From a virus: 24,184 nt of DNA. Below, piece after piece: positions 1 through 24,184 of this stretch. The notes beneath the pieces are model-generated. The model did no database searches and was not told the origin of the DNA. It was given only the letters and a program-made list of their open reading frames with translations. The DNA lies in IMG/VR virus record IMGVR_UViG_3300032516_000197, positions 1-24,184 of that record; one strand, given 5' to 3'. How positions within the stretch are numbered: position 1 is the first letter of the stretch; every line of letters starts with the position of its first letter. Position numbers and translations under genes: made by a program.

Positions 1-637
1 ATATAAATCTTGTGTTTAAAAAATTTTCCTGACCACCCGTAACTATAGGCGTTACTGTTGGAGATTCAGTTGGAGGTCTTTTGATTACTAACAATTGCTC
101 CAATGATATTTGGTCTATATTCGCTATTGGATTAGCGTAATTTCTTTGTGTATTAATAAATCTTGGAGGGTTGTAATCATCTGTAAAAAACAATAAAGGT
201 CCAAGAATATTTATCCCTGTTATAAGATACAGTTCATTGAAATTTAAGGTTGTATTTATACCTCCGCCATCATCAACGCTAATTATATGGTACGTCAATG
301 AGCCTGAAAATACATTTAAAGATAGTATCAAGTCAAGTTTTCCTGTCGCTCCAACAGTAAATGCAGGGTCGTGAACAAACCAATAGAGTAAATCATTAGC
401 ATTATCCTCAATAGCTCCAATACATTTTGCAGAACTGCTTAATGGAGTCCCATCAATATAAATCAGCTTGGTTAACGGAGTGTTTCCTTTTGTATTCTCT
501 ATAACGCCTACCTCTGATTTTTCTGTAGAACCCATACGAATATTCATAGCGTCAACGTACTCTCCATCAGGAAGGATACGTTGGTCCACCATTTTATTCA
601 TTCTACCCGCTAAAAAATTTCTTGATATTTTCGCCAT
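1..637 (-). CDS. Muzzle/stabilisation-type virion protein, 3' end outside window
   Basis: This open frame starts at an ATG at 635-637 and runs without a stop to the left edge, giving at least 212 residues. The N-terminus begins MAKISRNFLAGRMNKMVDQR and goes on to segments reading DGEYVDAMNIRMGSTEKSE and GVIENTKGNTPL, then IGAIEDNANDLLYWFVHDP. This order (a short basic start, a D-A-M-N-I/V-R motif, an E-N-x-K-G-N motif, then a propeller-like 'LLYWFV' strand) is what I remember for the large stabilisation or muzzle proteins at the tail end of crAss-like phage structural modules. It starts 1 base after the stop of the upstream ring-protein gene, so it is co-transcribed with it. The role as a tail-hub or muzzle component is inferred from motif memory and position. 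The C-terminal part cannot be judged. Confidence 0.6.
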   Translation of the reverse strand, partial: MAKISRNFLAGRMNKMVDQRILPDGEYVDAMNIRMGSTEKSEVGVIENTKGNTPLTKLIYIDGTPLSSSAKCIGAIEDNANDLLYWFVHDPAFTVGATGKLDLILSLNVFSGSLTYHIISVDDGGGINTTLNFNELYLITGINILGPLLFFTDDYNPPRFINTQRNYANPIANIDQISLEQLLVIKRPPTESPTVTPIVTGGQENFLNTRFI

Positions 638-638
638 C

Positions 639-1562
639 TTACTTGATTAACTTGTCCATTCCACGTAAATTCATTAACAATCTCCCGGGATGAATGTTGC
701 TGATTCTTATTTTTGCATTTGCCAACAATGCTCTTCGGTCTTTTTTTGCTCTTTGAATTATATACTCTTGAACTCCGAACTTTGCATTTAATATCTCATA
801 CTTAATTGCTGCATAAACATATTGTTCAAATAATTTATTTACAGTAATTAAAGAATTGTCTCCTCCTTCCATACCATCGGATATGTACTCAAGAATACAC
901 AATTCTCCTGCCATACTCGAATCAAAGTTTATAACTCCTGCTTTTTTATCAATATTGAAAGTAGGATTAAAATTTGCTGTTTCTGTATTCAAACCAAATG
1001 CATCGCCAATTCTATAATCAAAATACCACATACCATCATAATTCCAACCATATTGATTGTCAAATTGGTTTCCGCTATTGAGATATATACTTTTTTTAGT
1101 TTTTCTAATTCTGTCAAAATCAATATCAGAATACTGAGGTTGAAGAATATTTCCATTTTGGTCAAAAAGGATATTTCCTTGTTGGTCCTGTAAGTATGCA
1201 TTTGAAGATAATGTTTGAATGTTCTCAGTAAGAGGTCTCAGCAATCCATCTTTGTACATTGATATTCTTACCCAATTTACATAGTCGTGAGGTAATACAA
1301 ATCTTAAAGAATCAACTACACTTAGCTCTAATACTTTTACTTCCTTAAAAGCATCGTAATTCAGCTCCTGAATAGCACGTTTGGCGTGAAATAATACTTT
1401 GTATCGTTCCTCATTATTTATCAATGAGTGATTTCCTGAATACATCAACAAAAAATTGTTAACAATGTCGGTTAGGCTTACATATTGGTATGAACCCCAA
1501 TTTGCTTCTTGAGGACTTCCACCGTTATTGTCATAATATTGATATTGAGATAAATATGCCAT
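639..1562 (-). CDS. Head-tail connector/ring protein (virion structural)
   Basis: This 307-residue protein has no signal peptide or membrane segment. Residues about 27-75 carry the pattern SLTDIVNNFLLMY, then HAKRAIQELNYDAFKEVKVLEL, followed by LPHDYVNWVRISMYKDG. In my memory of uncultured Bacteroidota and crAss-like phages this pattern marks a conserved structural protein of the neck (ring protein, playing the part of a head-completion adaptor). Residues about 120-145 hold two short repeated strands ending in DQQGNILFDQNGNILQ. The C-terminal third is helical and basic. The gene lies between another ring-like gene (18 bases upstream) and the muzzle-type gene, which is the expected place for a connector. 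Assignment rests on sequence recognition and order, not on a search. Confidence 0.6.
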   Translation of the reverse strand: MAYLSQYQYYDNNGGSPQEANWGSYQYVSLTDIVNNFLLMYSGNHSLINNEERYKVLFHAKRAIQELNYDAFKEVKVLELSVVDSLRFVLPHDYVNWVRISMYKDGLLRPLTENIQTLSSNAYLQDQQGNILFDQNGNILQPQYSDIDFDRIRKTKKSIYLNSGNQFDNQYGWNYDGMWYFDYRIGDAFGLNTETANFNPTFNIDKKAGVINFDSSMAGELCILEYISDGMEGGDNSLITVNKLFEQYVYAAIKYEILNAKFGVQEYIIQRAKKDRRALLANAKIRISNIHPGRLLMNLRGMDKLIK

Positions 1563-1580
1563 TTGTCGTATTTTTTATTA

Positions 1581-2546
1581 TTATTGCTGCATACTAAATG
1601 TAGGCTGTTCGTGTTGTTGTTGAGCCATACCGAATTGAGTAACTTCAGATTCTCTAATAGACATACCACAGTACTCAAGTATTTTTGTAACTAATTTATA
1701 TTCATCCTCTGTAGGAAGCTCAAAGTCTTGATAATCAGTTTGTGATTGGTCAAAAGAAGGAGAACCATCTACCAATGAAATGTAAGTCCATTTAGGAACT
1801 TTAGGAAATCTAAAATAAACAGCCTGAACTTGCCCTTGAGTTGATATTGTACTTGGATATAATTCAAGTACACTTCCTTGATAAACATAAGAAGGATACT
1901 CATTAGAAGGCGCTGTAAGATTTGAACTATTTAACATAGTTATTTTTCCCATACTTACCTTATCTGCTTCAGTTAGGCTTGAGGCTTTAAATATAGCAAA
2001 TCCATTATTAGTCGGTGCGCCTGTTGGAAATATATTTGATGATAATAATATTTGCGTATTACTTGTTACAGAGACAACGGTACTTGTTGCTTTTGTAGTT
2101 GTATTTACTACAATATCTCCTGATATTATTCCATAAGTTGTAAAATTACCTGTAGTGCAAACAAGGTTATTTGTAACTTCAGTTCCACTTTGTATTCCAC
2201 TTGTTAGCATTATTGGATAACAAAGTAATTTTAATAGGTAGTATGATTCATCTCCTGTAGTTACAAGAGATGGAACAAAAAACTTGTTGTCAGTTGATTT
2301 TGTAAGTGAGTTTGTAACCAAAAAACTTTCTAAAGTTTCCGCAAGTGGGCTTTCAATATCAGCGTAATCAGTTCCTGAACCACGTTGATTCTCTGCATTT
2401 ATAGTTTTATTATAACTGCTATAGTATTCCTCGTAGATTTCCATCTGAGCGTTTTTGGCATACAAATTGAAATCTGATGGAGAAATGTATCCATAATTGT
2501 TTTTATTTAATATGGATAAAACTGCATTTCTAACCTCGTTTATCAT
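1581..2546 (-). CDS. Virion structural protein, probable neck ring protein with inserted beta module
   Basis: 321 residues. The N-terminal 60 residues are helical (INEVRNAVLSILNKNNYGYI, then SPSDFNLYAKNAQMEIYEEY). The C-terminal part has FPKVPKWTYISLVDGSP, FDQSQTDYQDFELP and ILEYCGMSIRESEVTQFG; I recall this combination as a widespread phage structural protein next to the capsid gene. Residues about 122-190 form a separate Thr/Ser/Val-rich beta module (LVCTTGNF, SGDIVVN, SSNIF) resembling segments in the capsid protein and in the protein at 18095-18583. The C-terminus is Gln-rich. The gene follows an intrinsic terminator (2570-2600) and has its own TATATTTG box 15 bases upstream of the ATG, so it may start a sub-operon with the next two genes. 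Confidence 0.6.
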   Translation of the reverse strand: MINEVRNAVLSILNKNNYGYISPSDFNLYAKNAQMEIYEEYYSSYNKTINAENQRGSGTDYADIESPLAETLESFLVTNSLTKSTDNKFFVPSLVTTGDESYYLLKLLCYPIMLTSGIQSGTEVTNNLVCTTGNFTTYGIISGDIVVNTTTKATSTVVSVTSNTQILLSSNIFPTGAPTNNGFAIFKASSLTEADKVSMGKITMLNSSNLTAPSNEYPSYVYQGSVLELYPSTISTQGQVQAVYFRFPKVPKWTYISLVDGSPSFDQSQTDYQDFELPTEDEYKLVTKILEYCGMSIRESEVTQFGMAQQQHEQPTFSMQQ

Positions 2547-2561
2547 CTTTATTCTTTTTTA

Positions 2562-2569
2562 CAAATATA
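2562..2569 (-). promoter_or_regulatory. Candidate Bacteroidota -7 promoter box (TATATTTG)
   Basis: The minus strand reads TATATTTG, matching the TAnnTTTG -7 consensus of Bacteroidota housekeeping promoters, 15 bases upstream of the ATG at 2546. No clear TTTG -33 box is present; that position falls inside the preceding terminator stem. Proposed to re-initiate transcription after the terminator. Confidence 0.4.
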
Positions 2570-2600
2570 CATAAAAAAAGCACAGAAATAAATCTGTGCT
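2570..2600 (-). terminator. Intrinsic terminator after the 247-aa head protein gene
   Basis: On the minus strand AGCACAGA, loop TTTATT and TCTGTGCT form a perfect 8-bp stem followed directly by seven T. The stop codon of the upstream gene is at 2635, about 35 bases before the stem, and the next gene starts at 2546. This is a textbook intrinsic terminator placed inside the structural block. Confidence 0.85.
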
Positions 2601-2634
2601 AATTTTTGACCAAGGACACCTCAATCCGTTTTTA

Positions 2635-3378
2635 TTATTGTGGAAGATTGGCTTCCAACATTTTAAGCGAATCAATACCTTCATCACTTGATAAGAAACC
2701 TGCTGCCATATCATAAGGGTCTTCCCCAAATGGCACTGATAACATTTTCTTTTTGTTAGTTGGAGTATTAAACCAAATCTCCTTATCTCCATTGCGTAAT
2801 GCTAATAATTTTTCTTCAAAGAATAATCTAATCTTAGCTTGAAACTGAAGTTCAGGGTCATTCAATGTAGTCAAGAATCCTATTGGGTCATTTTTAGCAA
2901 ACACTAATATGTCTCGTTTTAATTCTGCTGTCGAGATTGTTGAGGGGTCTTTACCAAACATAACTCTTGTAAGAGTTTCTATTTGCTCAAGAGAAAGTTT
3001 TCTTGCTTCAACTAAAGCATCGATTTCAATATCTAAGCTCTCAACCTCATAAGCTGCGTCTTTTTCTTCATCTACCTCAACGAATATTCTTCCGTTTAAT
3101 GGATGGTAGTGTAAAAATGCTTGAAGCGCAGGATTTGTTCTTGGAACACTTAAAAATCCATCCTCAAACATAATTGGCTCAAGTATTGCGTTTCCATCTT
3201 GCTCATCCTCAAATGGAGACTTTTGATTTATTGCATATCTAAGAGCGCGGTTTTCATTCTTTTTTTCATCGTACCACATTAGTGGGAATCTTGGATGATT
3301 TCTTGCCGCTAAACTATAAGAAAGCGGATTTCCATTTACTAATTTGTAGACTTTGTCTACTGAAACTACTGTTGCCAT
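2635..3378 (-). CDS. Conserved head-associated protein of unknown function
   Basis: 247 residues, acidic, with no signal peptide or membrane segment. The N-terminus (VSVDKVYKLVNGNPLSYSLA) leads to FPLMWYDEKKNENRALRYA, then QKSPFEDEQDGNAILEPIMF and NPALQAFLHYHPLNGRIFVE. Residues about 110-200 are mostly helical (LDIEIDALVEARKLSLEQIE, TAELKRDILVFAKNDPIGFL). The end carries KKKMLSVPFGEDPYDMAAGF. I recognise this as a conserved protein found beside the capsid gene in uncultured phages, but I know of no assigned function. It is flanked by terminators: one after the capsid gene upstream and one after its own stop. The leader has four to five AAATT-type pentamers. A structural or head-maturation role is inferred from position only. 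Confidence 0.6.
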   Translation of the reverse strand: MATVVSVDKVYKLVNGNPLSYSLAARNHPRFPLMWYDEKKNENRALRYAINQKSPFEDEQDGNAILEPIMFEDGFLSVPRTNPALQAFLHYHPLNGRIFVEVDEEKDAAYEVESLDIEIDALVEARKLSLEQIETLTRVMFGKDPSTISTAELKRDILVFAKNDPIGFLTTLNDPELQFQAKIRLFFEEKLLALRNGDKEIWFNTPTNKKKMLSVPFGEDPYDMAAGFLSSDEGIDSLKMLEANLPQ

Positions 3379-3390
3379 TTTTTGTTAATT

Positions 3391-3416
3391 ATTTAATTTA
3401 ATTTAATTTAATTTTT
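3391..3416 (-). repeat. AATTT pentamer repeat in the 5' leader
   Basis: The plus strand shows ATTTA ATTTA ATTTA ATTTA ATTTT, which on the minus strand is an A/T-only leader of AAATT units ahead of the ATG at 3378. A similar leader sits before the gene starting at 12808. It probably keeps the ribosome site unstructured. Confidence 0.5.
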
Positions 3417-3422
3417 TAAAAT

Positions 3423-3455
3423 ATAAAAAGGAGAGTGCCTTTAAAGACACTCCCC
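3423..3455 (-). terminator. Intrinsic terminator directly after the major capsid gene
   Basis: On the minus strand GGGGAGTG, a 10-base loop and CACTCTCC form an 8-bp stem with one G-U pair, followed by TTTTTATAT. It begins about 13 bases after the capsid stop codon at 3469. Good stem, G/C-rich base and T tail support a real terminator that would raise capsid mRNA relative to downstream genes. Confidence 0.8.
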
Positions 3456-3468
3456 GATTTACTATATA

Positions 3469-4887
3469 CTATCCGAAACGGAATAACACAAAGTTGTTTG
3501 CACCTAAAGTACATACACATCTTTCAGACAAGAAGTTAACCTCCATTGCGTCTAAGTCAGATGTTTGAGCACCACCGGCAGAACCTGTAATCCACGTTTT
3601 GTATCTACGGTCTTCAGCTTCTGAAGCACGGTATCTAACGTGTAAGAAAGGTCTCTTTGCGTTTTTACCCATAATTTGGTCGTACACTGATGTAGAACCG
3701 GCAGGAACCATAAGTCCTGTGATTGTACCCGTAGCAGTAGCTGCAACGTTAGACAAACCACCTCTCATAGTTGGGTCGTTTAGATATTTCCAATCAGATT
3801 TGTAGAAATCGTAACCTCTACGGAATCCTGTGAAACCTAAGTTAAGAGCCATATCAACATCATTATCGAATAAACCAAAAGATGCAGATTGAGCAACACC
3901 ACCTGAAGTGTATCCATTTAATGTTGCCAACATATTGTCGATGTCAAAAGACAATCCACGATTAACAAAAACAACGTTTTCTTCGATAGCACCTTGCTTG
4001 TCTAAACGAGAAACAATAGAATCCCACTCATTCAAAGAAGTTGGAGAACCACCTCCCCAAACGTTACCTCTATTGTTTACAACATAGAAGATACCTTCAG
4101 ACCCCATCATACCTGCTGTTTTAGCGCCCGAACCGGTTGCGGCAGGAACTGCTTCAATCATAGAAGTTTCGATGTAATCTTCAAAACGCAAACGAGTTTC
4201 GTGCTCTGATTTTAAATACCACAAGTACCCTGTAGCACCGTTCTCAGTAGTAACTTCAACCCATCCGATTTGAGCCATATCAGAACCATTAACCGCATAT
4301 TTATCTTTCAAGATAATTGGGTTATTGCTGTAGATGTCATCTTCAGCTTCCAAAGAACCAACCATTCCGTTAGTTCCTTTTTTAAACTCAGAGCCGTAAA
4401 TAAATACAGTGCATTGAGTAGATACAGCAAATGCTTGTCCTGTTGCTTCGTAGTAAGCTACTGTGAAAGTAGTTGCTGAAGGAACTGCTGTAACAATTGC
4501 TTTGTTAAACACACCTGATGCGTTATTTTGAATCATCACAGTTTGACCTACTCTGATTGCAACGTAAGTAACGCCTGAATCAGCCACAGTGAAAGTAGCA
4601 GTATTTGCTGCTGCTGCCGCACCTGAAGTACAGTTTGTATACTTAATATGAAGACGACCTTGTTCTGCCCATTTGATTTGGTCAGAATTAGAAGGCATCT
4701 CTGCACCTACCATTCTCAAGAATGATGCGATGGTTCTATTACCGTAACGCTCAAATTCTTTTTCGTAAGTATCAGGAAGATACTGATTCAAAAAGTTGAA
4801 GTTGGTAATGTAGTTTGTCTGCAACGCTACTTGCTCAGCACTTGGCTGTAATGCAAAAGTAGGGTTTGATAATAATGTACCTGCCAT
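3469..4887 (-). CDS. Major capsid protein
   Basis: 472 residues, the size expected for a HK97-fold capsid subunit of this phage type. The N-terminus (TLLSNPTFALQPSAEQVALQ) is followed by a helical region with YLPDTYEKEFERYGNRTIAS and RMVGAEMPSNSDQIKWAEQG. Residues about 87-166 are a Thr/Ala/Val-rich beta insertion. Downstream are RLRFEDYIETSMIEAVPA, then NNRGNVWGGGSPTSLNEWD, SFDIDNMLATLNGYTSGG and a C-terminal region ending in CVCTLGANNFVLFRFG. It lies directly after the scaffold-like gene, with portal and terminase upstream, and ends at its own terminator. Base composition is clearly richer in G+C than most neighbours (29 of 60 in the line at 3541), as often seen in highly expressed genes. 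Function is inferred from order, length and recalled similarity. Confidence 0.8.
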   Translation of the reverse strand: MAGTLLSNPTFALQPSAEQVALQTNYITNFNFLNQYLPDTYEKEFERYGNRTIASFLRMVGAEMPSNSDQIKWAEQGRLHIKYTNCTSGAAAAANTATFTVADSGVTYVAIRVGQTVMIQNNASGVFNKAIVTAVPSATTFTVAYYEATGQAFAVSTQCTVFIYGSEFKKGTNGMVGSLEAEDDIYSNNPIILKDKYAVNGSDMAQIGWVEVTTENGATGYLWYLKSEHETRLRFEDYIETSMIEAVPAATGSGAKTAGMMGSEGIFYVVNNRGNVWGGGSPTSLNEWDSIVSRLDKQGAIEENVVFVNRGLSFDIDNMLATLNGYTSGGVAQSASFGLFDNDVDMALNLGFTGFRRGYDFYKSDWKYLNDPTMRGGLSNVAATATGTITGLMVPAGSTSVYDQIMGKNAKRPFLHVRYRASEAEDRRYKTWITGSAGGAQTSDLDAMEVNFLSERCVCTLGANNFVLFRFG

Positions 4888-4905
4888 TTTTTTTAATTTT
4901 TAAAT

Positions 4906-6051
4906 TTATATTTTTTTCATACTACGGATTTTTAGACTCTTACCGGAATCAGGGTTTACCGCTTTTACCTGCATTCCTTCCATTGATTTTGTGATTTCAG
5001 GAGCTCTATTTGCGGACATTTGAATATTTTTAATGTTCTTCATAGTACCTTCAGTCGCATCTGCTTGTCCTTGTTCGTAAAAGAACTTTGCAAATTTCTC
5101 AGGATTCATAGCTACAGCTAATGACCTATGATAACCTGCCGCATCCTTAATTAAGCCCTGCTCATCTAAAAACTTATTTATAAAGTTTGCAGGTGTAGCT
5201 TGTGCCTTTTTAAGTTCATTAGCATCTCCGGGATTGAAAGCGATTCGCTTGTCATTAACATTGAACTCAAAACCTTTGAACTCTCCGTTAAATACCTCAT
5301 CAGTCTTTTGGTTAAACCAATTCCTTTTTCTTTCATTCTCTTCCTCATTAGTCTTCGCTTGCTTGGTATATTGCTTGTAGCTTTCATAAATTTCTCTCTC
5401 CTCATCAGAAATCAGTGGAGCACTTGACTCAAGTGGCACTTTGTATTGTTCTTTTTGAGCATTAAAAAATTTCTTTGCCTCAGCAACTGCCTTTTTTGTT
5501 GCAATCTTAACTCTTTTTATGTGTGATTCATCATCAATGTCTTCGTCATAACGATAATCATCCATTAAAGAGTCAATATCATCAGCATCAAGTCCTTCTT
5601 GAGTTGCTGATAAATATTGTTCAAGTAAACTTTCCGAGTCCATTGAGTCAAAATCTTTTTTAAGACTTAAAAAATCCTCAAATCCTCTTCCTGTTTCTTT
5701 TTTGTATTTCATATAAGCGGCAACATCTTCAGGTAAAGCCTCAGCTTCTTGCCTTTGAGATGTCAATTCATCTAATGAATTAATCTGCTTATTGTATCTT
5801 TTTCCAATATATGAAAGAACTTGCTCTTCATTTAATTCAACCTCTTGCCGTTGCTGTTGCTCTTGCTCTTGCTGTTGCTCCTGCTGTTGCTCTTGCTCTT
5901 GCTGTTGCTCCTGCTGTTGCTCTTGCTCTTGCTGCTGCCCCGGTATATTTACATTTTGAAATTGTTGCTCGTGTTTTTCAAGTAACTCTTGTTCTACTTG
6001 AGCAGTTCCTTTCTCTTCTGTACCATCTAATAATCTTACTTTAATTTCCAT
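4906..6051 (-). CDS. Probable capsid scaffolding protein
   Basis: 381 residues, strongly acidic and helical. Residues 39-69 are a low-complexity Gln/Glu tract built on the 10-residue unit EQEQQQEQQQ. After it come EVELNEEQVLSYIGKRYNKQ and long charged helices (about 90-260), then a C-terminal part with FINKFLDEQGLIKDAAGYHR and a basic tail ending in KSLKIRSMKKI. An acidic coiled-coil protein with a basic C-terminus placed between portal and capsid genes is the usual profile of a scaffolding protein, the short basic tail being the likely capsid contact. No protease motif was recognised. The leader carries the ATCAAATCAAATG start context and a TAGCTTTG box, so it may begin a capsid transcript. 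Confidence 0.6.
   Translation of the reverse strand: MEIKVRLLDGTEEKGTAQVEQELLEKHEQQFQNVNIPGQQQEQEQQQEQQQEQEQQQEQQQEQEQQQRQEVELNEEQVLSYIGKRYNKQINSLDELTSQRQEAEALPEDVAAYMKYKKETGRGFEDFLSLKKDFDSMDSESLLEQYLSATQEGLDADDIDSLMDDYRYDEDIDDESHIKRVKIATKKAVAEAKKFFNAQKEQYKVPLESSAPLISDEEREIYESYKQYTKQAKTNEEENERKRNWFNQKTDEVFNGEFKGFEFNVNDKRIAFNPGDANELKKAQATPANFINKFLDEQGLIKDAAGYHRSLAVAMNPEKFAKFFYEQGQADATEGTMKNIKNIQMSANRAPEITKSMEGMQVKAVNPDSGKSLKIRSMKKI
5845..5937 (-). repeat. 30-bp in-frame repeat encoding a Gln/Glu tract
   Basis: Just over three tandem copies of a 30-bp unit rich in TTGCTC and TTGCTG encode EQEQQQEQQQ-type units in residues 39-69 of the scaffold-like protein. Being in frame and a multiple of three, it can change length without breaking the gene. 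Confidence 0.8.
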
Positions 6052-6072
6052 TTGATTTGATTTAATTTTTTA

Positions 6073-6080
6073 CAAAGCTA
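6073..6080 (-). promoter_or_regulatory. Candidate Bacteroidota -7 promoter box (TAGCTTTG)
   Basis: The minus strand reads TAGCTTTG 21 bases upstream of the ATG at 6051, in the 48-base gap between portal and scaffold-like genes. It matches TAnnTTTG; no convincing -33 TTTG lies at the right distance. Possible separate start for capsid transcription. Confidence 0.4.
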
Positions 6081-6099
6081 TACAATTTTTTTTAATATT

Positions 6100-8535
6100 T
6101 TAACGAGGCTCAAATTCAGCCAAATCAAAGCCATCTAAACTATCTTCATTTGATTCAAAATTCAATGGAGGAAGATTGTTTTTACGTTGGTCTATTAATT
6201 TAGATTGCTCTGTATTTTGTTGACTAATCCGCTTAGCTTTAGCATCTTCACGAGCCTGTTCACGACCGCCTAACGTCTCCATTTCCATACCGTGAAGTTT
6301 TTGATTATACATAAACTCTTCTGCCATTAAGTGAGATTTTAGTTCAGCTTCTACTTGAATTTTCCTAATAGTTAATTCAGTTTCCATCTGCATCAACTGA
6401 CTTTTAGTTTGAACTTCTGTCTGCATTTTTTGCATAGCCATTTGACCTGCCATTTCTTGAGACTTCAATTGCTGTTGAGCCTGCATAGCTTGTTGTTGCA
6501 TTTTCAGTTGGTCTTCACGCTCTTGCTTCTTAATTCGTTTCATTTTCAATAATTGATTAGCAAGTTTAAGATTTTTAATCTCACGAATATCAATAGCATC
6601 TTCAAGATTAATATCTCCTTTTTGTAAAGCCATTTGAACATTAGCTTCAAGTTGTGCTCTCTGCTCTTCATCAGGCGCAACTTCAATAAATATACCAAAG
6701 TCGTAAATATAAAGGTCTGCTATATCTCCTAAAATAGACACATTGTACCTGCCAATTTGATTAATAAACTCATCTTTAAAGTCAGAGTATTCTAATATAT
6801 CTCCAATTCTATAAGTTAATGCCTCTGCCATTGAGCGATATATATATAAACCTCCATCAAGTATATGTCGAGTTGCTGTATTTGAGTTTAAAGCTGCTAA
6901 CTTCTGTAATCCTACTAAAGAATTAGGGTCAGGAGTAGAACCATCTCGTGCTTCGTTAAGCCCGGTTACAGTTCTAATCATATCCATATAGTGATTATAA
7001 TTAGTGATAAGCATTTGAGTTTTACCTACACCTGTGTTAGAGCTTAATTGAGTAATAGGAACTTTAGCATTATTAAAATCTCCATCTTGAGTAAAACTTC
7101 TACCAATTACCGAACCTGTTTGGAAATAAAGTCTTAGAGCGTCTTCCGGGTTGTAAGCAGCGCCACTTCCTAAATCAACTTCATTAAGTCCATCAGCATC
7201 AATAAATACACCATCAGGAACAACTCGATTAATTACTTGTTGTAATTTTAAATGTGTAATTTGAATAAGGTCTGCAAACGGTATCATTCTACGAACTAAA
7301 GACTCTATAGCTCCTTTATACATTCTTGGGGCACAAGCTACATAATTTGGCAATGCGTGTTGAGAAGCAGACTTTGGCCGTACCATATTCTCAGACATTT
7401 TCCATTGTAAAAGAATATTAGTTCCCATTACCATAATACCTTCATACCATACGTCAATAGTTTTTTCTATTTTCTCAAAATTACCTTCTTCCATCATTTG
7501 TGCCGGAGGATTGAAAGTATCATCTTTAGGAATAACTCGTGAACCGCCATTCTCAAGAATTTTTTTCTTAAAAACTATTTTCTTTGTAGTTTTATAATTA
7601 AAGTACATCAATGTACAAGTATCTCTTGAAAATACACTATTTTCGTAGAATTGAGCCACATTAAAATAATCATACCAACTTTGACTATATTGAGTAATTT
7701 CCTGTAAGTCTTCTTTAGTAAGGCTTTGGTCAATTTTCATTAACTCACTAATTGGAAGAGTTTTAATTTCTCCCCAATAAAAACAATCTTTAAAGTGAGG
7801 GTCTTCAGTATAGCTATAAACAACATTTGCAGGGTCAACATAAGATATTTTAACTCCTGTTCCTTGAAGAAATTCGTGTTTAGCAATAGATATACCAAGT
7901 ACTGTAGCATCGTAATCTAATCTCCAACGAATGTCGTTATAATGATTCTCATCAAATATGGTGTTAATAGCTTCTTCTTCTGCAATCTCAATTGCGGGTT
8001 TATAATTAAGTTGCATAAACAAAGAAAGTTCTTCATCTGATTCAGGAAGTTTTTCAGGGTCCATTGTAAATGCATCAAAACCTGTGCTTTCTTTTATTTG
8101 ATTTAAAACAGGTTTAGCAATCATTTGCCCTTCAATCATATCCTGATACTTACTTCTTTTGGATTGAGACATAGCGTCTTGCGCGTATACCTTTACCTTA
8201 AACAATCTATCGGACATCCCATTAACAACAATATCAACAAACTTAGGAATAATAGGAACAGGTGTCCAATCCAAGTTCAAATAAGATAAATCTCCATCAA
8301 TAGCTAATTCATTCTTATACTTTGAAATCGACTGCTCCCCTCTTGCATATAGCCTTAGCCTATGAAATTCTCTCCATTGACCATAATATCTACAATTATT
8401 TCCATCCTTTCTGAACCATTCATATTGAATAGCTTGACCAACTTGTAATCCAAATTGTTGGGATGCTTTTTCCTTATCAGTAGCTAACTGACTTGGAAAG
8501 GCTGACGATGTAATATCTATTGTTACGTTTTTCAT
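6100..8535 (-). CDS. Portal protein
   Basis: 811 residues, the large portal size typical of crAss-like and related phages. The N-terminal region has YYGQWREFHRLRLYARGEQS, then IDGDLSYLNLDWTPVPIIPK and FVDIVVNGMSDRLFKVKVYA, a block I recall as characteristic of these portals. The centre contains PLPNYVACAPRMYKGAIESL-like text (ALPNYVACAPRMYKGAIES) and a clip/stem candidate region. From about residue 640 to 770 the protein is a long Gln/Met/Lys-rich helix, consistent with a crown or barrel at the portal C-terminus. The ATG overlaps the terminase stop in ATGA, so the two are translationally coupled. The portal dodecamer would form the packaging channel at one capsid vertex. Function is assigned from recalled sequence pattern and TerL adjacency. 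Confidence 0.85.
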   Translation of the reverse strand: MKNVTIDITSSAFPSQLATDKEKASQQFGLQVGQAIQYEWFRKDGNNCRYYGQWREFHRLRLYARGEQSISKYKNELAIDGDLSYLNLDWTPVPIIPKFVDIVVNGMSDRLFKVKVYAQDAMSQSKRSKYQDMIEGQMIAKPVLNQIKESTGFDAFTMDPEKLPESDEELSLFMQLNYKPAIEIAEEEAINTIFDENHYNDIRWRLDYDATVLGISIAKHEFLQGTGVKISYVDPANVVYSYTEDPHFKDCFYWGEIKTLPISELMKIDQSLTKEDLQEITQYSQSWYDYFNVAQFYENSVFSRDTCTLMYFNYKTTKKIVFKKKILENGGSRVIPKDDTFNPPAQMMEEGNFEKIEKTIDVWYEGIMVMGTNILLQWKMSENMVRPKSASQHALPNYVACAPRMYKGAIESLVRRMIPFADLIQITHLKLQQVINRVVPDGVFIDADGLNEVDLGSGAAYNPEDALRLYFQTGSVIGRSFTQDGDFNNAKVPITQLSSNTGVGKTQMLITNYNHYMDMIRTVTGLNEARDGSTPDPNSLVGLQKLAALNSNTATRHILDGGLYIYRSMAEALTYRIGDILEYSDFKDEFINQIGRYNVSILGDIADLYIYDFGIFIEVAPDEEQRAQLEANVQMALQKGDINLEDAIDIREIKNLKLANQLLKMKRIKKQEREDQLKMQQQAMQAQQQLKSQEMAGQMAMQKMQTEVQTKSQLMQMETELTIRKIQVEAELKSHLMAEEFMYNQKLHGMEMETLGGREQAREDAKAKRISQQNTEQSKLIDQRKNNLPPLNFESNEDSLDGFDLAEFEPR

Positions 8536-10826
8536 TTGATTAATTGACTTGTTGAACCATCATTAGAATACCTTGCGAAGTTAATACTTATTTTTGAATC
8601 TTTTTTCTCAGGCATATATAAATGCTTTTGGTTAGCCATAATAGCTAACCCCGAACTTATAGACGCATCAAATTTAGTTCTATCGTTTATATCAAACTTT
8701 GACCAATCTTCTAATGTTCTTGTAAAAGGCATAGTGCCTATATCTCCTCCATCTCTATAAGCTCCTGAAAAATCTATCCCAACATACTTTTCTATGTAAG
8801 ATTCAATTGCGGATGCGTGAGATTGTTTTACATCTTCTGATGAGTTGGGTATTCCTCCAAGCTCACGTTCAGTTTTTGATAATTTATTGTATTGTTTATC
8901 AGGCCTATTTAAACAATAGTTCCTATAACCTCTATTTTTAAAATGATAAAGTAATCGAGGTTTATTGTTCTCTATCAAAATTGGCATACCATAAAACACA
9001 CAGGCCATTAAAACTTCCTCAAAAAATATCTCAGCAGTCTGAGGTCTTGCTATGTATTCTAAAAAAAATTCATTTGAAGGAGCATCATCCATATTAAATT
9101 TAGTAAGTCCGTGAAGAGAACCGTTAGACCCCCTTCCCCCCACTACTGCGGATATATCGTAAGAGTCGCAACCAAAGGACCCAATGTGTTCATTTCCGGG
9201 ATATTTCATCCCATTTTTTGTATGTATATTGTTTTGTAAATGTTTTGCAGGAGTCCAACTAGTTAAAAATCTACCTCTTGAGTCAGGAGTAAAAACAACC
9301 TTGGTATCTTTAATACCATCTCTCCAATGCAAAGAACCACGAGTAAGATAATGTTCCTTTATCAAACTATCATTGTAGTCAATCTGTTGGTATATTTTTG
9401 TAAGATTAAACAAAGACTGCTTACTCTCATCTCTAAATGCGTGAGATTCTGTTCTTGGAAACTGTCTGTAAAACTCATTTAATGCATCAGCGTCATTTTT
9501 AAGTGAATCAACTTCATTCTCCCAATAGTCAATAGCACCCATACTAATTATTCCTCCATCAACTCCTGTAATTGGAACTTCAGGAGTCCTAAATACAGGC
9601 ATACCATATACATCTATAAAGCCTTCCATATTCCATTCCATAGGAATAAACAAGCCATACAGTCCACTTTTTGTTTGACCATTAGCGTTACGAGTTGTAA
9701 CCACTGAGTCTTCAAACATATCTTTATAATTCTGACCCCCTTTTGACAATGCATTTGAGGTTGACCCCATCATACATTTGCCGATAATCTTAGAGCCTAA
9801 TCTTAAACAAGTTTTAGTTACTCGCCAATTCTCTTTTATATTTTGAGGTTTAGTCCATTTAGCACTTTCATCGTGAGCTAATAACAGTAATTTTTCCCCA
9901 TCATAAGAGTTGTCATCTGTGTTTTTCCAATCTATTGATGTATCTAATCCTTCTATGACTTCATTTTCGGTGTCATACATATTTTTCTTTGTAATCTTAG
10001 ATGCCGGTACACGAAAAGACAATTCAGTTTTTGGCTTATCCATACCATCCATAATAGGTTTGAAGAAAAATGGAAGTCTGCTATTAATCGGAACTACTTT
10101 ATCAGTAAACATTTTCTTAGCATCAGCTCCCGTTTTTGATAGGATACCGACTCTCGCATCACGCGCAAGAGTTCCTACGTTTACACATTCAGATGAAGAC
10201 ATAAAAGAAAATCCTGAACGTCTAATCTTTAAGTACATCATACCGAAACTTCTTTTGTCAGCCCTACAAGCCTCCCAAAAAATCCAAAATATTCTATTTG
10301 CTTCTCTAAAATCAGGATACCCAATATCAATACTTGCCCACTGAAGATACATATAGTGAGAACCTGTTATGTATGTAGAAACCCCATTATTCATAAACCA
10401 CACCCCATTCTCTCTGCAATCAAATTCATTCTCAATATAATCAACCCATTTGTTTTTAAATTCAGATGGCATTTCATTCCATTGGAATATTGATTGTATT
10501 CTTGAAAGTTGCTTAGGTAGTGACTCTCTTTCCCAATGTTGTTCAGATTTTGTAGTACTTCTTTTTATGCAATCCTTTGGAGTTGGAGGAAGTGCAATAT
10601 AAAGACCTGTTATATTTATAATATCCCCTATCTGTCCTGTTTTAGATATTATAACAACATCGTATTGGTCATTATATCCATACACCCAAGACTTGTTACC
10701 ATTCTTTTTTGTAATGGCATTTTTGGGTATATAGTCTTTGACTACCGTATATAAGCTATTTAGACCTTCTTTCTGCAAACCCTTGTTTTGTATCAGTTTT
10801 AGTTCCTCCTTTTTCAGACATCTCAA
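8532..10826 (-). CDS. terL: Terminase large subunit (packaging ATPase/nuclease)
   Basis: 764 residues, the long form seen in crAss-like phages. Residues 200-208 (KIRRSGFSF) sit where Walker A is expected but lack the classical GK[ST]. Walker B is LLLLAHDE (313-320), with D319 and catalytic E320. The coupling motif is GSTSN at 354-358. The C-terminal nuclease half has GCDSYDIS (D554) and MPILIENN (E619), matching the acidic residues of the RNase H-like terminase nuclease. It precedes portal, with the ATGA overlap. The first ATG gives a 71-bp overlap with the upstream small gene; a TTG at 10778 (residue 17) would reduce this to 23 bp, so the start is uncertain. It would drive DNA into the prohead and cut concatemers. 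Confidence 0.9.
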   Translation of the reverse strand: MRCLKKEELKLIQNKGLQKEGLNSLYTVVKDYIPKNAITKKNGNKSWVYGYNDQYDVVIISKTGQIGDIINITGLYIALPPTPKDCIKRSTTKSEQHWERESLPKQLSRIQSIFQWNEMPSEFKNKWVDYIENEFDCRENGVWFMNNGVSTYITGSHYMYLQWASIDIGYPDFREANRIFWIFWEACRADKRSFGMMYLKIRRSGFSFMSSSECVNVGTLARDARVGILSKTGADAKKMFTDKVVPINSRLPFFFKPIMDGMDKPKTELSFRVPASKITKKNMYDTENEVIEGLDTSIDWKNTDDNSYDGEKLLLLAHDESAKWTKPQNIKENWRVTKTCLRLGSKIIGKCMMGSTSNALSKGGQNYKDMFEDSVVTTRNANGQTKSGLYGLFIPMEWNMEGFIDVYGMPVFRTPEVPITGVDGGIISMGAIDYWENEVDSLKNDADALNEFYRQFPRTESHAFRDESKQSLFNLTKIYQQIDYNDSLIKEHYLTRGSLHWRDGIKDTKVVFTPDSRGRFLTSWTPAKHLQNNIHTKNGMKYPGNEHIGSFGCDSYDISAVVGGRGSNGSLHGLTKFNMDDAPSNEFFLEYIARPQTAEIFFEEVLMACVFYGMPILIENNKPRLLYHFKNRGYRNYCLNRPDKQYNKLSKTERELGGIPNSSEDVKQSHASAIESYIEKYVGIDFSGAYRDGGDIGTMPFTRTLEDWSKFDINDRTKFDASISSGLAIMANQKHLYMPEKKDSKISINFARYSNDGSTSQLIK

Positions 10827-11040
10827 TGCTTTCTTTTTCAGATTCTATTCTGCTAAGAATCTCAAATGCATCAAATATAGCTAATTTTTTTGTAGCCGCT
10901 GCATTTTTTAACTTATCAGCAGCTAAGTCATCTCCTTCCATATCAGGATTTAAGATTGACTCTTCAGCTACTTTTATGAGCTCTAATACTGCTTTATGTC
11001 CGGCAGCAATAATTTTTAATTTCGTTTCTTTAGCTGTCAT
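10756..11040 (-). CDS. Small helical protein upstream of TerL, possible small terminase subunit
   Basis: 94 residues, predicted almost fully helical and highly charged: KLKIIAAGHKAVLELIKVAE, then a central acidic stretch, KLKNAAATKKLAIFDAFEIL and a hydrophilic tail ending in FAERRSK. I recall the central AATKKLAIFDAFEIL pattern from hypothetical proteins just upstream of terL in uncultured phages. Size, helicity and place are compatible with a small terminase subunit, but no DNA-binding helix-turn-helix could be seen, so this is only a suggestion. It lies 4 bases after the oxygenase gene and overlaps the annotated TerL start. Confidence 0.5.
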   Translation of the reverse strand: MTAKETKLKIIAAGHKAVLELIKVAEESILNPDMEGDDLAADKLKNAAATKKLAIFDAFEILSRIESEKESIEMSEKGGTKTDTKQGFAERRSK

Positions 11041-11044
11041 ACAA

Positions 11045-11611
11045 TTATCTATAAAACATTACATATACCATTCGCCCCTCTTTCCAACCTGTGTTTGGAT
11101 ATTTACTATGAAAGTAATTAGAAGGATACATAAGTGCACGATTGGGTCTATATCCTACTACAGAATGTAAATCCCAATTATCTAAATTGTTTGCCTCCTC
11201 TGAAAGAAATCTATTAGTTTCTTCATCAGAGGTATCTAAAGACATCTCATAACCTACATCTTTATGCCTCCAAAAAGCGGTCCCGTGCAACCCTTCTTTT
11301 GTAGATGGAGATATATATAACACAAGTGCTCTTTCGGGTCTAATATCGCCTACTTTTGAGTCTGCGTGGATTCTCCAATCAGTATCGAACTCTTCAGTTG
11401 CTACTCTAAAAAATCCTAATAAACATTCCCTTTTGGTTTTATCTATATCGCTTAATTTTTCAATAATAAAATTATCAAATTCTACGCTACTATATTGAAC
11501 CCAAAACTTTTTATCTCCAACCTCAACTTCTTGAAACTGATTACTTGCTAATCCATTATAAATAGAATTATAAATATCTTCATCCAAGAAATCATCTATA
11601 ATGTTTATCAT
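11045..11611 (-). CDS. 2-oxoglutarate/Fe(II)-dependent oxygenase
   Basis: 188 residues. The iron triad is visible: H82-x-D84 in WRIHADS and the distal H168 in SNYFHSKYPNTG, followed by R180 in EGRMVYVMFY, the usual 2-oxoglutarate anchor. The stretch HGTAFWRHKDVG between them fits the double-stranded beta-helix fold of prolyl-4-hydroxylase-like phage oxygenases. Reaction expected: hydroxylation coupled to decarboxylation of 2-oxoglutarate to succinate; the substrate cannot be read from the sequence (protein side chain or modified base are both possible). Its ATG overlaps the stop of the GroES-like gene in ATGA, and it lies just upstream of terL, so it is made with the late proteins and may modify a virion protein. 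Confidence 0.8.
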   Translation of the reverse strand: MINIIDDFLDEDIYNSIYNGLASNQFQEVEVGDKKFWVQYSSVEFDNFIIEKLSDIDKTKRECLLGFFRVATEEFDTDWRIHADSKVGDIRPERALVLYISPSTKEGLHGTAFWRHKDVGYEMSLDTSDEETNRFLSEEANNLDNWDLHSVVGYRPNRALMYPSNYFHSKYPNTGWKEGRMVYVMFYR

Positions 11612-12171
11612 AGCTTTATGGTTATTTGATGGTCATACATACGATATAACTTCTCTCCATCAACAGTAAATTCGTATTCACTATCGGGAGAAAAACAAAT
11701 ATAATCGCCTTCTTTTATGCCTTTACTTAAAAGGTACTCATTTGGATAAACCATCTGACCCATTAACGGCTCTTCTTTTATGAATTTTTTTATGTAATAA
11801 TCTACAGCAGAGATTGGTCTAACAAAGCAATACTTATCATAAGCATTCCAAGTAGAATCTTTTTTATACATAAAGAATTGGTCTGTTTCTATAAAGAATA
11901 AATCATCTTTAAAAAAACTTTTGCCGCTTTTTTGACGACCTCTCATATCATTATAATACTTAAAAGCATTGTGATGAACGAGAAGTGTGTCTCCTATTGA
12001 TATAGGACCGGTATAGCCTACGGGAAGCTCGATAACTTCTGCATATCTGTTAGAGAACTTATGGTCCTCTTCTGAAGTACTGACGATAAAATCAATTCCT
12101 CCTATTTTTTTTGTGTTATCGTATCGCTTTCCATTCATAGGCCTTACTATGAAATAGAATGGAGATTTCAT
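11608..12171 (-). CDS. Two-domain GroES-like (cpn10-fold) protein
   Basis: 187 residues. Residues about 3-103 read like a co-chaperonin: FYFIVRPMN (first strand), a flexible stretch IGGIDFIVSTSEEDHKFSNR at the mobile-loop position, YAEVIELP (the RGEV strand), ISIGDTLLVHHNAFKYY (the VGD-V strand) and FFIETDQFFMYKK (the closing strand). Residues about 114-187 repeat the pattern: YCFVRPI, GQMVY, GIKEGDYICFSPDSEYEF, GEKLYRMYDHQITIKL. So the protein looks like a tandem duplication of the GroES fold. It is distinct from the 85-aa canonical GroES at 21373-21630. Being inside the head operon (TAATG overlap upstream, ATGA overlap downstream), a role in capsid folding or as a structural beta-barrel is inferred. 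Related phage proteins have, as I recall, been labelled GroES-like. Confidence 0.65.
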   Translation of the reverse strand: MKSPFYFIVRPMNGKRYDNTKKIGGIDFIVSTSEEDHKFSNRYAEVIELPVGYTGPISIGDTLLVHHNAFKYYNDMRGRQKSGKSFFKDDLFFIETDQFFMYKKDSTWNAYDKYCFVRPISAVDYYIKKFIKEEPLMGQMVYPNEYLLSKGIKEGDYICFSPDSEYEFTVDGEKLYRMYDHQITIKL

Positions 12172-12398
12172 TAAAAGTTTATATTAAATTCGATTGAAAT
12201 TGGTATAGTAGCAGTAAATTCTTTCCAAAGAACAACTTCTTCCTTCACATTAATAATATATATTAATATGCTTCCTGTTTCAGGTTGTCTTCTGATAAGA
12301 TGAATTGTATTTGAATCTCCAAGAATGGACTGACCAACAATGTAATGCATAGCACCACTTTTGTAGTCAGGTCCAATGGATATTTTACGAATATCCAT
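12171..12398 (-). CDS. Conserved phage hypothetical protein
   Basis: 75 residues, mostly beta-strand in character. The start, MDIRKISIGPDYKSGAMHYI followed by VGQSILGDSNTIHLI, and the end VLWKEFTATIPISIEFNINF match my memory of a small protein that accompanies GroES-like and terminase genes in uncultured phages. No cysteines, membrane segments or known catalytic motifs. Start and stop are joined to both neighbours by TAATG overlaps, so it is translated together with the GroES-like protein. Function unknown. Confidence 0.65.
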   Translation of the reverse strand: MDIRKISIGPDYKSGAMHYIVGQSILGDSNTIHLIRRQPETGSILIYIINVKEEVVLWKEFTATIPISIEFNINF

Positions 12399-12808
12399 TA
12401 AGATTCTTTTTTGACTAAGTACTCGTATAAAAACGACAATTCATTATAATTCAAGCCACGGGTTAAAATCACAAAATCTTCTTCATCAATTTTGTTTAAA
12501 TATTCAACTTGATATTCAACATCTGACAACTCAGTTAATGCAGAATTGATTTTTTCTTTTACTTCTTCCGGCTTGTCATTCCAATCGAAAACATCTTTAC
12601 CATCGACTTCTTTTTTATCTACTTCTAATTTAGATAATAATTCGTCTTGAATTGAAAAATGTTTCTTTACAACACTTTCTATAGATTTACTTAATCTAAT
12701 TACTGATATTGTAGTGTGAAAACTTTTTAAGTCTTTGTGGTTTTCACATTTACTAAGAACTGAATTTAAACTTAACAGTTCACTAACTTTTAATTTTTGT
12801 TTTGACAT
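12398..12808 (-). CDS. Hypothetical helical protein
   Basis: 136 residues, Lys/Glu/Ser/Leu rich and predicted mainly helical (VSELLSLNSVLSKCENHKDL, then SIESVVKKHFSIQDELLSKL and KIDEEDFVILTRGLNYNELS). No recognised domain. It is the first gene of the overlapping block that leads to terL, and its leader has four AAATT units followed by ATCAAATCAAATG, the same start context as the scaffold-like and GroEL genes. A late-operon accessory role is inferred from position alone. Confidence 0.6.
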   Translation of the reverse strand: MSKQKLKVSELLSLNSVLSKCENHKDLKSFHTTISVIRLSKSIESVVKKHFSIQDELLSKLEVDKKEVDGKDVFDWNDKPEEVKEKINSALTELSDVEYQVEYLNKIDEEDFVILTRGLNYNELSFLYEYLVKKES

Positions 12809-12810
12809 TT

Positions 12811-12840
12811 GATTTGATTTAATTTAATTTAATTTAATTT
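12811..12840 (-). repeat. AAATT/AAATC pentamer leader
   Basis: The plus strand GATTT GATTT AATTT AATTT AATTT AATTT is six tandem pentamers. On the minus strand it is an A/T-rich leader ending ATCAAATCAAATG at the start codon at 12808. Compare 3391-3416, 6052-6064 and 23253-23264. Confidence 0.55.
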
Positions 12841-12843
12841 TTA

Positions 12844-13062
12844 TTATACTATGCTTTCCAATTCTGTTTTTTGAGCGGCTGTCAGTCCTCCAACAAACCA
12901 ATCTTTTCCAAGCATTATTGATATATGCTCTTTATTTCTACTCAAAGTATCTACTTCTTCTTCTGTAATAACTTCTTGTGCTTGTAATTCATTAATTAAA
13001 CTTACTGAATCATAAGCAGCAGCTATACTTGACTGTACTTGTTCTTGTGTTAACTCTTCCAT
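12844..13062 (-). CDS. Small hypothetical protein downstream of the tail fibre
   Basis: 72 residues starting at MEELTQEQVQSSIAAAYDSV; an ATG 48 bases further upstream is possible but would overlap the fibre gene by 34 bases and add a poor lysine/asparagine-rich lead, so the inner start is preferred. The protein is acidic and helical (INELQAQEVITEEEVDTLSR, then a GKDWFVGGLTAAQKTELESI end). It lies 14 bases after the fibre stop. Small acidic proteins behind fibre genes can be tail-fibre assembly chaperones, but nothing in the sequence proves this. Confidence 0.6.
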   Translation of the reverse strand: MEELTQEQVQSSIAAAYDSVSLINELQAQEVITEEEVDTLSRNKEHISIMLGKDWFVGGLTAAQKTELESIV

Positions 13063-13076
13063 TTTTTTATATTTGT

Positions 13077-15260
13077 TTAAATTATATTTACTACTGTTCC
13101 ATTTCTCCACAAATCTCCTGCCACTAATCCTGTTGCTGACGTAGGAAGGTTAGCCATATTAACAGTTCCTCTAAGAAGTGTTTTTACTATAGCTGTGCTA
13201 CCCAATACAACAGTGTTACTTCCTGCGCCTACTGCTCCTGTACCTATTATTATGGAGTTAGTATTATTTATACCCAAAGTAGCTGTTCCTTGTCCAATTG
13301 CAACGTTTCCACTTCCGGTAGTATTTGCTCCTAATGCATTAAATCCAATTGCAACATTATTTGCTCCCGTTGTGTTTGCAGGCAATGACCCATTACCAAT
13401 AGCAGTATTGTTGATTCCTGTCGTACTAACTGACATTGAGTTATACCCAACAGCTGTATTGTAACTTGCTGTTGTAGCAGTAAGTAAAGCACTTCTTCCA
13501 ACTGCTGTATTTTGAAACCCTATAGTATTGGCTCTCAATGCTTCACGACCAAGTGCAGTGTTGTTGTTTGCTGTATTAAAATACAAAGCCTCATAACCAA
13601 CTGCTGTGTTTTGAGTTCCTGATACATTACTAAATAATGAACTTGTTCCAATTGCAACATTAAAAGAAGCTGTTGTAGATGAAAAAGATGCGTATGCTCC
13701 AAGCGATGTATTGCCACTTCCTGATATATTACTTCCTGATGCAAAATCTCCAACCGCGGTATTATCATTTCCTACAGTATTAGATTCTAAAGAATTATTA
13801 CCAACTGCGGTATTATTATCTCCAAAAGTATTAGATTGTAAAGAACGATTTCCAATAGCTGTGCAATAATCTGCTGCTTCATTAGTAGCCATAGACCTAA
13901 AGCCTACTGCTGTATTATTAAAACCGTTTATGTTAAGATTCATAGAATCCTTTCCAACTGCGGTATTTTGTAATCCTACTGTATTAGTTAAAAGTGCATT
14001 TTTTCCAATTGCAGTATTATCATCTGCTATGTTATTTTGCAAAGAAAGGTCTCCAATTGCTGTATTATTATTTCCTATTAAATTTGTAATCAATGACCCA
14101 AAACCTACCGCTGTATTAGAATTACCTGTCGTGTTTGAAGACAATGAACCATAACCTACCGCTGTATTAGCACTACCCGTTGTGTTCTCTGCTAATGAAT
14201 TTGAACCTATTGCAACGCTGCCTGAGCCTGTCGTATTATTAGCAAGTGAAGACTGACCAATTGCAGTATTACTACTTCCGGTAGTATTTGTGTTCATTGA
14301 AAGTTGACCGATTGCTGTATTAGAACTACCTGTTGTATTATTAGGTAATGAATTTTGACCAATTGCTGTATTTAAAAGTCCTGTTGTATTACTAAATAAT
14401 GAACTTGTTCCAATTGCAGTATTACCCCCCCCTGTTGTATTGTTAAATAATGAATTTTGACCAATAGCAGTATTAGAACTACCTGTTGTATTTGCATTTA
14501 ATGCTGTAAGTCCGAAACAAGTATTTGATGTTATATTTCCATTACCTTTTCCTGCACTTATACCATTTATTAATAAATCATTAGTAAACGACAAAGTGAA
14601 ACTACCCATAGTAACTACTCTGTTTCCACTTAAAGTACCATTTGAGTTGTATATATTAACTGATGCACTTCCGGTTGTAACACTTCCATCTGCCATTAAA
14701 AATTGAGCAGAAGTACCTCCTACCTTTACAAATGAATTTGCGGTTATTGTATTAGTTCCTAAATTAACATTTGTTGTAGCACCTGTGTAAGGCACATAAG
14801 TTGCTAACGCAGCTGCTGTAATGTAAACGCTACTGTCAATAGTACCGTTTGCTTTTAAAAATTGAGCGGCAGTTCCACCTGACTTTATGAAAGAGTTTGC
14901 GGTTATTGTGTTAGTCCCTAAATTTACATTTGTTGTAGCACCTGTGTAAGGCACATAAATTGATAATGCAGCCGCTGTAATATAGATACTGCTATCAACT
15001 GAACCATCAGCTTTTAAAAATTGAGAAGAAGTTCCTCCTGACCTTACAAATGAATTGGCTATAATAGGCAAAGTGGTAGTATTGCCTGCTGTTGTTACTG
15101 ATTGTAATGTATTAGTGACACCAATGGAAAATAAGTCCTTTATTGATTGAAGAGTAAAGTTAACCGTATTATTCTGAGGAGGTCCTCCTGCGGTTGTTCC
15201 GATTAATTTATCTGAAAGCTGAGGAGTTGAGTCTATTTCGTATGTGCTTATTTTTGCCAT
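13077..15260 (-). CDS. Tail fibre / receptor-binding protein with repeat shaft
   Basis: 727 residues. Residues 1-50 (AKISTYEIDSTPQLSDKLIG, later FTLQSIKDLFS) resemble the conserved virion-attachment domain of flavobacterial phage fibres. Then come two and a half copies of a 53-residue unit with FLKADGS, YVPYTGATTNVNLGTNTITA, and from about residue 245 to 670 roughly 24 copies of a 17-residue unit of the form NTAIGxxSLxxNTTGxx, like the left-handed beta-roll of YadA-type trimeric adhesin heads. The end (NSIIIGTGAVGAGSNTVVLG, then LPTSATGLVAGDLWRNGTVV) has no S74 chaperone domain. It probably forms a trimeric fibre that touches the host surface. No signal peptide. Confidence 0.85.
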   Translation of the reverse strand: MAKISTYEIDSTPQLSDKLIGTTAGGPPQNNTVNFTLQSIKDLFSIGVTNTLQSVTTAGNTTTLPIIANSFVRSGGTSSQFLKADGSVDSSIYITAAALSIYVPYTGATTNVNLGTNTITANSFIKSGGTAAQFLKANGTIDSSVYITAAALATYVPYTGATTNVNLGTNTITANSFVKVGGTSAQFLMADGSVTTGSASVNIYNSNGTLSGNRVVTMGSFTLSFTNDLLINGISAGKGNGNITSNTCFGLTALNANTTGSSNTAIGQNSLFNNTTGGGNTAIGTSSLFSNTTGLLNTAIGQNSLPNNTTGSSNTAIGQLSMNTNTTGSSNTAIGQSSLANNTTGSGSVAIGSNSLAENTTGSANTAVGYGSLSSNTTGNSNTAVGFGSLITNLIGNNNTAIGDLSLQNNIADDNTAIGKNALLTNTVGLQNTAVGKDSMNLNINGFNNTAVGFRSMATNEAADYCTAIGNRSLQSNTFGDNNTAVGNNSLESNTVGNDNTAVGDFASGSNISGSGNTSLGAYASFSSTTASFNVAIGTSSLFSNVSGTQNTAVGYEALYFNTANNNTALGREALRANTIGFQNTAVGRSALLTATTASYNTAVGYNSMSVSTTGINNTAIGNGSLPANTTGANNVAIGFNALGANTTGSGNVAIGQGTATLGINNTNSIIIGTGAVGAGSNTVVLGSTAIVKTLLRGTVNMANLPTSATGLVAGDLWRNGTVVNII
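13245..14527 (-). repeat. About 24 copies of a 51-bp repeat in the tail fibre gene
   Basis: The units encode 17 residues each of the form N-T-A-[IV]-G-x-x-[SA]-L-x-x-N-T-T-G-x-x; two units are 16 residues. They are diverged in DNA, so copy number is probably old, but the nearly identical inner units could still recombine. Boundaries approximate. Confidence 0.85.
14690..15060 (-). repeat. 159-bp repeat (2.5 copies) in the fibre N-terminal shaft
   Basis: A 53-codon unit carrying SGGTSSQFLKADGS and YVPYTGATTNVNLGTNTITA is present twice in full and once in part, at 159-bp spacing. The copies are closely similar at the DNA level. Boundaries approximate. Confidence 0.85.
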
Positions 15261-15269
15261 TTTTGTATA

Positions 15270-15611
15270 TTAGTTTAAAGTCAATAAGTATAAAATCTTG
15301 TCTGTTAATGCAATCATCTCATCCATTATATTCTGCAATTCAGAAGGATAATTTGCTCTTTCAGTATCAATGATTGAACGTAATTCTTTCAAATGAGAAG
15401 TAGCGTCTAAAATTTTTGATTCAGGTATTACTATCTCAACTCTTTTAAATCTACCAAAATAAGCCTCGGTAAATTTATCTGTCAAATCAAGTATTCCATC
15501 ATAATAAGCATTTAATGCTTTATGCTCTGCAAACGATGTCGTTTGAAGGTGTGCGATGTGCATTGCATCTCTTGAATGGAACAATGTTCCGATAAATTTT
15601 CCCGGTGTCAT
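15270..15611 (-). CDS. Ferritin-like phage protein (DUF5856-type)
   Basis: 113 residues. The start MTPGKFIGTLFHSRDAMHIA continues HLQTTSFAEHKALNAYYDGI and LDLTDKFTEAYFGR, which I recognise as the DUF5856 family of phages, predicted to be a four-helix bundle like Dps/ferritin. H17, H20, H30 and E42-type residues fall along the first two helices in positions where such bundles bind metal or pack, but iron binding is not shown by this. It lies 2 bases upstream of the stop of the next gene and just before the fibre gene. It may be a virion or tail-associated protein; function is not known to me. Confidence 0.6.
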   Translation of the reverse strand: MTPGKFIGTLFHSRDAMHIAHLQTTSFAEHKALNAYYDGILDLTDKFTEAYFGRFKRVEIVIPESKILDATSHLKELRSIIDTERANYPSELQNIMDEMIALTDKILYLLTLN

Positions 15612-15612
15612 C

Positions 15613-15849
15613 TTACTGTGCGTTTTTAGTTACTTCTCCTGTTTGAATATTAATTACAGCGTCTGCGCCATATTTTTCAACTAACAATTGTTCGTGTTTA
15701 GTGAACTCAACTTTTAATTCGTCAATATGCCTCAAGATACTATGCTTTTGTAATTCAGAATCTCCAAGTGCTATCTTAGCTTGATTGAATTTAGAGTTCA
15801 TTTCTTGAATTTTAGCAAGTTCTTCTTGCGTTGCTTTTAAATTTTTCAT
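15613..15849 (-). CDS. Conserved phage coiled-coil protein
   Basis: 78 residues. Residues 5-60 are one long heptad-like helix (ATQEELAKIQEMNSKFNQAK, then GDSELQKHSILRHIDELKVE), ending in LVEKYGADAVINIQTGEVTK. I recall this ending as strongly conserved in Bacteroidota phage hypothetical proteins. Function unknown; a coiled-coil virion linker or assembly protein is possible. A TATCTTTG box lies 27 bases upstream of the ATG, suggesting its own transcription start before the fibre genes. Confidence 0.7.
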   Translation of the reverse strand: MKNLKATQEELAKIQEMNSKFNQAKIALGDSELQKHSILRHIDELKVEFTKHEQLLVEKYGADAVINIQTGEVTKNAQ

Positions 15850-15876
15850 TTTTATTTAATTTGATTTGTTAGATTA

Positions 15877-15884
15877 CAAAGATA
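15877..15884 (-). promoter_or_regulatory. Candidate Bacteroidota -7 promoter box (TATCTTTG)
   Basis: The minus strand TATCTTTG matches TAnnTTTG in the 53-base gap between two genes, 27 bases before the ATG at 15849. No TTTG -33 box at the right distance. Confidence 0.4.
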
Positions 15885-15902
15885 TAAAAAAAACAATGCT
15901 TA

Positions 15903-16310
15903 TTATTTACATTTAGCTTTACCGCTATTATTAGTGTAAATACATCTACCCTTGTCTCCAAGTGGATTTAATCTACTTAATAAACTTGGTCTATCCGTAT
16001 TAGCACTTTTGGTCTCTTTCATTTTACCACCGCCTTCAACTTCTGTAAATTTTACCTTGCTATCGTTTTTTACTTTTTTAGCATACTCGTCAACGGTTAA
16101 TCCTCGTCTTTCAGCTCCTTGTTTAAATTTTTCTGTCATTCTATTTGTTACATCTTGACTTATAGAATCTTTATATTGTTTAACTCTTTCCATTCCTCCC
16201 TTTTGTTTCAACTCAGCTATTTTTTTTGCTTTTTCAGGCTGAGACATTTGCTGCCAAGTTTTAGGGTCAGGAGTACTTGCTAACGGGGTGTCGGGTCTTT
16301 GAATTGCCAT
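15903..16310 (-). CDS. RPDTPLA-tagged basic hypothetical protein
   Basis: 135 residues, lysine-rich. The N-terminus MAIQRPDTPLASTPDPKTWQ carries the RPDTPLAxTP signature shared with three proteins at 20080-20911, about 4 kb away. The rest is helical and charged (SQPEKAKKIAELKQKGGMER, then AERRGLTVDEYAKKVKNDSK) and ends in NPLGDKGRCIYTNNSGKAKC-K with a Cys pair. No known enzyme motif. It lies 5 bases downstream of the candidate spanin gene and ends 53 bases before the next. The shared tag plus basic body suggests a virion-packaged or assembly-associated protein; that is inference. Confidence 0.65.
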   Translation of the reverse strand: MAIQRPDTPLASTPDPKTWQQMSQPEKAKKIAELKQKGGMERVKQYKDSISQDVTNRMTEKFKQGAERRGLTVDEYAKKVKNDSKVKFTEVEGGGKMKETKSANTDRPSLLSRLNPLGDKGRCIYTNNSGKAKCK

Positions 16311-16315
16311 AATTT

Positions 16316-16789
16316 TTAGAATAAAGTTTTGTTAATTTTTTTGTACATATAGAATCCAATTACAATAAGAAGCAACACTAAAAGCCACCACAAATAAATT
16401 GAATAATTAGTTTTTTTATCAATTTCCTTTTTAAAGGTTTTTACTGAAGTATCTTTTTTTACATTAACTTCAATTGAGGCTTTTTCAGACACTTTTATTT
16501 TTGTAGTATCTACTAATACCTTTTTTGTTTTTTTATACTTCAGTTTTACGTTTTTGTATTTTTTTCCATCTACTTCAATACATTTTGAAGTGTCAATAGG
16601 AACTATTTCTAATTCATCAGTATTTGTTGTAATACTAATGTGATTATCTTGAGTCGTTACACTTTCTTTTTTTGTTACAGAAGTACTGTCTGTTTTTATT
16701 TGAGAATCTACTTTGTTTATATCTACTTTTCTTGCAGCGCAAGAAGTGATAAGAACAAGTACTACTATATATAATATTAACTTTTTCAT
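16316..16789 (-). CDS. Lipoprotein with C-terminal membrane anchor, candidate unimolecular spanin
   Basis: 157 residues from MKKLILYIVVLVLITSCAAR; upstream in-frame ATGs lie inside the previous gene and give an implausible lysine-rich lead. Residues 1-16 are a lipoprotein signal with lipobox LITS-C17. Residues about 25-125 are a Lys/Thr/Val-rich periplasmic stretch of beta character. Residues 131-148 (IYLWWLLVLLLIVIGFYM) form a transmembrane helix with a basic tail. An outer-membrane lipid anchor at one end and an inner-membrane helix at the other is the topology of a u-spanin such as T1 gp11, which fuses the two membranes at the end of lysis. It overlaps the upstream gene by one base (TAATG), in a row with endolysin and holin. 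The role is inferred from topology and context. Confidence 0.6.
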   Translation of the reverse strand: MKKLILYIVVLVLITSCAARKVDINKVDSQIKTDSTSVTKKESVTTQDNHISITTNTDELEIVPIDTSKCIEVDGKKYKNVKLKYKKTKKVLVDTTKIKVSEKASIEVNVKKDTSVKTFKKEIDKKTNYSIYLWWLLVLLLIVIGFYMYKKINKTLF

Positions 16790-17061
16790 TAACAATTCCA
16801 TTTTCTTAATGCTAATGCCTTTCTTGTTGGTTCTCCGTTTGGTTTTTTCATAGGACCTTCCATTCCTCCCATACGAGCACAAAAAGACTTTCGTCTATTA
16901 GCATCTTTACTTCCGGGTTTTAATTTAGAAGGTTTAGTGGTAACAGCCATTTTTAATTTGCTTCCCGGATTAGCAGCTCTATAACTTGCTACTCCTTTAG
17001 CATTCAATCCTCCTGTTTCAGATTTACCTTCTTTTCTTGTCCAAGCTGCTGTCTTTGCCAT
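16789..17061 (-). CDS. DUF6321-like small basic phage protein
   Basis: 90 residues starting at MAKTAAWTRKEGKSETGGLN; the start 30 bases upstream would overlap the endolysin gene and is less likely. AWxRKEGKxxxGGLNAKGxASY at the start and RRKSFCARMGGM, then KPNGEPTRKALALRKWNC at the end are the pattern I know as DUF6321, a family common in phages. Very basic, with two Cys near the C-terminal half. It sits between endolysin and candidate spanin with a 2-base gap and a TAATG overlap. Function unknown; its place in the lysis set may simply reflect late expression. Confidence 0.75.
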   Translation of the reverse strand: MAKTAAWTRKEGKSETGGLNAKGVASYRAANPGSKLKMAVTTKPSKLKPGSKDANRRKSFCARMGGMEGPMKKPNGEPTRKALALRKWNC

Positions 17062-17063
17062 AA

Positions 17064-17528
17064 CTATTCTTTTATTTGAAAATGCATCCAATCGTAATTT
17101 TTCTCTCTTCCTAATGACTCGAATCCGTATTTATAGAATATGTCAATCATTGGTTTGTATTCAGGTCGAGCAAATCGAGCAGTTTTCGATGTCTCTTTTA
17201 ATAAATTTCTTGCCGGGTCTAAGTCAACTGCTATTCCCCAAGAGTGAGTTGACCAAGCAGACCCACCTCTCATTTTTCGATAGTTGAAACATCCACCAAA
17301 CAAATCAATTCCTAATTCTTTTATTTTGTTAGAACCATAGTGAGCAAGTATATCAGCAAAAACTGCTTTAAATTTATCAGCCACTAATTTATGACACATC
17401 ATTGTAGTTACATTTGTATCAATATCCCAAGCAAGACGCATAGGATATGGAAGTTGAATTTTTACCAAATAATTAACTCCCGTTTCATTGGGAGTTCCAT
17501 ATTTTTTTGTAATTTGTTGTGTTGTCAT
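17064..17528 (-). CDS. Endolysin, M15-family peptidase (L-Ala-D-Glu / VanY-like)
   Basis: 154 residues, no signal peptide. The zinc motif SxHxxGxAxD is at 93-102 ([11 protein letters not shown]95 and D102), and the third ligand is H149 in DWMHFQ. R84 in [11 protein letters not shown] precedes it as in M15 peptidases. These residues fit a metal-dependent peptidase that cuts peptidoglycan stems. Without an export signal it needs the holin encoded just upstream; the holin ATG/stop of this gene share 1 base. Followed by a DUF6321-like gene and the candidate spanin, so it forms a lysis cassette. Confidence 0.9.
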
Positions 17529-17959
17529 TATTGTAAATTGTTTATATTTTGCTTCACTTCTTTTGCTCTTAAAAATGCTTTTTTAAGCAATTGCCAAATG
17601 TCAACTTTAAAAGTCTCCTCAACATTTTCTTTTATAGAAACCAACTCTATAAAAATTAACATTATTGCACATATCTTAGTAAACATATAGTCAAACTTAA
17701 ACCAATGGAATACAAATTCATTTAAAACAAATTTATCTATTAAAAAAAGGAACAAAATACATATCTCATATAATGCCATTTTTGATATTATATTTGACAA
17801 GACTCTACTCCTAATGCTTGCCCATCCTTTTAATTTTACACTTTTAAAAATTCCTGTAAAGGTATCAAGAATTATTGCTGCTGCTACCGCAATTAAAAGC
17901 CCGTGTATCGGAACAAATAATAATATTAGCGATGAGAATATGTAATTTATATATTTCAT
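17528..17959 (-). CDS. Holin
   Basis: 143 residues with three hydrophobic segments at about 6-31, 58-76 and 92-108 and a basic tail ([13 protein letters not shown]). Residues 32-39 (DTFTGIFK) carry the D-x-x-T-G-x-x-K signature after the first helix that I know from the toxin-secretion/phage-lysis holin families of Gram-positive and Bacteroidota phages. It ends in the start codon of the M15 endolysin gene and begins in a TAATG overlap with the upstream 44-aa gene. It should form membrane lesions that release the endolysin to the periplasm. Confidence 0.8.
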
Positions 17960-18093
17960 TATCTTCCTTGTCCTCTATACGCTTTCACGTAGTTTTTACT
18001 TGATTTTAAAGTGCTCGTTTTAGTCTTTGCAGCTACGCCTGACTTCTTTGGTTTTGCTTTATAAGCACTATCTTGTTGTTTTACTTTTGCCAT
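17959..18093 (-). CDS. Small basic protein (44 aa)
   Basis: A short frame from ATG at 18093 to TAA at 17959: it starts MAKVKQQDSAYKAKPKKSGV and ends SKNYVKAYRGQGR. It contains 14 Lys/Arg in 44 residues and no hydrophobic segment. The stop overlaps the holin start as TAATG, the same coupling seen at other real gene joints here, and only 1 base separates it from the upstream stop; both support a real gene. It resembles the other MAK-starting micro-proteins at 19751-20064 in style. Function unknown; DNA or RNA binding or virion packing is possible. Confidence 0.6.
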   Translation of the reverse strand: MAKVKQQDSAYKAKPKKSGVAAKTKTSTLKSSKNYVKAYRGQGR

Positions 18094-18094
18094 T

Positions 18095-18583
18095 TTACCA
18101 AAGAGCTAATACATTAGTAGCTGTAGTTCCTGTTGCTCTAAGCTGTACAATTTGAATAGGAAGAATTGTTCCAACAGGTACTGATAAAAAAGTTACAATA
18201 TCTCCACCTATAGTAACAACAGATACATTTCCTGCTCCACCTATATACAAATTACATCCTTCGTTTGCTATTCCTGATTGAGGAGACATTCCATAAACAG
18301 AAAAAGTTTTACCTGTAGCAGTGAATATATTTGCATTTAATGTTAATTGAGTTTGACTATCTACATTTAATACAGTTGCAGCAGTTCCATCGGTATCATT
18401 ATGAACAACATCTCCTGCCCTTACATTATCTGAAACAAATGTAGCTGAACTACTTATTAATTTTAAAGACGTTGAGGTGGTATTTGTTCCTGTGTCAACA
18501 AAACTATATGGAACTGCAATATCAGCATTGTCTGATTTATGCGCTATTATCGCTCTTGAAAATTGTGATTTGAATACTGACAT
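18095..18583 (-). CDS. Beta-rich virion protein, possible capsid decoration protein
   Basis: 162 residues, Thr/Ser/Val/Gly rich with little helix, typical of head decoration or tail surface proteins. Residues about 36-98 (SLKLISSSATF, RAGDVVHND, QTQLTLNANIF, KTFSVYG) match the inserted beta module in the ring protein at 1581-2546 and more weakly that in the capsid protein. The C-terminal 60 residues (GCNLYIGGAGNVSVVTIGGD, then FLSVPVGTILPIQIVQLRAT) look like strands that would sit on a surface lattice. The downstream small gene starts one base after its stop, and the upstream gene's stop overlaps its start. Role inferred from composition and shared module. Confidence 0.55.
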   Translation of the reverse strand: MSVFKSQFSRAIIAHKSDNADIAVPYSFVDTGTNTTSTSLKLISSSATFVSDNVRAGDVVHNDTDGTAATVLNVDSQTQLTLNANIFTATGKTFSVYGMSPQSGIANEGCNLYIGGAGNVSVVTIGGDIVTFLSVPVGTILPIQIVQLRATGTTATNVLALW

Positions 18584-18765
18584 TATTTTAGTATTTTATT
18601 GATTAATAAATCGGGGTTATTTAATTTTTCTTTTCGTGCCTCACATCCACAAGGTACTCCTGTAATTTCAGAAACTTTTTCAACAACAGTTTTTATTCCT
18701 GTTGCTGTCGTTACTTTTTCAATAACATCTCCAAAGCCAAGTCTTTTAGTTCTTATATAGTGCAT
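18583..18765 (-). CDS. Conserved small phage protein with CGC motif
   Basis: 60 residues. It reads LGFGDVIEKVTTATGIKTVV, then SEITGVPCGCEARKEKLNNP. The G-L/F-G-D-x-I-E-K-V-T-x-A-T-G-I-K plus C-G-C-x-x-R-K-E-x-L-N pattern is one I recall from many phages of Bacteroidota and T4-like groups, always without assigned function. Two cysteines around one glycine could bind metal with a partner. A TACCTTTG sequence lies only 3 bases upstream of the ATG, too close for a normal leader. The stop overlaps the next start by 1 base. Confidence 0.7.
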   Translation of the reverse strand: MHYIRTKRLGFGDVIEKVTTATGIKTVVEKVSEITGVPCGCEARKEKLNNPDLLINKILK

Positions 18766-18775
18766 AACAAAGGTA

Positions 18776-18895
18776 TTACTTTTTTTTATTTTTTTGAACA
18801 GGTAGTTTACTTACGTTCCCTTTTAAAAACTTCATCTTACCATCTAATGATTTCTTAGACTCGTATTGTTTTGCTTTCTCAGTTACTTTTTTCAT
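18776..18895 (-). CDS. Small basic protein (39 aa)
   Basis: A frame from ATG at 18895 to TAA at 18776. It starts MKKVTEKAKQYESKKSLDGK, continues MKFLKGNVSKLPVQ and ends in NKKKK-type lysines. It fills the gap between two clear genes with 3 bases to the upstream stop. Lysine-rich, no hydrophobic core. Could be chance, but spacing and composition match the neighbouring micro-proteins. Function unknown. Confidence 0.5.
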   Translation of the reverse strand: MKKVTEKAKQYESKKSLDGKMKFLKGNVSKLPVQKNKKK

Positions 18896-18898
18896 CTT

Positions 18899-19237
18899 TT
18901 AAATTTTAGTCACACGATTACCCATTCCAACTTTTGATTTTTCTGCTTTTTTAGCAGTCAATTTAGATTTGCTTATTTCAGATATGGTTTTTGGTGTTTT
19001 TGAAGATACTTTTACTTTTGGCCTACAATACTCATTACTTCCTCCCGCACCACAAGCTTTGCCTGTTTTAGTATCAGTCCATTTTTCTTTATCCCATCTT
19101 TTTAGAGATGTTCCTGCTTCTGTTTTTCTAACAACGCCTGAACCCTTCCTACATTTAGCAATAGCTTGTGACGCTCTTGCAGATGGAAAAACATCGTACT
19201 GAGCTTTTACTTTTTTATAACACGCATCTTTTGGCAT
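18899..19237 (-). CDS. DUF5872-like Cys/Lys-rich phage protein
   Basis: 112 residues, very basic. The first part, ACYKKVKAQYDVFPSARASQ followed by AIAKCRKGSG, is the pattern I know as DUF5872 from phages. The second part, SLKRWDKEKWTDTKTGKACG and NEYCRPKVKVSSKTPKTISE, is a further Cys-containing unit I recall as often fused to or near it. Four cysteines spaced in two pairs could form a small metal-bound core. It starts in the stop codon of the next upstream gene (1-base overlap). Function unknown; such proteins are often late, and may be virion components. Confidence 0.7.
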   Translation of the reverse strand: MPKDACYKKVKAQYDVFPSARASQAIAKCRKGSGVVRKTEAGTSLKRWDKEKWTDTKTGKACGAGGSNEYCRPKVKVSSKTPKTISEISKSKLTAKKAEKSKVGMGNRVTKI

Positions 19238-19527
19238 TAGTACTTTCCTTTACGATTACTTGGATTTGGTGTTGTTGAACCTCCCGACCCTGCCCATAAA
19301 TTTTTACAAGCCCAATATCGGGGAGTTAGTTTGTCATTTGCGGTATCACAACTATGCCTTGCTTTAAAACTTCTTCTTGCAGCAGGACTATAGTTATTAC
19401 CATATCCTTTTGCTCCAAAATGGAGAAGTTTTTCTTCTCCATTGGAACAAGCTTTTACCATCTTCTTCTTCCCCGGTCTATCCGAAGGAACAGGTCGATT
19501 ACATTGCATTTTTGACTTATTGGCCAT
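19237..19527 (-). CDS. Conserved Cys/Arg-rich phage protein (SFxARHxCD family)
   Basis: 96 residues. The core KKKMVKACSNGEEKLLHFGA, then AARRSFKARHSCDTANDKLT and PRYWACKNLWAG matches a small protein I recall from cyanophages and many uncultured marine phages, where SFRARHxCDxAxDKLxxxYWxCKxW is near invariant. Basic, with Cys at 9, 27, 60 and 74 or nearby, suggesting a metal-binding fold. It stands beside the DUF5872-like gene with a 1-base overlap. Function unknown to me. Confidence 0.75.
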   Translation of the reverse strand: MANKSKMQCNRPVPSDRPGKKKMVKACSNGEEKLLHFGAKGYGNNYSPAARRSFKARHSCDTANDKLTPRYWACKNLWAGSGGSTTPNPSNRKGKY

Positions 19528-19528
19528 T

Positions 19529-19580
19529 TTACTCAGGAGTTACTTCAGGAGTTGCTTCAGGAGTTACTTCTTCAGGAGTT
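19529..19580 (-). repeat. 12-bp tandem repeat encoding TPE units
   Basis: The plus strand shows repeated TTCAGGAGTTAC or TTCAGGAGTTGC units, four copies with one 3-base insertion, encoding VTPE/ATPE at the C-terminus of the 67-aa protein. Confidence 0.75.
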
Positions 19581-19732
19581 ACTTTAGAAGCTCCTCTATT
19601 AAAATCTCTGCTGCCATTTCCCGGGTCTTCTCTTTCAGGAGGGGGAATATTTAAAATAACCTCCACAGTAGGAGTTGTTTCGATAATAGGAACTATTTCG
19701 GAAACTACTTTTTTGTTTAATTTACCTGCCAT
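19529..19732 (-). CDS. Pro/Glu/Thr-rich small protein with repeated tail
   Basis: 67 residues. A short hydrophobic-alternating start (AGKLNKKVVSEIVPIIETTP, then VEVILNIPPPERED) is followed by a C-terminal tail built from VTPEEVTPEATPEVTPE, encoded by a tandem 12-bp repeat. It lies 1 base upstream of the next gene's start region. Low-complexity composition makes family assignment impossible. The tail is likely disordered. Function unknown. Confidence 0.5.
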   Translation of the reverse strand: MAGKLNKKVVSEIVPIIETTPTVEVILNIPPPEREDPGNGSRDFNRGASKVTPEEVTPEATPEVTPE

Positions 19733-19750
19733 TTTTTTAAAATTTAATAA

Positions 19751-19918
19751 TTAACAATAAGGGTTTTTACCACCCATACCTTTTCCTGATGCCGATTTTG
19801 TAACCTTACGAGTTACGCCATTAGTATCAGCTTTTAATTTAATACCGGAACTTGCTACTGAAGTACTTGGCATCTGCATACGAGATGAACCCGGTAAGTT
19901 TGGAGTGTCTTTAGCCAT
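19751..19918 (-). CDS. Small basic protein (55 aa) with TPNLPGSSRM motif
   Basis: A frame from ATG at 19918 to TAA at 19751, beginning MAKDTPNLPGSSRMQMPSTS and ending in SGKGMGGKNPYC. The start resembles that of the next upstream protein (MAKVKATPGLPEASRKKMPM): both have MAK, TPxLP, an S-R and a following MP. Lys/Gly/Ser rich, no hydrophobic segment, a single terminal Cys. Gaps of 2 bases upstream and 18 bases downstream fit the tight packing here. Function unknown. Confidence 0.55.
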   Translation of the reverse strand: MAKDTPNLPGSSRMQMPSTSVASSGIKLKADTNGVTRKVTKSASGKGMGGKNPYC

Positions 19919-19920
19919 TT

Positions 19921-20064
19921 TTATTTCTTTTTAATGTTTGCTTTTACACCTGCCGCTTTGGATGGTGCTTTGAATCCATTTTTGTTTGCAGGTTTAGCTG
20001 CTGCCATTGGCATTTTTTTTCTTGATGCTTCAGGTAATCCGGGTGTTGCTTTTACTTTTGCCAT
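19921..20064 (-). CDS. Small Ala/Lys/Pro-rich basic protein (47 aa)
   Basis: A frame from ATG at 20064 to TAA at 19921: MAKVKATPGLPEASRKKMPM, then AAAKPANKNGFKAPSKAAGV and KANIKKK. The composition (13 Lys, 11 Ala) is like histone H1 or other nucleic-acid condensing tails. It shares the TPxLPxxSRxxMP lead with the 55-aa neighbour, so the two may be paralogues. It follows the 97-aa RPDTPLA protein by 15 bases. A role in DNA condensation in the head is speculation. Confidence 0.55.
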   Translation of the reverse strand: MAKVKATPGLPEASRKKMPMAAAKPANKNGFKAPSKAAGVKANIKKK

Positions 20065-20079
20065 TTTGTTTTTATTTAT

Positions 20080-20373
20080 TTACGTTGTTTTTATTTTAGT
20101 TCTATCTGCGAATGATGCTAATCCATAAAGTCTTGAACCTTCTCCTGCAATAGACTTTCTTCCTTTACTTCTTTCTATTCTTGCCGCATCAAGCTTTGCT
20201 TGAGTTTCATTTTTAGATGCCTGCCTTTCAGCGCTTCTTTTATTAATATCATCTATTATTGATTTTAAATTTGTAACAGGTGTAGTTGCATCAGGTGTTT
20301 CTGCCAATGGAGTATCAGGCCTTTTAACCGCATCAGCTTTTCTTTCTTCCTTTGTTTTTTTTACAATTCCCAT
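20080..20373 (-). CDS. RPDTPLA-tagged hypothetical protein (97 aa)
   Basis: 97 residues. RPDTPLAETP is at 18-27 after a basic lead (MGIVKKTKEERKADAVK). The body is helical and charged (LKSIIDDINKRSAERQASKN, then KLDAARIERSKGRKSIAGEG). No Cys, no membrane segment, no known domain. It is one of three adjacent proteins with the same signature. Six bases separate it from the upstream gene. Function unknown. Confidence 0.6.
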   Translation of the reverse strand: MGIVKKTKEERKADAVKRPDTPLAETPDATTPVTNLKSIIDDINKRSAERQASKNETQAKLDAARIERSKGRKSIAGEGSRLYGLASFADRTKIKTT

Positions 20374-20378
20374 AGTTT

Positions 20379-20570
20379 CTATTGTTGAGGTGTTTCAGGT
20401 GCAGTAGGCACGATTGCTTTGATTTTATCTATAGCACTGTTTGCAGTTTGCTCAAATTTTGTAGCAACTCTTTGCTGAGGCATACCTCCAATTTGTGTTG
20501 TAGGTTGTAAGCCTGAACTAACAGGTTGTGGTTCAGGCGTTGCCGCTAATGGAGTATCAGGTCTTTGCAT
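20379..20570 (-). CDS. RPDTPLA-tagged hypothetical protein (63 aa)
   Basis: 63 residues. RPDTPLAATP begins at residue 3 of the protein, directly after Met-Gln. It is followed by a Pro/Gln-rich linker (EPQPVSSGLQPTTQIGG) and one short amphipathic helix (KFEQTANSAIDKIKAIVP), ending TAPETPQQ. It looks like a tag plus disordered linker plus short helix. Two bases separate it from the upstream gene. Function unknown. Confidence 0.55.
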   Translation of the reverse strand: MQRPDTPLAATPEPQPVSSGLQPTTQIGGMPQQRVATKFEQTANSAIDKIKAIVPTAPETPQQ

Positions 20571-20572
20571 TG

Positions 20573-20911
20573 TTATTTATTTTTTTTAAAAAGATTTATT
20601 ATTTTAGGACCTAAATCATTTCTTCTTGTAGCATTATAAAGTCTTTCGTCTCTATTCTCATCAGTAATTGGTGGAGGAGTAGCCGCTAATGGTGTATCAG
20701 GTCTAAGAACTTTTTTACCTTGTGATTCACGATTAAGTTTGCTTTCTGACTTCATTATAAACTCATCAGCCTGCGCCTTTCTTTTGTTTAGAGACTCCTT
20801 TCTATTCTCAGCCCTATCTTCCATCCTGTTAGCAACTTTTTTTGCTCTTTCAGGATTTGTTTCGGCTATTCTGCCAATTCTTTTATATTGACCGGGTCTT
20901 AATTCTTCCAT
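20573..20911 (-). CDS. RPDTPLA-containing basic protein, first gene of the late leftward operon
   Basis: 112 residues, Arg/Lys/Glu-rich. Residues 1-65 are a charged helix region (ELRPGQYKRIGRIAETNPER, then KKVANRMEDRAENRKESLNK). RPDTPLAATP is at 69-78, followed by a short C-terminal part ending LGPKIINLFKKNK. Here the signature is internal instead of N-terminal. It is the first minus-strand gene after the divergent promoter at 20931-20974 and so likely begins the transcript that continues into the lysis and fibre genes. Function unknown. Confidence 0.65.
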   Translation of the reverse strand: MEELRPGQYKRIGRIAETNPERAKKVANRMEDRAENRKESLNKRKAQADEFIMKSESKLNRESQGKKVLRPDTPLAATPPPITDENRDERLYNATRRNDLGPKIINLFKKNK

Positions 20912-20930
20912 CGTTTTAATTTTTAATTAA

Positions 20931-20974
20931 TAACTTTGTACAAATGTATAAAAAAAAAATTAAATGAAATCAAA
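20931..20974. promoter_or_regulatory. Divergent promoters around a TTTGTACAAA palindrome
   Basis: On the minus strand TTTG (20974-20971), a 22-base spacer and TACATTTG (20948-20941) match the Bacteroidota -33/-7 pattern, 30 bases before the ATG at 20911. On the plus strand TAACTTTG (20931-20938) is a -7 box 25 bases before the ATG at 20964, with no clear -33. The two -7 boxes meet in the perfect 10-bp palindrome TTTGTACAAA (20935-20944), so RNA polymerase could load only one way at a time, and the palindrome could be an operator. Confidence 0.55.
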
Positions 20975-21407
20975 TCAAGATGATTACCTAAAATATTGGA
21001 GAGTCATTCGCCAATTCGCAAAAATTAAATACGAACTAACTCAGGCTGACTTAGATATGCTATTGTTCTTATACTCTGAAAAGTATTTTGGAAAAGATAA
21101 GTTTGAAGAGTTTGACAGTCTTTTAGGTTGGGATGTAACTCGTTTCTTCAGACTTCAAAAAGATGGGTGGATTGTAAAGTTTAGAAATAGAGTTGGCAAT
21201 AGAAAGGCTCTATACCAATTGACAGTCAAATCCACGAGAATGATTCAATCACTTTATAGAAAACTAAGCGGGGAAGAAATCCCCGTTAGTAATTCTAATA
21301 ATAAAATGTTCTTAAAGAACGTATCATATTCAGACAAAGTCTATCGCGATATGATTATCGAAATGAACAAAGTTATAAAACAACAACGACATCATTCTCG
21401 CGAATAA
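20964..21407 (+). CDS. Putative winged-helix transcriptional regulator
   Basis: 147 residues, the only plus-strand gene in the window. Residues about 10-45 give two helices (YWRVIRQFAKIKYELTQADL, then DMLLFLYSEKYFG), residues 50-68 a helix-turn-helix-like segment (FDSLLGWDVTRFFRLQKDGW), and residues 68-87 a basic wing with strands (VKFRNRVGNRKALYQLTVKS). This is the layout of a MarR-like winged helix. The C-terminal 50 residues are basic and helical. It is divergent from the late genes and its 3' end overlaps groES by 35 bases in the opposite direction. A role in controlling the late promoter is inferred from position. Confidence 0.55.
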   Translation: MKSNQDDYLKYWRVIRQFAKIKYELTQADLDMLLFLYSEKYFGKDKFEEFDSLLGWDVTRFFRLQKDGWIVKFRNRVGNRKALYQLTVKSTRMIQSLYRKLSGEEIPVSNSNNKMFLKNVSYSDKVYRDMIIEMNKVIKQQRHHSRE

Positions 21408-21630
21408 TTGTGTATTGCTTATCATCAATCAGCATTGTAAATCCGTGCGCCTTATCGTAGTAGATGTCATCATCTTTTTTGATATGCGGTACATCAGTAC
21501 CGCTTTCTACTACTAAGCCACGCTTGTAACGCATCTGATTCATATCTTCTCCCGATAGAAACAATCCTGATTCAGTTTTTAACTCTTCATCAATGGTCTT
21601 GATGACGATGTATTTACCAATTGGTTTCAT
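21373..21630 (-). CDS. groES: Phage co-chaperonin GroES
   Basis: 85 residues, about 10 shorter than bacterial GroES. It begins KPIGKYIVIKTIDEE, then KTESGLFLSGEDMNQMRYKR: residues 16-34 correspond to the mobile loop, with the hydrophobic tripeptide L-F-L (23-25) in place of I-V-L, which docks on GroEL. Then RGLVVESGTDVPHIKKDDDI (the V-x-x-G-D region) and FTMLIDDKQYTIIRENDVVV (closing strands). The roof loop is short. It follows groEL by 11 bases; in bacteria the order is usually groES first. Would cap the phage or host GroEL ring during folding of capsid proteins, by analogy with T4 gp31. Confidence 0.85.
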   Translation of the reverse strand: MKPIGKYIVIKTIDEELKTESGLFLSGEDMNQMRYKRGLVVESGTDVPHIKKDDDIYYDKAHGFTMLIDDKQYTIIRENDVVVVL

Positions 21631-21641
21631 AGTTTTTAGTT

Positions 21642-23252
21642 TTAAGATTGTTCATAGCTACGCGCTAATGTAATTATTGCATCGGTGCTCAAAATTGTCA
21701 CAGCTACACTCACAGCATTTTGTAATGCACTTCGCGTTACTTTCAATGGGTCAATTACTCCCATCTTAATCAAGTCTCCATACTCTCTTGTCTTCAAGTT
21801 GTATCCTTGACCTTCAGCAATACCATCTTTGTAAATATCTTCAGCTTTCAATCCTGCGTTTGCAAGTATCTGTAAGAACGGAGCCATAAGTGCTGCCTTC
21901 AAAATCATCATAGCTGCATTATACTCAGGACTTTTATCCTCATCTATAGCCAAAGCCGCTGACTCTTCAAGTAAAGCTTTCCCTGCGCCCGGAAGAATCC
22001 CCTCTTCAAGTGCTGAACGTACCGCGCAAACAGCATCATCAACTCTGTCGTACAACTCTTTCTGCTCCAAGTCTGTCTGTCCACCCACAAAAATAACCCC
22101 AATTCCACCTGTTAATGAAGCAATTCTCTCCAATAAATGGTCCTTTTCGTGCTTCTTTGTTGCGTTTTTATGCGAATCCCATAGCTGACTTACCCTCTCA
22201 TCAATAGTTTTTTGGTCTAATTTCAAGTCTGACCTGACAATAACAGTCTTATCTTTACTTACAATTACCTTAGCTGCGTGTCCAAGGTCTTCATAATTAA
22301 TGATACTCAAGTCATCTCCTGTCTTTTCGCTGAAGTATGTAGCGCCAACACTAATAGCAATGTCTTGCATTAACTCGTGTTGCTTATATCCAAATGCCGG
22401 AGGCGCAACTGCGCATACTTTGATAAGTCCTTTTACAACATTAGCTGCCAAACTGTTAATCAAGTTCTGATTGCACGGAGATATAATTAATAACTTCTTA
22501 CCTTGTTGTACAATTGGTCTAAACACTTCCTCAATCTGAAGAACATTTGTAATCTCCATATCAGCAACCATAACCATAGCATCCTCAAATACGCACTCAT
22601 CTTTCTTTTGGTCATTGATAAATATTGGACTCAAGTACCCTCTGTCAAATTTCAACCCCATTGTGGTCTCAGCATAGGTCTCATCGTTCTGACTCTTCTC
22701 CACCGTAACAATACCTGTCTTGCCGACATCTTTGTATACCTCTGAGATAATCTTCCCAATCTCCCTGTCGTTATTTGCCGATATACTCGCTACATCTGTA
22801 AGCATTGTACTTGTAACTCTCTTGCTACGTCTTCGTAACTTGTCCACCACCTTGTCGCTTATCTCCACCATACTTCTCAGAACCTCTGTCCGGTTCAATC
22901 CTTCAGTGATATGCTCAAGTCCACTCAATACCAATCCTTCAGTGAGGACAATGGCAGTTGTCGTACCATCTCCTGCCGAAGTAGCAGTCTTCTCAGCGGC
23001 TTCCTTCATCATCTTAACCGCAAGGTTCTCCGAAGGGTCCAATAAATCAATTGATTTGGCAACAGTAACTCCATCTTTGGTAACTGTGATACCGTGAGTA
23101 TGGTTTGGAGATTCAATAAGTACAGGATTACCTCCCGGACCTAATGTACTTTTTACAGCTTTGGACATTTTCCTAACGCCACTTACTAATTTTCCTCTTC
23201 CTGCCGCCCCAAACTCTAAGTTTTTTGGGGAATAACCTTGATTTTCTAACAT
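21642..23252 (-). CDS. groEL: Phage chaperonin GroEL (Hsp60)
   Basis: 536 residues, full-length three-domain layout. ATPase residues are kept: D60 (TKDGVTVAKSI), D95 (AGDGTTTA), D406 (YDRVDDAVCAVRSALEEG) and D501 (GVIDPLKVTRSAL). Changes: TLGPKG is TLGPGG (no Lys at 40), and the GGG loop is PGAG (421-424). The apical substrate/GroES site is partly kept (RGYLSPIFIN; the usual Tyr is Ile). The C-terminal GGM tail is missing; it ends ITLARSYEQS. Paired with groES. Leader ATCAAATCAAATG and a TATATTTG box lie upstream. Two 60-base lines in the 5' half have 50-53% G+C, above most neighbours. Likely folds phage structural proteins in place of or beside the host machine. Confidence 0.95.
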   Translation of the reverse strand: MLENQGYSPKNLEFGAAGRGKLVSGVRKMSKAVKSTLGPGGNPVLIESPNHTHGITVTKDGVTVAKSIDLLDPSENLAVKMMKEAAEKTATSAGDGTTTAIVLTEGLVLSGLEHITEGLNRTEVLRSMVEISDKVVDKLRRRSKRVTSTMLTDVASISANNDREIGKIISEVYKDVGKTGIVTVEKSQNDETYAETTMGLKFDRGYLSPIFINDQKKDECVFEDAMVMVADMEITNVLQIEEVFRPIVQQGKKLLIISPCNQNLINSLAANVVKGLIKVCAVAPPAFGYKQHELMQDIAISVGATYFSEKTGDDLSIINYEDLGHAAKVIVSKDKTVIVRSDLKLDQKTIDERVSQLWDSHKNATKKHEKDHLLERIASLTGGIGVIFVGGQTDLEQKELYDRVDDAVCAVRSALEEGILPGAGKALLEESAALAIDEDKSPEYNAAMMILKAALMAPFLQILANAGLKAEDIYKDGIAEGQGYNLKTREYGDLIKMGVIDPLKVTRSALQNAVSVAVTILSTDAIITLARSYEQS

Positions 23253-23278
23253 TTGATTTGATTTTTAATTGTTATCTG

Positions 23279-23286
23279 CAAATATA
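23279..23286 (-). promoter_or_regulatory. Candidate groEL -7 promoter box (TATATTTG)
   Basis: The minus strand TATATTTG lies 26 bases upstream of the groEL ATG and matches TAnnTTTG. TTTG occurs further upstream at 29 bases spacing, longer than usual, so only the -7 element is supported. Confidence 0.45.
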
Positions 23287-23591
23287 ATACAATAAATTCT
23301 AATTAATGCCACTTTCAAAAAATATATGCGTTAGCATTATGAAGATTATTAAGTCTTGGTTGTTGTTTGGATTTTGGCTTGAAGTTGTCATTGTGTCGGA
23401 ATGTCGATTTTAGGTTTTCCCTACTCTCTCTTAGGAAATACCTTTATATATATTTTTTTTTTGACTATAAAACTTACTCTTTTTTGACATTATCGACATT
23501 AAAAGAATAAAGTATTAATAATTAAGAAGTTACAAAAATTAAGTTGTCGCAAAAACAACAGAAAATATAACCGATTATGTCGATTATAAAT

Positions 23592-23627
23592 AAAAAAAGG
23601 GAAACTTTACGAATCCCTCTTTTTTTT
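23592..23627 (-). terminator. Intrinsic terminator after the 78-aa gene
   Basis: On the minus strand AGGGA, an 11-base loop and TCCCT form the stem core, flanked by a run of A before and seven T after (TCCCTTTTTTT). It begins about 15 bases after the stop at 23642. The A/T flanks also pair, so it could work on both strands. Confidence 0.75.
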
Positions 23628-23641
23628 ACATTGGGTTTTTA

Positions 23642-23878
23642 CTAATTGCAACCGCAACTTTCATCTTCCATCATCTCAGACATAGCATTTCCTCTTGCTA
23701 TAATAGATACTTTTTCAGCCGTTTTCATAGCTTTTTTCATCTGAGCAAGTTGTGCAATGCCGGTTTGGCCATCAGGTCTGTCGTTAATCAACATACCATC
23801 TTTTACAGTCAACCCATTATAACCACCTGAGGTCTTTTGTTGGTAGATACTGTTTCTTAAATTTAAAGGCTGTTTCAT
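23642..23878 (-). CDS. Hypothetical protein with C-terminal CGC
   Basis: 78 residues: KQPLNLRNSIYQQKTSGGYN, then GLTVKDGMLINDRPDGQTGI, a helical part (AQLAQMKKAMKTAEKVSIIA) and the end MSEMMEDESCGCN. No known domain; the two terminal cysteines around a glycine recall the CGC of the 60-aa protein at 18583-18765. It is flanked by a TATCTTTG box 24 bases upstream and a terminator downstream, so it looks like a single-gene transcript. Function unknown. Confidence 0.6.
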   Translation of the reverse strand: MKQPLNLRNSIYQQKTSGGYNGLTVKDGMLINDRPDGQTGIAQLAQMKKAMKTAEKVSIIARGNAMSEMMEDESCGCN

Positions 23879-24184
23879 CTTATGAGTTTTTAAAAGTTCT
23901 CACAAAGATAGTAATTTTTATTAGGTGGTAGTAGTGTTTGGGTAGTACCCCCATTTGACGCTGAGCCACCCCAACCGAAAGCGATAAAAAAATCGATGGG
24001 GGGGTGTACTTTCTAAAATTTCTTTGTAGTTTTTTTGGCTTTTTTGGTTCCCTTGGTTCCCTTGGTTCCCTTGGTTCCCTTGGTTCCCTTGGTTCCCTTG
24101 GTTCCCTTGGTTGGTTCCCGTTGGTTGGTTCCCGTTGGTTGGTTGGTTCCTATTGTGGTTCCTTCGCCTTGGTTCCTTATATGT
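23879..24184. other. Non-coding right end with tandem repeats
   Basis: No gene seen in 306 bases. It holds a TATCTTTG -7 box on the minus strand (23903-23910) for the 78-aa gene, a GTACCCCCAT / ATGGGGGGGTGTAC inverted repeat (23945-23954 and 23996-24009), a run of seven G (23998-24004), and the GGTTCCCTT repeat array. A replication, packaging or regulatory region is possible. Confidence 0.5.
24046..24136. repeat. GGTTCCCTT 9-bp tandem repeat, then two 14-bp variants
   Basis: Seven perfect head-to-tail copies of GGTTCCCTT (24046-24108) are followed by two copies of GGTTGGTTCCCGTT (24109-24136) and degenerate GGTT/GGTTCC pieces to about 24178. The units are identical, so the array is recent or under selection, and its period is not a codon-breaking issue because no gene runs through it. 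Confidence 0.9.

Follow-up and report, generated by a model that had tools for sequence, protein, structure and literature searches.

The minus strand of the window, by which we mean the whole stretch of 24,184 nucleotides analysed here (IMG/VR virus record IMGVR_UViG_3300032516_000197, positions 1 to 24,184), harbors at positions 11608-12171 a gene encoding a tandem of two GroES-like domains arranged head to tail, and this gene belongs to the core of a large group of podoviruses infecting Bacteroidota. Its product is probably a tandem co-chaperonin of the Cpn20 type that would associate with the single-domain GroES of the phage in a lid, probably of seven domains, on GroEL and would thereby contribute to the folding of head proteins. 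The family is already known under the name "co-chaperonin GroES," whereas its tandem architecture and the meaning of this architecture seem to have escaped notice so far. Indeed, in the open-licence literature we found no paper on the tandem architecture, on the constant company of a single GroES or on the likeness to plastid Cpn20, an absence that should be given little weight.

Apart from these phages, a layout comprising a two-domain GroES, a single GroES and a GroEL has been described for chloroplasts and apicoplasts only. A second case, borne by phages, would permit testing why lid subunits fuse and how a ring with seven-fold symmetry accommodates a protein with an even number of domains, and cultured model phages encoding the tandem gene exist, namely Cellulophaga phi38:1 and Flavobacterium Elemovirus. 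The gene also suggests that these aquatic phages, a very widespread group, depend on chaperonins to assemble their heads.

Gene and Domain Architecture

The initial annotation had placed the gene at positions 11608-12171, and these coordinates do hold one open frame, located on the minus strand and 187 codons long. According to the list of open reading frames, the ATG lies at 12171 and the stop at 11608-11610, the coding positions 11611-12171 specifying 187 amino acids; the plus strand is interrupted by stops throughout the same interval. Scans of IMG/VR returned at least hundreds of homologues, and the median dN/dS, calculated from 767 pairs of relatives among 64 clade members, is 0.056, a sign of strong purifying selection. 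On these two grounds, the gene is considered to be real. The protein matches the profile of phrog_13932 ("co-chaperonin GroES") with an E-value of 6.9e-24, residues 1-179 aligning with positions 1-191 of 200, and is thus a full-length member of that family.

Two cpn10-like halves had been proposed for the protein, and each half turned out to be GroES-like when tested separately by profiles, hhalign and column shuffles and, for the N-terminal half, by a structural model. A search of the window protein in Pfam and NCBIfam gave no match, the curated cut-off of Pfam Cpn10 (PF00166) not being reached, and homologues from phi19:3, phi38:1 and the genome G014 exceed this cut-off in their C-terminal half. 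In the window protein, the C-terminal domain (residues 113-187, positions 11611-11835, minus strand) matched solved GroES of the PDB over positions 116-187 with an E-value of 5.6e-5 when a 29-sequence profile was used. It also aligned in the expected register with 19 single-domain GroES sequences, a reference set made up almost entirely of phage proteins (hhalign E-value 7.6e-8). Similarly, the N-terminal domain (residues 1-104, positions 11860-12171, minus strand) aligned with this set in the expected register, the match being weaker than that of the C-terminal half (E-value 5.3e-5). The hhalign scores of the C- and N-terminal halves (42.9 and 30.5, respectively) are well above the maxima obtained after shuffling of columns (19.6 and 20.2), and none of 300 shuffles reached the real score in either case.

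When the two halves were compared directly with each other, the similarity was only marginal, as 9 of 300 shuffles equalled the real score, and a recent internal duplication of the GroES domain is therefore unsupported. The tandem might have originated in an old duplication or fusion.

Predicted Structure

The AlphaFold2 model of the tandem protein (pLDDT 80, pTM 0.76) exhibits low confidence in two loops at the mobile-loop position, at about residues 21-40 and 121-130, as would be expected of mobile loops. Chain R of 7ekq is the only PDB structure that matched the whole model with an E-value below 1e-3, and both domains were aligned in this match, with a precision that is moderate (212 columns, TM 0.57/0.55, rmsd 7.1). 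Single GroES chains reached a TMq of only about 0.25-0.31. Since 7ekq_R scores above single GroES chains, both domains must sit as they do in 7ekq_R, so that the predicted arrangement of the domains is, at this moderate precision, that of a solved plastid tandem chain. The structure 7ekq is a ClpP complex of Chlamydomonas that was later described with a heterotetramer of CPN11, CPN20, and CPN23 (PMC8889267). With its 194 residues, chain R can, by our reasoning, only be a two-domain member of the CPN complex.

When the N-terminal half was modelled alone, its best 13 PDB matches were all GroES, Cpn10 or gp31, none of them with an E-value below 1e-3, and the TM against single GroES chains was only about 0.5 with an rmsd mostly of 6-8. 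Both halves are thus assigned to the GroES beta-barrel fold, the C-terminal one through its sequence and the N-terminal one through its model together with the shuffle-controlled hhalign alignment. Two outcomes contrary to the proposal, namely a second half with a fold other than cpn10 and a lack of structural match to GroES in either half, were looked for and neither occurred.

Loops and Conserved Motifs

A flexible loop had been noticed in the first half, at the place of the mobile loop, and the corresponding region of the N-terminal domain (residues 13-42, positions 12046-12135, minus strand) is indeed a long loop, modelled with low confidence and lying in the register of the GroES mobile loop. 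It has the right place and length for such a loop, a hydrophobic triplet (FIV or LIL) and a strong conservation, and GGI-D-FIV lies within it together with STSEEDHKFSNR, which is almost invariant. The GGI triplet is variable among clade members, and the loop residues for GroEL contact are not obviously GroES-like in all members. In the 64 clade members, dN/dS is 0.040 for this loop versus 0.143 for the short loop at the mobile-loop position of the C-terminal domain (residues 120-135, positions 11767-11814, minus strand), which is the least constrained segment among those tested by dN/dS. The second loop is short in the clade of the window and in Elemovirus, and longer, with a GroES-like hydrophobic stretch, in the relatives from phi38:1, G014, and phi19:3. 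Phages without GroEL (phi19:3 and G014) may keep a second loop of bacterial type, a lead provided by two lineages.

Among the same 64 members, conservation is highest in STSEEDHKFSNR of the N-terminal loop and in an HHN motif with the hairpin that follows it. HHN and this extra hairpin form an insertion in the N-terminal domain (residues 66-86, positions 11914-11976, minus strand), in which 16 of 21 sites are invariant. HHN is present in all families except Baltivirus, and the insertion could possibly serve as a contact for a metal, the terminase or a client.

An ED...R motif is encoded in 91 of 139 tandem N-terminal loops and in 17 of 28 phage GroES, versus 0 of 29 bacterial GroES. By alignment scores, the tandem N-terminal loop is closer to phage than to bacterial GroES in only 8 of 14 lineages. 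A particular likeness of this loop to that of the phages' own GroES is therefore inconsistent, and we do not rely on it.

Single-Domain GroES and GroEL of the Phages

The phage had been said to possess a GroES already, and hence three GroES-like domains in two genes. Both statements agree with our results: a single-domain GroES of 85 residues, encoded on the minus strand at 21373-21630 (PF00166, E-value 1.7e-12), adjoins the GroEL gene and accompanies the two-domain tandem protein. The GroEL itself (positions 21642-23252, minus strand, 536 residues) was recognized by PF00118 (E-value 1.2e-57) and by alignment with GroEL of the PDB. It is of complete length, 519 residues aligning with an ancestral GroEL reconstructed for the Fibrobacteres-Chlorobi-Bacteroidetes group. 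In its apical region, it differs from the ancestral protein by the replacement of LLPIL with IEEVF and of LVVN with LAAN. The apical groove at these residues is, we assume, the binding site of mobile loops, and the differences would fit a specialised set of partners.

Co-occurrence was assessed in 28 near-complete genomes (at least 48.9 kb) carrying the tandem gene. All 28 encode a single-domain GroES and 25 encode a GroEL, no GroEL match being found in phi19:3, G014 and the contig G025. The gene may be cut off in G025, since this contig starts beside its GroES gene. In G019 (contig of L166), the GroEL match at 17709-19160 falls into three segments and contains a single internal TAA, so that the gene is either disrupted or mis-sequenced; GroES and the tandem gene were detected in this contig all the same.

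Neighbourhood and Distribution

The tandem gene overlaps the preceding 75-codon gene by 1 nt and the next gene by 4 nt, and it therefore sits in a tightly packed operon, which continues past it with the terminase, the portal, a Q-rich structural gene and the major capsid gene. The gene directly upstream (positions 12171-12398, minus strand, about 75 residues) has no Pfam or PHROG match. Elemovirus, phi38:1, Panino and ctfjg026 carry homologues of it at the corresponding position, and it was detected by tblastn at 84 of 113 loci; its product is possibly a partner of the tandem protein. On the other side lies a variable neighbour (positions 11045-11611, minus strand) of the 2OG-oxygenase-like or "minor coat protein" type (DUF6445), and no more than 23 of 111 loci have such an oxygenase-like gene separating the tandem gene from terL. 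The fixed downstream neighbour is the terminase large subunit gene, terL (positions 8532-10826, minus strand; phrog_6681, E-value 8e-182), which lies downstream of the tandem gene in all 89 relative loci with enough flanking sequence.

Homologues are carried by Flavobacterium Elemovirus, Cellulophaga phi38:1/Calle (Pervagoviridae), phi19:3-like phages (Pachyviridae), Maribacter phage Panino and the unclassified ctfjg026. They are labelled GroES/cpn10 or hypothetical in these phages, the GroES label being used in RefSeq and some GenBank deposits. With the Panino protein as query, no relatives were found in IMG/VR. The deposited record of phi38:1 labels the portal and capsid-region genes as structural and the tandem gene, gp89, and terL as hypothetical, which fits a tandem protein absent from the virion, an argument from silence.

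Relatives were also encountered in MAG contigs labelled archaeal, Aliivibrio and others. These are probably mis-binned phage DNA and were left out of host assignment. One of the loci (L131, CP070801.1 863633-884193) presents a related phage head operon within a 1.05 Mb "chromosome" of an Aenigmatarchaeota MAG and is probably a mis-joined or mis-binned phage contig.

Comparison with Known Co-Chaperonins

In plastids, Cpn10 and Cpn20 form hetero-rings of seven GroES domains whose partners are the GroEL-type Cpn60, and Cpn20 is treated in a review as chloroplast-specific (PMC5780408). Before the case of Plasmodium, Cpn20 was known only from algae and plants (PMC3542282). The phage protein resembles the plastid and apicoplast proteins (Cpn20, CPN23, Pf-cpn20) by its two head-to-tail GroES domains and by the match of its model to 7ekq_R. 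Similarly, a separate single-domain co-chaperonin exists alongside the tandem in both systems, Cpn10 in plastids and GroES in the phages. On the contrary, the phage tandem is phage-encoded, located beside terL and highly diverged in sequence. Both mobile loops were reported to be retained in apicomplexan Cpn20 (PMC3542282), whereas the second one is shortened in the clade of the window and in Elemovirus. The phage tandem likely arose separately from plastid Cpn20, by duplication or fusion.

The gp31 protein of T4, which acts together with GroEL in the folding of gp23, the capsid protein (PMC6318259), is likewise a phage protein with the GroES fold, and its structure 1g31 ranks 11th among the matches of the N-terminal half model. 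In the sequence of the tandem protein, the stretch between strands is short, which suggests that a long roof loop is lacking as it is in gp31. However, gp31 is a single domain that works with the GroEL of the host, whereas the tandem is usually accompanied by both a GroEL and a GroES of the phage. Bacterial GroES (PF00166) shares with each half the fold, the position of the loop, the GD-turn and the closing strands, but consists of one domain; among the matches listed, those to Cpn10 in 29 genomes from the order of a Cytophagales MAG all aligned as one domain. Many genomes of this order harbor a second, divergent Cpn10 (E-value about 1e-10 to 1e-13) beside a normal GroES. The phrog_13932 proteins of Elemovirus, phi38:1, phi19:3, and Panino belong to the same family as the window gene and are likewise encoded before terL.

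Proposed Function and Alternatives

In the co-chaperonin mechanism that we favour, the two fused GroES barrels would be placed as adjacent subunits are in a ring of GroES. The working mobile loop would be borne by the first domain, which would account for most of the binding to GroEL, and the second domain, whose own loop is mostly lost in this clade, would complete the ring. Three tandem chains and one single-domain phage GroES would thus make a seven-domain lid, as with plastid Cpn10/Cpn20, and such a mixed lid is the simplest reading because the single GroES is always present. The lid would cap the GroEL of the phage, or that of the host where the phage has none, and the capped chamber would suit late proteins of high abundance, among them the major capsid protein. 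Expression from the head and packaging operon would let the supply of tandem protein track the demand. Head proteins are suggested as clients because the gene is adjacent to terL and upstream of the capsid gene, and by analogy with gp31 and gp23 of T4. The ring stoichiometry, the GroEL binding and the clients of the tandem protein are all things that we infer. In a bolder version, which we put forward tentatively and at less than even chances, these phages would have evolved the plastid solution independently, with an obligate lid of three tandem proteins and one GroES on the phage GroEL, unequal loops of which one per tandem is working, and an asymmetric chamber dedicated to head proteins.

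Lids made of the tandem protein alone can be envisaged as well, as rings of three or four chains or of seven chains in two layers, with only the N-terminal domains touching GroEL and the single GroES serving other clients. The long constrained loop, limited to the N-terminal domain in the clade of the window, would agree with this, and the Cpn20 tetramers of plastids and Plasmodium are functional without Cpn10 (PMC5780408, PMC3542282). We nevertheless regard tandem-only lids as unlikely, given the single GroES in 28 of 28 genomes with the tandem gene and the modelled arrangement, which resembles a chain of the mixed Cpn11/20/23 cap.

The GroES fold could also have been repurposed for a structural or assembly role, such as head completion or an accessory function in terminase packaging, and have lost its link with chaperonins. 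The fixed place of the gene by terL rather than by groES/groEL would be explained in this way, as would its divergent sequence with a conserved HHN and an extra hairpin unlike GroES. Baltivirus and G014 moreover retain the tandem gene without a GroEL of their own, but there the GroEL of the host could serve. On the contrary, few parts of the protein are as conserved as the mobile-loop region, the partner GroES is always encoded, and it is the portal and capsid-region genes of phi38:1 that are labelled structural, not the tandem gene or terL. We judge a repurposed barrel improbable. The evidence for the tandem protein favours a co-chaperonin lid over a structural barrel because of these three points, together with the match to a plastid tandem and the presence of GroEL in 25 of 28 genomes. 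Finally, the idea that the tandem protein is a decoy or regulator, whether by blocking or redirecting the GroEL of the host or by capping a different ring, for instance ClpP, in the manner of plastid Cpn11/20/23, is very hard to credit: although the best solved match is the Cpn11/20/23 complex on ClpP, the gene has a late position in the head operon, nothing specific favours such a role and no ClpP gene was seen among the identified open reading frames of the window.

Other Genes of the Window

Four small proteins (15903-16310, 20080-20373, 20379-20570, and 20573-20911, minus strand) share the peptide RPDTPLAxTP near their end or in mid-chain. This peptide was found in 22 of 362 sequences examined, 6 of which have at least two copies, and it has the appearance of a short linear signal common to these proteins, for targeting, cargo or cleavage. 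In addition, the tail-spike or fibre protein encoded at 13077-15260 contains many repeats of the GNNTAIG type, a pattern similar to that of YadA heads.

Follow-up and report, generated by a model that had tools for sequence, protein, structure and literature searches.

The window, by which we mean the whole 24,184-base virus record analyzed here, carries a minus-strand late gene cluster. Read from right to left, it runs through GroEL, GroES, a cluster of tiny genes, an M15-type peptidase (called by similarity to annotated, syntenic genes in relatives) and a repeat-rich fibre-like protein, and continues leftward into the large terminase, the portal, a scaffold-like ORF, and a virion structural protein. 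Four small proteins encoded on this strand share a short peptide—RPDTPLA, followed by S, E, or A and then TP—as an initial annotation of the DNA had pointed out (Table 1). All four ORFs and their tags are where that annotation placed them. Its observation that the rest of these proteins cannot be aligned also held: with the tag masked, BLAST among the four bodies gave no meaningful similarity and only short, chance-like matches, the best of which covers 8–10 residues between the 135- and 112-residue proteins (E 0.003–0.03). A pattern search of the whole record returned four matches and its reversed-peptide control 0, and the composition-based expectation of RPDTPLAxTP in the late proteins of the window is ~1e-8.

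Table 1. Positions of the tagged proteins and of other features in the window
Feature	Position	Strand	Remarks
Virion structural protein, taken as probable major capsid protein	3469..4887	-	Context; putative tag receptor
Scaffold-like ORF between portal and capsid protein	4906..6051	-	Position only; putative tag receptor
Fibre-like protein, 727 aa	13077..15260	-	Made of NTAIG/NTAVG-type repeats
Possibly Dps-like protein, 113 aa	15270..15611	-	Beside tagged genes; PHROG 858 match (starvation-inducible regulator), 1e-23
Tagged protein, 135 aa	15903..16310	-	RPDTPLASTP, residues 5-14
Untagged neighbour	16789..17091	-	49% identity to C-terminal segment of S-SCSM1 ORF29
Untagged neighbour, DUF5872	18899..19237	-	Similar to segment of cyanophage S-SCSM1 ORF29, "virion protein"
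Untagged small basic neighbour	19237..19527	-	phrog_220 "minor head protein and DNA pilot" module, E 4e-17
Small acidic protein	19529..19732	-	SRDF near C-terminus, conserved in most relatives
ORF with second N-terminal motif	19751..19918	-	TPxLPxSSR[ML]xxP
ORF with second N-terminal motif	19921..20064	-	TPxLPxSSR[ML]xxP
Tagged protein, 97 aa	20080..20373	-	RPDTPLAETP, residues 18-27
Tagged protein, 63 aa	20379..20570	-	RPDTPLAATP, residues 3-12
Tagged protein, 112 aa	20573..20911	-	RPDTPLAATP, residues 70-79
Bacteroidetes-like promoter candidate, TTTG-N22-TACATTTG	20941..20974	-	Just upstream of tagged cluster; consensus match only
Conserved opposite-strand ORF between GroES and tagged cluster	20964..21407	+	Weak similarity to transcription regulators
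GroES-like co-chaperonin	21373..21630	-	Context; tag-less relatives have one too

Searches of Pfam, PHROGs, NCBIfam, and PADLOC gave nothing convincing for the four tagged window proteins. Among the PADLOC defence models no tagged body found a confident match, and one body matches TIR models weakly and partially (E ~0.002). The body of the 63-residue protein (PEPQPVSSGLQP...) is the most widespread of the tagged bodies, and that of the 112-residue protein belongs to a family marked by RPGQYKRxGRIAExNPERA, whose members in other phages carry the tag near the C-terminus. For the 135-residue protein, an AlphaFold2 model of low confidence (mean pLDDT 62) predicts a helical body between an unstructured tag and a disordered tail. 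In alignment A2, where whole proteins are 24–49% identical to this 135-residue protein, the D, P, L, and A of the tag are invariant.

What kind of cluster surrounds the tagged genes? Three untagged neighbours resemble modules of phage virion proteins (Table 1), two of them matching two segments of S-SCSM1 ORF29, a 517-aa protein recorded as a virion protein. Mass spectrometry of S-SCSM1 virions identified 45 proteins (PMC9602691), and to judge by its product name ORF29 is probably one of them. Together these similarities indicate a virion-type gene cluster—a statement about the cluster and not about the presence of the tagged proteins in virions. In ORF29 itself (L267 208–1761), modules that have their own small genes in the window phage are joined in a single chain.

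Several other features of the window deserve mention. A further N-terminal motif, TPxLPxSSR[ML]xxP, recurs on tiny lysine-rich proteins of two kinds. Nearly every genome examined has it, even the tag-less G032, and it may represent another tag or a remote variant of RPDTPLAxTP. The SRDF of the small acidic protein slightly resembles the RDYPL form of the tag. A Q/E repeat (QQQEQEQQQEQ...) occupies part of the scaffold-like ORF and is seemingly missing from its homologue in MW202828, and the conserved plus-strand ORF, divergent from the tagged genes, may be a controller of the late cluster.

Occurrence, variants, and placement of the tag

How common is the tag outside the window? The search of phage sequences for RPDTPLA that the initial annotation had proposed was productive: a degenerate DNA pattern for RPDTPLAxTP matched at least 80 stretches in IMG/VR, with up to four matches each, versus 0 stretches for the reversed peptide. 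A variant scan with RD[YF]PL[AS]xTP matched 34 stretches, further to or overlapping those found with RPDTPLAxTP. Bacterial and archaeal genomes totalling 257 Gb gave 10 isolated single matches in unrelated taxa; few of these lie in an ORF that starts with ATG, and none represents a repeated small-protein tag. An origin of the motif by chance or composition is ruled out by the reversed scan, the cellular-genome scan, and the in-window expectation. RPDTPLA went unmentioned in the literature searched.

The consensus of the natural tags reads R-(x)-D-[T/Y/I/F]-P-L-[A/S/G]-x-[T/S]-P. Of 207 distinct tagged proteins, 131 have RPDTPLA as the core and 36 have RDYPLS/A, while RDTPLA, RDIPLA, RKDTPLA, RDFPLA, and further forms make up the others; these proportions mirror the search patterns used. 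The core is followed by any residue, then by T or S (90/10%) and P (96%)—two positions partly imposed by the search expression—and often by E and then P (68%). Within the family of the 112-residue window protein, the same tag site holds RPDTPLA, RDYPLS, or RDIPLA in different phages, and this exchange at one site suggests that the variant forms are equivalent. The 131 RPDTPLA copies are encoded by 95 distinct 21-mers, with all four third-position bases at several codons, which rules out a DNA-level repeat; selection acts on the peptide.

Is the tag a property of particular proteins, or does it move among them? The 207 proteins fall into about 36 body clusters (BLAST 1e-3, single linkage, composition correction off), an approximate count because low-complexity proteins may merge and short ones split. 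In 174 of the 207 the tag is no more than 20 residues from the N-terminus, in 24 it is no more than 25 residues from the C-terminus, and in the other 9 it is internal. One body family (PDYRN...TAKDSxDYxxGFE) is tagged N-terminally in L070 but C-terminally in L065, and BLAST between the two gives separate matches to the body (1e-14) and the tag (4e-5), with their order exchanged. In the family of the 97-residue window protein, a conserved body follows an intact tag, a decayed tag (RESTPLGDSP, RDSKPLSESP), or none, and L039 encodes an untagged member of this family along with tagged proteins from other families. The tag, encoded on the late strand, is a peptide module that is under selection, mobile, and not tied to one position.

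Carriers, genomic setting, and composition

Which phages carry the tag, and where in their genomes? By its terminase, the window phage is related to MW202828, an uncultured podovirus genome from Manatee Spring (77% identity), to Flavobacterium elemo phages (45%), and to phages of Cellulophaga, Tenacibaculum, Azobacteroides, and Maribacter; therefore, its host is probably a member of the Bacteroidetes. The tag carriers form a clade of uncultured, mostly aquatic phages with one to five different tagged proteins per phage. In a portal tree, which is incompletely supported within the clade, at least one tag is present in 16 of the 19 members of the clade, the three without it being MW202828, G032, and the incomplete contig G031. 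Neither MW202828 nor the more distant elemo, Panino, and phi38:1 phages encode the tag, and these named tag-less phages have no other shared peptide in its place. Searching the flanks of the terminase missed most tags because they can lie up to ~10 kb or more upstream. No candidate receptor gene common to tagged and missing from untagged genomes was found among the G004 genes shared across genomes; with no gene tracking the tag, any phage-encoded receptor is probably a structural protein or chaperone of a general kind.

All 48 tagged genes in the 14 genomes with tags in our scan lie on the terminase (late) strand, versus 369 of 846 untagged small ORFs (nominal P about 5e-18, a value that ignores the relatedness of the genomes). 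Tagged genes are usually the first of the late cluster, beside GroES. Strand and position suggest that they are expressed with the late genes, as in T4; a late-strand location is compatible with any late function. The tagged proteins are at most 209 aa long, with a median pI of 9.9 (88% above 9) and 20% hydrophobic residues, compared with a median pI of 6.9 (38% above 9) and 35% hydrophobic residues in untagged small late-strand ORFs, a contrast that is indicative only because the background includes some spurious ORFs. The 63-residue window protein, at pI 6.0, is not basic.

The initial annotation read the peptide as a sorting or docking tag on unrelated bodies, and in this respect it is strongly supported by the ~36 body clusters, the tags at opposite ends of one body, the loss of the tag from conserved bodies, its synonymous encodings, and the 48/48 late-strand location. 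The protease or chaperonin recognition site that it offered among the possible roles fares less well, as set out below.

Candidate functions of the tag

What might such a tag do? The best explanation, and one to which we attach moderate confidence, is a swappable virion- or head-loading tag with a role like that of the T4 capsid targeting sequence. Capsid loading, which the initial annotation had put forward, is the most likely specific role in view of gene context and the precedent of T4. A portable short linear motif would be placed on small, basic, mostly disordered late proteins, and a conserved head component (i.e., the scaffold, the major capsid protein, or the portal) would bind the extended, proline-rich tag. 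The tagged body would then be recruited into the forming head and become an internal protein, packaged alongside the DNA and possibly ejected into the host. The tag would thus act as the loading signal, a head protein as its receptor, and the bodies as delivered proteins. More tentatively, the tag may be a position-independent, apparently uncleaved, open loading code, in which gaining R(P)D[TY]PLAxTP would be enough to turn any small protein into a delivered head protein, and lineages could swap their injected effectors by shifting ten residues from body to body.

A position-free linear motif would suit any peptide-binding partner, and the tagged proteins might instead dock on a phage or host factor within the infected cell—for lysis control, host takeover, or regulated degradation—with no role in the virion. 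Lysis functions are also found among late genes, and the cluster includes an M15 peptidase. However, the untagged neighbours resemble virion-protein modules, the bodies are basic, disordered, and in no recognized enzymatic or regulatory family, and cellular genomes are not enriched for the motif; we regard intracellular docking as unlikely. The same late-cluster context, together with the fact that decoration proteins differ among relatives, would fit a tag that fixes small decoration or tail proteins to the outside of the virion. To this we assign a decidedly small probability: basic, hydrophobic-poor bodies are unlike folded display domains, and the similarity of the neighbours is to an internal type of minor head and DNA pilot protein.

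Could the peptide be a signal for processing or folding, as the initial annotation also proposed? GroES and GroEL adjoin the tagged cluster, and the prohead protease removes the targeting peptides of T4. Yet C-terminal and internal tags are ill-suited to removal as propeptides, no protease was recognized among the window proteins searched, and the tag-less relatives MW202828 and G032 have GroEL and GroES just as well. Furthermore, the residue following PLA can be P, A, E, T, N, or D (LAE occurs in some copies only), which argues against a fixed LxE-type protease site. A prohead-protease or GroEL/GroES recognition site is, in our estimate, very unlikely. We consider it even less probable that the tagged proteins descend from a single family as paralogues that have diverged everywhere but in the motif, with no separate tag function. 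Their genes do stand in tandem within a single cluster, and some of the bodies are connected under permissive BLAST settings; but one body is tagged at opposite ends, conserved bodies occur without the tag, and the window bodies are unalignable. The placement at opposite ends and the loss of the tag largely refute a single homologous family, and homologous bodies with a common fold—the finding that the initial annotation had set against its own reading—were not seen, the bodies failing to align in the same order outside the motif.

If the tag is a loading signal, every metagenomic protein that bears it could be named as virion cargo, and dozens of uncharacterized small genes would become a testable set of delivered proteins. 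The T4 strategy of one targeting peptide on variable internal proteins would then have arisen independently in another phage lineage, and a short, position-free peptide would be at hand for packing foreign proteins into phage heads. With the consensus and its natural variants now defined, mutational tests can be designed directly.

Comparison with known systems

How does the tag compare with known ways of loading proteins into capsids? The putative capsid protein of the window phage had no match among PDB sequences, and its AlphaFold2 model (mean pLDDT 40) is unreliable for fold assignment. In the Bacteroidetes phage phicrAss001, several viral proteins are stored in the capsid and tail, with cargos of 60–277 kDa (PMC10172136). 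These cargos are large, unlike the small tagged proteins here, and a search of that paper for a shared tag turned up none. S-SCSM1 ORF29 and phrog_220 contain the same small lysine- and cysteine-rich modules as the untagged neighbours in the window; there, however, the modules lie inside one long protein, and ORF29 is without the RPDTPLA tag. Encapsulin cargo-loading peptides offer a more general likeness, as short linear peptides that send unrelated cargo into a shell, one of HK97 fold whose inner wall has a pocket for the peptide, although encapsulins are cellular compartments.

The closest parallel drawn here is with the internal proteins of T-even phages, which are packaged along with the DNA and injected (PMC3012670). 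The two signals are unrelated in sequence. That of T4 is N-terminal only and is cleaved, whereas the tag is free in position and has no conserved cleavage site; we examined these two defining features, found neither in the tag, and do not claim membership in the T4 family. The T4 internal proteins are present in the virion; the tagged proteins are putative virion proteins, of phages whose host phylum is probably Bacteroidetes. The likeness lies in the design: as with the capsid targeting sequence of T4 IPI, IPII, and IPIII, one short peptide is carried by diverse small basic late proteins.

Follow-up and report, generated by a model that had tools for sequence, protein, structure and literature searches.

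The window analysed here is a virus record of 24,184 bases from a tailed phage related to phages of marine and freshwater Bacteroidota. PHROGs profiles recognise TerL, portal, a virion structural protein, an endolysin-like protein, groES and groEL within it. Almost all of its genes lie on the minus strand, and the only well-supported plus-strand gene encodes a 147-aa predicted winged-helix protein (the regulator gene). The 52 bases between this gene and its minus-strand neighbour contain two −7 boxes on opposite strands. TAACTTTG on the plus strand and TACATTTG on the minus strand, the latter read as CAAATGTA on the plus strand, are separated by the 2-base centre TA and with it span 18 bases, and the first-pass annotation was exact in describing back-to-back boxes that build a perfect palindrome, TTTGTACAAA (table 1). 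The long minus-strand run to the left also carries further candidate internal promoters. On the right, groES and groEL converge on the regulator gene; their 3′ ends overlap, so that groE transcription could run antisense through the regulator gene toward the promoter.

Table 1. Features at and around the divergent −7 boxes (positions in the window).
Feature	Position	Strand	Remarks
Minus-strand gene run downstream of the leftward promoter (small proteins, peptidase, TerL, portal, virion structural protein etc.)	639..20911	−	
Stretch replaced in relative L005	20565..20913		Covers just one gene, the first of the leftward operon
Small protein of 112 aa, encoded first downstream of the leftward promoter	20573..20911	−	Replaceable cassette
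−7 box TAACTTTG, putative rightward promoter (regulator gene)	20931..20938	+	Exact in 67 of 81 distinct loci, one mismatch in 14
Palindrome TTTGTACAAA, two TTTGTA ends with a common TA	20935..20944		Self-complementary centre in 23 of 81 loci; spacing 0–6
Predicted leftward transcript start	20935..20936	−	Same 4–5 nt F. johnsoniae rule
−7 box TACATTTG, putative leftward promoter (first gene of the virion operon)	20941..20948	−	Exact in 81 of 81
Predicted rightward transcript start	20943..20944	+	F. johnsoniae −7-to-start distance of 4–5 nt (PMC6847099)
A-rich short leader of the regulator gene, without Shine-Dalgarno	20945..20963	+	Read from the sequence
147-aa winged-helix protein, MarR-like predicted fold	20964..21407	+	
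Possible −33 TTTG of the leftward promoter (CAAA on plus)	20971..20974	−	Inside regulator codons 3–4; 22 bases from the −7 box
groES and groEL, convergent with the regulator gene	21373..23252	−	3′ ends overlap by 35 bp (21373–21407)

The predicted divergent starts are 7–9 bp apart. Leaders that lack a Shine-Dalgarno sequence are usual in Bacteroidota (PMC6847099). Two other readings of the spot were rejected. A terminator or RNA hairpin is not indicated, as folding is no better than in shuffles (z −1.1 and +0.4), and a conserved upstream ORF in the leader was dismissed since the length of the A-run and the ATG of CAAATG differ among loci.

In a single window the box pair is only mildly unusual by itself. 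One TAnnTTTG-N0-6-CAAAnnTA pair is observed against 0.10 expected per window, and at least one occurs in 9% of 300 dinucleotide shuffles. The palindrome was likewise discarded as a rare feature: the window has 18 perfect 10-bp palindromes, with about 33 in shuffles, and so no enrichment. One window proves little, and therefore comparison across the family had to decide; on that comparative evidence, the significance of the site comes from its conservation across the regulator family.

Scanning viral contigs with the 147-aa protein recovered 26 loci. A profile scan gave over 500 matches, of which the best 80 were kept. The comparison set consists of 81 distinct loci, the window included. An exact CAAAnnTA stands directly upstream of the regulator gene in all 81. 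A TAnnTTTG-like plus box lies 0–6 bp to the left of it, again in all 81 (67 exact, 14 with one mismatch), an agreement that is partly built in, because the pair search admitted only exact minus boxes and tolerated a single mismatch in the plus box; no locus failed. What separates the boxes is variable. The spacing is 2 bp in 34 loci, 3 in 33, 5 in eight, 6 in three, 1 in two and 0 in one, and the centres include TA, TAG, CA, CTA, CAA, TCTTG, AAAAA and TGAATA. Only 23 of the 81 have a self-complementary centre. On the regulator-protein tree the spacing has changed a minimum of 23 times, a count to be read with the relatedness of the loci in mind, since they are not 81 independent cases and recombination may inflate tree change counts.

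The boxes themselves show a different pattern of constraint. Among locus pairs with fourfold sites 20–40% identical, the fixed box positions are at least 92% (plus) and 100% (minus) identical, and the free nn positions only 35–50%. On the tree, these free positions have changed no fewer than 15 times (plus) and 18 times (minus), never to G. G is found there in none of 80 loci on either strand, as against 11 of 40 box-like strings inside window genes. In Flavobacterium johnsoniae, RNA-seq narrowed the −7 consensus down to TAHHTTTG, the frequency of G at the two free positions being 'virtually zero' (PMC6847099). The exclusion of G was not built into the pair search, and it favours real promoters on both strands. 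The first-pass annotation had proposed overlapping divergent promoters and a search of related phages for the same arrangement. The promoters are supported, as both boxes fit TAHHTTTG and are kept while centre, spacing and left gene change; the search recovers the box pair in the 81 loci, but a symmetric centre in only 23 of them.

A −33 element is doubtful, above all on the plus side. A TTTG at spacing 21–22 from the minus box is present in 41 of the 81 loci, inside coding sequence, and the plus promoter has a −33 TTTG at no consistent position across the set. The Ser codon is TCA in all 38 main-clade MKSN members (TCA-AAT is invariant), a constancy confounded by start-codon context and shared ancestry. 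The −33 element is poorly conserved in Flavobacterium and rarely shown by its promoters (PMC6847099).

The two boxes are not equally strict. Degraded forms of the minus box do not occur, while some lineages have a weakened plus box; this suggests that transcription toward the virion genes is the essential direction and that the regulator gene is the tuned side. The 14 plus boxes with a mismatch may mark lineages in which rightward firing is weak. The same asymmetry, together with the lack of a consistent −33 for the plus box, could be taken to mean that the leftward promoter alone is genuine, with a rightward box that is in part a chance match or a relic and a regulator gene transcribed by read-through or from a cryptic promoter. 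This is very unlikely. Of the 81 plus boxes 67 are exact; their free positions change repeatedly and still avoid G; and read-through from the left is not available, because the regulator gene is the only plus-strand gene of its block.

The 147-aa protein matches PHROG 17028 (unknown function; E 5e-12) and, weakly, a 'transcriptional regulator' PHROG. An NCBIfam SarA-type profile matches at 9.4e-5, below cut-off; no Pfam or NCBIfam model scores above cut-off, and a profile search of solved-structure sequences gives no significant match. The AlphaFold2 model, for which the alignment was built from contig-derived relatives only, is a winged helix with the MarR helix order (mean pLDDT 73, pTM 0.63; residues 107–127 uncertain), in line with the earlier description of the plus-strand product as winged-helix-like. 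Foldseek matches are mostly MarR members (best E 2.7e-4, TM ~0.47). Likeness to MarR/SarA regulators lies in the predicted helix order and the wing, and the best PDB matches are AbfR, MepR, TcaR and Tm0710; the protein differs from them in its very low sequence identity, and the C-terminal part of the model is uncertain. VIA gives MarR-family matches with Z up to 9.3 (rmsd 2.8, 97 aligned), with the N-domain (activation domain) of T4 MotA close behind at Z 7.9 (rmsd 3.1, 91 aligned). This near-tie gives no decision between a repressor-like and a polymerase-contacting role.

The MarR-like predicted fold raises the question of whether TTTGTACAAA is an operator, as the first-pass annotation had suggested. 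A MarR-type dimer bound to its half-sites would cover both −7 boxes, repress its own gene and gate the virion operon. The weak SarA/MarR profile matches agree with this, the homologue in MW202828 carries the GenBank label 'repressor protein', and many MarR loci have a divergent gene pair. A dimeric MarR-type protein is, however, expected to keep its half-sites at a fixed spacing. The centre instead ranges over 0–6 bases, with the many changes noted above, and is symmetric in a minority of loci. The contrast is sharpest between close relatives. The regulators of L010 and L039 are 97% identical and share the same predicted recognition helix, yet the centres beside them are TAG and TA; those of L059 and L070 are 86% identical beside centres of 3 and 6 bases. 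Near-identical regulators beside different spacings lower the operator reading, which we regard as quite unlikely. The half-sites TTTG and CAAA are already accounted for as ends of the −7 boxes, and there is no second copy of TTTGTACAAA in the 24-kb record. The palindrome is probably a by-product of two promoters and not a binding site for the regulator: it arises because two TTTGTA ends (late boxes read TAnnTTTGTA) share a self-complementary TA, and an operator is not needed to explain it.

Single TAnnTTTG boxes stand upstream of late genes at 2562, 6073, 15877, 23279 and 23903, all on the minus strand, and upstream of the same genes in the related genomes G003, G005 and G007. Their conserved places suggest that they are internal late promoters. 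Several of these single late boxes read TAnnTTTGTA.

The preferred reading is a compact bidirectional promoter for the host primary sigma factor (Bacteroidota sigma-ABfr type) with an incidental palindrome, to which we assign a probability of about 0.78. The abutting TAHHTTTG boxes on opposite strands, 2 bp apart here and 0–6 bp apart in the family, would drive diverging transcripts: leftward into the ~20-kb virion/late operon and rightward into the MarR-like winged-helix gene. The open complexes of the two directions would overlap in the base pairs that they need, so that polymerase could occupy the site in only one orientation at a time, and strong firing one way should depress the other direction. 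The anatomy of the site, its conservation, the lost symmetry and its place in the genome are observed; promoter activity in both directions, the starts, polymerase competition and any action of the 147-aa protein are what we infer from them. The earlier statement that only one strand can be used at a time holds as a fair steric argument; in E. coli, competition matters only if one direction is strongly active (PMC12825309).

Bidirectional promoters of E. coli and other prokaryotes (Warman, Grainger; PMC12825309) likewise have opposed core elements that share or abut in a short stretch. Their starts diverge within ~10–23 bp, polymerase binds one way at a time, and they often drive mRNA on both sides (PMC12825309). 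The phage site differs in having Bacteroidota −7 boxes in place of TATAAT, in boxes that abut and share no bases, in its smaller predicted start separation (7–9 bp), and in being conserved at a single phage locus while its spacing drifts. Both boxes match the sigma-ABfr promoters of Bacteroidota (TTTG / TAnnTTTG; TAHHTTTG in Flavobacterium; PMC6847099, PMC9723704), as do the absence of G at free positions and the short A-rich leader without Shine-Dalgarno, whereas the pairing back to back and a −33 that is weak or embedded in coding sequence set the phage site apart. The site most likely belongs, judging by its sequence, to the known class of bidirectional promoters, in a Bacteroidota form conserved at one phage locus. 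The pLS20 conjugation switch (PMC4207663) is similar in its divergent overlapping promoters, regulator gene and long operon; a switch and DNA looping are reported there, whereas no operator emerges from the sequence comparison at the phage site.

A further claim, compatible with the bidirectional promoter and additional to it, is that a regulator made early turns the site toward late transcription. Of the two arms, one leads into virion genes and the other into the gene for a protein of DNA-binding type, polymerase orientation would be exclusive, and regulators of E. coli, SoxR among them, are able to impose a single orientation on bidirectional promoters (PMC12825309). The layout of relatives weakens this early/late switch, which was part of the first-pass annotation and now seems unlikely. 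In MW202828, G005 and G007 the early/replication-type genes form one plus block and ~40 kb of virion genes lie on the minus strand; within that virion block, beside groES/groEL, the regulator gene stands alone on the plus strand. G003 has the same layout on the opposite strand. The early/late divergence of MW202828 is at ~43.8 kb, ~3 kb from the regulator. With the regulator inside the late block of these near-complete genomes, the site is not the early/late boundary. It is comparably improbable that a phage MarR-/MotA-like protein sets the direction of host polymerase through contacts with polymerase, or with DNA beyond the −7 boxes, and not with the palindrome. If true, such a protein would let the phage balance virion output against its own regulator by polymerase orientation.

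Gene turnover beside the promoter is considerable. Relative L005 is 99–99.6% identical to the window outside 20565–20913, and homology restarts at 20914, just outside the promoter. Across the comparison, 27 left-gene families stand beside the same promoter block, seven of them flanking the main clade. The exchange at the promoter edge in L005 and the number of left-gene families indicate that the promoter block is kept while its first client gene is swapped. Near-identical phages (L013 and L014; the window and L005) exchange or gain a gene after the leftward promoter, with breakpoints beside it. Short repeats coding for RPDTPLA lie near the left breakpoint and could anchor recombination.

The arrangement extends to more distant relatives. 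The cultured Maribacter phage Panino has TATCTTTGCAAAGATA, with spacing 0, ahead of a two-gene version of the locus whose protein is ~40% identical; the divergent starts of this zero-spacing version would flank TATCTTTG/CAAAGATA. Seven MAG-binned contigs carry an exact box pair at spacing 1–3. In three near-full-length relatives the intergenic double site occurs only at the regulator locus. In MW202828 and L120 the order of the boxes is reversed, and no box pair lies right at the regulator gene in Elemovirus, Callevirus, L116, L121 or L122; in Elemovirus and Callevirus the gene lies within a co-directional operon. Upstream of the 'repressor protein' gene of MW202828 (L003 ~3936–3965), a 9-bp inverted repeat, TGTCACAAA/TTTGTGACA, extends over both of the opposite-order boxes, and it is a possible operator in that lineage.

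Host genomes were surveyed for the same layout in 41 Flavobacteriaceae-like genomes (the family of the G017 bin), with per-genome counts summed. Double sites number 124 against 60 in the reversed control at spacing 2, and 123 against 63 at spacing 3; at spacing 15 they number 92 against 94. At ~3 per genome per spacing and ~2x control, this is a modest enrichment only, and the double site was rejected as a general host architecture. The layout is uncommon in hosts.

A literature search with 'phage' and TANNTTTG, judged by title, found no published promoter study of these phages. The loci offer a naturally replicated series of apparent sigma-ABfr bidirectional promoters with spacings of 0, 1, 2, 3, 5 and 6 bp. 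If active, the site would be a concrete sigma-ABfr example of the bidirectional promoter, one retained despite extensive gene turnover. It also illustrates that, read in a single genome, two paired promoters can be mistaken for the operator of a regulator.

Two features of the proteins encoded in the window may be added. The motif RPDTPLAxTP occurs in four otherwise different small proteins (16266–16292, 20290–20316, 20532–20558 and 20672–20698, minus strand). Each of three related near-full genomes has two to three copies, 55 partly overlapping loci have 131, and MW202828 has none. Synonymous changes among the copies make the conservation look protein-level. The protein in scaffold position (4906–6051, minus strand) contains a glutamine/glutamate repeat of EQQQEQ units.

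Follow-up and report, generated by a model that had tools for sequence, protein, structure and literature searches.

The window analysed here, a single IMG/VR virus contig of 24,184 bp known from its sequence alone, encodes a terminase, a portal, virion structural proteins, a tail-spike-like protein, a holin, and an M15 peptidase according to Pfam and PHROGs. This gene content identifies the contig as part of a tailed phage, and the relatives of its terminase, which belong to Flavobacterium, Cellulophaga, Tenacibaculum, Maribacter, and Azobacteroides phages, suggest a host from the Bacteroidota. The minus strand carries groEL (21642 to 23252), which encodes a 536-aa group I chaperonin subunit (Pfam Cpn60_TCP1, E=1.2e-57; PHROG 5725 "chaperonin groEL", E=2e-133) and is followed 11 bp behind by groES (21373 to 21630), which encodes an 85-aa co-chaperonin (Pfam Cpn10, E=1.7e-12). 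Both reading frames are open and intact. GroEL residues 30 to 528 align to positions 2 to 487 of the 490 positions of the Cpn60_TCP1 model, which is full-length group I chaperonin homology, and the groES product matched bacterial GroES in a profile comparison with 97.9% probability (E=5e-13). Chance is excluded as an explanation of the Pfam and PHROG matches. The preliminary description of this DNA was thus right in reporting both genes as present and adjacent, with groEL first. Its characterization of the GroES as short did not hold, because the sampled Bacteroidota GroES proteins comprise 88 to 96 aa and the difference amounts to a few residues only; an unusually short GroES was therefore rejected.

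A convergent gene on the plus strand (20964 to 21407, 147 aa; PHROG 17028, E=5e-12) shares 35 bp with the 3′ end of groES and sets groEL and groES apart from the remaining minus-strand genes. It showed weak matches to winged-helix regulators, and its counterpart at the same place in phage ctfjg026 is named "repressor protein". The genes on the minus strand include that of the terminase large subunit (8532 to 10826; PHROG 6681, E=8e-182) and a virion structural protein gene (3469 to 4887; PHROG 13704 "virion structural protein", E=3e-104), whose product is a candidate client of the chaperonin. The protein encoded beside the latter (4906 to 6051, minus strand) carries a long Gln/Glu repeat (QEQQQ) near its N terminus and is possibly of the scaffold type. 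The peptide RPDTPLAxTP occurs in four separate small proteins (16281 to 16298, 20305 to 20322, 20547 to 20564, and 20687 to 20704, all minus strand), and RPDTP[LI] was found in 43 of 85 related loci with up to five copies per locus and was absent from the 80 bacterial control loci; it is perhaps a targeting or cleavage signal. Near the contig end (24035 to 24150) lies a tandem array of the 9-mer TTGGTTCCC, drifting into TTGGTTGGTTCCCG units, which may explain why the assembly stopped there.

For the comparisons described below, 80 related IMG/VR loci were fetched, the phage family was represented by 81 to 82 aligned sequences depending on the position, and 82 bacterial sequences served as the comparison set. 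In all 80 relatives groES was located downstream of groEL on the same strand, and the same order is present in the annotated phages ctfjg026 and elemo, whereas groES preceded groEL in 78 of 79 bacterial loci containing both genes; in the odd locus (L153) a second groEL paralogue had been picked. The phages phi38:1 and immuto have groES first. Viral chaperonin gene order reportedly follows GroEL phylogeny (Marine et al. 2017). Strict adjacency is not typical of the relatives, as the distance between the two genes was 40 bp or less in only 16 of 80 and exceeded 300 bp in 38, mostly owing to small inserted genes. The gap is an insertion hot spot in the relatives (e.g., L041:2582-2830, L013:6941-7210, and L062:7366-7635), and that of the window holds no such gene. 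Six of the 80 relatives carry inside the gap a gene for a Tad2-like Thoeris anti-defence protein (PF11195 in Pfam, E about 1e-23), and a search for the Tad2-like motif elsewhere on the plus strand revealed no further relative locus with one. Four loci (L003, L008, L025, and L062) encode a weakly matching, below-cut-off Acb2/Tad1-like protein, and HNH and homing-type endonucleases are also among the gap genes.

The window GroEL is a member of a large family of aquatic Bacteroidota phages, for which a single query recovered at least 446 related IMG/VR loci. The statement that few phages carry a full GroEL is correct as a fraction (a GroEL match was present in 266 of 50,697 phage records) but does not apply to this aquatic lineage, in which the gene is common. 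An earlier study had described GroEL from 36 marine genomes that belong to the phi38:1 group (PMC5332604), and close annotated relatives of the chaperonin pair exist, so that it cannot be taken as rare. One record, L084 (CAKLQH020000021.1, "Acinetobacter phage MD-2021a"), was rejected as a source of a phage GroEL because its groESL genes are flanked by glpD, pckG, and acrB, surroundings that look like a bacterial chromosome; it was treated as a bacterial sequence in the comparisons.

In pairs of relatives the dN/dS ratio of groEL was 0.03 to 0.15, and that of groES was likewise low. The phage family formed a single clade on a long branch with 100/100 support, and the nearest bacterial GroELs, among the matches listed, were only ~40% identical. 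A decayed host copy, the possibility raised in the preliminary description, was rejected on these three grounds. Likewise, the idea of a host groESL copy that was captured recently, evolves under relaxed selection, and is useless to the phage could draw on the tree uniting the phage family with Bacteroidota, which was not rejected (AU p=0.34); against the low dN/dS, the sequence distance, the separate clade, and the retention of the gene in hundreds of contigs, we regard it as next to impossible. The phylogeny against Bacteroidota suggested earlier separated the phage clade clearly but left its place among the bacterial GroELs, including a Bacteroidota origin, neither shown nor rejected. A quick tree including other phages was unreliable because of very long branches. 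The GroEL of phi38:1 was seen by mass spectrometry in infected cells (PMC13288928). In summary, the pair is authentic, owned by the phage, and under selection, with EL-before-ES order in all 80 fetched relatives, and it is of a kind already known in related viruses; the earlier interpretation stands in this respect, but it overstated rarity and placed too much emphasis on the ATP pocket.

A Bacteroidota-type -7 promoter box, TATATTTG, is located at 23279 to 23286 on the minus strand, 34 bp upstream of the groEL ATG. It conforms to TAnnTTTG, the sigma-A consensus of flavobacteria (PMC9723704). Of the 80 relatives, 76 had this motif in the 120 bp that precede groEL, versus 9.7% of random windows. 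Its commonest form there, again TATATTTG, was positioned at -30 to -37 from the ATG in 57 of 80, most often at a distance of 32 to 35 bp. Across the whole window it was mildly enriched (48 vs 36.6). As the motif precedes groEL regularly but was found upstream of groES in only 5 of 61 cases, the pair probably forms a single transcription unit with a promoter motif of the Bacteroidota type, which would be read by the host polymerase. Such a host-type motif could also mean that groEL and groES are early genes with a non-structural client.

The residue readings on which the ATP pocket had been called changed proved correct by alignment: the window GroEL has TLGPGG for TLGPKG (E. coli K34 to G) and PGAG for (A/P)GGG (G415A), lacks the GGM tail, and contains all catalytic aspartates (D52, D87, D398, and D495). 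In the phage family D87 (GDGTTT), D398, and D495 were conserved in 82 of 82 sequences and D52 in all 81 covering that position, and the mean entropy of the ATP-site positions was 0.03 bits. The exchange G415A is fixed (81 of 82) and accompanied by A383G (82 of 82) and A480L (78 of 82). Position 34 varies within the family (G in 41, S in 30, N in 7, and A in 2 sequences) and is not invariant in bacteria either (K in 73 of 82, another residue in 9), for which reason K34G was rejected as a signature. The GGM tail was absent from all 82 phage sequences and present in 76 of 82 bacterial sequences; a GGM-type tail is thus also missing from 6 bacterial ones. We take the loop bearing G415A in the window to be equivalent to a nucleotide-contacting loop of the phage EL chaperonin. 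In the EL structure, that loop touches ATP (PMC7185714). Of the claim of a changed pocket, the fixed G415A exchange remains, but the pocket is otherwise nearly intact and its change appears modest on the residues compared; larger changes were found in the inter-ring interface and in the apical groove.

Loss of the inter-ring residues appears to be the stronger departure from bacterial GroEL. In the phage family K105 was kept in 1, A109 in 2, and R452, E461, and V464 in none of 81 sequences, versus 67 to 80 of 81 in bacteria. The four SR1 positions (452, 461, 463, and 464) are L, K, E, and D in the window, and position 109 is E. The entropy of 14 inter-ring positions, a list drawn from the literature plus general knowledge of GroEL, was 1.59 bits in the family compared to 0.78 (sd 0.20) at equatorial positions matched by bacterial entropy, and none of 10,000 matched controls reached this value; as such positions are exposed, the test speaks for relaxed constraint and not for a particular ring state. 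In E. coli GroEL, the exchanges R452E/E461A/S463A/V464A cause dissociation of the rings (PMC2741606), and the bridges K105-D435 and E461-R452 are absent from mitochondrial Hsp60, which occurs mostly as a single ring (PMC5575113). Because the inter-ring contacts are lost, a single ring or separating rings are probable. The residues at the interface argue against the normal 14-mer assumed in the preliminary description (GroEL14-GroES7) and suggest that this chaperonin, which has its own lid, is single-ringed or separates its rings.

A double ring with a remodelled interface is also conceivable. The protein could be an ordinary but drifted GroEL14-GroES7 whose rings pair by other contacts and which does the job of the host GroE for phage proteins, merely in larger supply. 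Such an assembly is consistent with the conservation of all catalytic residues plus R197, D155, R395, and R501 and with the subunit fold: the AlphaFold subunit model (pLDDT 82) matched GroES-bound GroEL subunits in Foldseek with TM 0.87 to 0.88 over 526 to 531 columns and apo GroEL with about 0.6. Moreover, the GroEL of phage EL is a double ring that uses other contacts (PMC7185714), and E. coli GroEL with the single mutation E461K still crystallises as 14 chains (2eu1). On the other hand, the inter-ring positions are far more variable than the matched equatorial ones, as expected if ring contact was lost, and the pairs D464-D464 and E109-E109 would be opposed at the places that V and A occupy in E. 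coli (pairs according to PMC2741606). We therefore consider an ordinary double ring rather unlikely.

The apical groove, the conserved hydrophobic site for GroES and substrate, was compared at positions Y199, Y203, F204, L234, L237, L259, V263, and V264. The phage family kept Y199 and F204, has M, L, or I at position 203, and shows the exchanges L234E (79 of 82), V263A (79 of 82), and V264A (82 of 82). Positions 234 and 264 are two of three residues called essential for GroES (PMC12696368), and in the E. coli protein an L234E exchange should impair the binding of GroES. The mobile loop of the phage GroES is kept, including its hydrophobic tripeptide; it reads G-L-F-L in the window (residues 22 to 25) and G-[LIM]-[IFVL]-L in the family, with G22 and L25 present in 82 of 82 sequences. 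From this conservation alone we assume that the phage GroES makes productive lid contact with the phage GroEL. For an engineered single-ring E. coli GroEL, cycling was shown to need weakened GroES binding (PMC5575113), and a remodelled groove would be consistent with a single ring carrying a loosened lid.

A third chaperonin gene, missed in the preliminary description, is located upstream of the terminase gene (11608 to 12171, minus strand) and encodes a 187-aa Cpn10-type protein (PHROG 13932 "co-chaperonin GroES", E=7e-24). We found it in 21 of the 24 long family contigs, and the terminase gene is its constant neighbour, following it in all 76 loci with enough sequence; the same adjacency was found for the genes of this type in elemo, phi38:1, phi18:3, and Panino. 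A "chaperonin cpn10" is listed among the core proteins of Pervagoviridae (PMC8776804). When diverse homologues were included, the C-terminal half matched bacterial GroES in a profile comparison with 97.4% (E=1e-11), and in the homologues from phi18:3 and phi38:1 this half was above the Pfam Cpn10 cut-off; a Pfam search with the window's own 187-aa protein gave no match. Sequence profiles did not identify the N-terminal half as Cpn10 with significance (12%). The structural model (pLDDT 75, with low values at residues 18 to 38 and 74 to 83) aligned best over its whole length with the tandem Cpn20 from Chlamydomonas (7ekq_R; 157 residues, Z 10.0, rmsd 5.5). The protein has one well-supported Cpn10 domain and probably a second one in a Cpn20-like arrangement; the tandem layout is rated as probable and no firmer because the model supports the second domain and the profiles do not. 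According to a review (PMC5780408), tandem Cpn10 proteins (Cpn20) are chloroplast-specific, so that a truly tandem 187-aa protein would represent the Cpn20 layout outside plastids. In the whole phi18:3 record GroES and a homologue of the 187-aa protein were present, but a search for GroEL found none, which means that the phi18:3 co-chaperonin must use the host GroEL or act without one. A tandem Cpn10 may explain why a co-chaperonin is kept beside the terminase in flavobacterial phages, even in phi18:3.

In an alternative reading, GroEL and GroES would do an early or host-directed job, for example by maintaining replication or host proteins or by assisting at low temperature, and head assembly would be left to the Cpn10-type protein beside the terminase. 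The host type of the groEL promoter motif, the convergent gene between groEL and the structural genes, and the link of the 187-aa gene to the terminase would fit such a division, as would the location of groEL among exonuclease genes in phi38:1 and behind the DNA polymerase gene in immuto. However, phi38:1 GroEL was found together with the capsid protein in free-virion samples (PMC13288928), and in the classical case of GroEL working with a phage lid, the client is a capsid protein (gp23 of T4, with gp31 as the lid; PMC5780408). An early or host-directed role thus appears distinctly unlikely to us, and the most likely client of the phage chaperonin is the capsid or another head protein; the preliminary description had proposed the capsid or fibre, which stand as candidates.

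Based on these data, we slightly favour a model in which the phage has its own chaperonin operon with a capsid or head client, its own lid, and single or separating rings. A podovirus-like phage of a Bacteroidota host would carry a group I chaperonin operon of its own, from which the host RNA polymerase would transcribe groEL and then groES starting at one Bacteroidota-type promoter. Seven GroEL subunits would assemble into a ring, bind ATP through the usual catalytic residues, and take in an unfolded phage protein for folding; this client would most likely be the capsid protein or some other abundant protein of the head. The phage's own GroES would cap this ring by means of its retained mobile loop, although the groove it meets is altered. 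The machine would probably operate with one ring, or with rings that come apart in the course of the cycle, and the changes in the groove may bring about the weaker hold on the lid that a single ring requires. The sequence itself shows the genes and their order, the selection on them, the conserved ATP residues, the missing inter-ring residues, the exchanges in the groove, and the promoter motif, from which ring state, pairing with the lid, client, and folding activity are inferred. A more far-reaching proposal, that widespread Bacteroidota phages combine a single-ring or ring-separating chaperonin having its own detachable, groove-loosened lid with a tandem Cpn20-like co-chaperonin for head or packaging proteins, is tentative and in our estimate has somewhat less than an even chance of being correct. 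Two features seem noteworthy to us: inter-ring residues have disappeared from a chaperonin whose lid gene is retained, and a Cpn10-type protein is linked to the terminase. Genomes and viromes have already revealed GroEL-GroES pairs in phages, whereas the phage chaperonins with biochemical data in the literature considered here, those of EL, OBP, and AR9, have no lid. The family described here would offer a natural case in which to ask whether a chaperonin that depends on GroES is able to cycle with one ring only. Engineered E. coli mutants and mtHsp60 have served to address this question so far, and the cultured relatives elemo, phi38:1, and Panino make it testable.

One of the closest annotated phages is syntenic with the window: ctfjg026, an uncultured podovirus with a complete circular genome (GenBank MW202828, 60,850 bp), shares the order groEL before groES, the convergent neighbour, and the 187-aa gene, annotated there as hypothetical. 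Its terminase is 77% and its GroEL 57% identical to that of the window, but G415 is not changed to A in the ctfjg026 protein. The cultured Flavobacterium phages elemo (Elemovirus) likewise have groEL before groES on one strand and a Cpn10-type protein ("chaperonin cpn10") directly before the terminase. Unlike in the window, however, their groEL-groES pair is located on the strand opposite to the head genes, and their GroEL, 35% identical to that of the window, has TMGYRG where the window has TLGPGG. The Cellulophaga phage phi38:1 (Pervagoviridae) has genes for GroEL and Cpn10 and, preceding a terminase-like gene, one for a 194-aa homologue of the 187-aa protein, but its groES precedes groEL with one gene in between. 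For the 187-aa protein, the best whole-length structural match, chloroplast Cpn20 (PDB 7ekq chain R), shows only 15% sequence identity.

With the phage chaperonins studied in the laboratory, EL gp146, OBP gp246, and AR9 gp228, the window GroEL has in common that it is a phage GroEL-like ATPase. The chaperonins of OBP and AR9 are single rings and that of EL separates its rings (PMC9598537, PMC5934643). These three proteins are much more distant (AR9 23% identical) and work in giant phages without a co-chaperonin, whereas the phage described here has its own GroES, conserved in 80 of 80 loci. Mitochondrial Hsp60-Hsp10 is a group I chaperonin that, like the proposed machine, has a lid and lacks the bridges between the rings; its Hsp60 is about 36% identical to the window GroEL by structure alignment, and the parallel lies in the ring-contact residues only.
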